A stretch of 41,267 nt of DNA from Nanobdellati archaeon (lineage in GTDB: Archaea; B1Sed10-29; JAGVWA01): NCBI GenBank assembly GCA_018304505.1, contig JAGVWA010000013.1, positions 1 through 41,267 on the forward strand. Reading direction: 5' to 3'. Shown one piece after another: positions 1 through 41,267 of the stretch. Position numbers and translations under genes: made by a program. Under the pieces are notes generated by a model that did not search any database, was not told where the DNA came from, and saw only the letters and a program-made list of their open reading frames with translations. Within the stretch, counting starts at the first letter, position 1, and each line of letters begins with the position of its first letter.

Positions 1-133
1 CAAAGTTTAATTTGCATTTTTCTTGTTCTTTATCTAAGGATGGTTTATCTTATCTAACTTAAATAAGAACTTAGCGTTAGATAAGATAAACCATCCTTAG
101 ATAAAGAACAAGAAAAATGCAAATTAAACTTTG
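1..133. repeat. Perfect 58-bp inverted repeat at window edge
   Basis: Bases 1-58 are the exact reverse complement of 76-133, separated by a 17-base spacer (59-75). Pairing fails at 59/75. The right arm ends 10 bases before the glycosyltransferase start codon and contains an in-frame upstream ATG (117). The DNA could form a large hairpin or cruciform. Because it sits exactly at the end of the window it may instead be a foldback or amplification chimera at a contig end. Only A/T-rich spacer lies between the arms. Confidence 0.9.
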
Positions 134-143
134 CGTGAGCCGA

Positions 144-1319
144 ATGAAGATCCTAATACTCACATTCAATTTCCCGTATAAATCAGCGGGGGGAACAATG
201 GGCTACGGTGGCGGCGACATCGCCGTGCTACAGCACGCGCAGGAACTCACAAGCCGGGGGCACAAGGCCATCGTTGTTTCCCGGAAATCCAGAAGCGACC
301 ACGGCGGAGAAATTTACCCCAATACTTACCGCACGCCAAGTTTCGGTTTCCACAACAGGACCCTAACTGGATTCGACGTGCTGAGATTCATCAATCTCGC
401 AACCAGAATCGCAAAACAAGAAAAAGTGGACATCATTGAGTCACACAATCCAATAGGCGCAGTAGTTGGTTATTTCGTTGCAAAGCGCACCAAGAAACCA
501 CACGTGATTTACATGCACGGCCCATGGGCAAAAGCGCGGGAGCTCTCAAACACGGGTTTAATGACAAATAAAATAGCACGGGGCATAGAAGGATTCACGC
601 TGCGCAGGGCCAACTTGATTATAACAGTTTCAGAATCCCTAAAAAAAGAACTGCTACACAAATACGCCTTAAACAAGAAAAAAATAACCCATATAGCAAA
701 CGCAGTCGACGCCGACTTTTTCAAGCCGATGGAGAAAAACAACGCACGCCAGCGCTTGAACCTACCAATAGACAAATTCATTATTCTTTACACAGGCCGT
801 TTTGTAGAAGAAAAGGGCATCTTTGACCTGCTTAAAGCTGCAGAGGAATTCAAAAACAAGAACGTGCTCTTTTTGCTCGTTGGCGATGAGGCCAGGTCAA
901 AATGGCTTCACGAGCAAGTGAAAAACAAAAACCTTGCGCGGCACTTCAAAATCGCTCCATTTACAGAATACGAAGAAATGCCATATTACTACAGCGCCGC
1001 AGACCTCTTTGTGCTGCCGAGTTACGCAGAGGGCATGAGCCGCGCCATGTTAGAAGCAATGTCGTGCCAAACAGCAGTGGCGGTAACGCCCGTTGGTGGA
1101 AATAGTGAGGTTGTTAAGCATGAAAAGAACGGCTTGCTCATCGAGCCCAAGAATCCACGGGACATCGCGCATGCAATCAACTATATCCTGCGGAATAAAA
1201 ACAAGGCCGGCGAAATGGCAAAAACAGCAAGGAAAACCATAATACAGGGCCACACTGTGAAAAGGCGCACAGACGCATTCATCAGCGCCTACCAAGACCT
1301 GCTGAAAAAGAAGAAGTGA
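144..1319 (+). CDS. GT4-family glycosyltransferase
   Basis: Retaining GT-B glycosyltransferase of the GT4 (group 1) family, probably transferring a nucleotide-activated sugar onto a surface glycan or lipid carrier. The N-terminal half has the glycine-rich acceptor-domain loop (GGTMGYGGGD) expected just after the first beta strand. The C-terminal donor domain begins near LYTGRFVEEKG and contains the EX7E motif (E296 and E304 in EGMSRAMLEAM), followed by the GGNSEVV nucleotide-sugar loop. At 391 residues the length is normal. I start at ATG 144, not at the upstream in-frame ATG 117: 117 lies inside the inverted repeat, while 144 has GTGAG at 135-139 and gives the family-typical MKILIL start. 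Asparagine synthetase follows 7 bases later, so the two are likely co-transcribed. The acceptor and sugar cannot be read from sequence. Confidence 0.9.
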   Translation: MKILILTFNFPYKSAGGTMGYGGGDIAVLQHAQELTSRGHKAIVVSRKSRSDHGGEIYPNTYRTPSFGFHNRTLTGFDVLRFINLATRIAKQEKVDIIESHNPIGAVVGYFVAKRTKKPHVIYMHGPWAKARELSNTGLMTNKIARGIEGFTLRRANLIITVSESLKKELLHKYALNKKKITHIANAVDADFFKPMEKNNARQRLNLPIDKFIILYTGRFVEEKGIFDLLKAAEEFKNKNVLFLLVGDEARSKWLHEQVKNKNLARHFKIAPFTEYEEMPYYYSAADLFVLPSYAEGMSRAMLEAMSCQTAVAVTPVGGNSEVVKHEKNGLLIEPKNPRDIAHAINYILRNKNKAGEMAKTARKTIIQGHTVKRRTDAFISAYQDLLKKKK

Positions 1320-1326
1320 AAAACAC

Positions 1327-3051
1327 ATGTGCGGAATAACCGGAATCTCTGGACCAGAAGCAAATTCAGCAGACATCAAGGCAATGTGCAATCTAATAAA
1401 ACACCGTGGACCGGACGACGACGGGTTCTATACCGACGGGGGCATAAACATGGGCATGCGGCGCTTGTCAATAATCGACCTTGAAACTGGCAAGCAACCG
1501 ATGTACAGCAACAATGAACAGTATGTCATTACATACAATGGCGAGATTTACAACTACAAAGCCATCAGGAAACAGCTGCAGGAAAAGGGATACAAATTCA
1601 AAACAGAGTCAGACACAGAGGTGATCGTGAACGCGTACCAGGAGTGGCAGTACAACTACGTGAACTGCCTAGATGGAATGTACGCCATCGCGATTTGGGA
1701 CACTAAAACCAAAACGCTCACATTATCACGCGATCCATTAGGGATAAAACCGCTATACTATGCCACTGTAAACGACAACGTAATATATGGGTCTGAAATC
1801 AAGGCAATTCTAGAATCGGGCCTAATAAAACCAAGACTAGACAATTACTCTGCCTTACCAACCTTTTTGACATATGGCAGCGTCCTCGGCAACATCACCA
1901 TGTTCGAAGGCATTTACAAAATACTTCCAGGACAAACAATGATGTTTCGCGGTGGGAATAAACGGCAAAGCAACATTGAATTCAAAATGAATCCTCAGAA
2001 AATCAGCGAGCAGGAGGCAACAAAGAAGATCCCACAACTGCTAGAAGACGCGGTCGAGAAACGCCTAGTAGCCGACGTTCCAGTCGGCGCATTCCTAAGT
2101 GGGGGCATTGACAGCAGCGCAATTGTTTCATTAATGAGCAAGTACAAAACCGATGGCCTCAAGACCTTCAGCGTGGGTTTCAACGAAGAGAATGATGAAA
2201 CTCGATTTGCAGAAGAGGTCGCAAATGAAATCGGCACTGATCATCACGAAGTGACAATAGACGAAAACGACACACCAAAGTTGACAGAGAAACTAGTCTG
2301 GCACTTTGATGACCTTATCGGCGACGGCGCGGCTTTGCCAACGTACGTTGTTTCCAAGGAAGCCAGAAAGCACGTCAAAGTCGTCTTGTCCGGCGAGGGC
2401 AGTGACGAAATCTTTGCAGGCTACAACAGGTACAAAACGGTTTCAAATTTGTTCCCCATTCCAAAGACCGCAAAGTACAAGGCGTTCTACAATGTGATTT
2501 CGATATTTAACCACGCGCAGCAAAAGCAGTTCTTTAACAATGAAGGTGTTGGCGCGTACAGTGCACTTAAGAGTTACGTTACGGGCCACCCCTTGAATGA
2601 CATGCTGTACTTCGGCATACGCGAAATACTGCCAAACCAGTTGCTTATGAAGGCTGACAAGGCTAGCATGGCAGCTTCGTTGGAGTTACGTGTGCCGTTT
2701 TTGGACAAGGAACTCGTAAAGTACGCGAACAGCTTGCCTGAAAACCTCAAGCTCAACAAGCTGAACCAAAAGTACATCTTGAAGAAATCGCTGCACGGCA
2801 TAGTTCCATGGCACATTATAAACAGGAAAAAGCACGGCTTTGATGTTCCATTGCCCACGTGGTTTAATGGTGCCCTTGGAGAATTCGCAGCGGTCCAATT
2901 AGACAATGGCATTCCAAAGTTCATGAAACCAGAACCCATAAAAAAACTCATTGCGCAAAGGAAATCATTGACAAGGAAGGATGCGAACAGGCTCTGGCAC
3001 ATCCTATTATTGAAACTGTGGATGGAAAAATTCAAGGTAATAGAATGGTGA
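1327..3051 (+). CDS. asnB: Asparagine synthetase (glutamine-hydrolysing)
   Basis: Converts aspartate to asparagine with ATP and glutamine nitrogen, or amidates a related carboxylate. Cys2 after the initiator Met (MCGITGI) is the class II glutaminase nucleophile. The glutaminase domain covers about residues 1-200 (RGPDDDG, YNGEIYN). The synthetase domain carries the ATP pyrophosphatase loop SGGIDSS at about 258-264 and the later SGEGSDE motif. Length (574) and both active sites are complete. It lies between a glycosyltransferase and a flavoprotein. AsnB-like enzymes in such clusters sometimes amidate sugars rather than make free asparagine, so the physiological substrate is uncertain. GTGA overlapping the upstream stop probably serves as ribosome site. 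Confidence 0.93.
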   Translation: MCGITGISGPEANSADIKAMCNLIKHRGPDDDGFYTDGGINMGMRRLSIIDLETGKQPMYSNNEQYVITYNGEIYNYKAIRKQLQEKGYKFKTESDTEVIVNAYQEWQYNYVNCLDGMYAIAIWDTKTKTLTLSRDPLGIKPLYYATVNDNVIYGSEIKAILESGLIKPRLDNYSALPTFLTYGSVLGNITMFEGIYKILPGQTMMFRGGNKRQSNIEFKMNPQKISEQEATKKIPQLLEDAVEKRLVADVPVGAFLSGGIDSSAIVSLMSKYKTDGLKTFSVGFNEENDETRFAEEVANEIGTDHHEVTIDENDTPKLTEKLVWHFDDLIGDGAALPTYVVSKEARKHVKVVLSGEGSDEIFAGYNRYKTVSNLFPIPKTAKYKAFYNVISIFNHAQQKQFFNNEGVGAYSALKSYVTGHPLNDMLYFGIREILPNQLLMKADKASMAASLELRVPFLDKELVKYANSLPENLKLNKLNQKYILKKSLHGIVPWHIINRKKHGFDVPLPTWFNGALGEFAAVQLDNGIPKFMKPEPIKKLIAQRKSLTRKDANRLWHILLLKLWMEKFKVIEW

Positions 3052-3058
3052 ATTCAAA

Positions 3059-4081
3059 ATGATAGTCGGGGGAGGGGTTGTTGGCTGTTATCTGGGCAGC
3101 AAAATCCAGGATCAGGAGATCTGGGAAGCCAAAAACCAGATGCATGAGAAGACGTGCAGCGCTTTGTTCAGCAGGAACATCGCGAAGTTCGGCATCCCTG
3201 TCGAAGAGTCCTGCCTCAATGAAGTTTACGGCGCGCGGTTTTTTTCAGACAACGAATCATTCGAGGTTCGCCAGCGCACTGTGCAGGCGCACGTGTGCGA
3301 CAGGCTTGAGTTCCAAAGGTCTGTTGAAAAAATGGCAACAGACAATGGCTGCAAAATCACATATGGGAAGCGCTGGAATGACGAGCAAGATGACTACATT
3401 ATGGGGTGCGACGGCGCGATTTCCGGAGTAATGAAAAGCATGAACATGACACGTAAATTCATTTACACCTACCAAGTCGAAGCGCAGCTGAAGAGCGATC
3501 CCGATTTTGTTCAGCTTCATTTCGGTGGCTTTGCCCCAGGTTTCTTTGCCTGGATAATTCCAATGAATGAAAACGAAGCCAAGATCGGGCTCGGAATACA
3601 ACAGGGAACCGGGAACCCGAAGGCACGGTTTGACGAGTTTGTTGCAAAGCGCAACATTAATCTGTCGGGGGTTTCAAAGATACAAAGCGCACTCATCCCG
3701 GTTTACGACAAGAAGCCGGTGACGCTGGACAACAAAGCGCTGTGCGGAGACGCAGCAGCACAAGTTAAAAACACGACCGGCGGTGGAATTTTGTTTGGAT
3801 GCGCTGCAGCCGACATTCTGAAGGAAGCTGTTGACAAACAAGACCTAACATACTACGAAACAAGACACAGGAAAGAGCTCATCCCGAAACTCAACGACCA
3901 CGACTTAGTCAGCAAGATCTTGCAGCGCGCTGATTATGACCGCTTGTTTAAGGCGGTGCGTGAAAGGCACGTGGACGAATTGATTTCAGAACACGGCGAC
4001 ATGGAAAACCTATCCGGATTAAAGAAACAGTTTTTCAAGAGGCCGCTGACAATGCTTGCGATGGCGCGGGCCATGATCTAG
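3059..4081 (+). CDS. Geranylgeranyl reductase-family FAD oxidoreductase
   Basis: FAD-dependent enzyme of the geranylgeranyl reductase family, which saturates isoprenoid double bonds. The start is abrupt but keeps the dinucleotide-binding loop (VGGGVVGCYLG, residues 3-13). The second FAD motif GDAAAQVKNTTGGGI lies near residue 230-245 and is the family signature. The PGFFAWIIP segment matches the substrate-side conserved region. At 340 residues it is shorter than the second family member in this window (33166-34371, 401 residues), mainly at the N-terminus and C-terminus. It starts 7 bases after asnB and converges on the cis-prenyltransferase gene. Known archaeal homologues reduce membrane lipid precursors or dolichol phosphate. 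With a prenyltransferase beside it, a role in polyprenol saturation is my inference. Confidence 0.8.
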   Translation: MIVGGGVVGCYLGSKIQDQEIWEAKNQMHEKTCSALFSRNIAKFGIPVEESCLNEVYGARFFSDNESFEVRQRTVQAHVCDRLEFQRSVEKMATDNGCKITYGKRWNDEQDDYIMGCDGAISGVMKSMNMTRKFIYTYQVEAQLKSDPDFVQLHFGGFAPGFFAWIIPMNENEAKIGLGIQQGTGNPKARFDEFVAKRNINLSGVSKIQSALIPVYDKKPVTLDNKALCGDAAAQVKNTTGGGILFGCAAADILKEAVDKQDLTYYETRHRKELIPKLNDHDLVSKILQRADYDRLFKAVRERHVDELISEHGDMENLSGLKKQFFKRPLTMLAMARAMI

Positions 4082-4083
4082 CG

Positions 4084-4749
4084 TCACTTGCCAAAGTTTC
4101 TTCTAGTGCTTTCGTAAAAATCGATGGCCTTATCGAAGGTTTGCCTGTCAAGCTCAGGCCATAGTTTGTCTGTAAAGAAAAATTCGCTGTACGCGGTCTG
4201 CCATGTCAAGAAGTTACTCAACCTTTGCGTGCCCCCTGTTCTGATTACGAGATCGACGTCCTGCTGTTCGTAGAGCTTTTCCTGCAAGGCCTGCTCAGTC
4301 ACTGTGCCCTGGATGCTGTTCACTGCCTGAATCAACTCAGCTCTGCCACCATAGGCCAGGGCGATGTTCAGCTTCCGCTTGTCATTGTTGGAGGTTTTTT
4401 CCTCCAGTGCTGCAATCGCGTTGAGTAAAGCCTGATTTTTCAATAAGTGGCGCTCGCCGATAACCCTGACCTTGACGCCGCTGTCGTAAATTTTGGGGTT
4501 TTCAGCTAGCTTTTTGAAGTAGTCAACGTACAGCCGATACAACACCTCGAGCTCTGCAAAGTTCCGATTCAGGTTCTCGGTCGACAGGGCGTAGACTGTT
4601 GCTGTATTCAATTCGGGAATTTCGAGGCACCAGTCGAAAACCTCCTCGGCCTTGTCAAACCCAGTGGTGTAAGCATCTTTTAAGCTTATCCCACTTTTGG
4701 CGGCATACCTGCGGTTTCCGTCAGTCACGATTGCGATGGACTTCAGCAT
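4084..4749 (-). CDS. uppS: cis-Prenyltransferase (undecaprenyl/polyprenyl diphosphate synthase family)
   Basis: Condenses isopentenyl diphosphate onto an allylic primer in cis to make the long polyprenyl diphosphate that becomes the glycan lipid carrier. Recognisable blocks are IVTDGNRRYA near the N-terminus (the catalytic Asp and substrate-binding Asn-Arg-Arg), ALSTENLNR in the middle, and RTGGTQRLSNFLTWQ followed by YSEFFFTDKLWPE at the C-terminus. At about 221 residues it is a short family member. I choose ATG 4749 with GTGAG just upstream; an in-frame GTG at 4758 is an alternative. The gene is convergent with the geranylgeranyl-reductase-like gene (2-base gap) and divergent from the pilus operon. 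Product chain length is not predictable. Confidence 0.9.
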   Translation of the reverse strand: MLKSIAIVTDGNRRYAAKSGISLKDAYTTGFDKAEEVFDWCLEIPELNTATVYALSTENLNRNFAELEVLYRLYVDYFKKLAENPKIYDSGVKVRVIGERHLLKNQALLNAIAALEEKTSNNDKRKLNIALAYGGRAELIQAVNSIQGTVTEQALQEKLYEQQDVDLVIRTGGTQRLSNFLTWQTAYSEFFFTDKLWPELDRQTFDKAIDFYESTRRNFGK

Positions 4750-4840
4750 AATTCTCACTGTTTGTGCCTAAAATAAGACGATAGGTATATTAAACTTTAC
4801 GTATTTATTGATTACTATAAATAGGGGTTTAGTGATAAAA
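4750..4840. promoter_or_regulatory. Divergent promoter region, uppS / pilus operon
   Basis: A 91-base A/T-rich gap between divergent genes. For the plus strand, CTATAAATA at 4815-4823 lies about 20-25 bases before ATG 4841, and AGTGAT is a plausible ribosome site. For the minus strand, a TATA-like TTATTTTA (reverse complement of about 4769-4776) lies about 20-27 bases before the uppS start. A further TATATTAA at about 4791-4798 could serve either strand. These are sequence matches only. Confidence 0.55.
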
Positions 4841-5443
4841 ATGAGCAAAAGTAAAGGATATTCGCAGATAACGACGTTTCTTTTCATCACGCTCATTATT
4901 ATCACAGCGACCACGGTGGCCTTTATTATTGGGCAGCCGTTTGCGGAGAGCCTTGACGACCCGCTCATCAAGAGCAGCTATGAAAAGCAAATGTCGGCCC
5001 TGGACACGGTAATCAGGGCCTCGGCGCACGGCGACATCAACTTTACAACAACGTACTCGTTTTTCCTGTATGGCGGAACCCGATCAGCGATCGAAATCGA
5101 TGCAAGGAATGACATTGTACGGCTTGTGTTCCGGCCGAAGCTTTACGGCGATTACCTCGGACAGAACTTAACAACGGACTGCAGCGACAACCCAACTTAT
5201 TACCAGGACCCTGAAACCAGGATCCCCTTAAGAAGATTCAACTTCGGCAACCCGAATATAGTCGAGACCATGTTCCTCGGCGGCTCTGGTGCAGAATCAG
5301 AAATCGTGCTCTGCTATGACGGAATCGATATTATAGAAAGCGAAGTGTGCGCTCCAGGAACTCAGCGATCAAGATCGGAAATGCGAGTCACAAAAACCGG
5401 GGCGAACTCGACATCACAGACACTAATGATTGGATTTTGTTGA
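4841..5443 (+). CDS. Pilin-like protein with class III-type leader
   Basis: First gene of the pilus-like operon. The N-terminus MSKSKGYSQITTFLF has a short basic leader ending in Lys-Gly, followed by a hydrophobic helix of about 20 residues (FLFITLIIITATTVAFIIG). This is the layout of archaeal type IV prepilins cut by a PibD/FlaK-type peptidase; cleavage after Gly6 is predicted. The remaining 165 residues form an exported domain with two N-glycosylation sequons and five cysteines. I do not recognise a named family. ATG 4841 is chosen over an in-frame TTG at 4808 because it has the nearer ribosome site and removes an unlikely leader extension. It could be a minor pilin or assembly protein rather than the major subunit. 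No prepilin peptidase is in the window. Confidence 0.8.
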   Translation: MSKSKGYSQITTFLFITLIIITATTVAFIIGQPFAESLDDPLIKSSYEKQMSALDTVIRASAHGDINFTTTYSFFLYGGTRSAIEIDARNDIVRLVFRPKLYGDYLGQNLTTDCSDNPTYYQDPETRIPLRRFNFGNPNIVETMFLGGSGAESEIVLCYDGIDIIESEVCAPGTQRSRSEMRVTKTGANSTSQTLMIGFC

Positions 5444-5448
5444 TTGAC

Positions 5449-5895
5449 ATGGATGACATAATGAGCCTGCTGTTTAGAAGCCTGATCCTGCTGGGAGCGA
5501 TAGCTGTCCTGAGCTTCCTCTATCAGGGCTACCTTGATGACCTGAAGCTTCAAAACCAGTACAATCGGGAGGACCAAATAGTCAATTTGGCGCAGGCCAA
5601 GGTGATGAAACTGCTGCGCAGCGTCGACGCGATCAACACCGAGGTAAATGAATCACTGATCTTGCCGGGGCTTGAACACGGCTACGAATTAACGATTTCC
5701 TGCGAAAGCGACGAAATCCATTATAAGGTGGCTAACGTGTTTACTGACAGGACCACAAAACAAGTTGATTACATCAACTGCTCGGCCATAAACTTTGATG
5801 GCGCGGTTGGCTCTGGCAACAACTGCCTCATCGGGAAATACGTTAATGAGACGAATTTAAACATTACACTGGAGGATTCGTGTGGCGCAAGATGA
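5449..5895 (+). CDS. Small single-pass exported protein of pilus operon
   Basis: A 149-residue protein with one N-terminal hydrophobic helix (SLILLGAIAVLSFLYQGYL, about residues 11-29) and an exported domain rich in Asn sequons, with four cysteines near the C-terminus. It lacks the Lys/Arg-Gly pre-helix motif of its neighbours, so processing as a pilin is doubtful. Position, size and topology resemble pseudopilin or minor-pilin proteins. It starts 5 bases after the previous stop; an ATG at 5461 would also work. Its end overlaps the ATPase start by 14 bases, which implies translational coupling. Function is inferred from operon membership only. Confidence 0.75.
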   Translation: MDDIMSLLFRSLILLGAIAVLSFLYQGYLDDLKLQNQYNREDQIVNLAQAKVMKLLRSVDAINTEVNESLILPGLEHGYELTISCESDEIHYKVANVFTDRTTKQVDYINCSAINFDGAVGSGNNCLIGKYVNETNLNITLEDSCGAR

Positions 5896-7702
5896 ATTAG
5901 AAGGCGTGCTGGAAGAGGTCACGGAAGGCAAGCAAAAAAAGAAGAAGCCTGTAAAGGCTGAAGCTGTCAAGCTCGGCACGGAAACGCCATCAGGCCAGCC
6001 CGAGGCCACTGAGGTCGAACTCAAGAAGCCCAAGGTAGTGGAGTTCCCGCACATCGAGGAAAGGCTTACCGAGACTAAAAAACCAGTTGCCAGCGCCGTT
6101 GTTGGGATGCCGAGCGGGATGATGGAGATTCCAGAGGAAGCGAAAGAAGCCAAGATAAGCACCGAATGGAGCGCGCAGGAAACAAAGGACGTCAACCTGC
6201 GCTATCCTTTGATAGAGCCATATGCCTATGCGAACATCAGATGGAATGATGACACTGAGGAGGTTATATACCACCTAATAGAACCGCCACTAACGAAGCA
6301 TGAAAAGGAGCTCAAGGAAAAGATCACCACGCTCATGATGGACCTGCTTGACATCAACCTTACAGCGATCAAGGACGTAGCGACTGTGAAGAACTACCTC
6401 AAGGACAAGCTAACGGAAATAATAAACGAGTATGAAATTCAGGTGTCTGACTCTGAATACAATAAGATAACGTATTACCTGTACCGCGATTTCCTCGGGC
6501 TTGGAAAAATCGAGCCAGTTATGCAGGACCTCGACATCGAGGACATAAGCTGCGACGGTAAAGGAATTCCATTGTACTTATTTCACAGGAAATTCGGGTC
6601 AATAAAAACCAACCTCTCCTTCGACACCGACGCGGACTTGAACAGCTTCATAATCAAGCTGGTCCAGCGCTCTGGAAAGCACATCTCGGTTTCTGAGCCC
6701 CTGGTTGACGCGGCGCTGCCAGACGGATCAAGGCTGCAAGCCACGTATTCGACAGAAGGAGACATATCAACAAGGGGAAGCACATTCACCATCCGGAAGT
6801 TCACCAAAGACCCATTGACCATCATCGACCTGATGAACTTTGGCACCATTCCAAGCACCATGGCCGCATACCTATGGATGGCGATCGAATACAAAAACTC
6901 AATACTGGTAAGCGGCGGCACGGCGACCGGAAAAACGAGTGCCATGAACGCATTGTCAATGTTCCTAACTCCGGAACTGAAGATCATCAGCATCGAGGAC
7001 ACCGCCGAATTAAGGTTACCGCATCAGCACTGGATCGCAAAAATCGCGCGCAGTGGCTACGGCCCGCCAACAATTACCGGAGAGCGCCGCGGAGAAGTCA
7101 GCATGTACGAACTATTAAGAGCCGCACTGCGAGAGCGCCCCGACGAAATAATTGTCGGGGAAGTCCGGGGAAAGGAAGCCTATGTGCTATTCCAAGCTAT
7201 GGCGACCGGTCATGCCGGTCTCGCAACGATTCACGGGGAATCAATGGAAGGCGTCGTCAACAGGCTCATAACTCCACCAATCAACCTGTCGGCGGGCCTG
7301 CTGCAGCAGCTAAACATAGTCATGATTTTGCAGCACGCAAAGATAAACAAAATCGACGTGCGCCGCGTTAAGGAGGTCATAGAAATCACGGGTGTGGAAC
7401 TCGAATCCAAATCCCCAATAGTGAACAGGCTATTCAAGTGGGTGCCTGCCGGCGATTACTATCAGTTTTCGAGTGACAGGAGCTACATTTTGAACAAGAT
7501 CCGCGAGGACAAAGGCGTGCCGGAAAAAAGCATCTGGGAAGAAGTCAACAGGCGCAAAGACGCCCTTGAGTGGATGAAGAACAACAACATCCGGTACTAC
7601 AAGGATGTCGGCGAGATCCTGGAAGCGTACCACAGGAACCCCGAAGAGGTCCTGAAAAAAGTTTACGGGCTGGGGAAGTATGGCAAGTCTAATATTCGGT
7701 AG
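5882..7702 (+). CDS. Type II/IV secretion (VirB11/TadA/PilT-like) ATPase
   Basis: Hexameric motor ATPase of the archaeal type IV pilus/archaellum superfamily, powering pilin assembly at the inner face of the membrane. Residues 1-100 are a charged Lys/Glu/Pro-rich extension. A helical N-terminal domain follows. The RecA-like core carries Walker A GGTATGKTS (345-353), an Asp box IEDTAELRLP (about 371-380), a Walker B region DEIIVGEVRG (421-430) and a His box (ATGHAGLATIHG, about 441-452). The GTG start is supported by GGAGG at 5871-5875, six bases upstream, and overlaps the previous gene. The 3' end overlaps the next gene by 23 bases. Two TadC-like genes follow, so this is a pilus or secretion machine. 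No archaellum accessory genes (such as FlaH) are seen. Confidence 0.93.
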   Translation: MAQDELEGVLEEVTEGKQKKKKPVKAEAVKLGTETPSGQPEATEVELKKPKVVEFPHIEERLTETKKPVASAVVGMPSGMMEIPEEAKEAKISTEWSAQETKDVNLRYPLIEPYAYANIRWNDDTEEVIYHLIEPPLTKHEKELKEKITTLMMDLLDINLTAIKDVATVKNYLKDKLTEIINEYEIQVSDSEYNKITYYLYRDFLGLGKIEPVMQDLDIEDISCDGKGIPLYLFHRKFGSIKTNLSFDTDADLNSFIIKLVQRSGKHISVSEPLVDAALPDGSRLQATYSTEGDISTRGSTFTIRKFTKDPLTIIDLMNFGTIPSTMAAYLWMAIEYKNSILVSGGTATGKTSAMNALSMFLTPELKIISIEDTAELRLPHQHWIAKIARSGYGPPTITGERRGEVSMYELLRAALRERPDEIIVGEVRGKEAYVLFQAMATGHAGLATIHGESMEGVVNRLITPPINLSAGLLQQLNIVMILQHAKINKIDVRRVKEVIEITGVELESKSPIVNRLFKWVPAGDYYQFSSDRSYILNKIREDKGVPEKSIWEEVNRRKDALEWMKNNNIRYYKDVGEILEAYHRNPEEVLKKVYGLGKYGKSNIR

Positions 7703-8582
7703 AACATATAGACAAGTGGCCCTAAAGTCTATGGGCGCCATGTACGACATAATAGAAAAAAACTTCAAGAGCGACGTAAAAAAGATGGCCCCATTGCTGC
7801 GACAATCCGGGCTGCACATGACAGTTGGGGAGTACGTGTCCGTGGCCATGCTCACAACAACCCTGGCGATTGTTTTTTCGCTCTACTTTTTCAGCATAAT
7901 CTTTTTCAATCTCTTTGCATTCCCTGGAATCGTGTCACTTGCGTTCACATTCATGATGACCTTCCTGGGCTTTGCTGCAAGCGTTGCTTTTTTTTATACC
8001 TACCCCGGCATCAGGATAAACGCTATAGAGCGGAGCATTGAACTGAACCTGCCATACCTAACGACGCACATGGGGACCATAGCCGGCACTGGTGTTCCGT
8101 TGCCCCTGATTTTTGAACTGGTCGGGCAATTTCAGGAATACGGGGTGCTTGCAGAAGAATGCAGAAAGATTGCTAGGGACACGCGCGTCTTTGGCATAGA
8201 CATCCTGACTGCGATGAGCAAGGCCGCGTCAGAGACACCAAGTCCGCATTTCAAGGAACTGCTGTGGGCCATGGTTTCTACGGTTCGCAGCGGCGGTGAT
8301 CTGCGGGAATTATTGCTCGGGAAGAGCAGGTCATTTCTTGAAATCCAGGAGACTGCAATGAATTCTTATGTTGAGTTTCTCGGGATCCTGTCTGAGATGT
8401 ACATCATAGGCTTTGTCAGCGCCCCACTATTCATCATTATACTAATAACTGTAATGAGCCTGATCACTCAGTTACCACTTCCGGCGTCTGCGTTGCTTGC
8501 GCTGATCATTTACATAGGCATGCCTATGGCATACTCCATGTTCCTGGTCATCATAAAAGTAACACGGCCAATAGGTGTATGA
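7680..8582 (+). CDS. TadC/FlaJ-like pilus platform protein (first)
   Basis: A 300-residue polytopic membrane protein of the type II secretion F / TadC family, the platform the ATPase pushes on. Two hydrophobic segments lie close together at about residues 58-75 and 85-110, and two more at the C-terminus (about 240-265 and 270-295). Between them is a cytoplasmic helical domain with the family pattern of a first F-domain half. Start ATG 7680 overlaps the ATPase end. The next gene encodes a second TadC-like protein. Archaeal pili often use either one long platform or two shorter paralogues, so the pair probably works as a heteromer. Confidence 0.87.
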   Translation: MASLIFGRTYRQVALKSMGAMYDIIEKNFKSDVKKMAPLLRQSGLHMTVGEYVSVAMLTTTLAIVFSLYFFSIIFFNLFAFPGIVSLAFTFMMTFLGFAASVAFFYTYPGIRINAIERSIELNLPYLTTHMGTIAGTGVPLPLIFELVGQFQEYGVLAEECRKIARDTRVFGIDILTAMSKAASETPSPHFKELLWAMVSTVRSGGDLRELLLGKSRSFLEIQETAMNSYVEFLGILSEMYIIGFVSAPLFIIILITVMSLITQLPLPASALLALIIYIGMPMAYSMFLVIIKVTRPIGV

Positions 8583-8585
8583 TCC

Positions 8586-9815
8586 ATGACAGTAACTTCC
8601 ATTTTGAAAAGCCCTGCAAATACGACAATGATTTTCGGCATTGTAAGTTTCATAGCATCCTTGATTTACCTAAGCAACGAGGCCTACTTTTCTCTAGTTG
8701 CGGGCCTGAGCGCGGCTTTAATCGTGCTGCCAAAGTTCATTGAGGCGATGCAGGAATATCAAGAAGCAAGAACCATGGAAAAGTACTTGCCAGACTTCCT
8801 GAGGGAGGTTGCAGAAGCGCACAAGGCAGGCATGCCACTTCCAAAAGCCATAGCCACAGCCGCAGAGGGCAATTATGGCCCGTTGACTAAGCAGATGCGC
8901 ATTGTCGCCTCGCAAGTAAGCTGGGGCATGAGCTTCGACACTGCCTTGTTGCGATTAACCAAGAGGACTTCATCGCGCCTCATTAAACAAACCATGCGCG
9001 TCATCGTCGAGAGCTACCGGGCAGGGGGTGACGTTGCAAGCATCCTGGAAACCGTGTCAGAGGACATACGTTCATTAAAGCAGACAGAGTCAGAACGCAA
9101 GGAAAAATTCTCTGCCAATGTCGCAGTAACTTACGTGATCTTCTTCCTCTTCTTAGGCATCCTGATTGGGTTAGCCAACTTTCTCATTCCGCAGATGACG
9201 CAATTCAGCGCCTTCGCCCCGGCAATTGGTGGTGAATCCAGTCCGCCGACAGAAGCGGAGTACAAGGTTTTCTTTCTACACTTGATACTGATTTCCGCGT
9301 TCTTCAGCGGCATGGTTGCTGGTTTCATGAGCGAGAACTCGTTCCTCGCTGGCCTGAGGCACAGCTTTGTCTTAATGATAATAACGATATTAATCGGCCA
9401 GGTTTTCCTGAACCCGGCACCGCTTACGCAACAGCTCGGAAAGGAGATCTCTACAGTGCCGCCGAGCGGCATCCAGAAATTACAGCTAGGCGGAGCCACA
9501 GCCGAAAAGGTCGAGCCGCGATACAAGACATACGTATTGACAAAGGACATAACTACAGACCAAATCGTGAACAGCGTCAATGAAGAGATTGAAAAGGGCA
9601 TCACGTTCTTCGAAAAACCGATAACAAGCTCGCGAATTCAATTTAGGCAGGAAAAGTGCCTGGCGTGCGAGCGCGGCGACATAACAGTGAGAAAGCACCG
9701 TGTCATAGTTGGCGTTCCAACAAAAATCGCGTACAAGGTTGAGCAGGAAGGGGAAACCTTCATCGTGTTGATAAGGGACACGCCGGCAGAGATGAACGAA
9801 ACAGAAGGGGCTTAA
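8586..9815 (+). CDS. TadC/FlaJ-like pilus platform protein (second)
   Basis: Second platform-type protein, 409 residues. Residues 1-50 contain two hydrophobic segments. The cytoplasmic helical part follows, with PDFLREVAEAHKAGMPLPKA, the T2SS F-domain signature region. Hydrophobic segments recur at about 180-205, 235-255 and 260-280. A C-terminal tail of about 130 residues, unusual for the family, is soluble-looking and contains a CLAC pair (about residues 358-361). It begins 3 bases after the first tadC, with TGATC as a likely ribosome site. The tail could face outside and interact with pilins; that is inference. Confidence 0.85.
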   Translation: MTVTSILKSPANTTMIFGIVSFIASLIYLSNEAYFSLVAGLSAALIVLPKFIEAMQEYQEARTMEKYLPDFLREVAEAHKAGMPLPKAIATAAEGNYGPLTKQMRIVASQVSWGMSFDTALLRLTKRTSSRLIKQTMRVIVESYRAGGDVASILETVSEDIRSLKQTESERKEKFSANVAVTYVIFFLFLGILIGLANFLIPQMTQFSAFAPAIGGESSPPTEAEYKVFFLHLILISAFFSGMVAGFMSENSFLAGLRHSFVLMIITILIGQVFLNPAPLTQQLGKEISTVPPSGIQKLQLGGATAEKVEPRYKTYVLTKDITTDQIVNSVNEEIEKGITFFEKPITSSRIQFRQEKCLACERGDITVRKHRVIVGVPTKIAYKVEQEGETFIVLIRDTPAEMNETEGA

Positions 9816-9839
9816 GCAAAAACGTTAGGGGCAGCAGCA

Positions 9840-10349
9840 ATGGCACAACTGATTGGCAGGAGAGGGAATTATAACTTTGACTTCATAATAGCCCTCGCGT
9901 TTTTTCTGGGATTCTATGCCACGATTTTCACCATACTGCCATATTACGAGGTGCAGCCGACAATTATCGAAGACCCACTTAAAGAGGAATCAGCATACCT
10001 TGAACACGTCTTAATCAGAACCCCAGGATACCCATCTAACTGGACAACCCTCTCTGAAGTGCAACGAATCGGGCTGGCTGTTGAAAATGAAACAATAGAA
10101 TACGGCATACTCGACAGCAACAAGGTTCTCGCAATCAATGCGCAGGACTGCAGCGCCTTGCAGCACCTATCTGGGATAACAACGAACTTCAAGATACGCA
10201 TAGAAACAGGCAGCACAAGCTATGAGTGCAACACCTCGATTTCAGGCGCTGCGCGGTACCTCGAAAAACCAGTAAGCATACGCGAGGACAACGCAACCGC
10301 AATGACGGTGGCTTATGAAACGGGAAAAATAAGGATATGGATCTGGTGA
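9840..10349 (+). CDS. Pilin-like protein with Arg-Gly leader
   Basis: A 169-residue protein starting MAQLIGRRGNYNFDF and continuing into a long hydrophobic helix (FIIALAFFLGFYATIFTIL). The RRG followed by a hydrophobic stretch resembles a class III prepilin leader, with predicted cleavage after Gly9. The exported part contains four Asn sequons and two cysteines. AGGGG at about 9827-9831 precedes the start. The next gene begins 7 bases after the stop. Probably a minor pilin. It has no named domain that I recognise. Confidence 0.78.
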   Translation: MAQLIGRRGNYNFDFIIALAFFLGFYATIFTILPYYEVQPTIIEDPLKEESAYLEHVLIRTPGYPSNWTTLSEVQRIGLAVENETIEYGILDSNKVLAINAQDCSALQHLSGITTNFKIRIETGSTSYECNTSISGAARYLEKPVSIREDNATAMTVAYETGKIRIWIW

Positions 10350-10356
10350 GCTGGAA

Positions 10357-12504
10357 ATGAAACGCGGAATGATGTACATGCTTGAGGCCATACTGGCCAT
10401 TTTTATATTGTTCAGTTTCCTGGTGAACATTGAAAAGCCGATAACGCCGCAGGTCTCAAATGTAGGCAACGAACCGCGGCTCTTCGAATTCGCGACAGCA
10501 GCAACCCAGATCCTCTGCAACAACCAGGACCTAAGGGCGTACCTTGCTAATGACACGCTGCAATTCACGAACCTCACGTCATACCTGCCAGAAGACCTCG
10601 GCTATGCATTCTACCTCTTCAACCAGTCAGGAAACTTGACCGACAGCTTCATCATTGGAGAAAGAGAACGCGATGCCGAAACCGTGGGCCTGTGGCACTT
10701 CAATGAAAACCAGGGCACACAGGCAAAGGATTATAGCGGCAACGGTTACCATGGAACCCTCGCAGGAACATCATTGCCGCAGTGGGACACTGGAAAACTT
10801 AATTATGCCCTCAACACAACCAACGCAGGAACCACCAATAATGGAAACAGGGTCACTACCAGTTACCGTGAGTCAATGGGTTCCGAAGGCACGATCATGT
10901 TCTGGTTATACATAAACCTGTCAAGCGAGCAATACCTAATCTCAAGAGGATATGACGGCTACTCGCTCAGGATACTTGGGCAGAAAACCCAACTGCGCGA
11001 CGATAATCAATACATTGCAGGCAACGCGCCAACATCAGCCAATGTCATCCCACTAAACACATGGACCCATGTCGCTTTTACATGGGGCCCGACCAACGGC
11101 ATCAGGATATTCCACAATGGCGTTCAAGAAGCAAGCGCAAGCTCAGCAACCGGGGAACTGTGGGCGCCGCGGGCAACTGACACGAACCTGACAATGATGG
11201 CCCGCGCAGGCACTGGAAACATTGAAAATGACAACGCCTTGCAAGGAAAAATGGACGAAGTGATCTTCCTAAGCACGGAGTTGAACAGCTCGCTGATACT
11301 CGAGGCGTACACGAGCCAGACGGCAGACACATCCGGTTTAGGAAATGAAACTACCGCAAGCAGCTCATGCATCATAAGCGGCTGGCTGAACCCAGTACCG
11401 GGGCTGCTGACAGACCACTTCACAGACAACTCGCAAAACAACACCCTGAACAACGTCACAATAGACGAGTTCACCACCTTCAATTCTTCAGGCGGAACGC
11501 AAGAAGAATCAATAGCCCTAGCTGGAAACATTCCTGAAACTGACGCAAACACGATCACCCTGTTGCGCCTTGACGAGACATCAGGAACCACGGCATTTGA
11601 TGAAACCGGAACTAACAACTTCACAGTAACAGCGCCCAACAGAACAAATGGACGCTTCAACATTGCGCTGAACTTCACCAATGACGGCTTCAACGACGGC
11701 AACGCGAGGGCGTACTTTGAAGCAGCCCGCAATCTCCAAACCCCATTAAAGAACTTCACGTGGGCCGCTTGGGTGTACAGAACAGGGGCAAGCGATGACA
11801 GCCCCGTACTTTTCGAAGAGCGTCAGCTTAGCGGTGGTGATAACACGCTCAATGTTTTCTTACGCGCACTATCCACTGGTGTAGTACAATACATACACTC
11901 AAACTGTACAAACAGCTACTCAAGCAGTGTAATCACATCAACCGGCGCAATCCAAACCGGGGCTTGGGCACACTTGGCATTTGTCAGAAACGGCACAAAT
12001 CTAAAGATCTACGTCAACGGAGTTGTGAAAGCCAACAGCGTAATAGCAGCGGACTACTGCACCACAGGCACGCGGCGCTGGAACTTAGGAGAGGGTAACT
12101 GGAGGAACACGGACTTTCAAGGAATCATTGACGAAGTCCTAATACAAAACACGGCCATGTCTGAACAGGAAATTCAGGCACTCGCTGCATTCAACGGCAC
12201 TTTACTTAGCAAGCAAATCAGCAGGCAGGACGCAAACTTCACGACAATTGAAATCACTGAAACTGATGCCAGCGGATTCTTAACAATCGACATCGTGAAC
12301 GCGTCTGACACGTCTCAAGTGCTCGTGGCGAACGTGAGCAATGGTACAGACATATCGAATGCCAACGACAATATTATAGTGCGCGCGAACTTCACAAGCA
12401 ACGGATCATACTTCCCAACGCTTGACTACTGGGCGGTTAGCCTAGACAGGCAGTACTTCACGTACGCGCCAAAAAAAATCACAGGGGCATTCTGGAATAG
12501 ATAG
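10357..12504 (+). CDS. LamG-domain pilin-like protein (candidate pilus adhesin)
   Basis: A 715-residue protein that begins like a prepilin: MKRG, then the hydrophobic helix MMYMLEAILAIFILFSFLV, giving predicted prepilin-peptidase cleavage after Gly4. After about 100 residues come two LamG/concanavalin A-like lectin domains: about 108-320 (starts VGLWHFNEN, contains WTHVAFTW and GKMDEVIF) and about 400-620 (starts TLLRLDET, contains WAHLAFVRNG and GIIDEVLI). A beta-rich C-terminal segment of about 95 residues follows. Such domains bind glycans or proteins. It has many Asn sequons, so it is probably glycosylated. GGTGAG at 10346-10351 is the ribosome site. Its position between pilin-like genes and its leader suggest it is built into the pilus, perhaps at the tip. 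The binding target is unknown. Confidence 0.85.
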   Translation: MKRGMMYMLEAILAIFILFSFLVNIEKPITPQVSNVGNEPRLFEFATAATQILCNNQDLRAYLANDTLQFTNLTSYLPEDLGYAFYLFNQSGNLTDSFIIGERERDAETVGLWHFNENQGTQAKDYSGNGYHGTLAGTSLPQWDTGKLNYALNTTNAGTTNNGNRVTTSYRESMGSEGTIMFWLYINLSSEQYLISRGYDGYSLRILGQKTQLRDDNQYIAGNAPTSANVIPLNTWTHVAFTWGPTNGIRIFHNGVQEASASSATGELWAPRATDTNLTMMARAGTGNIENDNALQGKMDEVIFLSTELNSSLILEAYTSQTADTSGLGNETTASSSCIISGWLNPVPGLLTDHFTDNSQNNTLNNVTIDEFTTFNSSGGTQEESIALAGNIPETDANTITLLRLDETSGTTAFDETGTNNFTVTAPNRTNGRFNIALNFTNDGFNDGNARAYFEAARNLQTPLKNFTWAAWVYRTGASDDSPVLFEERQLSGGDNTLNVFLRALSTGVVQYIHSNCTNSYSSSVITSTGAIQTGAWAHLAFVRNGTNLKIYVNGVVKANSVIAADYCTTGTRRWNLGEGNWRNTDFQGIIDEVLIQNTAMSEQEIQALAAFNGTLLSKQISRQDANFTTIEITETDASGFLTIDIVNASDTSQVLVANVSNGTDISNANDNIIVRANFTSNGSYFPTLDYWAVSLDRQYFTYAPKKITGAFWNR

Positions 12505-12519
12505 CATTAGGTGGAATGA

Positions 12520-12837
12520 ATGATGAAAGGACTGAAAAACGGAATGAAAAAGGGAACGCGGGGAATGCAGCGAGGACAACTGATGATTATCATGGCGCTA
12601 GTGCTGGTTTTCTTGACTGCACAGTTTATCGGGGTTTACGTGACAGACATTGCCACAGAACAAGAAACGCAAAACTCGCGTATTGACACGCAGTCAATGA
12701 TCATTACGAACATCGAAAAGGAACTCACGTTAGTGGTATCGATGGACCCGACAAACGACACCAGGATTGACGAATTCATAAACTTCTCAGTTGATTACGC
12801 TGCACAGCGCGGCTTTGACTTAAACATAACGACGTGA
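12520..12837 (+). CDS. Small pilin-like protein
   Basis: A 105-residue protein with a basic leader rich in Lys/Arg-Gly, ending QRGQLMIIM, and a hydrophobic helix (LMIIMALVLVFLTAQFIGVY). Cleavage after Gly19 fits a class III prepilin. The mature part is only about 86 residues, acidic and helical, with two Asn sequons at the end. AGGTGG at 12509-12514 is the ribosome site; the ATG at 12523 is an equally placed start. Of the pilin-like proteins here, this one looks most like a simple structural subunit in size. That is inference. Confidence 0.75.
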   Translation: MMKGLKNGMKKGTRGMQRGQLMIIMALVLVFLTAQFIGVYVTDIATEQETQNSRIDTQSMIITNIEKELTLVVSMDPTNDTRIDEFINFSVDYAAQRGFDLNITT

Positions 12838-12843
12838 TACGCA

Positions 12844-14256
12844 ATGAAAAGATTACTCATCGCACTAATACTATTGCTTCCAATGGCCTATGCCCCCCAG
12901 ACATTTGAAGATTTTTTCGACAACCAATCCTTTATTGATGAAATAAACAATCTAGAGATCTCTAACAGCGCCGCGCAGATATCAGGAGCCAACACGACCG
13001 GTAATTTAACATCTATCGAAATCTCGGCGCCAAGCAACCACCTCATAACCTTTACTTACAACACATCAAATGCCACGGAGGTCCAGCCTGACGACTTCAC
13101 AACGGGTTTGTGGCATTTCAATGGCACTACTGCAGAAGCTAGCGGAAACGGCAGCACGGCCTCCCTGCAAAATGGAGCTACGTTTTCTACAGGCTTATAC
13201 GGACAGGGTCTTTACCTTGACGGGATCAATGATTGGGTTGAAACAAACACTGGCACGATAGCCACCTCCGGCACTGTTGAGCTCTGGTTCAAGCCAAACG
13301 TGAATCTGCCGATTTCAGGCGGCGTAGTGAACAGGTACATTTTTAGCAGGATCGACGCGCGCCCCAATGCATTTATGGTGCCTGACGGCAGGATAGTGTT
13401 CAATCTCTACACAGGCAGCCACCAGTACGCGTTCTCAACTACCAACTCATGGCAAGAAGGCAGATGGTACCACTTGGCATTCACATGGGCCCCAGGAACA
13501 ATGAGCACCTATGTCGACGGCACCAAGCAGGCAACGACAACATACAGCGGCAGCATGGACACGCTCGCAGGAACATGGAGACTTGGATTGAGCTTCAGCA
13601 CTGCACAGCCACCGAATGCAACAATTGACGACTTTGTTTTATATAATTATCCAAGGACTGCGCAAGAGATCCTTGATGCGGCAAGGCGTGACAACATTTC
13701 AATCAGCATTCTCAATTCAAGCGACAACTCGACCATAATTAGTGACACATCAAATGGCACCGACTTGACATACCTGGCCGGCACCACCATACGCCTCTTT
13801 GCGGGGCTCTTCAAGGTAGGCACAAAATTCCTTGATGAATGGAAAATCACTTCAATCGAAAACATTTCAACGCGTGGAACCAGCGGCTTCGTTTCAGTCT
13901 CGCCAAGAAAGCCATTCATTGATGAAATCGTTACATGTGAAAACTCAACAGACTTCGGAGAAAACCTGACCTATCGGTGGTTCATAAACTCTATTGAACA
14001 GCTTGATGAGAACTCCTCAACCCTCGACTTGACAGGCCTCGCCTCGATAGGTGACATTATCCAATGCTCAATAACCTCAGCAAGCGTTTCTGAAAGATTC
14101 TCTCCAGAAACCGAAATCGGGGCATGTAACGTGAACATCAAGTGTTCAACCAGCCAGTGCAACAAGCGCCGCGACTTCACCATATCGATTTCTCCAAAAT
14201 CCGGCGCGCAAACCATTGCACATAGTACGTTCAAGCGCGTTTGTTACGCTTCCTGA
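12844..14256 (+). CDS. Secreted LamG-domain protein
   Basis: A 470-residue secreted protein. A classical signal peptide (MKRLLIALILLLPMAYA, cleavage after about residue 17) replaces the prepilin leader of its neighbours. A LamG domain spans about residues 82-280, beginning GLWHFNGTT, with WYHLAFTW and the conserved ending IDDFVLYNY. An Ig-like segment with a disulfide-type Cys pair and YRWFIN lies at about 345-425. The last 45 residues are Cys/Arg-rich and unlike the rest. There is no membrane anchor, so it may be shed or held by the pilus or S-layer. GTGAT overlapping the upstream stop (12834-12838) serves as ribosome site. Last gene before a new promoter region, so probably the end of the pilus operon. 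Confidence 0.82.
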   Translation: MKRLLIALILLLPMAYAPQTFEDFFDNQSFIDEINNLEISNSAAQISGANTTGNLTSIEISAPSNHLITFTYNTSNATEVQPDDFTTGLWHFNGTTAEASGNGSTASLQNGATFSTGLYGQGLYLDGINDWVETNTGTIATSGTVELWFKPNVNLPISGGVVNRYIFSRIDARPNAFMVPDGRIVFNLYTGSHQYAFSTTNSWQEGRWYHLAFTWAPGTMSTYVDGTKQATTTYSGSMDTLAGTWRLGLSFSTAQPPNATIDDFVLYNYPRTAQEILDAARRDNISISILNSSDNSTIISDTSNGTDLTYLAGTTIRLFAGLFKVGTKFLDEWKITSIENISTRGTSGFVSVSPRKPFIDEIVTCENSTDFGENLTYRWFINSIEQLDENSSTLDLTGLASIGDIIQCSITSASVSERFSPETEIGACNVNIKCSTSQCNKRRDFTISISPKSGAQTIAHSTFKRVCYAS

Positions 14257-14273
14257 GCCCACGCACGCCCAGA

Positions 14274-14390
14274 TACTATATATACCCATGTTGCGCCTAT
14301 ACCCACATTGCGCCCCCATTTAACCCCTGCAGAGTGACAACCGGGAAAACATTTATATACAACATAAAGGAAAAGGTATCCAGAATAATA
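14274..14390 (+). promoter_or_regulatory. Promoter region with two TATA-like boxes
   Basis: The 134-base gap after the pilus operon has two TATA-like stretches: ACTATATATA at about 14275-14284 and ATTTATATAC at about 14350-14359. The second is about 32-41 bases before ATG 14391 and would give a very short leader. A 17-bp tandem repeat (14281-14314) lies between the boxes. The surface-protein genes downstream are therefore probably transcribed separately from the pilus operon. Confidence 0.55.
14281..14314. repeat. Imperfect 17-bp tandem repeat, two copies
   Basis: 14281-14297 and 14298-14314 are directly adjacent 17-base copies matching at 15 of 17 positions (TATACCCATGTTGCGCC versus TATACCCACATTGCGCC). 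They overlap the first TATA-like box and sit upstream of the second. A paired protein-binding site is possible. No regulator is identified. Confidence 0.65.
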
Positions 14391-16262
14391 ATGCAACAAT
14401 TACCAAAGGGGCAACGGGACATGGACAAACTCAAAATTCTCGTAAACGCAATGCTTACTATAATATTACTAGCGCAGCTCGGGCTATCTTCGGTAACAGT
14501 CCTGTTTCCGCCAAGCAAACTCGACGCTGGAGTTCCCAGTTCGCAGATGCAGGTAATGCTCGCAGGAGGCCCTTACCAGGACATCACATTAAGCGTGTCC
14601 TCTCCGGGTTGCATCACATTCAACTCAACGCAGGAAACCATTACCGGCCCAGTAGGCCCATTCCCATTCTACATAGACTTCGAGATAAACGGCACCCAAC
14701 AGAGCTTATGCGAAGTCACTGTCGCAATGACGGCCACTGACAACGGCGCAGGGGGCGCGCAGGTAAACCAGACGTCTGATCCGGTTTACATAACAATATA
14801 CCCCAACACTATAATAACCACACAGACCTACTTCGACAAAGCGTACTTAGTGACAAATGAAACCAATAACGTTTACATTAACGTCACAAATTCAGGAATA
14901 GGGCAGGCCACCAACATCACGGTCTCATTGTCAGTAAACGAGTCAGACAACATAACACTTACAAATGTAACACAGGTCATCGATGTTCTCAACGAATCAA
15001 GCACAGCAACACTTTTTTTCAGAGCAAACCCAAGTGAGCTGCAGAACTTCACATTCAACTCGAACTTTTCATACAACAAAAACACGAGCACTGGCGCTCA
15101 ATTCGATACTGACAACACTACAACAACCATGCTTTCACAGCCCGGCTTCAGGGACCTTGCAATCGCAAGCATTGAAACCGACTCGCCACTACGGGACCTT
15201 AGCGGCACAGTAACAATAACCATAGCCAACTACGGAGAGGTCACAGAAAACAACAGGACACTATCCTTATACTTGAACGGCAACAGCACCGGAAATGTAT
15301 CTGTAAACATGACTCCTGGTGAATCACAACAGCACAACTTCACATTCATATCAGCAGCAAACAATTCAATAACAGCAAGCATCGAAGAGCTGCCAGACGA
15401 CGTAAACCTGAGCAACAACAACATGACCCTCACTTACATCCCACCTGCGCCTGGAGTGCCGGCCCAGCCAAAAGAAGAATTCATAGACACAAGCAGCGGT
15501 GGACCTGTCGGAGGTTCAGCAACACAGGGCAGCCAAAAAACTTTCCAAATCGCAAACGTCGACAGTGGCGAGCAAAAACAATTATCTGTGAACTCACAAA
15601 ACCTGCAAAGCCTTACAGTGACATTCGCAAATCAGATTGACAGTGCAAAAATAATAGCCATAACACACAGCTCAACAACGCTAATGCAGCTTCCGAGCGA
15701 CTTCACGGCAATACAGTTCTTCCAAATAGAAACCGAATCCCTGCCCGCAGGGTCAATAAGCTCTGCAACGATTAACTTCAAGGTATCAAAATCACTGCTA
15801 GAAAGCAACAATGCTAAACCTGAATCGGTGTTTGCCCTGCACAACAACAACGCACAATGGATACTATTGCCAACAACCCTCGTTGACGAGGACAGCGCGT
15901 TCTATTATTATGAGGCCCAGACACCATCATTCAGCTACTTCGCCATATCGTTTGTTAAACCACAAGCTGAAACGCAGGAAGGGCCCGGGAACACAAGCAC
16001 ATCACAAACAAGTGAAGAATCAACATCACAACAGCTAGACCCAACAGGATTAGTGTCAAAGGAAACAGGCACTGTCTTAAACACTACAAAGCAAACAAAC
16101 GAAACAAAAACCACAAGTGATAGCGGCACTTCAATCACCGGCGAGGCCATCCTTGGGGGCTACGGCAACATTGCCATAGGCCTGGCAGTGCTCGCCTTGT
16201 TAGGATACGGATATTTCAGATACGTAAAGCCACGCAATGGCAAACGCAGGATGAGGTTGTAG
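14391..16262 (+). CDS. Surface protein with CARDB-like repeats and PGF-pre-PGF domain
   Basis: A 624-residue membrane-anchored surface protein. The signal sequence lies at about residues 11-35 (KILVNAMLTIILLAQLGLSS). Beta-sandwich segments like CARDB domains follow, at about 145-240 and 255-340. About 377-523 matches the PGF-pre-PGF domain of archaeal S-layer-type proteins: late motif FKVSKSLLESNN, then WILLPTTLVDEDSAFYYYEA and FSYFAIS. A Thr/Ser/Gln-rich stalk, one transmembrane helix (about 583-610) and a basic tail (KPRNGKRRMRL) complete it. The usual PGF motif for archaeosortase processing is absent, so it is probably held by the helix itself. ATG 14421 is an alternative start. The giant repeat protein gene starts one base after the stop. 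Confidence 0.82.
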   Translation: MQQLPKGQRDMDKLKILVNAMLTIILLAQLGLSSVTVLFPPSKLDAGVPSSQMQVMLAGGPYQDITLSVSSPGCITFNSTQETITGPVGPFPFYIDFEINGTQQSLCEVTVAMTATDNGAGGAQVNQTSDPVYITIYPNTIITTQTYFDKAYLVTNETNNVYINVTNSGIGQATNITVSLSVNESDNITLTNVTQVIDVLNESSTATLFFRANPSELQNFTFNSNFSYNKNTSTGAQFDTDNTTTTMLSQPGFRDLAIASIETDSPLRDLSGTVTITIANYGEVTENNRTLSLYLNGNSTGNVSVNMTPGESQQHNFTFISAANNSITASIEELPDDVNLSNNNMTLTYIPPAPGVPAQPKEEFIDTSSGGPVGGSATQGSQKTFQIANVDSGEQKQLSVNSQNLQSLTVTFANQIDSAKIIAITHSSTTLMQLPSDFTAIQFFQIETESLPAGSISSATINFKVSKSLLESNNAKPESVFALHNNNAQWILLPTTLVDEDSAFYYYEAQTPSFSYFAISFVKPQAETQEGPGNTSTSQTSEESTSQQLDPTGLVSKETGTVLNTTKQTNETKTTSDSGTSITGEAILGGYGNIAIGLAVLALLGYGYFRYVKPRNGKRRMRL

Positions 16263-16263
16263 A

Positions 16264-19200
16264 ATGTTTAGCAAAAAAATAAGCACCCTGATCATTGTTA
16301 TGCTCCTATTCAACGCCACCATAGGCTACGCAGCTGCGCTTGACAGCGTCACCGCATTCGGCAAAGCCACTGGGGGTTTCCTGAAAAAAACAGGCAATGC
16401 CCTGGACAAGTACGCAGCAGAGCCGCTGAAAGACGTGGGTGGTGCTGCAATTGCGGCAAGCAGCAGTGCAAAAAACAACGTCGTGTCAAAGATAGTTAAA
16501 TCAAGCGCGGTGGGCAAAATCACCAGCTCTACCAAGACTATTGGAAAGGAAATCAAAAACAGCATCACTGACACTATTAAAAAACCCCTACCCAACATTG
16601 ACACATCATCTCTTTCAAAACTATCACCAATTGGCTCGACAAAAGCGCAATCAACTATTACAACTGCACCTAACGCCAGTAAACTCTACGGCCCAACCAA
16701 ACCGACCATGGGTACACCTATGGCTGTTATTGACGCATACCTCTGTGGCTCTGCTGACGGGGGCTTTGTTGAGGGTAGTAAAAACATCAGCTTGACAAAT
16801 GGCAAGACTTACCGAATATGCGTCGTGTACCGAGACAACAATGGTCTACCCATCCTTAGAATGGACGCTAAATTAAACGCCTCATTATTTGGGGAAATAA
16901 AATATCTTAAAAATCATGATGGCATTTTCGAATTCGAATTCACCCCAAATCAGATAGGCACGGTTTCTGCAACCTTCACCTTAATTGGCGACACCTGGCC
17001 AAAACCCAAAGCAGTTCAAGGAACATACACAACTGACCTTGTGATTAGCGAAATAAATAAACTATATTCGCCGTATATCCACGCAATAAAAGACATTACT
17101 ACCAAATCAGGTGCTGGCCAGACAATAAACCTGAAGGACTACGTTGTTGATCCTGACACAAGCCTTGACGACCTGCAATTCACGGTTTCCAGTCCAAGGG
17201 ACCTAAATGTAACCCTCAATAATGAAAACAAAGTGTTAACAATAAAAATACTTCCCAGAACCACGGACGGCGTCAGATGGGTGCCACTGACAGTGACCGA
17301 CCCAGAAGGCAACTCGGGCACTAGAACAATCAAGGTCAACATCAAGAACACTGTTAAGGCAGACAAGTGGTGGGGCGAGTTTTTGGGGGGATCAAAAAAC
17401 AGTATACAAAACGTTGGCTTGTGTGCAGACCCAAATGCAAAGGACGATGACGGCAGAATCACTGTATTCGACAATCAAGTATACGAGGTCTGCTTGTACT
17501 TCAAGGAAGATGACGATTGGAAAAAAACACTCTGGCAAGACGGGGAATACACTGACTATCAGCACGGCACATTGAAAATGAAGAAACGCACGGGCAGCAC
17601 GTTCAAGTTCGAATGGACCCCAACGGCAATAGAAACAACGCAGGAGTTTGTTGATGTCACTTTTAAAATAAACTACAAAACAAAGGGCTTGATTTTCAAG
17701 AGCCCGACCTTCACAAAAGAGTACACCCAACGATTCGTGATAAAGCACGCTAACAGGCTGGCTATTGAACCCTTTCCGATACAGCTATACGCAGGCAGTG
17801 GCGCCAACAGCATCTCACTAGACAGTTTACTACCAGAGCAAACCAGAGCGCAAATCACTGCATATCCAACCGGCGTTCTTCAATGGGAAGTTGAATCAGA
17901 CAATGAAAATGTTGATGCAAAAATCGAGAACGACGCATTGATAATAACGCCAAGAAGCGGCTTCAGCGGGCCGGTAACCCTAAACCTTACTGTAAAAGAC
18001 GGCTATGGCGCCAGCGTGACATCGCAACTCAGCTATGACGTGACTAGCGTGAATGACGCGCCAGAGATCGCTAAAAAGACCATACCACTAAACGGCCAAA
18101 AAGGATCACCCCTCGAAGTAGTAATAGAACTTGATGACAAGGACAGCAGCAGCTGGACCGCAGGGGGCAACCTGTTCCAACAAAAGAGCATCACTGACAA
18201 AGTAATAACACTTCAGTATTCCCCGACTGATGCTGACGTGCAGGCTGGCAGAATAACAGATACTATAACAATAACTGATGATAACGGGGCATCAATAACT
18301 GTTGACGTGTCAATACAAATTGAAGACGTGCAAATCGATGACATAACTGATGATGTACCGCCAGTCGACGAGATAACCCCAACAGGGACCCAAAATTTAG
18401 CCCCTGTTTTTAACAGCATTGCTGACCAAACTACGGATGAGGACACCCCCTTGATGATAACGCTGATAGCAACTGACGCGGAAAATGACACAATAATATT
18501 CACAGCAGCCTCTGTGAACAACGTGGTTGCGACAATAGAGAATAATCAATTAACAATAACTCCAACAACCAACTGGCATGGTGTCGTACCGGTGCAAATA
18601 AACGCAAGCGACGGAGAACAAACAACAACGCAAATGATTGCTGTAACCATAGCGCCAATAAATGACAACCCAATAATTGACATTACACCCTCAGTAATAC
18701 CAACCGACATCGCACACATAAGTACTCCAATTCAACTCAAATTAAAGATCACGGACATTGACGGAACAATAACCACTGTTAGAGGAAACAGGTTTATCTA
18801 CCAAGGCACCCAAGACGACATCTACACCCTTCAATATTACCCAATGCAACAAGACCAAGACAGAGGAAACATTACCGACACGATCACGGCAATAGACAAC
18901 GACGGCGGCACCGCCACACTCCAAGTCAAATTCAACGTGTACCAGCCCCCAGCAAATCAAGCGCCAGTAATTAATTCAATATCTGAAGCCTTCTCGGAAC
19001 TTGACACGATAACAATGTATGAAGACACGCCATTTTCAGGAACGATCAACGCAACCGATGCTGATAACGACCAACTAACATACTCAGGAACTGGCTCCAT
19101 AAATCTCCAAGTCTCAGTCAACACAGACGGGGCATACACCATCACGCCTGCACAAGACTTCAACGGAACAGAAAGCATAACCCTACAAGCCAGTGACGGC

Positions 19201-22200
19201 ACACTAACAACCGAACAAAGTGTGACAGTGACAGTAAACCCTGTAAACGACGCGCCAACAATCCAAACAATACCAGACCAAACCACGACAGAAGACAACG
19301 CACTAATAATACCAATAACAATAAACGACGTTGACAACGCCGCAACAGAGTTGGCAGTAGTCACTAACAGCACATTTGAAATATCTGCATCAACAACGCA
19401 AATAGAATTGCTGTACACCGAAGGGGTACTAAGCGACTCAGTACTAGTAACAGTCACTGACGGTATCAACGTTTCCTCAACAACATTCAGTGTTATAGTA
19501 ACTCCAGTAAACGATGCTCCAGTAATTAATCTTGCAGGCTCTACCATACCCCTAACTGGCCAACAAGGCCAAACAATCGAACTCAGGATAAAAGCAACAG
19601 ACGTAGACAGCACAACATTGACGCCAAAACAAATTGGAAAATTCGTGTACAAACCCGAAATCATAGACACTGACGGTCGCTTCGTGTTCCACCACTACAT
19701 AAGCCAAGCAGATGACGCCCTTGGAACGCTCACAGACACCATAACGATTGAAGACAATAATGGCGGGGCAGTAAGTGAAACAATATCAATACCCCTTACA
19801 GGGGTCAACTTCGCCCCAGTACTAACCCCCATAGGCAACCAGGAAACTGATGAGGACACACCATTAACACTAACCTTAACGGCAACCGACGCTGATGATG
19901 ACGAATTAACATTCTCAGCAACAAGCTCAGCCAACCTGGCCGCGGAAATAACGGGCTCAACAGCAACAGTCACGCCTGCACAAAACTTCAACGGCGCAGA
20001 AAACATAACAATCTCCGTAACAGACAACACAATAACAATAAACCAAACAGTCCTAGTAACAGTAAAACCAGTAAACGACGCACCAACAGTAAGTTCAATA
20101 CAAGCCATCACATTCCCAGAAGACACCACATACACAGCACTAAACCTGGATGACTTTGTCACAGACATCGAAAGCCCAGACGCACAAATAACCTGGACAA
20201 ACTCAGGAGAAGCCAACATAACCATAATCATCGACCCCGCAGGACACAACGTATCACTAACACCAAACGCTAACTTCAACGGAATCGAAACAATAACATT
20301 CACAGCAACAGACCAAGGCGGAGAAAGCGACTCCACAACAGTAACTGTAACAATAACACCAGTCAACGACGCGCCGGTAATAAGTAATATAATAGGGGAA
20401 ACAAACGTAAATGAAGACACAACATACTACTATGAAATAATAGCAACAGACGAAGACAACACAACAACAGAACTAACATACACAAGCAACGACACAAGAT
20501 TCACAGAAAACACAAAAGGAAACTTCACATTCACGCCAACACAACAAGACACAGGAGGACCAATTAATGTTAAATTCACAGTAACTGACGGAAGCTTACA
20601 AGCAGAACAAACACTAACCCTCACAGCAAACAACATCAACGACGCACCCACCATCCAAACAATACCAGACCAAACAGCCACAGAAGACAACCCACTCATA
20701 ATACCAATAACAATAAACGATGCAGACAACGCCACAACAGAACTAACCATAACAACAAACAGCCAATACGAACAAAACACAAACACAACACACATCGAAC
20801 TACTCTACCCCAATGGCGTAACGAGCGATACCATAACAGTAACAGTAAGCGACGGCCAACTAAACAACACAACAACATTCCAAATAACAATAAACCCAAT
20901 AAACGACGCACCCACCATCCAAACAATACCAACACAACTCGCAACAGAAAATGAAACACTAACAATCCCCATAACAATAAACGACGTTGACAACGCCGCA
21001 ACAGAACTAACAGTAACAACAGACAGCACCTACACGCAATCAGTCAACACAACGCATATAACGTTGCTGTACGACAACACGTTCACAGCGACATACGAAG
21101 AAATCACAGTCATGGTAAGCGACGGCACAGACTCAGCAACAACGTCTTTCATTGTAAACGTCGGCGCAGTCAATGACGCACCCATAATCAGAAACATAAT
21201 CGGGCCAGCAACCATCTATGAATACCAGGAATACAATTACACAGTAAACGTTACTGATCCGGACAATCCCTCAAATGACCTTAACTATTCAGCAGAGTAT
21301 ATCCTAACCGAAACCTACGAATACGCAGACGGAACCGTTGAGTCCTATGCCCTTTGGCCAACATATGCCCTCGATGAAGTGCCAGGGCAGAAAGGCATGT
21401 TCACGCTTGAATACTGGATGGCCTTACCCACATCGTCTGTCTACGTGCCAGAGTCTGTCCTAGGGATAAACGCAATGGTAAACCTGACTTCGCAGATAGT
21501 GTTCACTGTAACTGACGGCGAATTCACCATCACATACCCCTTCGATTTGGCGACAAACGACGTGCCTGAATTGCCATGGGCAGTATCAACGGCTGAGTTA
21601 AGCAATTCTACAGTCACCTTCCAAACTTCCATCGACAGCATCATTGACATACAGGAAGATGAGGCATACACAATAATGCTCACGGTGCAAGACCCTGACA
21701 TTCCAAACTCCGTGAACTTCACGTTGAATGACTCGCGCTTCACCCTGGTAAACGAGGTCTACCTGTTAGGCTTCTCAAACTTCATACCACAAAACACCAA
21801 GACTTACAGCTTCACGTTCACACAATCAGGAACACAGAACGTTCTAATGAATGTAACAGACACACAAGGAAATTCAGTAGAGTACACCATCGTGTTCAAC
21901 GTACTTGGCATCAATGACGCGCCAGTTATAACCAACGTGCTTGGAAACACCACCTTTGACGTAGGATTCTTGTCAGCATTCCAGGTAATAGCAACTGACG
22001 AAGAAAACAACGCATTGACGTACAGCGCGACATCTGTACCTGGGATAGCAATAACACAGGCAAGCAGCAGTAACAACACGATCATGCTAAACGCAAGCCC
22101 GAGCCTCGCTGGACAGCAGGCAAACGTTACATTTAGCGTGTCAGATGGCACAAACACAACAAACACAATGGTAACAATGACCATGACACAAAGAGACACA

Positions 22201-23424
22201 ACACCTGTGATCACAAGCCAGTCATTGACCTCGGCTGGGCAAGACACGGCAGTGAACTACCAAGTGACAGCAACTGATGAGAACTACTTCGAAACATTGA
22301 CGTATGCAGTGAACGACTCGCGCCTGTCCATTAACCCAAGCACCGGCACCATATCATGGACACCAAATGCACAAGATGTGCTGGATTCGCCGATATCGAT
22401 TCTGTTCAGCATCACCGATGAGCAAAGTCACACCGTGTCTCAAGTGTCAACAGTCACCGTCTACGACGTCGACCTACCTCCAGAGATATACGACGCGCCA
22501 CTCGTAAACGCCAGCAACGGAGTTACCTGGGCCTACCAAGCAAACGCGACAGAGCCCAACAACCAGCAAATAACGTATACCGTGAACGACACTGAATTCG
22601 CGGTCAATGCCTCAGGATACATAACGTGGTCACCGCAGTTGATTCCGCCAGCGATCCTGAACAGAACCATATTAATTACAGCTACGAGCGGCTCAGGCCA
22701 ACAGGCCCAGTCGGCAACCAAGACATTAGTTATACCAATTACACCAACCATCGTCAATGAACTGGCGCTCAGTAATGTCACTGCAACGCCGACAAACATA
22801 ATCACGGGCGACTCAATCGCCATCAACGGGCGCATAGCAAACATGGGAAACACGATGCAAAACGTGCTCTACACAATACGAATTACGGACAACGGCACAG
22901 TGACTGAAAACAACTACACATTAAGCAACGTGGACCTACAAGAAACAAGATCAATAGCCTACACGTACACTACAACAACAGAAGGCTCGATAAAAATAGA
23001 AATCTTAGTGCCACTCCTCAGCAACGAAGTCAACACTACAAACAATGACGCGACAAAATACGTAACAGTAACGAGCCCCGCAGAAACAGTATTCCTAAAT
23101 GGATTGACGTTTACGCTAACCCAGGGCGTTGTAACACAGGTCAACCAAGGCAGTGAGTTCTACATTGACCTTACAGTGTCAAATACAGACACGGTTGACC
23201 AGAACATTGCGTGGATCAACATCACATCGCCAACAGGCTTAACTTTAAACACCTCTGGAGGCCTTGGAACGCAAACCAGCAATTCAGCAACCAACGTTAA
23301 CGTTCAGGCAGACTCAAACACACACATATACTGGAGAATCGAAACACCACAAGCAGGTAACTACGACATCCCAATACAAGGCGAAAAGGGCTCCACGATA
23401 ACTGTGCCAATACTGGTTGTATAA
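16264..23424 (+). CDS. Giant secreted cadherin/Ig-like repeat protein
   Basis: A 2386-residue secreted protein. Residues 1-23 form a signal peptide (STLIIVMLLFNATIGYAAA region), followed by a Lys/Ala/Ser-rich stretch to about 150. Two related beta domains at about 150-260 and 375-490 share the pattern of a Cys-containing start and an FEFEFTP or FKFEWTP strand. From about residue 595 to 1980 there are roughly a dozen cadherin-like tandem repeats of about 90 residues, each opening with NDAP or NxAP and containing TDxDxD-type acidic, probably calcium-binding, loops. A CARDB-like domain lies at about 2155-2265 and a last beta domain ends the protein. No membrane anchor is visible. It shares an operon with the PGF-pre-PGF protein and may attach to it. 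A cell-surface adhesin or sheath is likely; the ligand is unknown. Confidence 0.88.
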   Translation: MFSKKISTLIIVMLLFNATIGYAAALDSVTAFGKATGGFLKKTGNALDKYAAEPLKDVGGAAIAASSSAKNNVVSKIVKSSAVGKITSSTKTIGKEIKNSITDTIKKPLPNIDTSSLSKLSPIGSTKAQSTITTAPNASKLYGPTKPTMGTPMAVIDAYLCGSADGGFVEGSKNISLTNGKTYRICVVYRDNNGLPILRMDAKLNASLFGEIKYLKNHDGIFEFEFTPNQIGTVSATFTLIGDTWPKPKAVQGTYTTDLVISEINKLYSPYIHAIKDITTKSGAGQTINLKDYVVDPDTSLDDLQFTVSSPRDLNVTLNNENKVLTIKILPRTTDGVRWVPLTVTDPEGNSGTRTIKVNIKNTVKADKWWGEFLGGSKNSIQNVGLCADPNAKDDDGRITVFDNQVYEVCLYFKEDDDWKKTLWQDGEYTDYQHGTLKMKKRTGSTFKFEWTPTAIETTQEFVDVTFKINYKTKGLIFKSPTFTKEYTQRFVIKHANRLAIEPFPIQLYAGSGANSISLDSLLPEQTRAQITAYPTGVLQWEVESDNENVDAKIENDALIITPRSGFSGPVTLNLTVKDGYGASVTSQLSYDVTSVNDAPEIAKKTIPLNGQKGSPLEVVIELDDKDSSSWTAGGNLFQQKSITDKVITLQYSPTDADVQAGRITDTITITDDNGASITVDVSIQIEDVQIDDITDDVPPVDEITPTGTQNLAPVFNSIADQTTDEDTPLMITLIATDAENDTIIFTAASVNNVVATIENNQLTITPTTNWHGVVPVQINASDGEQTTTQMIAVTIAPINDNPIIDITPSVIPTDIAHISTPIQLKLKITDIDGTITTVRGNRFIYQGTQDDIYTLQYYPMQQDQDRGNITDTITAIDNDGGTATLQVKFNVYQPPANQAPVINSISEAFSELDTITMYEDTPFSGTINATDADNDQLTYSGTGSINLQVSVNTDGAYTITPAQDFNGTESITLQASDGTLTTEQSVTVTVNPVNDAPTIQTIPDQTTTEDNALIIPITINDVDNAATELAVVTNSTFEISASTTQIELLYTEGVLSDSVLVTVTDGINVSSTTFSVIVTPVNDAPVINLAGSTIPLTGQQGQTIELRIKATDVDSTTLTPKQIGKFVYKPEIIDTDGRFVFHHYISQADDALGTLTDTITIEDNNGGAVSETISIPLTGVNFAPVLTPIGNQETDEDTPLTLTLTATDADDDELTFSATSSANLAAEITGSTATVTPAQNFNGAENITISVTDNTITINQTVLVTVKPVNDAPTVSSIQAITFPEDTTYTALNLDDFVTDIESPDAQITWTNSGEANITIIIDPAGHNVSLTPNANFNGIETITFTATDQGGESDSTTVTVTITPVNDAPVISNIIGETNVNEDTTYYYEIIATDEDNTTTELTYTSNDTRFTENTKGNFTFTPTQQDTGGPINVKFTVTDGSLQAEQTLTLTANNINDAPTIQTIPDQTATEDNPLIIPITINDADNATTELTITTNSQYEQNTNTTHIELLYPNGVTSDTITVTVSDGQLNNTTTFQITINPINDAPTIQTIPTQLATENETLTIPITINDVDNAATELTVTTDSTYTQSVNTTHITLLYDNTFTATYEEITVMVSDGTDSATTSFIVNVGAVNDAPIIRNIIGPATIYEYQEYNYTVNVTDPDNPSNDLNYSAEYILTETYEYADGTVESYALWPTYALDEVPGQKGMFTLEYWMALPTSSVYVPESVLGINAMVNLTSQIVFTVTDGEFTITYPFDLATNDVPELPWAVSTAELSNSTVTFQTSIDSIIDIQEDEAYTIMLTVQDPDIPNSVNFTLNDSRFTLVNEVYLLGFSNFIPQNTKTYSFTFTQSGTQNVLMNVTDTQGNSVEYTIVFNVLGINDAPVITNVLGNTTFDVGFLSAFQVIATDEENNALTYSATSVPGIAITQASSSNNTIMLNASPSLAGQQANVTFSVSDGTNTTNTMVTMTMTQRDTTPVITSQSLTSAGQDTAVNYQVTATDENYFETLTYAVNDSRLSINPSTGTISWTPNAQDVLDSPISILFSITDEQSHTVSQVSTVTVYDVDLPPEIYDAPLVNASNGVTWAYQANATEPNNQQITYTVNDTEFAVNASGYITWSPQLIPPAILNRTILITATSGSGQQAQSATKTLVIPITPTIVNELALSNVTATPTNIITGDSIAINGRIANMGNTMQNVLYTIRITDNGTVTENNYTLSNVDLQETRSIAYTYTTTTEGSIKIEILVPLLSNEVNTTNNDATKYVTVTSPAETVFLNGLTFTLTQGVVTQVNQGSEFYIDLTVSNTDTVDQNIAWINITSPTGLTLNTSGGLGTQTSNSATNVNVQADSNTHIYWRIETPQAGNYDIPIQGEKGSTITVPILVV
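18040..22200 (+). repeat. Array of ~90-codon cadherin-like repeats
   Basis: Within the giant gene, NDAP/NxAP boundary motifs recur at about 18049, 18398, 18659, 18955, 19240, 19507, 19806, 20071, 20362, 20635, 20901, 21169 and 21914. Spacing is mostly 240-350 bases. Copies beginning near 19240, 20635 and 20901 also share long runs at DNA level (the NDAPTIQTIP and IPITINDxDNA segments), so they look recently duplicated. The reading frame stays open throughout. Confidence 0.8.
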
Positions 23425-23450
23425 ATACCACGTATTACCTAATTTTCCAA
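23420..23450 (+). promoter_or_regulatory. TATA box overlapping giant gene stop
   Basis: TATAAATA at 23420-23427 overlaps the stop codon of the giant gene and lies about 24-30 bases before ATG 23451. It would give a leaderless transcript of the DUF192 gene. A similar AAATAAAAA at about 23832-23840 precedes the next gene (ATG 23863) at the same distance. Confidence 0.5.
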
Positions 23451-23837
23451 ATGGCACGAACACATGCAGCCCAAACAGAACGAACACACGCAACCAAAAC
23501 ACACAACCTGGGCTCATACGAAACACTCACTAGCGCAATAGCGAAGGCTCGCGGGCTGATGTTCAGGAAGCGCATTGACAAGCCCCTGCTATTTATATTA
23601 AATTCCGAATCGCGCATAGCAGGCTCAATCCACTCATTCTTCGTGTTCATGCGCTTCGACGCCATCTACCTCGACAGCAAGGGAACTATTGTAGACCTGA
23701 TCCCGAACATACATCCTTTTACGCCCCTGATTGTTCCAAAAAAACCAGCTAAGTACCTCATTGAAGCGCGGTCAGGCACAATAACAGCTCACAAACTGCG
23801 CCTGAATGACAAGGTAAAGCCACCCATAAAGAAATAA
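23451..23837 (+). CDS. DUF192 (UPF0127) family protein
   Basis: A 128-residue protein. Residues about 20-115 match the DUF192 fold: AKARGLMFRKRIDKPLLFI at the start, then FFVFMRFDAIYLDSKGTIVDL and a proline-rich turn, and KYLIEARSGTI near the end. The function of the family is not established; many members are exported, but this one has no signal peptide. The first 18 residues are Thr/His-rich and probably unstructured. The gene follows the giant surface protein with its own TATA box and may be co-transcribed with the two genes downstream. Confidence 0.82.
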   Translation: MARTHAAQTERTHATKTHNLGSYETLTSAIAKARGLMFRKRIDKPLLFILNSESRIAGSIHSFFVFMRFDAIYLDSKGTIVDLIPNIHPFTPLIVPKKPAKYLIEARSGTITAHKLRLNDKVKPPIKK

Positions 23838-23862
23838 AAACCACAAACACCACAAATAAGGC

Positions 23863-24426
23863 ATGGCAAAAGGGAAAACGCACGCATTTGGCGGGAAGGT
23901 CTTTTCGGAAATACCAGCAGAGATACTCAACAAGCTCGGGGTCAAGGCAGGCGACACAATCGAATTCCTCAACCCCTACGGCAACCTTGTTCTATTAAAG
24001 CCGAACAGCAATCAGGTAGTAGAAGCACAGCAACAAACGCATGCTCAGATAACAGAGCCAGAAATCGTGACGCCAAAAAGCAAAACGAGCGCACCATCGA
24101 AGGGCATCTCGGTTTTGGCAAAGGGCTACGCTGTGGTTGAAGACCACACTGAAGTCCAGAATCTGACAAGCCAACTAAAAATGCAAAACAAAGACCAAGA
24201 CGTTATCGGCGTCAGGGGTTTTGACAAGAGATACTACATAATATCCAAAGAAAAACTAAGGGACACTGAAAGCGCGATTTCTAAAATCATGGACAGTGAA
24301 AAGAACTTCTCAGAGCTCCTCAATTCATCCGGGCTTGAAGAGGACCTCCTGCGGACAGCCATCGAAGTAATGCGAGAAGAAGGCTCAGTAATCGAGAAAA
24401 GAAAAAACGTGTATGTGATGGCTTAA
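23863..24426 (+). CDS. AbrB/SpoVT-like DNA-binding protein with C-terminal helical domain
   Basis: A 187-residue protein. Residues 1-48 look like an AbrB/MazE swapped-hairpin DNA-binding domain (EIPAEILNKLGVKAGDTIEF, then GNLVLLKP). A linker of about 40 residues rich in Gln and Thr follows. The C-terminal part, about 85-187, contains a short alpha/beta segment (VIGVRGFDKRYYIISKEKL) and a final segment shaped like a winged helix (SSGLEEDLLRTAIEVMREEG, then a wing to the end). This suggests a regulator with two nucleic-acid-binding modules. It overlaps the next gene by one base (TAATG). The target is unknown. ATG 23863 sits about 25 bases after an A/T-rich box, suggesting a leaderless message. 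Confidence 0.65.
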   Translation: MAKGKTHAFGGKVFSEIPAEILNKLGVKAGDTIEFLNPYGNLVLLKPNSNQVVEAQQQTHAQITEPEIVTPKSKTSAPSKGISVLAKGYAVVEDHTEVQNLTSQLKMQNKDQDVIGVRGFDKRYYIISKEKLRDTESAISKIMDSEKNFSELLNSSGLEEDLLRTAIEVMREEGSVIEKRKNVYVMA

Positions 24427-24776
24427 TGACAAATGTGCTAGTACCGATAATTACTGGACTGGAAGCAGACCAGGCATTCATCGACAAGCTGAAAGAATAC
24501 GACAAAATCGTGCTGCTGTTCGTGGCAGACTCCAACGATAACATAAAAACGGGCTCCATTGGCGCCAGGATAAAAAAAGCCGAAGCGACAATTGAGGGTA
24601 TGAAAAAGAAACTCAAAACCAAGAACGTAGTCGACTATTTGGAGTGGGGCTCGTGGGAAGACAAGGCCAGAAACATTTTCAAAAAAGATGAATGCAAGGA
24701 CATTATTGTCAGGGACAAGCGCGCATCTAAGTTGTTTGAGGACATCAAGAAAGCCAACGTTTATGTATATTCATAA
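24426..24776 (+). CDS. Small protein of unknown function
   Basis: A 116-residue soluble protein with no family I recognise. The N-terminus (VLVPIITGLEADQAFIDKL, then KIVLLFVADSN) reads like a Rossmann-type beta-alpha-beta unit of the universal-stress-protein or HUP kind, and the C-terminus (CKDIIVRDKRASKLFEDIKK, then VYVYS) like its closing strands. The start codon overlaps the stop of the AbrB-like gene, so the two are translationally coupled and may act together. Confidence 0.65.
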   Translation: MTNVLVPIITGLEADQAFIDKLKEYDKIVLLFVADSNDNIKTGSIGARIKKAEATIEGMKKKLKTKNVVDYLEWGSWEDKARNIFKKDECKDIIVRDKRASKLFEDIKKANVYVYS

Positions 24777-24782
24777 CCAAAG

Positions 24783-24817
24783 ATTACTGAATATTACTGA
24801 ATATTACTGAATATTAC
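24783..24817. repeat. 10-bp tandem repeat between convergent genes
   Basis: The unit ATTACTGAAT occurs three and a half times without mismatch (24783-24792, 24793-24802, 24803-24812, then ATTAC). It fills most of the 49-base gap between two convergent genes. It might mark the transcription end or simply be a slippage tract. Confidence 0.85.
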
Positions 24818-24825
24818 ATGCCCGC

Positions 24826-25923
24826 TCACAGGCCCATAATTTCCCTGGCTTTGCCTTCGACTTTTTTGCGTTGCTTATGGTGCTTTGTAATGATCTGCAC
24901 GAGCTTGTCAGCATTGAGCTGTTTACATTCGCCGCATAAGCGCTGGCCTGACTTGCATTTCTCAAAAATGTCCTTGACAAATTCATCATCCTCGACGTGA
25001 AACTTTGCCAGGTGATAAACGTTGCATATCTCAGCCCTGCCACCGAGTTTTCTTTGTTCTGCTTCAGTGTCCCTACCCCCAGTCACGGCCTTTTTGACCT
25101 TTTTGTCAACAACCTCTGGCTCATCAGAGAGGAAAATCGCAGAGTACGGATCAGACGAACTCATTTTGCCTCCTTCCTTCAAGCCCCCCTGATGCTGGAC
25201 GTATATTGATGAGGGTGCAAACAAATTGTACGGCAATTTATGGGCCAGGTCCCTTGCCAGGCGCATGTGCGGGTCCTGCTCAAGACCAATGGGGGTAATG
25301 CTGGGCATCCTGCCTTCAAACTCAGGCAACTGGCCATGGAGTATGTCCGCCATTTGCAGAATAACTGCGCTCACCTTGCCGAGGTCAAGACTCCCATAGA
25401 TGGCCCGATATGTGTTTTCCGTAATGCGCTTCGACAATTCAAAGGTAAGCTCATAATACCTTGGCAGGTAGTTGCTCTGCACGTAAACATCTTTTGGCGA
25501 CAAACCAAGAGCCAGGGCATCAGTGAGGTTGTCAAGTCCAAATTGCTTGGCCTGCACCATGCTGCCAACCTTTATGTCAGGCCTGCTCGTATACCCATCA
25601 ATGTCTGCGATGCCAAAGTAATTTTTGGCGCCGTGCTGCTTGAACACCTTGAACAAGTCGATGGCGGCCTTGTGGCCCAAATGCAGCTTACCCGAACTTG
25701 CGACGGCCGTCATGTTAATAAAGTCCCCACCTTTCTCGATTCTGTCAAATATCTTGTCAAAATCACGATGCGCAATGATGATGCCCCTCTTGAACAAATA
25801 ATGGTCTATCGGAAACTCATCGTTCTTGAAGTGCTTGATGCCGAATTCCCTGAACAGGTGGCCATAATCACTTTCCTTGATCTCTGCGCTGCTCCATGGA
25901 TCAAGCCCAATGTTGTCTCCCAT
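24826..25923 (-). CDS. trpS: Tryptophan--tRNA ligase
   Basis: Charges tRNA-Trp with tryptophan. It is a 365-residue class Ic synthetase of the archaeal/eukaryotic type. The HIGH-equivalent is HLGH at residues 81-84 (in SSGKLHLGH) and the KMSKS-equivalent is KMSSS at 253-257. The N-terminus DNIGLDPWSS and the SITPIGLEQDPHMRLARD segment are typical of archaeal TrpRS. A Cys-rich spot near the C-terminus (CKSGQRLCGECK) is present. Both catalytic motifs are intact and the length is normal. A TATA-like GTATAAAAA (25945-25953, read on the minus strand) lies 22-30 bases upstream of the start, so the mRNA is probably leaderless. Confidence 0.96.
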   Translation of the reverse strand: MGDNIGLDPWSSAEIKESDYGHLFREFGIKHFKNDEFPIDHYLFKRGIIIAHRDFDKIFDRIEKGGDFINMTAVASSGKLHLGHKAAIDLFKVFKQHGAKNYFGIADIDGYTSRPDIKVGSMVQAKQFGLDNLTDALALGLSPKDVYVQSNYLPRYYELTFELSKRITENTYRAIYGSLDLGKVSAVILQMADILHGQLPEFEGRMPSITPIGLEQDPHMRLARDLAHKLPYNLFAPSSIYVQHQGGLKEGGKMSSSDPYSAIFLSDEPEVVDKKVKKAVTGGRDTEAEQRKLGGRAEICNVYHLAKFHVEDDEFVKDIFEKCKSGQRLCGECKQLNADKLVQIITKHHKQRKKVEGKAREIMGL

Positions 25924-25944
25924 GCCTTAAATTAATGAAAAGTT

Positions 25945-26022
25945 GTATAAAAACAACCCCTATCAGAGAATGTTTATAAATGATTAACCCTGGAATTTAC
26001 ATACTATTAAAGAGGTGACAAC
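25945..26022. promoter_or_regulatory. Divergent promoters, trpS / endA
   Basis: The 99-base gap holds a minus-strand TATA-like box at 25945-25953 (trpS) and a plus-strand TTTATAAA at 25973-25980 (endA). The endA message would start near 26003 and carry a strong ribosome site GAGGTGA at 26012-26018, five bases before ATG 26023. The two genes thus illustrate leaderless and leadered starts from one region. Confidence 0.6.
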
Positions 26023-26538
26023 ATGGCTGTATTAATGACAGACAGAGTAATGGTATCAGAACCGCCAGAACTCGTGGACGAACTTAGCCAAAAAGGCCTC
26101 GGCGAGCGCCAAGGAACAACGCTGTTGCTTGCGCCCGAGGAAGCCTTATACCTGAAGGAGAAGCGAAAGGAGTTCAACATCGAGAATAGCAAAGGCAAAA
26201 GCCAGGGCTACGACGACTTGCTGAAGACCTTCATGAAAACAGACAAGAACTTCGGCAACAAGTACATCGTCTTCAGGGACTTGAAAGACCGGGGCTTCGT
26301 GGCAAAGACCGGCTTCAAATACGGCTCGGACTACCGAATCTATTCACGGGGGGACAAACCAGGCAAGGGGCATGCGATTTGGCTTGTGCAAGTGCGTCCT
26401 GAAGAGAGCAAGTGCGATTTCTCGTTAGTGAGCCGCTCAGTCAGGCTTGCCCAGAACGTCAGAAAGAAAATGATCTACGCCCTGCTTGACAAGGAAGGAG
26501 ACATATCGTACTATAAGTTCGAGTGGTTCAAGCCGTGA
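26023..26538 (+). CDS. endA: tRNA-splicing endonuclease
   Basis: Cuts introns from pre-tRNA at the bulge-helix-bulge motif. At 171 residues it is of the single-domain size that forms homotetramers. The catalytic triad is present with family spacing: Tyr107 (in YGSDYRIY), His117 (in GHAIWLVQV) and Lys148 (in NVRKKMIYAL), matching the 10- and 31-residue intervals of characterised archaeal enzymes. It is cotranscribed with dphB, which starts 4 bases after its stop. The pairing of these two small RNA/translation genes needs no special explanation. Confidence 0.94.
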   Translation: MAVLMTDRVMVSEPPELVDELSQKGLGERQGTTLLLAPEEALYLKEKRKEFNIENSKGKSQGYDDLLKTFMKTDKNFGNKYIVFRDLKDRGFVAKTGFKYGSDYRIYSRGDKPGKGHAIWLVQVRPEESKCDFSLVSRSVRLAQNVRKKMIYALLDKEGDISYYKFEWFKP

Positions 26539-26542
26539 TCAA

Positions 26543-27286
26543 ATGCTAAAACTAATCGGCCTCGGCCTAGAAATGCAAGACCTGTCTATCAAGGCGGTGC
26601 AGGAGATCATCACTTCACAGCGCCTTTTCCTGGAAGAGTACACCAGCCACGGCATCAACAAGCAGGAACTAGAATTATTCTTCAACCGCTTGATCGAGTC
26701 CGCTGACCGCGATTTCGTCGAATCTGGAAAAATCCTCGATAACGCCAAAGATGAGGATGTTGCATTGCTTATTCTAGGAGACCCATTGATCGCGACGACG
26801 CACACTGATTTACTGCTTAGGTGCAAGGAACACGGAATCCGAGCAAAGGTGGTGCACAACAACTCAATCTACAACTCCATCACAGACACAGGCCTACAAA
26901 TTTACAAATTCGGAAAAACAACAACCATCCCATATTGGGAAACCAATTACGAGCCGACGAGCTTCTTGGACGTGATTGAGCAGAACCATGGCATTGAGGC
27001 CCACACCTTGTGCCTGCTCGACATCAAGAAAGACCAAGATAAGTATATGCAACCACAGGACGCCATCGCAGTGCTCGAAAACGCCCAGCAAAAAACTGGA
27101 AAAAATATTTTTGACGACAAAACAAAAATCATCGTCTGCTCGCGCATGGGCACTGAAGATCAGTCAATCAAGTATCTGAGCATCAAAGACGCTAAGAAAA
27201 CTGACTTTGGAGGTCCGCTACATATGCTGATTTTCCCGGCAACGCTGCACGAAATGGAACTGGAATTCTTAACCCAATTTAGTTGA
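26543..27286 (+). CDS. dphB: Diphthine synthase
   Basis: SAM-dependent methyltransferase of diphthamide synthesis, which modifies a histidine of elongation factor 2. It is 247 residues long with the tetrapyrrole-methylase-type fold. Diagnostic segments are LIGLGLEMQDLS at the N-terminus, LILGDPLIATTHTDLLLR around residue 75-92, VVHNNSIYNSI, GLQIYKFGKTTTIPYW and HTLCLLDI. All conserved blocks are intact. ATG 26543 is chosen because GTGATC at 26535-26540 precedes it and because the sequence before it is not conserved. Its presence implies the organism makes diphthamide. Confidence 0.95.
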   Translation: MLKLIGLGLEMQDLSIKAVQEIITSQRLFLEEYTSHGINKQELELFFNRLIESADRDFVESGKILDNAKDEDVALLILGDPLIATTHTDLLLRCKEHGIRAKVVHNNSIYNSITDTGLQIYKFGKTTTIPYWETNYEPTSFLDVIEQNHGIEAHTLCLLDIKKDQDKYMQPQDAIAVLENAQQKTGKNIFDDKTKIIVCSRMGTEDQSIKYLSIKDAKKTDFGGPLHMLIFPATLHEMELEFLTQFS

Positions 27287-27318
27287 AACCAGTGTAAACT
27301 GGATAACGTTGCAAAATT

Positions 27319-27350
27319 CTTTTATATTCTGCTTGTGGAAAGAATAAGCG
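27319..27350 (+). promoter_or_regulatory. Promoter of modular surface protein gene
   Basis: TTTATATT at 27321-27328 lies 23-30 bases before ATG 27351, the normal archaeal spacing for a transcript beginning at or next to the start codon. The preceding gap (27287-27318) shows nothing else. Confidence 0.55.
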
Positions 27351-30300
27351 ATGTTGAAAAAAACTCTGGTACTATTAGTAATAATGACCACTGCTTCACT
27401 AGCCTTGACACAGAAAACATTCATGCTGGATCCCGAAAACCCACAATTCACTTTTCTTGAAAACAAATTCAAAGACAACTCAACTATCATCAACTTCAAC
27501 AATTCTGGAGTAAAAACAAAATACATTATGCTACCAAAGGGCGCAAAGATCACAGAGGCATCCATAGCCCTAATAGGGCAAGCAGTGCAAATGAAAGAGG
27601 AAAACGACATTTCTTCAAATTGGTATAGCCCATCAGATGGTCCTGGTGGATACTACAGTACATTATTTCAAATGATAACAATCAACCAAACTCAGATCAT
27701 CGACAGCATACAGATATATGTTAGCGGAAGTTATTCTGGCAATAGATACCAAAAATTTACTGTGCTTAAAGATTGGGACAGAAGCAACTCGCAAATCCCA
27801 CCAAGCAATAACATACTTGCTTCCTGCGAAATAGATGTATACTATTCAGGTTGGACACCTATTGGAAGTTGTACCAACCTGAACTTGACGGTTCAGTCAG
27901 GGGGCTACTGGATAATGCATGATGGTGCAAGAAGCGACAGGCTCTACTGGAAATATTCAACAGACACATACACGGGAGGGATGGTAGGCTATTATTTCTT
28001 CTATTTCAATCAGATTCAGGGCATGCATTTAGCATTTGGTACGAATTCCAATAATGATATGCTTATCAAGGTTCATGGCCGCGCATTCCCAGACAACTTA
28101 CGGCTAAGTAATGAAGATAACAAAACAGAGTTTGCGTCAACCCGCCTATTCAACACAAATGAGACCCTAAGCTTGAACATTTCAAACATTGAAGAAATCA
28201 TAAATTCATGCGGCACAGATGAATGCGATGTGCCCATAAACTTTGAAGCAGGGGGTGTTGGGGGGTTAACTCATACTCCAAACATTACATTTAACATGAC
28301 GCTAATTTCTTCCAACGTATACCAGTGGGAAAATACAGATTCCCTAGCACTTAACCAATCAATAAAGAAAACGCAGACGATCGGCGTATACAATTATGGA
28401 GTCGACACAGTTCTCAAGAAAATAAAAATCCCGAACTCGACAGCAACATGCATAATAGACGGCCAAATACAAAACGTAAGCAATGGCGAGTGCACGATTC
28501 CACAGACAACAATCCAAAAAGGCCAGATAAAACAATTCACCATATGGCACGATGTACTAGGGAAATACAATCCACTCACCAGTGTAATAGCTGCTCGACA
28601 ACAAGACCCAGCAAAGCTTACAGTGCCAAACGAGATGAGTTACTCCCGCCAGAAAATCACGCTAATAAACAATGAAACGGCCTACGGCATGAACGGAACG
28701 ACCTTCACAAACATCAACACTGAAACCTGCATTGACAGTTTCACGTGCCTCAATGACACTTTAATGAGTCTGGGCCCAAACGAAACAAAGGAATGGTACG
28801 TGTACTTCAACAAGACAGCTGTGTGGATGAACGAATCCATTTACCAAGATCCAACAAGGCAAACCGAAATAAACGGCACGGCATACTACCTCCAAGAAGC
28901 CAACCTAACGAACACAGACGACATAGACTACACTATCAACTACAACAAGAGCTGCATAGATAGCTGGGGATGCGACAACAACTCACTCGATCTTACACTA
29001 CAACCGAATTCTACTCTGCAGCACAAAATCCTGAACACATTGGAAAACGCCCTGTTTTATAAAATCGACAGGCGGGAGCAGGATCATAGCAAGGAAACGA
29101 AGCTAAATAGTAAGGCCTTCACCAAAAGGCTCGTAAGCATCATTAACAGCGCAGCATTGCCATTCAAAAACATCTCATGGCGAGTAAGCGCCGATGACGG
29201 CTGGAACGCTTCAATACAAAACGGAACCCTGGACTTCAACGCAAATTCAAATGTAACGTTCTACATTGAACAGGAGCATGACAGCATCCTGACTGCCAAC
29301 TACTCAGATTGGGTGTTCACTAAAACAACATTTGATGAGCAGGCGCTTGAGCAAACAATAACATACCAAAACAACGACAATGACCTAAACTACACAATTT
29401 TTGACGACAATGAGTGTTACTCAACATTAGACTGTACAAAAATAGGCAACGTCACCCTACAACCAGGGACCACTACAAAGATGCTAAACGTTACCAGCGA
29501 CCTCATTGATGAGAAATTCGAGTGGCGACAAGACACACAGGAAAACTCGAGCATCTTCAAAGCGCACATACAACTCAATGCGACAATCAACAACATGCAC
29601 CCACAGAACATAACCAACATTGCATTGCCAATAACGAACCGAGACATGTGGAACTGCTCAAGCTTAGGCACAATAGACCTTGAAGCAAACACCACACACA
29701 AACCGACACACTTAGTGAAATGCGAATCCCAAATCCTACAAACAGGGGCATTCAACAACACATGGAACTCGACACCACACAGCGGAATAATAAACATAAC
29801 AAACGAAACGCTGCTCTACCTATTTGAGGAAAACGAAAGCATCCTAACCGCAGACTACTCAGAATGGGAACAAACCAACATCACCTTCGAAAACCAAATC
29901 CTGACACAAAAAATAACATACCAAAACAACGACAAAGAATTGAACTTTACTGTACTAGATAACAACGACTGCTACTCAACAATGAACTGCTCGCGCATAG
30001 GCAACATAACCATCACGCCCGGAGAAACAACAATGGAAATCAACAGCTCAGGAGACCTAATTTACGAGTCATTTGAATGGCAACAGGACTACAACAGGGG
30101 GTCCAGCATCAATAACATCTACATACGCCTCAAAGCAGCAATAACAAATAACCTCGATAAGGACATAACAAACATCGCACTTCCGATCACCGACAGACCC
30201 GAATGGAACTGCACAACACAAGGCACACTAAACCTGACAAAGAACAGCACGCAAAACTTCTCAAACACAGTAGACTGCAACGCTCAAGCACTAAACACAA

Positions 30301-31076
30301 TAATCAATGACAGAGAACAAGATCAGACAATGGAAACAAAAATAAACGGAAAGGCATTCACAAAGAAAAAGATCAGCATAACAAATCCGGACACCTTAAT
30401 GTACACAAATGTATCCTGGGAACTGCCAGCGGACGAGAACTGGACACCAACATTCAATACCGGAACAATAAACATCACAAGCAACGAAACAATTGAGCTA
30501 TATCTCGAACAGGAACAAGACAGCCTGCTCACTGCAAACTACTCTGGGTGGGAATTTTCCAAGCTCGGTTTTGATCAGCAGATACTAACCAAGATAATTG
30601 AATACAACAACCGTGATATCATGCTGAATTACACCGTGCAGGAAAGCGTGCCATGCTACATGAACATGTCGTGCCAAAACATCAGCGGCAACATAACCTT
30701 AGCACCAGGTTTATCAATAAGCGAAATAAACAGCACAGGGGACATGATCGAAGAGAAATTCGAATGGATACAAGATAAACAACAAAACTCTTCGATCTTC
30801 AAGGCGTTCATAAGGCTCGACGCGAACATCACAAACAACCTAAATAAGAACATCACCGGCATAACATTGCCAATAACAAACCGGACACTGTGGAACTGCT
30901 CAAGCTTAGGCACAATAGACCTTGAAGCAAACACCACACACAAACCGACACACTTAGTGAAATGCGAATCCCAAATCCTACAAACAGGTGTACTGGGCAT
31001 TCAACAACACATGGAACTCGACACCACACAGCGGAGTAATAAACATAACAAACGAAACGCTGCTCTACCTATTTGA
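27351..31076 (+). CDS. Large modular secreted protein, 5' part (frame-disrupted)
   Basis: The first 1212 codons (to about 30988) encode a signal peptide (MLKKTLVLLVIMTTASLAL), a unique domain of about 330 residues, and several related beta-rich modules. Modules carry QDPxRxT/REQDxxxET motifs, NISW-type strands, YxxNDxxLNxTV and CYSTMNCSxIGNIT cysteine pairs, and very many Asn sequons, so it is a heavily glycosylated extracellular protein. I do not recognise the family. After a perfect 100-bp repeat ending at 30988, the frame shifts and the last 29 codons are out-of-frame sequence ending at TGA 31074-31076. The intended protein clearly continues in the next reading frame (30988-33183), giving about 1940 residues. 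Disruption could be real or an assembly fault. Confidence 0.75.
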   Translation: MLKKTLVLLVIMTTASLALTQKTFMLDPENPQFTFLENKFKDNSTIINFNNSGVKTKYIMLPKGAKITEASIALIGQAVQMKEENDISSNWYSPSDGPGGYYSTLFQMITINQTQIIDSIQIYVSGSYSGNRYQKFTVLKDWDRSNSQIPPSNNILASCEIDVYYSGWTPIGSCTNLNLTVQSGGYWIMHDGARSDRLYWKYSTDTYTGGMVGYYFFYFNQIQGMHLAFGTNSNNDMLIKVHGRAFPDNLRLSNEDNKTEFASTRLFNTNETLSLNISNIEEIINSCGTDECDVPINFEAGGVGGLTHTPNITFNMTLISSNVYQWENTDSLALNQSIKKTQTIGVYNYGVDTVLKKIKIPNSTATCIIDGQIQNVSNGECTIPQTTIQKGQIKQFTIWHDVLGKYNPLTSVIAARQQDPAKLTVPNEMSYSRQKITLINNETAYGMNGTTFTNINTETCIDSFTCLNDTLMSLGPNETKEWYVYFNKTAVWMNESIYQDPTRQTEINGTAYYLQEANLTNTDDIDYTINYNKSCIDSWGCDNNSLDLTLQPNSTLQHKILNTLENALFYKIDRREQDHSKETKLNSKAFTKRLVSIINSAALPFKNISWRVSADDGWNASIQNGTLDFNANSNVTFYIEQEHDSILTANYSDWVFTKTTFDEQALEQTITYQNNDNDLNYTIFDDNECYSTLDCTKIGNVTLQPGTTTKMLNVTSDLIDEKFEWRQDTQENSSIFKAHIQLNATINNMHPQNITNIALPITNRDMWNCSSLGTIDLEANTTHKPTHLVKCESQILQTGAFNNTWNSTPHSGIINITNETLLYLFEENESILTADYSEWEQTNITFENQILTQKITYQNNDKELNFTVLDNNDCYSTMNCSRIGNITITPGETTMEINSSGDLIYESFEWQQDYNRGSSINNIYIRLKAAITNNLDKDITNIALPITDRPEWNCTTQGTLNLTKNSTQNFSNTVDCNAQALNTIINDREQDQTMETKINGKAFTKKKISITNPDTLMYTNVSWELPADENWTPTFNTGTINITSNETIELYLEQEQDSLLTANYSGWEFSKLGFDQQILTKIIEYNNRDIMLNYTVQESVPCYMNMSCQNISGNITLAPGLSISEINSTGDMIEEKFEWIQDKQQNSSIFKAFIRLDANITNNLNKNITGITLPITNRTLWNCSSLGTIDLEANTTHKPTHLVKCESQILQTGVLGIQQHMELDTTQRSNKHNKRNAALPI
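29647..30988 (+). repeat. Exact 100-bp direct repeat pair inside modular gene
   Basis: 29647-29746 and 30889-30988 are identical over exactly 100 bases (offset 1242). After the first copy the frame continues straight into GGCATTCAAC. After the second, seven extra bases (30989-30995) come before the same GGCATTCAAC, and similarity resumes for about 100 bases more with a single difference. The seven-base difference is what breaks the frame. Confidence 0.88.
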
Positions 31077-33183
31077 GGAAAACGAAAGCATACTCACAGC
31101 CGACTACTCGAACTGGAAACAAACAGACATAAGATTCGACAAACAAACACTAACACAAACCATCGTATACAAAAACAATGACAACGAACTGAACTTCACA
31201 GTCAATGACAACAACAAATGCTACTCAACAATGAACTGCTCAACCATCGGAAACATAACACTAACACCCGGAGAGAGAACCATCGAAATAAACAGCAGCG
31301 GCGACCACATAACAGAATCATTCGAGTGGGGACAGGATCAGGCAAAGAATTCAAGCGTTTTCATGGCCTTCATAAAGCTAAACGCGACGATCAGAAACTA
31401 CTTGGATCAAAACGTGGAAGGCATATTGCTCCCAATCACAAACAGGTCAAAGTGGAACTGCTCTAGTGCCGGAGCCATTGACCTGCAAGCCAACAGCACC
31501 GCAACCCCGGATCATCTTGTCGACTGTGAGGCGCAAATACTGGCCGTGGAAAAACAACAAAGAAAACAAGACCCCTCAAGGAACACCAGCGTAAATGGAA
31601 AGGCATATACAATAACGCCCATAACGATTTCTAACCTTGACAACATTTCTCTACAAAATATTTTCTGGAGCGTCAATGCCACAGAAACATGGAACGCCAC
31701 GGAAAACAAAGGCTACATAAACATAACAACTGAAGAAACAGTATATCTACAGGAGGAAAAGGATTCTGTCATCATGCTGAATGAGTCCGGCTGGGGACTC
31801 AGAAACGCAACAATAAACGCGCAAACAATAGAAAACATATTAACAATAGTAAACACAGACTCAATTGGGTACACGAACATGTCGCATGAGACCTGCTTTG
31901 ACAACGCAACATGTGCTTCCGCGAACATCACAGTGCTCGGAAACGAGGTGCTGAAGCACACGATTCTCATCAAGAAGGACTTCCTCACCAAGGGGTACTC
32001 TTGGGAAAGCGAACCTGGAAAAACATCAAACGCATCTGGCACGCTCTACATACGCCCCATAATAAACATCGAAAACGGCCTGCCATTCAACCTCACAGAC
32101 ATTACATTAGGCAACGTTACACGAGATGCGTGGACCTGCACCTCAGATCCAACGACCAACAACATCACCTCTGGAAACAACTCGTTCATAACTGGAACCG
32201 TGTGCGAAAAGCAAAGCGACCTCTTCATAAGTGAGCCTTACGACATTCGGGTCGACAGCTCAAAGGTAAACAGCATAAAACTCTCAGACGATTATGTCTA
32301 CGTAACCGGCTTTGTCAGAATCGAGAGCTCTGAGAGCGACATAGACTTCATGAACTTAACTTATGACTTCTATGACGCAGGAATTGACGACACATATATC
32401 AACCCTATCAACACAAGCTTCACGGGTACAGTAATCATCTCACCGAAATACAGGGTGCCGATAAGCATTAAGTCTCAGGGCCAGAAGGGGCTATTCAATT
32501 ACTCCGACCAGCTGGTGATTGACGTAAACACGAGCTACAACCGCACAATCCAGGGCCTAAAAATCGCCATCATCAAGCCCTCAGAATCATTCACAATGTA
32601 CAAGTGCAAGGACCCATCGACGTGCAGGTCAGACGTTCAAGGGCATTGGGAGCAAATCAGCACGTCCACAAGCCAGAATGAGATATACGCAACAATAGAT
32701 GTAACTGGTTCCAATAGGCTGCTCTTCAGCTATCATGTGCCAGCCCCTGTGGTCCAGTCTGCCCAGCCGCAAATCAGCGTCCGCGGGGGTATCCTTGCGC
32801 CATTGCCAGTGGCGAAAAAGACTGAAAACACAAGCCGAGAAAACTCAACAGACCAGAACAGCACCTTAAGGAAAATTGACGAGACATTCAAACCGAAAGA
32901 AAATGGAAATGCAAAAACTGATGTGCAAGACACCTCTTCTGAGGCAGTTGTTCCGGAATCCACTGCTCCGCAAAGCACTGGGCAAACTGCTAGCAGCTCA
33001 GGAGGAGCAGGAAAAAATCAAGCCCCACAAGGCATTCCATTCGTTCCGCGCGAACAAGAAGAACAGGCTTCCAACGCAATAAGTGAAATGGTGCAAGTCA
33101 TTGGCATGTCAATCGGCTCGGCACTGCAATCCATAGTCCTGTCGCTGCAGTCGTTTTTCAAGTTCCTAGAAAACAGACCTTAA
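30988..33183 (+). CDS. Large modular secreted protein, 3' part (frame-disrupted)
   Basis: Continues the modular protein in the +1 frame; the first codon shown (GTG 30988) is the junction, not a believable start, as no signal peptide or ribosome site exists there. It holds the rest of one module (YWAFNNTWNSTPHSG onward), another complete module and a degenerate one, then a beta-rich domain (about 420-590, from SEPYDIRVDSSKV). A Ser/Thr/Gln-rich linker follows, and a C-terminal amphipathic or hydrophobic stretch (MSIGSALQSIVLSLQSFFKF) that may associate with the membrane. The 3' end overlaps the convergent geranylgeranyl reductase gene by 18 bases. Same unknown family as the 5' part. Confidence 0.72.
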   Translation: MYWAFNNTWNSTPHSGVINITNETLLYLFEENESILTADYSNWKQTDIRFDKQTLTQTIVYKNNDNELNFTVNDNNKCYSTMNCSTIGNITLTPGERTIEINSSGDHITESFEWGQDQAKNSSVFMAFIKLNATIRNYLDQNVEGILLPITNRSKWNCSSAGAIDLQANSTATPDHLVDCEAQILAVEKQQRKQDPSRNTSVNGKAYTITPITISNLDNISLQNIFWSVNATETWNATENKGYINITTEETVYLQEEKDSVIMLNESGWGLRNATINAQTIENILTIVNTDSIGYTNMSHETCFDNATCASANITVLGNEVLKHTILIKKDFLTKGYSWESEPGKTSNASGTLYIRPIINIENGLPFNLTDITLGNVTRDAWTCTSDPTTNNITSGNNSFITGTVCEKQSDLFISEPYDIRVDSSKVNSIKLSDDYVYVTGFVRIESSESDIDFMNLTYDFYDAGIDDTYINPINTSFTGTVIISPKYRVPISIKSQGQKGLFNYSDQLVIDVNTSYNRTIQGLKIAIIKPSESFTMYKCKDPSTCRSDVQGHWEQISTSTSQNEIYATIDVTGSNRLLFSYHVPAPVVQSAQPQISVRGGILAPLPVAKKTENTSRENSTDQNSTLRKIDETFKPKENGNAKTDVQDTSSEAVVPESTAPQSTGQTASSSGGAGKNQAPQGIPFVPREQEEQASNAISEMVQVIGMSIGSALQSIVLSLQSFFKFLENRP

Positions 33184-34371
33184 GACCTTTTCGCTGAAGC
33201 TGCTGGATTTTTCCTTGATCAGCGTTTGCGATAACATCTCGGCCATCTTCGGGTCCTTCGAAGCCTTGTTGAAGAACAAGTTCATCAAGAACTTACTCCT
33301 GCCAAGTTTTGTTAGGCGCGTGTTCAGCTTGAGTTCTGGCCAGATCTCCTTTTCGATCATTTCATCATACGATTTTAGGCCTCGCTCTGAAAAGTCTCCT
33401 GTCTCAATTGCATCCGCGATGGCATCTATCGCGAATTTTGCAGTCAATAGCGCGTTGCCGATGCCCTCTCCTGTTATCGGGTCTATTAAGTTCGCCGCGT
33501 CTCCAATCAACAGCGCGCCGTTGTAGACCTTTTTTGATTTCAGCGAACCCAGGGGCAAATTCCAGCCTCGCATTTCGCTTACGAGTTCAGCGTTTACAAA
33601 GCGTTCCTTGAATAATGTTTCCTCTTTTATTACTCGATTTACCTCATTACGGATATTGATTTTGCGCTGCTTTGAGTACTTTTCGATTATGCAGAGGCCT
33701 ATGTTTGCCTCTCCGGGGTTTTGCGTCGGGAATATCCAGAAGTACCCTGGAATCAAAGATTCGAGAAAATGTATCTCGATCCTGTCCGTGTTGTTATTGA
33801 TGCCTTTGTAGTATCCACGTATGCCAACCATAACATGGTCTTCAGGCATGCGTTCTTTGCCCAAACGACGACCGACTGGCGTCAATGCGCCGTCTGCTGC
33901 GATGACGACCTTGCAGTTCAATTGAATGTCCTCGTTGTCTTTTGTGGTCACGATGACGCCCTTAACTTGATCGCCATCGAAAACGAGGTCCTTGAAGCTG
34001 GTTTCCTGCATCGCTTCGGTTACCTTGGAAGCTTCCTGGAAAAGCGTGTTGTCAAACACTTCCCGTCGCACTACGTAGCCGCAATACGGCACATCCTTGG
34101 CCACTAAGTCAAGAAGTTGCCCGTTGGGGCCTGAGAATATAACGCCACGCATCTTTGAATGTTCCTTTTGCTCAATAAGGCTTGTCAAGCCTAGTTCCTT
34201 GAGGACGCGCATGCTCTTTCCAGAAATGCCATCGCCGCAGGTCTTGTCCCGCGGAAATTTGGCCTTGTCAACCAGCACTGCCTTCAAGCCCTTCTTGGCG
34301 GCATACAGCGCTGCTGCACTGCCCCCTGGTCCGGCTCCGATGATAACAACATCGTAGTTTCTTTGTTCCAT
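33166..34371 (-). CDS. Geranylgeranyl reductase family protein (archaeal lipid saturation)
   Basis: FAD-dependent reductase of 401 residues that probably saturates the geranylgeranyl chains of archaeal ether lipids (digeranylgeranylglycerophospholipid reductase type). Visible motifs: dinucleotide fold DVVIIGAGPGGSAAALYAAK at residues 7-26, the substrate-cavity motif KFPRDKTCGDGISG (about 38-51), PGYFWIFP near 218, and the second FAD motif LIGDAANLIDPITGEGI at about 290-306. Length and motifs are complete, unlike the shorter homologue at 3059-4081. A TATA-like box at 34393-34403 read on the minus strand lies 22-32 bases upstream, suggesting a leaderless message. The exact prenyl substrate is inferred from family only. 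Confidence 0.9.
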   Translation of the reverse strand: MEQRNYDVVIIGAGPGGSAAALYAAKKGLKAVLVDKAKFPRDKTCGDGISGKSMRVLKELGLTSLIEQKEHSKMRGVIFSGPNGQLLDLVAKDVPYCGYVVRREVFDNTLFQEASKVTEAMQETSFKDLVFDGDQVKGVIVTTKDNEDIQLNCKVVIAADGALTPVGRRLGKERMPEDHVMVGIRGYYKGINNNTDRIEIHFLESLIPGYFWIFPTQNPGEANIGLCIIEKYSKQRKINIRNEVNRVIKEETLFKERFVNAELVSEMRGWNLPLGSLKSKKVYNGALLIGDAANLIDPITGEGIGNALLTAKFAIDAIADAIETGDFSERGLKSYDEMIEKEIWPELKLNTRLTKLGRSKFLMNLFFNKASKDPKMAEMLSQTLIKEKSSSFSEKVLRSVF

Positions 34372-34392
34372 GCGGAGTTATTGGAAGCATTA

Positions 34393-34403
34393 GATATAAA
34401 AAC
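34393..34403. promoter_or_regulatory. Shared divergent TATA element
   Basis: GATATAAAAAC reads as a TATA box for the DUF357 gene on the plus strand (ATG 34426) and its complement GTTTTTATATC for the reductase on the minus strand (ATG 34371). Both start codons lie 22-33 bases away. One A/T element therefore appears to serve both genes. Confidence 0.5.
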
Positions 34404-34425
34404 ATTGTTTTACACTAAAGAGTTC

Positions 34426-34680
34426 ATGGACATGAAAAAACTCGAGTTCTGCATTAGCGAGACTGACCTGTGCCTCAGATCATTGGTTGTGAAAGATCCG
34501 CGGGCAGAAATACTGATTAAGTTTGCGCGTGACTATTTTAGCGACGCGCTGCATTACCGGAAAAAGGAAGTCTATGACACGGCACTTGAGGCCACGGCTT
34601 ACGCGCACGGTTTTATTGACGCCGGCGTTTTGCTCGGTTTGATAGAGATTCCAGGTTATCATTTAGAAAAATCAGCGTAG
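34426..34680 (+). CDS. DUF357 family protein
   Basis: A small all-helical archaeal protein of 84 residues. The C-terminal half matches DUF357: RDYFSDALHYRKKEVYDTAL followed by EATAYAHGFIDAGVLLGLIE. The family has no established function. I start at ATG 34426 because the TATA box at 34393-34400 places the transcript start there; ATG 34432 is an alternative. It is divergent from the geranylgeranyl reductase gene. Confidence 0.85.
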   Translation: MDMKKLEFCISETDLCLRSLVVKDPRAEILIKFARDYFSDALHYRKKEVYDTALEATAYAHGFIDAGVLLGLIEIPGYHLEKSA

Positions 34681-34798
34681 GGCATGCCTGTGCCGTCTGA
34701 TGTGCTCATAGGCTTTATCACGGGGCCCATACTACCAGTTTTAACTTAAGACGGTTTAAACATAAAATATTAAATAGACAGAAAATACATAAATATCC

Positions 34799-35104
34799 AT
34801 GGTTAGTGTTACAATACAGGTCCCAGAAAACATGAAGGTAAACATGAAAAAATGTGGGGATGTAAACTGGTCCGCATATTTAAGAGAACAGATAAAAGAA
34901 AAAATCGATGACTACCTGTTTGTTGAAAACTTTCTCCGGAAAAACCCTGGCATAATTAAAGACCTGAAATTAATCGAAAAACGAATGGATGCTGACGTAA
35001 AATCCGGCAAGCTGAAACCGATTCCAGACGGCATGAGCATTCGCGAATACTTAACGCCAACGGGCAAACGATCAAATAAAACTCGCGAGCTTGATAAGCG
35101 CTAA
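34799..35104 (+). CDS. VapB-like antitoxin, no toxin partner visible
   Basis: A 101-residue protein. The N-terminus resembles an archaeal VapB-type antitoxin: VSVTIQVPENMKVNMKKC, then WSAYLREQIKEKIDDY, i.e. a short strand plus helices of a ribbon-helix-helix kind. The C-terminus is charged (IEKRMDADVKSGKLKPIPDG). Antitoxins of this type normally precede a PIN-domain toxin gene, but none follows here; the next sequence is a pseudogene remnant on the other strand. ATAAAATATTA at about 34762-34772 gives leaderless spacing. The 118 bases before this gene (34681-34798) hold that box and nothing else I can support. Family assignment is by pattern only. Confidence 0.6.
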   Translation: MVSVTIQVPENMKVNMKKCGDVNWSAYLREQIKEKIDDYLFVENFLRKNPGIIKDLKLIEKRMDADVKSGKLKPIPDGMSIREYLTPTGKRSNKTRELDKR

Positions 35105-35275
35105 CTTCTTTTCATTGCTTCTTTGAAAGAAGTAGGGGTTACTGACCCGTTTCAGGAACTCGAGAGCGCCAAATTCAGTGATGCTTGCCTCTGCTATCGC
35201 TCCTGATGTCATGTCAAACAGCTACCTGTGGGCCTTGCCATCACGCAGCAGGGGGTCAGCAACCCATGTCTTCAT
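35105..35275 (-). pseudogene. DUF763 protein remnant with internal amber stop
   Basis: Minus-strand reading from ATG 35275 gives MKTWVADPLLRDGKAHR, then TAG (35222-35224), then LFDMTSGAIAEASITEFG, and ALEFLKRVSNPYFFQ. This matches from memory the conserved N-terminus of the DUF763 family (GxADLPLHxGKAPRWLFERM, then EEYGxEEFLRRLSDPYWFQ). The stop replaces the Trp of the RWLF motif, a single-base TGG to TAG change. Homology ends after about 50 residues at PYFFQ, and the rest of the roughly 350-residue protein is missing. The frame then runs into the antisense of the antitoxin gene and stops at 35072. It is therefore a truncated, nonsense-mutated relic. No other gene lies between 35105 and 35381. 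Confidence 0.72.
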
Positions 35276-35381
35276 GTGCATCATTGCGCAATTGGGGGTT
35301 TTTAAGGCGTGTTAGTAAGCGGTTTTCCGAGGCATTGGTGCATTGGCAAGGTTTAAATATCCAGTGAGCTTATTCCCCATT

Positions 35382-35813
35382 ATGGAACTACCGGAAATCA
35401 ACATTGACAAGAGCATCTTGATTGCGGCGGTCGCAGTCATCGTAGTGGCAGTCCTTGCCCTTGTTTACATAGTTCCTATAGTGCAGCCGAGGTCTGTGAA
35501 CGCGTATTTTGAACAGTCTACCTTGAGCCTCGGCGAAACAACAAGGCTCTATGTTGAAGTGACGAACCTGTTTACAAAAGACTTAGAGGCTGTACAAGTA
35601 AGCGTAAAAGCGATAGACCCAACAACAATCAGCATTCCTGAAAGCCAACGGGCAATTGCCCAGCAGAACGTCGGCATTGGAGAGATGAAGAAGTTCGAGT
35701 TCCCAGTTACTGTGCTGAACGCCCGCGAGGGCACTTATTCTATAGAGATCACAGTAGACTTTGACGGCAAGATAGAAAGACAAAGAGCGATGTTGCGCGT
35801 AAGGTCATCCTGA
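35382..35813 (+). CDS. Small single-pass membrane protein with Ig-like domain
   Basis: A 143-residue protein: a short cytoplasmic start (MELPEINIDKS), one transmembrane helix (ILIAAVAVIVVAVLALVYIV, about 12-31) and an outward beta-sandwich domain of about 105 residues, with patterns like TLSLGETTRLYVEVTN and KKFEFPVTVLNAREGTYSIE that resemble CARDB/NEAT-like Ig folds. Start at 35382 is supported by TTTAAATAT (35352-35360) about 25 bases upstream; an in-frame ATG at 35343 lies before that box. It converges on the Lrp gene with 6 bases between. The function is unknown; it may be an envelope protein. Confidence 0.78.
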   Translation: MELPEINIDKSILIAAVAVIVVAVLALVYIVPIVQPRSVNAYFEQSTLSLGETTRLYVEVTNLFTKDLEAVQVSVKAIDPTTISIPESQRAIAQQNVGIGEMKKFEFPVTVLNAREGTYSIEITVDFDGKIERQRAMLRVRSS

Positions 35814-35819
35814 GTTTTT

Positions 35820-36293
35820 TCATCGTATGGCGACTTGGGTCGTGTCCTTGAACGTGGTGTAGGCAACAACGCTTTCCAGCTTCTTGATGTGCCCAAGGGG
35901 CATGATTTTTTCCATTGCCACTTTATAATAGTCATCAGCGTCTTTAACCCGTACCTTGATTAGGTAGTCCCAGTCGCTGCCACAAATGTGGACCTCCTTA
36001 ACTTCAGGAATCTCGGTTAGCTTTTTCGCGAACTCCCTCTGCTTTCCCTCGTCTTCATAGAACGACTTGTACTCGACCCTGATAATTATAAAGATTGTCA
36101 TGTCCTCCCCTGCTTTTTTGGGGTCGACGTTGGCCATGTACCCTTGTATGATGCCCCGGTCTTCAAGCTTCTTGATTCTCGCATGCAGCGTCGGCACGCT
36201 GAGCTTGAGCTGTTCTGAAAGTGCAGTAAGGTTGGGCTTGCAGTATTCTGCCTTTTGCACTAACTCCAAAATCTTCTTGTCAGTCTCGTCCAT
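35820..36293 (-). CDS. AsnC/Lrp family transcriptional regulator
   Basis: A 157-residue regulator. The N-terminal winged helix-turn-helix is residues 1-60 (MDETDKKILELVQ, LSEQLKLSVPTLHARIKKLE, RGIIQGYMA). The RAM ligand-binding/oligomerisation domain occupies about 68-150 (FIIIRVEY, VKEVHICGSDWDYLIKVRVK, VVAYTTFKD). Length and domain order are standard. These proteins sense amino acids or act as feast/famine regulators. The effector and targets cannot be told. The upstream region (36294-36369) has imperfect TTAGTTAAG / CTGACTAAG segments that could be a self-binding site, plus a TATA-like TCTATAACT; both are weak. Confidence 0.92.
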   Translation of the reverse strand: MDETDKKILELVQKAEYCKPNLTALSEQLKLSVPTLHARIKKLEDRGIIQGYMANVDPKKAGEDMTIFIIIRVEYKSFYEDEGKQREFAKKLTEIPEVKEVHICGSDWDYLIKVRVKDADDYYKVAMEKIMPLGHIKKLESVVAYTTFKDTTQVAIR

Positions 36294-36369
36294 TCACATC
36301 ATTAGGCTAAATTAGTTAAGCTGTAGCACTGACTAAGTTATAGATCTTAGTTGTTAAAAACGTTTTGCC

Positions 36370-36714
36370 TTATGGCTTTGCCTTGCTTTTCCAGAGCTGT
36401 CTCATCTGAGCCTGCTGCTCTTCTGCCAGCGCAACGAGTTCTTTGCCTACTGCAAGGGTTTCTTGGGGCGTCATCTTGAAGGCCTTCTGCGATTCCTGGT
36501 CCTGCAAGCGAATCATGACGTGCCCATCCTTCGGAAAGTTGCCCTGCATTGCGGGCTCTTCAACTTCAAGCTGCAGCATGTTCCTGTGGCTCTTTCCGTC
36601 CTTGTCCTGGTAGAAATGAGGAAATTGAGAAACTATCATACCCTTAATTATGCATTTTGGGGAATATATCACTTTCTCATGTGGTTTTCCGAGACGTAGT
36701 TTTCCGAGATGCAT
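36370..36714 (-). CDS. Hypothetical protein downstream of nmd3
   Basis: A 114-residue soluble protein that I do not recognise. The first half is beta-rich with basic residues (MHLGKLRLGKPHEKVIYSPK), and the second half has a long amphipathic helix (TPQETLAVGKELVALAEEQQ). I use ATG 36714, which overlaps the stop of the upstream gene in a TAATG, implying coupled translation; an in-frame GTG at 36732 is possible. It is the last gene of the nmd3 operon. Confidence 0.65.
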   Translation of the reverse strand: MHLGKLRLGKPHEKVIYSPKCIIKGMIVSQFPHFYQDKDGKSHRNMLQLEVEEPAMQGNFPKDGHVMIRLQDQESQKAFKMTPQETLAVGKELVALAEEQQAQMRQLWKSKAKP

Positions 36715-37079
36715 TATGGGTTGCGCAGCCACATGAAGAACTCAAATGGATCCGGGTCCTGCACTGGCGTAAATACAAATGGTACGTCCCGCGTTGAATT
36801 CAGTGTCCAGATCGGCAGGCCAATGAATTCAGGATTGTTGCTATCAATGGTGTAGAAGCCGCTGAAGTAATAGCTCTCGGTTTTCGTTACAACAACCGAC
36901 GTCTTGTAGTAAGTCAAATTCTGATGAACAATGTACGCGTTCAAGCACTCTGGAGATGTGCACTCGAACTCCGCCTGCTTCTGCTTTGTTAGGCCAACAA
37001 AGACATACGCCACAAATGCAATAAGTATGAAGGTAACTGAAATCAAAAGCAGCTCCTGCAATGCGGGGGATAACTTCAT
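36714..37079 (-). CDS. Small membrane protein in nmd3 operon
   Basis: A 121-residue protein with an N-terminal transmembrane helix (ELLLISVTFILIAFVAYVFV, about 9-28) followed by a small exported domain of about 90 residues with two nearby cysteines (ECTSPEC) and Tyr-rich strands. There is no known family. Its start overlaps the NMD3 stop by four bases (ATGA) and its stop overlaps the next start, so all three are translated from one message. Why a membrane protein is coupled to a ribosome export-factor homologue is unclear. Confidence 0.7.
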   Translation of the reverse strand: MKLSPALQELLLISVTFILIAFVAYVFVGLTKQKQAEFECTSPECLNAYIVHQNLTYYKTSVVVTKTESYYFSGFYTIDSNNPEFIGLPIWTLNSTRDVPFVFTPVQDPDPFEFFMWLRNP

Positions 37080-37762
37080 ATTCTTATCAGACTCACTAAC
37101 CTTTTCTTTATTCGCTTTTTCTTGTCAATGCCGCGCTCTTCGAATGTGTCCTTCGATTCGACGTTGTATCTCCTCTTTATGTCATCCAAAAGCGCCTTCG
37201 CGACTTCCTTGAAACTGAAATAATAATCGATTCCATTGCGGGTTTTCTTGTCCCAGTAATTCCCGACTTCGTGGTAATCCATGTTCTCCAATGACCTTGT
37301 TAAGAAATCGTGGATCCTGTCGAACTTCACAGCGTCATGGTCCTTGGCTTTCCTCAATTGAATTTGGAATTCATAGTACCGATCGCTCAGACGCCTGCAG
37401 TTATCGCACATCATGCCCTTGAATTCTAGCTTCACGTTGAACTTTTCCTCAATCAGCTTCCTCTGCTTTCCAGCAACGCCCTTGACCGTGACACTGGCAA
37501 CAGTGTCCTCTGGCATATCGATTTCTACCCTTGAGTTTTTCAGGCTGGTTCTGAGCTTGCGGGTTATCATGCCATGCAGCTCGCTAAACGTGGGCTTGAC
37601 CATCTTCTTGTCAATAAGCCACCTATTGCAGTGACTGCATCGAGTGATCTTGATTTTTCCCGGAACTTCAGTGAATGAATGCATCTCGCTATAACAGTCT
37701 ACGCAGAACTTGTCAACGAATTCAACGTTCTCCCTTCCGCACTTTGGGCAAAATCTCGCCAT
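37076..37762 (-). CDS. NMD3-family ribosome-associated protein
   Basis: A 228-residue archaeal homologue of NMD3, which in eukaryotes is the adaptor for 60S ribosomal subunit export. Archaeal members probably act in late large-subunit assembly or translation. Four CxxC motifs bind two zincs: FCPKCG and FCVDCY at the N-terminus, then CSHCNRW (about 42-48) and CDNCRRL (about 119-125). The NMD3-like beta-rich OB part follows, with KAKDHDAVKFDR and GIDYYFSFKEVAKAL. The very basic C-terminal tail (RGIDKKKRIKKRL) fits RNA binding. It is the first gene of a three-gene minus-strand operon. Confidence 0.88.
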   Translation of the reverse strand: MARFCPKCGRENVEFVDKFCVDCYSEMHSFTEVPGKIKITRCSHCNRWLIDKKMVKPTFSELHGMITRKLRTSLKNSRVEIDMPEDTVASVTVKGVAGKQRKLIEEKFNVKLEFKGMMCDNCRRLSDRYYEFQIQLRKAKDHDAVKFDRIHDFLTRSLENMDYHEVGNYWDKKTRNGIDYYFSFKEVAKALLDDIKRRYNVESKDTFEERGIDKKKRIKKRLVSLIRI

Positions 37763-37814
37763 TTTTCATTAACTCCAAGCACAAATTTACCATAATTCAC
37801 AGGTTTTGAGCATA

Positions 37815-37876
37815 CCATAATATATATGACCACTACATTATTAAGCATAAGTAATACCCAAAAAGGAGGATTTATT
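37815..37876 (+). promoter_or_regulatory. Promoter and strong ribosome site of DUF5679 gene
   Basis: ATAATATATATG at about 37817-37828 is a good TATA element. The transcript would start near 37850 and contain AGGAGG at 37864-37869, seven bases before ATG 37877. This textbook site is stronger than the GGTGA-type sites elsewhere in the window, suggesting high expression. Confidence 0.65.
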
Positions 37877-38026
37877 ATGGATGCAGAAGGATACTGCGTA
37901 AAATGCAAGGCAAAAAGAACTATGTCTAACGCTAAAGAGGTTACAATGAAGAACGGCCGCAAGGCGCTCAAAGGCGTTTGCAGCAAATGCGGCACAGGTA
38001 TGTACAAAATCCTAGGCATGAAGTAA
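37877..38026 (+). CDS. DUF5679 mini zinc-ribbon protein
   Basis: A 49-residue protein with two CxxC pairs (YCVKC at the start and CSKCG at the end) framing a basic hairpin (SNAKEVTMKNGRKALKG), i.e. a single zinc ribbon. It matches DUF5679, a family of tiny archaeal and bacterial proteins without assigned function. The start is fixed by the AGGAGG site; the upstream in-frame ATG (37826) lies before the presumed transcript start. It stands alone between promoter and terminator. Basic surface and size suggest a ribosome- or nucleic-acid-associated protein; that is inference. Confidence 0.85.
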   Translation: MDAEGYCVKCKAKRTMSNAKEVTMKNGRKALKGVCSKCGTGMYKILGMK

Positions 38027-38040
38027 AGGCTCCATGCCGA

Positions 38041-38055
38041 CTTCTTTTTTTCTTT
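38041..38055 (+). terminator. Oligo-T terminator after DUF5679 gene
   Basis: CTTCTTTTTTTCTTT at 38041-38055, 15 bases after the stop codon, is a T-rich tract on the coding strand of the kind that ends archaeal transcription without a hairpin. Confidence 0.6.
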
Positions 38056-38073
38056 ATAAAACCATACTAGATA

Positions 38074-38083
38074 CTTTTATATT
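38074..38083 (+). promoter_or_regulatory. TATA box of dcd
   Basis: CTTTTATATT at 38074-38083 lies 24-33 bases before ATG 38107, so the dcd message probably starts at or just before the start codon. For the next gene, TTAAATAC at 38763-38770 is at a similar distance from ATG 38791. Confidence 0.5.
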
Positions 38084-38106
38084 CAATGTTTTCCTAAAGC
38101 ATAGTT

Positions 38107-38736
38107 ATGATTCTATCAGACCGCGACTTAAAGGAACGACTGGCAAAGGGGGACCTCGTTTTCAAGCCCCTTGAAGATCCTGAGCACACGATAAGCCCCG
38201 CGTCAATTGATTTCAGGTTAGGGGATAGGTTTACGGTCTTCAAGGCAAGTGAAAAGTCACTCATTGACCCAATGGACTACGACGACAAGTTCAGGGAGGA
38301 GTTCCAACTCGCTAGCGGCAGAAAAATGATCAGGCACGATTACACAGACGTGTTCGAAGGAGGCAACGAGCCATTCATGGTTCATCCTGGCGACTTCGTG
38401 CTAGGCAAGGTACACGAATACCTCGAGATTCCTGCAGACCTCGCTTGCACTGTTAATGGGCGCTCAAGCCTCGGCCGCATTGGGCTCATTATCCACAGCA
38501 CCGCAGGCTGGGTAGACCCGGGCTTCAGGGGTCACATCACCTTAGAGATTACGAACATCGGTAGGCTCCCGATCAAACTCTATCCCGGCATGCGCGTAGG
38601 CCAGTTTGTCTTCCATCAACTCAATTCGCCATCAGAAAAGCCGTACAACGTTCGGGAGCAGTCGAAGTACCGTGATGAGCAAGGCGCAACGCAGTCCCGC
38701 CTAGGAATGGACAAAGAGCTCCAGAAACAGCAATAA
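38107..38736 (+). CDS. dcd: dCTP deaminase family protein
   Basis: Deaminates dCTP to dUTP (or to dUMP in bifunctional members), feeding thymidylate synthesis. It is 209 residues with the trimeric dUTPase-like fold. Motifs: MILSDRDLKERL at the start, SPASIDFRLGDRF (about 31-43), the nucleotide-binding GRSSLGRIGLIIHSTAGW around 118-135, then DPGFRGHITLEITN with the catalytic Glu at about 147, and the C-terminal YRDEQGATQSRL (about 189-200). Whether it also has dUTPase activity, as some archaeal homologues do, cannot be settled. No other pyrimidine genes are adjacent. Confidence 0.93.
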   Translation: MILSDRDLKERLAKGDLVFKPLEDPEHTISPASIDFRLGDRFTVFKASEKSLIDPMDYDDKFREEFQLASGRKMIRHDYTDVFEGGNEPFMVHPGDFVLGKVHEYLEIPADLACTVNGRSSLGRIGLIIHSTAGWVDPGFRGHITLEITNIGRLPIKLYPGMRVGQFVFHQLNSPSEKPYNVREQSKYRDEQGATQSRLGMDKELQKQQ

Positions 38737-38790
38737 AAGATAGCCCGGATTCTATAAAAACCTTAAATACTCCAAAGCAATAACTTAACA

Positions 38791-40107
38791 ATGGGCAATA
38801 TTTCTGCAGCCCGGGCGGCAAGAACAAAAAAGAAAGCGGAAGCAAAGCTAAACCAAGAACTGGAAACCAGGCGCAGAGCGACACTGGCGAGACTACAAGC
38901 ACTTCAAAAACAAGCACAAGCCCAGCAAATCAAGCTCGGCGCACTCAAAAAACTAGCGCTAACCCGACGCATCAAACAACTACAAAGAGAACGCGCAACG
39001 CCGCGAACCATCTTACAAGCAGAAAAAGCCGAACCGCGACTAGCAAAAGCAGCAAAGCCAGCATCAAGACCAATGCCTAAGCCCGGGGCACTAAGGACAG
39101 TAGCCAAACCTCCACAAACAACAAGATCAAGGACAATCGCCCCTGTAGCCAAGCCAGCGCCAACAGCAACCCGACCTGCCGCAAGGCCAACCATTCCAAT
39201 AGCAATAAAACCAAGACACCCACCTACAAGACTAACACGATTTCTTAGAAAGGCAAAACCCCCACAACTCACCACTAGAACAACACCAAGCGCGGCAAGA
39301 CCACTACTCCTACGGATGGGAAGGGTTCCGCTGCGCCTCGACACACGAGCAGAATTAACGTTAGTGCCCGGGCGCGCGCAAGAAAAGACAGCTGAAAGGG
39401 AAGCGGCTGAAACCGCGAAGAAGATAAGAGAAAGACAAGAAGCAGAAAAAGCCTTAGACAAACTACTCGCAAAAGCAGAAGTCGAACTAAAGCCAGAATA
39501 CAGACGAGCCCTCGCCAGCAAAAAAGTAATCGACTTCATCCAACAACTCGGAAAAGACGCGGCAAAAGCATACTTCGACGCAATCGTACAACACGGAACA
39601 GAAAAACTAACCACCCCAGAATTAATGGACTTCGCCAAACAACTCGGACCAAATGCGGCAGGGGCATACTTCTACGCAATCGCAGAACGCCCAACAACTC
39701 CCATCAGACACTGCATGGCGATACTTCTCCGCAATCGCACGACACGGAACAGAAAAACTCGCCAGCAAAGAAGTCCTAACCACAGAAGTAGCAAAATTCA
39801 CCCAACAACTCCCAGAGACCATTGCATGGCAATACTTCAACGCAATCGCAAAACACGGAACAAAAAAACTAACCACCAAAGAAGTCATGGACTTCGCACA
39901 ACAACTCCCACCAAACACTGCAGAACAATACTTCAACGCAATCGCAAAACACGGAACAGAAAAACTAACCACCCCAGAATTAATGGACTTCGCCAAACAA
40001 CTCGGACCAAATGCGGCAGGGGCATACTTCTACGCAATCGCAGAACGGACCAAACGCGGCACGGCAATACTTCAAAGCAATCACACAACACGGAACAAAA
40101 AAACTAA
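38791..40107 (+). CDS. Helical-repeat protein, 5' part (frame-disrupted)
   Basis: The true coding part is about 38791-39688. Residues 1-70 form a basic coiled-coil-like segment (RAARTKKKAEAKLNQELETR). Residues about 85-190 are a Pro/Ala/Arg-rich disordered stretch (VAKPAPTATRPAARPTIPIA), and about 200-240 are again helical. Two helical repeats then begin (KKVIDFIQQLGKDAAKAYFD and TPELMDFAKQLGPNAAGAYF). No signal peptide or transmembrane segment is present, so it is cytoplasmic and perhaps nucleic-acid-associated. After 39688 the frame is lost, and the Arg/Thr-rich residue string to 40107 is an out-of-frame reading of the repeats. The protein family is unknown to me. TTAAATAC at 38763-38770 is the likely TATA box. 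Confidence 0.75.
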   Translation: MGNISAARAARTKKKAEAKLNQELETRRRATLARLQALQKQAQAQQIKLGALKKLALTRRIKQLQRERATPRTILQAEKAEPRLAKAAKPASRPMPKPGALRTVAKPPQTTRSRTIAPVAKPAPTATRPAARPTIPIAIKPRHPPTRLTRFLRKAKPPQLTTRTTPSAARPLLLRMGRVPLRLDTRAELTLVPGRAQEKTAEREAAETAKKIRERQEAEKALDKLLAKAEVELKPEYRRALASKKVIDFIQQLGKDAAKAYFDAIVQHGTEKLTTPELMDFAKQLGPNAAGAYFYAIAERPTTPIRHCMAILLRNRTTRNRKTRQQRSPNHRSSKIHPTTPRDHCMAILQRNRKTRNKKTNHQRSHGLRTTTPTKHCRTILQRNRKTRNRKTNHPRINGLRQTTRTKCGRGILLRNRRTDQTRHGNTSKQSHNTEQKN

Positions 40108-41106
40108 CCACCAAAGAATTCATGAACTTCGCCCAACAACTCCCAACAAACACTGCACGGCACTACTTCAACGCAATCGCAAAACACGGAACAAAAAAAC
40201 TCGCCAGCAAAGAAATCATGAACTTCGCACAACAACTCCCACCAGACACTGCACGGCACTACTTCAACGCAATCGCAAAACACGGAACAAAAAAACTCAC
40301 CACCAAAGAAGTTCTAACCACAGAAGTAGCAAAATTCACCCAACAACTCGGACCAAACGCGGCAGGGCACTACTTCAAAGCAATCACACAACACGGAACA
40401 AAAAAACTAACCACCAAAGAATTCATGAACTTCGCACAACAACTCCCAACAAACACTGCACGGCACTACTTCAAAGCAATCACACAACACGGAACAGAAC
40501 AACTAACAACCAAAAAAGTAATCGACTTCATCCAACAACTCCCACCAGACACTGCATCGCGATACTTCAACGCAATCATAGAACGCGGACCAGAAAAACT
40601 AACCACCAAAGAAGTCATGAACTTCGCACAACAACTCACAACAGACACTGCAGGGGAATACTTCGACGCAATCGCACGACACGGAACAGAAAAACTCGCC
40701 AGCAAAGAAGTCCTAACCACAGAAGTAGCAAAATTCACCCAACAACTCCCACCAAACACTGCATGGGCATGGTATTACTTCAGAGCAATCGCACAACACG
40801 GACCAGAAAAACTCGCCAGCAAAGAAGTCCTAACCACAGAAGTAGCAAAATTCACCCAACAACTCCCACCAAACACTGCACGGCAATACTTCGACGCAAT
40901 CGTACAACACGGAACAGAAAAACTAACCACCCCAGAATTAATGGACTTCGCCAAACAACTCGGACCAAATGCGGCATGGCAATACTTCTACGCAATCGCA
41001 GAACACGGAACAGAAAAACTAACAACACGAGAAGTCATGGACTTCGCACAACAACTCCCATCAGACACTGCATGGCGATACTTCAACGCAATCGCAGAAC
41101 ACGGAG
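39500..41106 (+). repeat. ~17-unit 96/111-bp coding tandem repeat array
   Basis: Units of 96 bases, with a 111-base variant, are repeated head to tail. Many are identical over long runs. 39590-39689 and 39948-40047 are identical over exactly 100 bases (offset 358). Sub-blocks such as the AAGTCCTAACCACAGAAGTAG region recur at about 39768, 40707 and 40826. The strand is strongly A/C-rich. Repeat content is read as protein, so this is not a CRISPR array. Confidence 0.88.
39689..40046 (+). other. Helical-repeat protein, middle part in second frame
   Basis: Four repeat units (QQLPSDTAWRYFSAIARHG onward, ending NAAGAYFYAIAE) are readable only in this frame. Both edges are out-of-frame junctions right after the sequence GCAGAAC. 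At the left edge about 41 bases, and at the right edge about 53 bases, of a repeat unit are missing relative to intact units. Each shift is therefore explained by an internal partial-unit deletion, not by a single-base error. Confidence 0.75.
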
Positions 41107-41267
41107 TGGAGCGACTAGTAAGCAAAGGATTTGTTACTGGCGTTGGTCGTGTTTTTGATGGCTTTGTAACGACAGAAGCCATGAGAAGCACATTTATGGA
41201 TAATTTACTCACCATTGATGACAGGATTTCTGAACGAGTCATGAGCCAAACCGAAAGCGCCAGCAGA
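40047..41267 (+). CDS. Helical-repeat protein, 3' part in third frame (runs off window)
   Basis: Open without a stop from 40047 to the last base, 407 codons, with no start codon of its own. It encodes eleven units of the pattern TTKEVMDFAQQLPPDTA, then two variable residues, YF, one variable residue, and AIAxHGTEKL. Units are 32 residues, or 37 where EVLTTEVAKFTQQL replaces the shorter first helix. One unit has a two-residue insertion before YF (TAWAWYYF). The last unit leads into a non-repeat domain (FVTGVGRVFDGFVTTEAM and onward) that is cut by the window end. The pattern predicts two helices per unit, i.e. an alpha-solenoid. The longest plus-strand ORF in the overlapping frame (to 41158) is a shadow and should be ignored. 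Confidence 0.75.

Follow-up and report, generated by a model that had tools for sequence, protein, structure and literature searches.

The window analysed here, a stretch of 41,267 nucleotides, carries on its forward strand a tight run of genes in the order pA, pB, ATPase, two TadC-like genes, pC, pD and pE, and the seventh of them, pD, is the subject of this study. The run begins with pA (4838..5443, +), the first gene of the conserved operon, which encodes a pilin-like protein with the leader KG/YSQITTFLFITLIII (the slash marks the predicted cleavage point, here and below) and whose homologues occupy this position in nearly all relatives of the class. It is followed by pB (5455..5895, +), a small membrane-anchored pilin-like protein whose start is set at the ATG at 5455; phmmer detects same-position homologues in G002-G005, while other relatives have small ORFs at a pB-like position without a significant match. 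The assembly ATPase of FlaI/TadA type (5882..7702, +) matches PF00437 (T2SSE) with E=6.6e-37, and scores 409 bits against the FlaI-type NCBIfam model, which is under the model cut-off of 550. The two TadC/FlaJ-like platform proteins both match PF00482 (T2SSF), the first (7680..8582, +) with E=6e-18 and the second (8586..9815, +), for which the alignment is class-wide, with E=1e-19. Between them and pD lies pC (9840..10349, +), a minor pilin-like protein starting with RRG/NYNFD... and without insert in the window, and after pD comes pE (12520..12837, +), a small pilin-like protein with the leader RG/QLMIIMALVLVF and same-position homologues, whose weak match to TadF (E=0.003) is under the cut-off. 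On the whole, the parts of an archaeal type IV pilus operon are present, namely the T2SSE ATPase, the T2SSF platform proteins, the prepilins and a genomic prepilin peptidase; the genome has two Peptidase_A24 prepilin peptidases, both outside the operon. The preliminary description had placed pD in a pilus operon, and the ATPase and the two TadC-like genes bear this out.

The gene following pE after a gap of 6 bp (12844..14256, +) encodes a protein with one LamG domain (PF13385, E=4.5e-22) and, as judged by eye, a Sec-type signal, in agreement with the earlier report of a second, conventionally secreted LamG protein at this place. It matches the trailing module of the second insert of pD (see below) with 34.5% over 55 aa (E=2.8e-6). 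Because the evidence consists of the short operon gap and this common module behind the LamG domain, a partnership is only suggested, and the protein may be a partner of pD or an independent surface lectin. Beside the operon, at 14390-23424 of the window, a secreted CARDB protein, which has a PGF-pre-PGF domain and a hydrophobic segment at its C-terminus, is followed by a 2386-aa cadherin/Big_9 surface protein. Neither the PilY1 beta-propeller nor the archaeal DUF2341 is found by Pfam in the ten window proteins scanned. The genome as a whole (0.92 Mb in 21 contigs, about 93% completeness) has eight related ATPase loci, and nine LamG matches across six ORFs. In the same genome, a LamG protein on contig C9 (L200:5730-18000) has the class III-type leader SRGQLSLEVLV and is encoded next to an ATPase/TadC set and a prepilin peptidase, another on contig C21 (L202:1958-3913) has the class III-type leader RKGQGAFEYIMTYGW, and a 6858-aa open frame on contig C4 (about 22556-32242, -) with three LamG matches is a candidate for a very large surface protein.

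LamG domains within a pilin-like core

The gene pD (10357..12504, +) is one uninterrupted ORF of 715 aa with an ATG start. The Pfam scan detects Laminin_G_3 (PF13385) in two stretches with 134.6 bits (E=4.1e-39), and the whole-genome search places LamG1 at 10843-11289 (60 bits) and LamG2 at 11710-12177 (95.5 bits) of the window. Both exceed the curated cut-off of 27.6, and the 715-residue protein with two LamG domains given in the preliminary description is thereby recovered exactly. The N-terminus, MKRG/MMYMLE... (that is, MKRG/MMYMLEAILAIFILFSFL), has R at -2 and G at -1 followed by a hydrophobic tract, and an acidic residue at +6, as in nearly all orthologues. It fits an archaeal class III/prepilin-type leader, for which the rules are G, A or S at -1, a charged residue at -2 and then a hydrophobic tract (PMC4371748), and cleavage is predicted. 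No match is obtained to the Pfam pilin leader motifs including IPR012902 (N_methyl), as expected for an archaeal leader, or to NCBIfam. The nearest solved sequence relative of LamG2 is an arabinanase, in its C-terminal region (E=3.9e-8), and by sequence LamG2 also resembles an S-layer-domain protein; these resemblances are compatible with carbohydrate or surface binding, and are no proof of it. A recent tandem duplication of LamG1 and LamG2 was considered and rejected, the identity being only 28%.

Aligned with its orthologues, the protein falls into three core parts separated by two inserts. Core part 1 (10357..10668, +; residues 1-104) comprises the class III-type leader, the N-terminal helix, Cys54 and strands b1 and b2, and gives a 46.8-bit match to the HMM of the short-pD family over residues 1-97. 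Insert 1 (10669..11343, +; residues 105-329), with LamG1, stands between b2 and b3 and is missing from every orthologue of the class in the alignment. Core part 2 (11344..11394, +; residues 330-346) is strand b3 with Cys338 and the motif ASSSCIISG. Insert 2 (11395..12456, +; residues 347-700) stands between b3 and b4 and consists of a leading module, LamG2 and a trailing beta module, after which core part 3 (12457..12504, +; residues 701-715 plus the stop codon) supplies the C-terminal strand b4, YAPKKITGAFWNR. With PSSMs built from relatives only, on block columns picked on an alignment including the window protein, core part 2 scores 21.3 bits (runner-up site in pD, 8.3) and core part 3 scores 18.9 bits (runner-up, 2.3). 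None of 683 unrelated ORFs reaches either score, nor does any of 3000 shuffles for the former or of 20000 for the latter. pD thus retains all elements of the short family: the N-terminal helix, the LCN cysteine, b1 and b2, the SSSCIIS strand and the C-terminal strand. We hold with high confidence that it is a complete short minor-pilin-like protein with both LamG cassettes inserted internally. The leader and the LamG domains of the preliminary description stand, while its simple fusion of the one to the other does not. An assembly chimera is rejected, as a single frame spans all five segments and the last insert precedes the C-terminal core strand; the GC content is also even across pD (0.44-0.52). 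Cys54 and Cys338 are the only cysteines of the core, and since both are kept together among relatives and lost together in G004, a disulfide between them is predicted.

The structure models are in line with this division. The model of a short orthologue (mean pLDDT 88.6) has an N-terminal helix, further helices and a four-stranded sheet with strands at 82-89, 95-100, 109-122 and 126-141 (b1-b4), and the N-terminus does not model as the simple anchor that would have told against a pilus adhesin. Placed on this model, LamG1 would fall in the b2-b3 loop, and LamG2 with its flanking modules in the b3-b4 loop. The AlphaFold model of the full 715 aa, the whole-protein prediction proposed earlier, succeeds in part: its mean pLDDT is 46, with the three core pieces confident (mean 90 at residues 331-340, 87-89 for core part 3, mostly high for core part 1) and the LamG inserts of low confidence. 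The alignment behind it already includes the short family and is without depth over the LamG regions, which accounts for confidence being limited to the core pieces. A Foldseek search with the model of the short orthologue finds no pilin among solved structures at E<=1e-3, and in the PDB the short-pD profile has a single match, to a PilA, that falls short of significance (E=0.23), which leaves the pilin fold unproven. The pilin-like family DUF7288 is matched by two members of the short-pD alignment (best E=4.6e-6).

Relatives in the class and in other DPANN groups

A search with residues 1-116 detects pD homologues in 13 other genomes of the class, whose members are labelled variously as Diapherotrites, Micrarchaeota or DPANN group archaeon. 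All 13 adjoin pilus genes, just downstream of TadC2, with pC between them where the gene call is resolved. Ten are short and free of any large insert, measuring about 126-147 aa when counted from the leader. The other three bear different inserts, in the b3-b4 loop for G002 and G007 and before b1 for G005, and none of these inserts has a Pfam match. LamG matches occur somewhere in 10 of the 19 genomes of the class. Many relatives have a large secreted protein directly after pE. Just downstream of the operon, several have a second secretion ATPase, which bears 4Fe-4S ferredoxin domains fused at its N-terminus and is followed by TadC-like genes: Pfam detects Fer4 together with the T2SSE ATPase at L026:12801-14423, L032:12586-14148 and L034:15845-17500, and L029 and L039 have similar N-termini. 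A redox-linked filament ATPase would be unusual. In addition, the pilin at the pE position is far longer in L027:7132-8382 (-) and L039:5860-9480 (-), with 416 and 1206 aa, and that of L039 contains an MG2 (alpha-2-macroglobulin) domain (E=2.4e-8), to which L027 has a weak match; these proteins are possibly further modular pilins.

Outside the class, the short-pD profile has a match in 39 of 87 genomes in the phylum of G098, and at least 14 of the matches listed lie within open frames of >750 aa. In most of these frames the match is confined to about the first 70-110 positions of the profile, with a very large insert behind it. Each of the 13 complete giants examined has a Trp among its last six residues; for unrelated ORFs the count is 57 of 691. 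VWA is present in 12 of the 13 giants; seven of these also have LVIVD propellers, and L172 and L173 also have two LamG domains. The pD-like giants L170-L182 (760-1700 aa), with VWA and the LVIVD beta-propeller inside a pilin-like frame, are reminiscent of bacterial PilY1. In the group of archaeon GW2011_AR5, where other records bear the label Aenigmatarchaeota, the short-pD profile has a match in 126 of 156 genomes; among the matches listed, 65 of 150 are in frames of >=250 aa, and two long proteins, L194 and L195, contain LamG. By their profile matches, for which single-genome searches give E values between about 1e-3 and 1e-19, and partly by their position after pC, these distant proteins are likely, though not certainly, related to the short-pD family. 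Actually, the neighbouring gene is affected as well: the pC homologues of G184 and G187 bear an inserted LamG between the motifs 'G.P..W' and '.IGL' with the C-terminal strand intact. From these sequences, minor pilins of such operons appear to have acquired LamG more than once. That the insert might be unique to the source genome is rejected, comparable insertions being found in other DPANN genomes, and the architecture, called unusual before, is to this extent less singular. As to whether homologues occur away from pilus genes, which had been raised as a point against a pilus adhesin, there are none in the class, and some long pD-like genes (L192-L198) do so in the GW2011_AR5 group.

Proposed function and rival explanations

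The sequence shows the leader, the operon, the orthology with the short family, the insertion at two internal sites, the LamG identity and the recurrence in other lineages, and it is reasonably probable that pD is an adhesive modular minor pilin of an archaeal type IV filament, with the two LamG cassettes as its binding heads. The working of such a pilin we infer as follows. A prepilin peptidase would cleave the pilin body of ~130 residues, and the ATPase/TadC machine encoded just upstream would assemble it into the filament. Because the inserts are so bulky, pD is proposed to be present in probably few copies, at or near the filament tip. The cassettes would stand out from the head at its b2-b3 and b3-b4 loops, with the likely Cys54-Cys338 disulfide stapling the head, and would bind glycans or glycoproteins on a partner cell, a host or a surface.

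Three other explanations were weighed against this one. Were the helix a plain anchor, pD would be a membrane-anchored lectin displaying LamG on the cell surface, with no filament involved. The hydrophobic N-terminal helix and the long relatives away from pilus genes would suit such a lectin, and cleavage and assembly of pD are predicted but unproven. However, the leader motif is conserved, the place beside the pilus machinery is kept in 13 of 13 class relatives, and the whole pilin-like head, for which a plain anchor has no need, is conserved around the inserts, and we regard the anchored lectin as unlikely. The genes downstream invite a different idea, in which pD is a pseudopilin of a short T2SS-like piston and its LamG domains are receptors for cargo, that is, for the secreted LamG, CARDB and cadherin-like proteins. 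Genes 12844, 14241 and 16264 indeed encode secreted or surface proteins, and the large secreted protein just after pE in many relatives also points this way. Yet the N-termini of these proteins are of the ordinary Sec type, there is no outer membrane to be crossed, and the domain content of the genes is not conserved; we consider the piston very improbable.

LamG domains also serve structural roles, and those of pD might have as their target the glycosylated S-layer of the same cell, or sister pili, and serve in bundling or S-layer anchoring instead of partner recognition. Of the 25 N-glycosylation sequons of pD, 16 fall in insert 2, so that the organism's own surface proteins may be glycosylated, and many further LamG proteins are encoded in the same genome. 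Nothing argues directly against such self-binding, which sequence cannot separate from binding to a partner; we consider it quite unlikely all the same. We retain the adhesive modular minor pilin as the favoured explanation. As a tentative and possible extension, pD and pC would form a general archaeal display scaffold, into whose head loops exchangeable LamG, VWA and beta-propeller modules are inserted again and again, and the modules would set the partner or host cells to which DPANN archaea attach. If true, these modules would act much like phage receptor-binding proteins.

Known systems and significance

The closest known systems are the bacterial modular pilins PilB and PilC of Streptococcus sanguinis, and by analogy pD would play the same role. 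The lectin module of PilC binds sialylated and sulfated glycans, with display at the tip modelled (PMC9934059), and the vWA module of PilB binds host proteins and is likewise modelled at the pilus tip (PMC8179133). PilC is a minor pilin with Ig-like and concanavalin A-like lectin modules, and pD, a probable minor pilin, likewise carries a lectin-like module of the same broad superfamily. The modules of PilC, however, are C-terminal to the pilin body, whereas the two LamG domains of pD lie in internal loops with the C-terminal strand kept, and the machinery and leader are bacterial in the one and archaeal in the other. The modular pilins of Raynaud et al. 2021, PilB among them, resemble pD in that a domain not specific to pili is added to a small pilin or pilin-like body; in the bacterial proteins the frequent modules include PF13385 and vWA (PMC8179133), and VWA is common to PilB and the related DPANN giants. 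That census used the bacterial motif IPR012902, and cases like pD fall outside it because pD does not match the bacterial leader motif.

In archaea, Makarova et al. 2016 describe type IV pili loci that combine an ATPase, TadC, minor pilins and adhesins (PMC4858521), and the pD locus, with putative minor pilins and a putative adhesin, has the same set, though pD is distant from any named archaeal pilus subunit, and the text of that survey mentions neither lectin, laminin nor concanavalin. For the ARMAN-related archaeon Mia14, the accessible part of the report describes LamG genes as expanded, some of them linked to type IV pili loci, and in that part, unlike in pD, LamG insertion into a pilin body is not described (PMC5498576). 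Neither are such insertions described in the open-access papers searched on LamG and pilins in DPANN and on archaeal modular pilins.

Our analysis extends the idea of modular pilins from bacteria to archaea, with insertion into internal loops in place of C-terminal grafting, and the pili of both groups make use of the same kinds of domains, namely lectin, VWA and propeller. To the question of partner recognition in small symbiotic archaea, pD contributes a defined candidate: its syntenic family allows a direct comparison of short and insert-bearing members, and the exact boundaries of the insertions permit the domains to be expressed and tested. Overall, the results suggest that the pD family is a repeated host for binding modules, by which these archaea may arm their pili with exchangeable heads.
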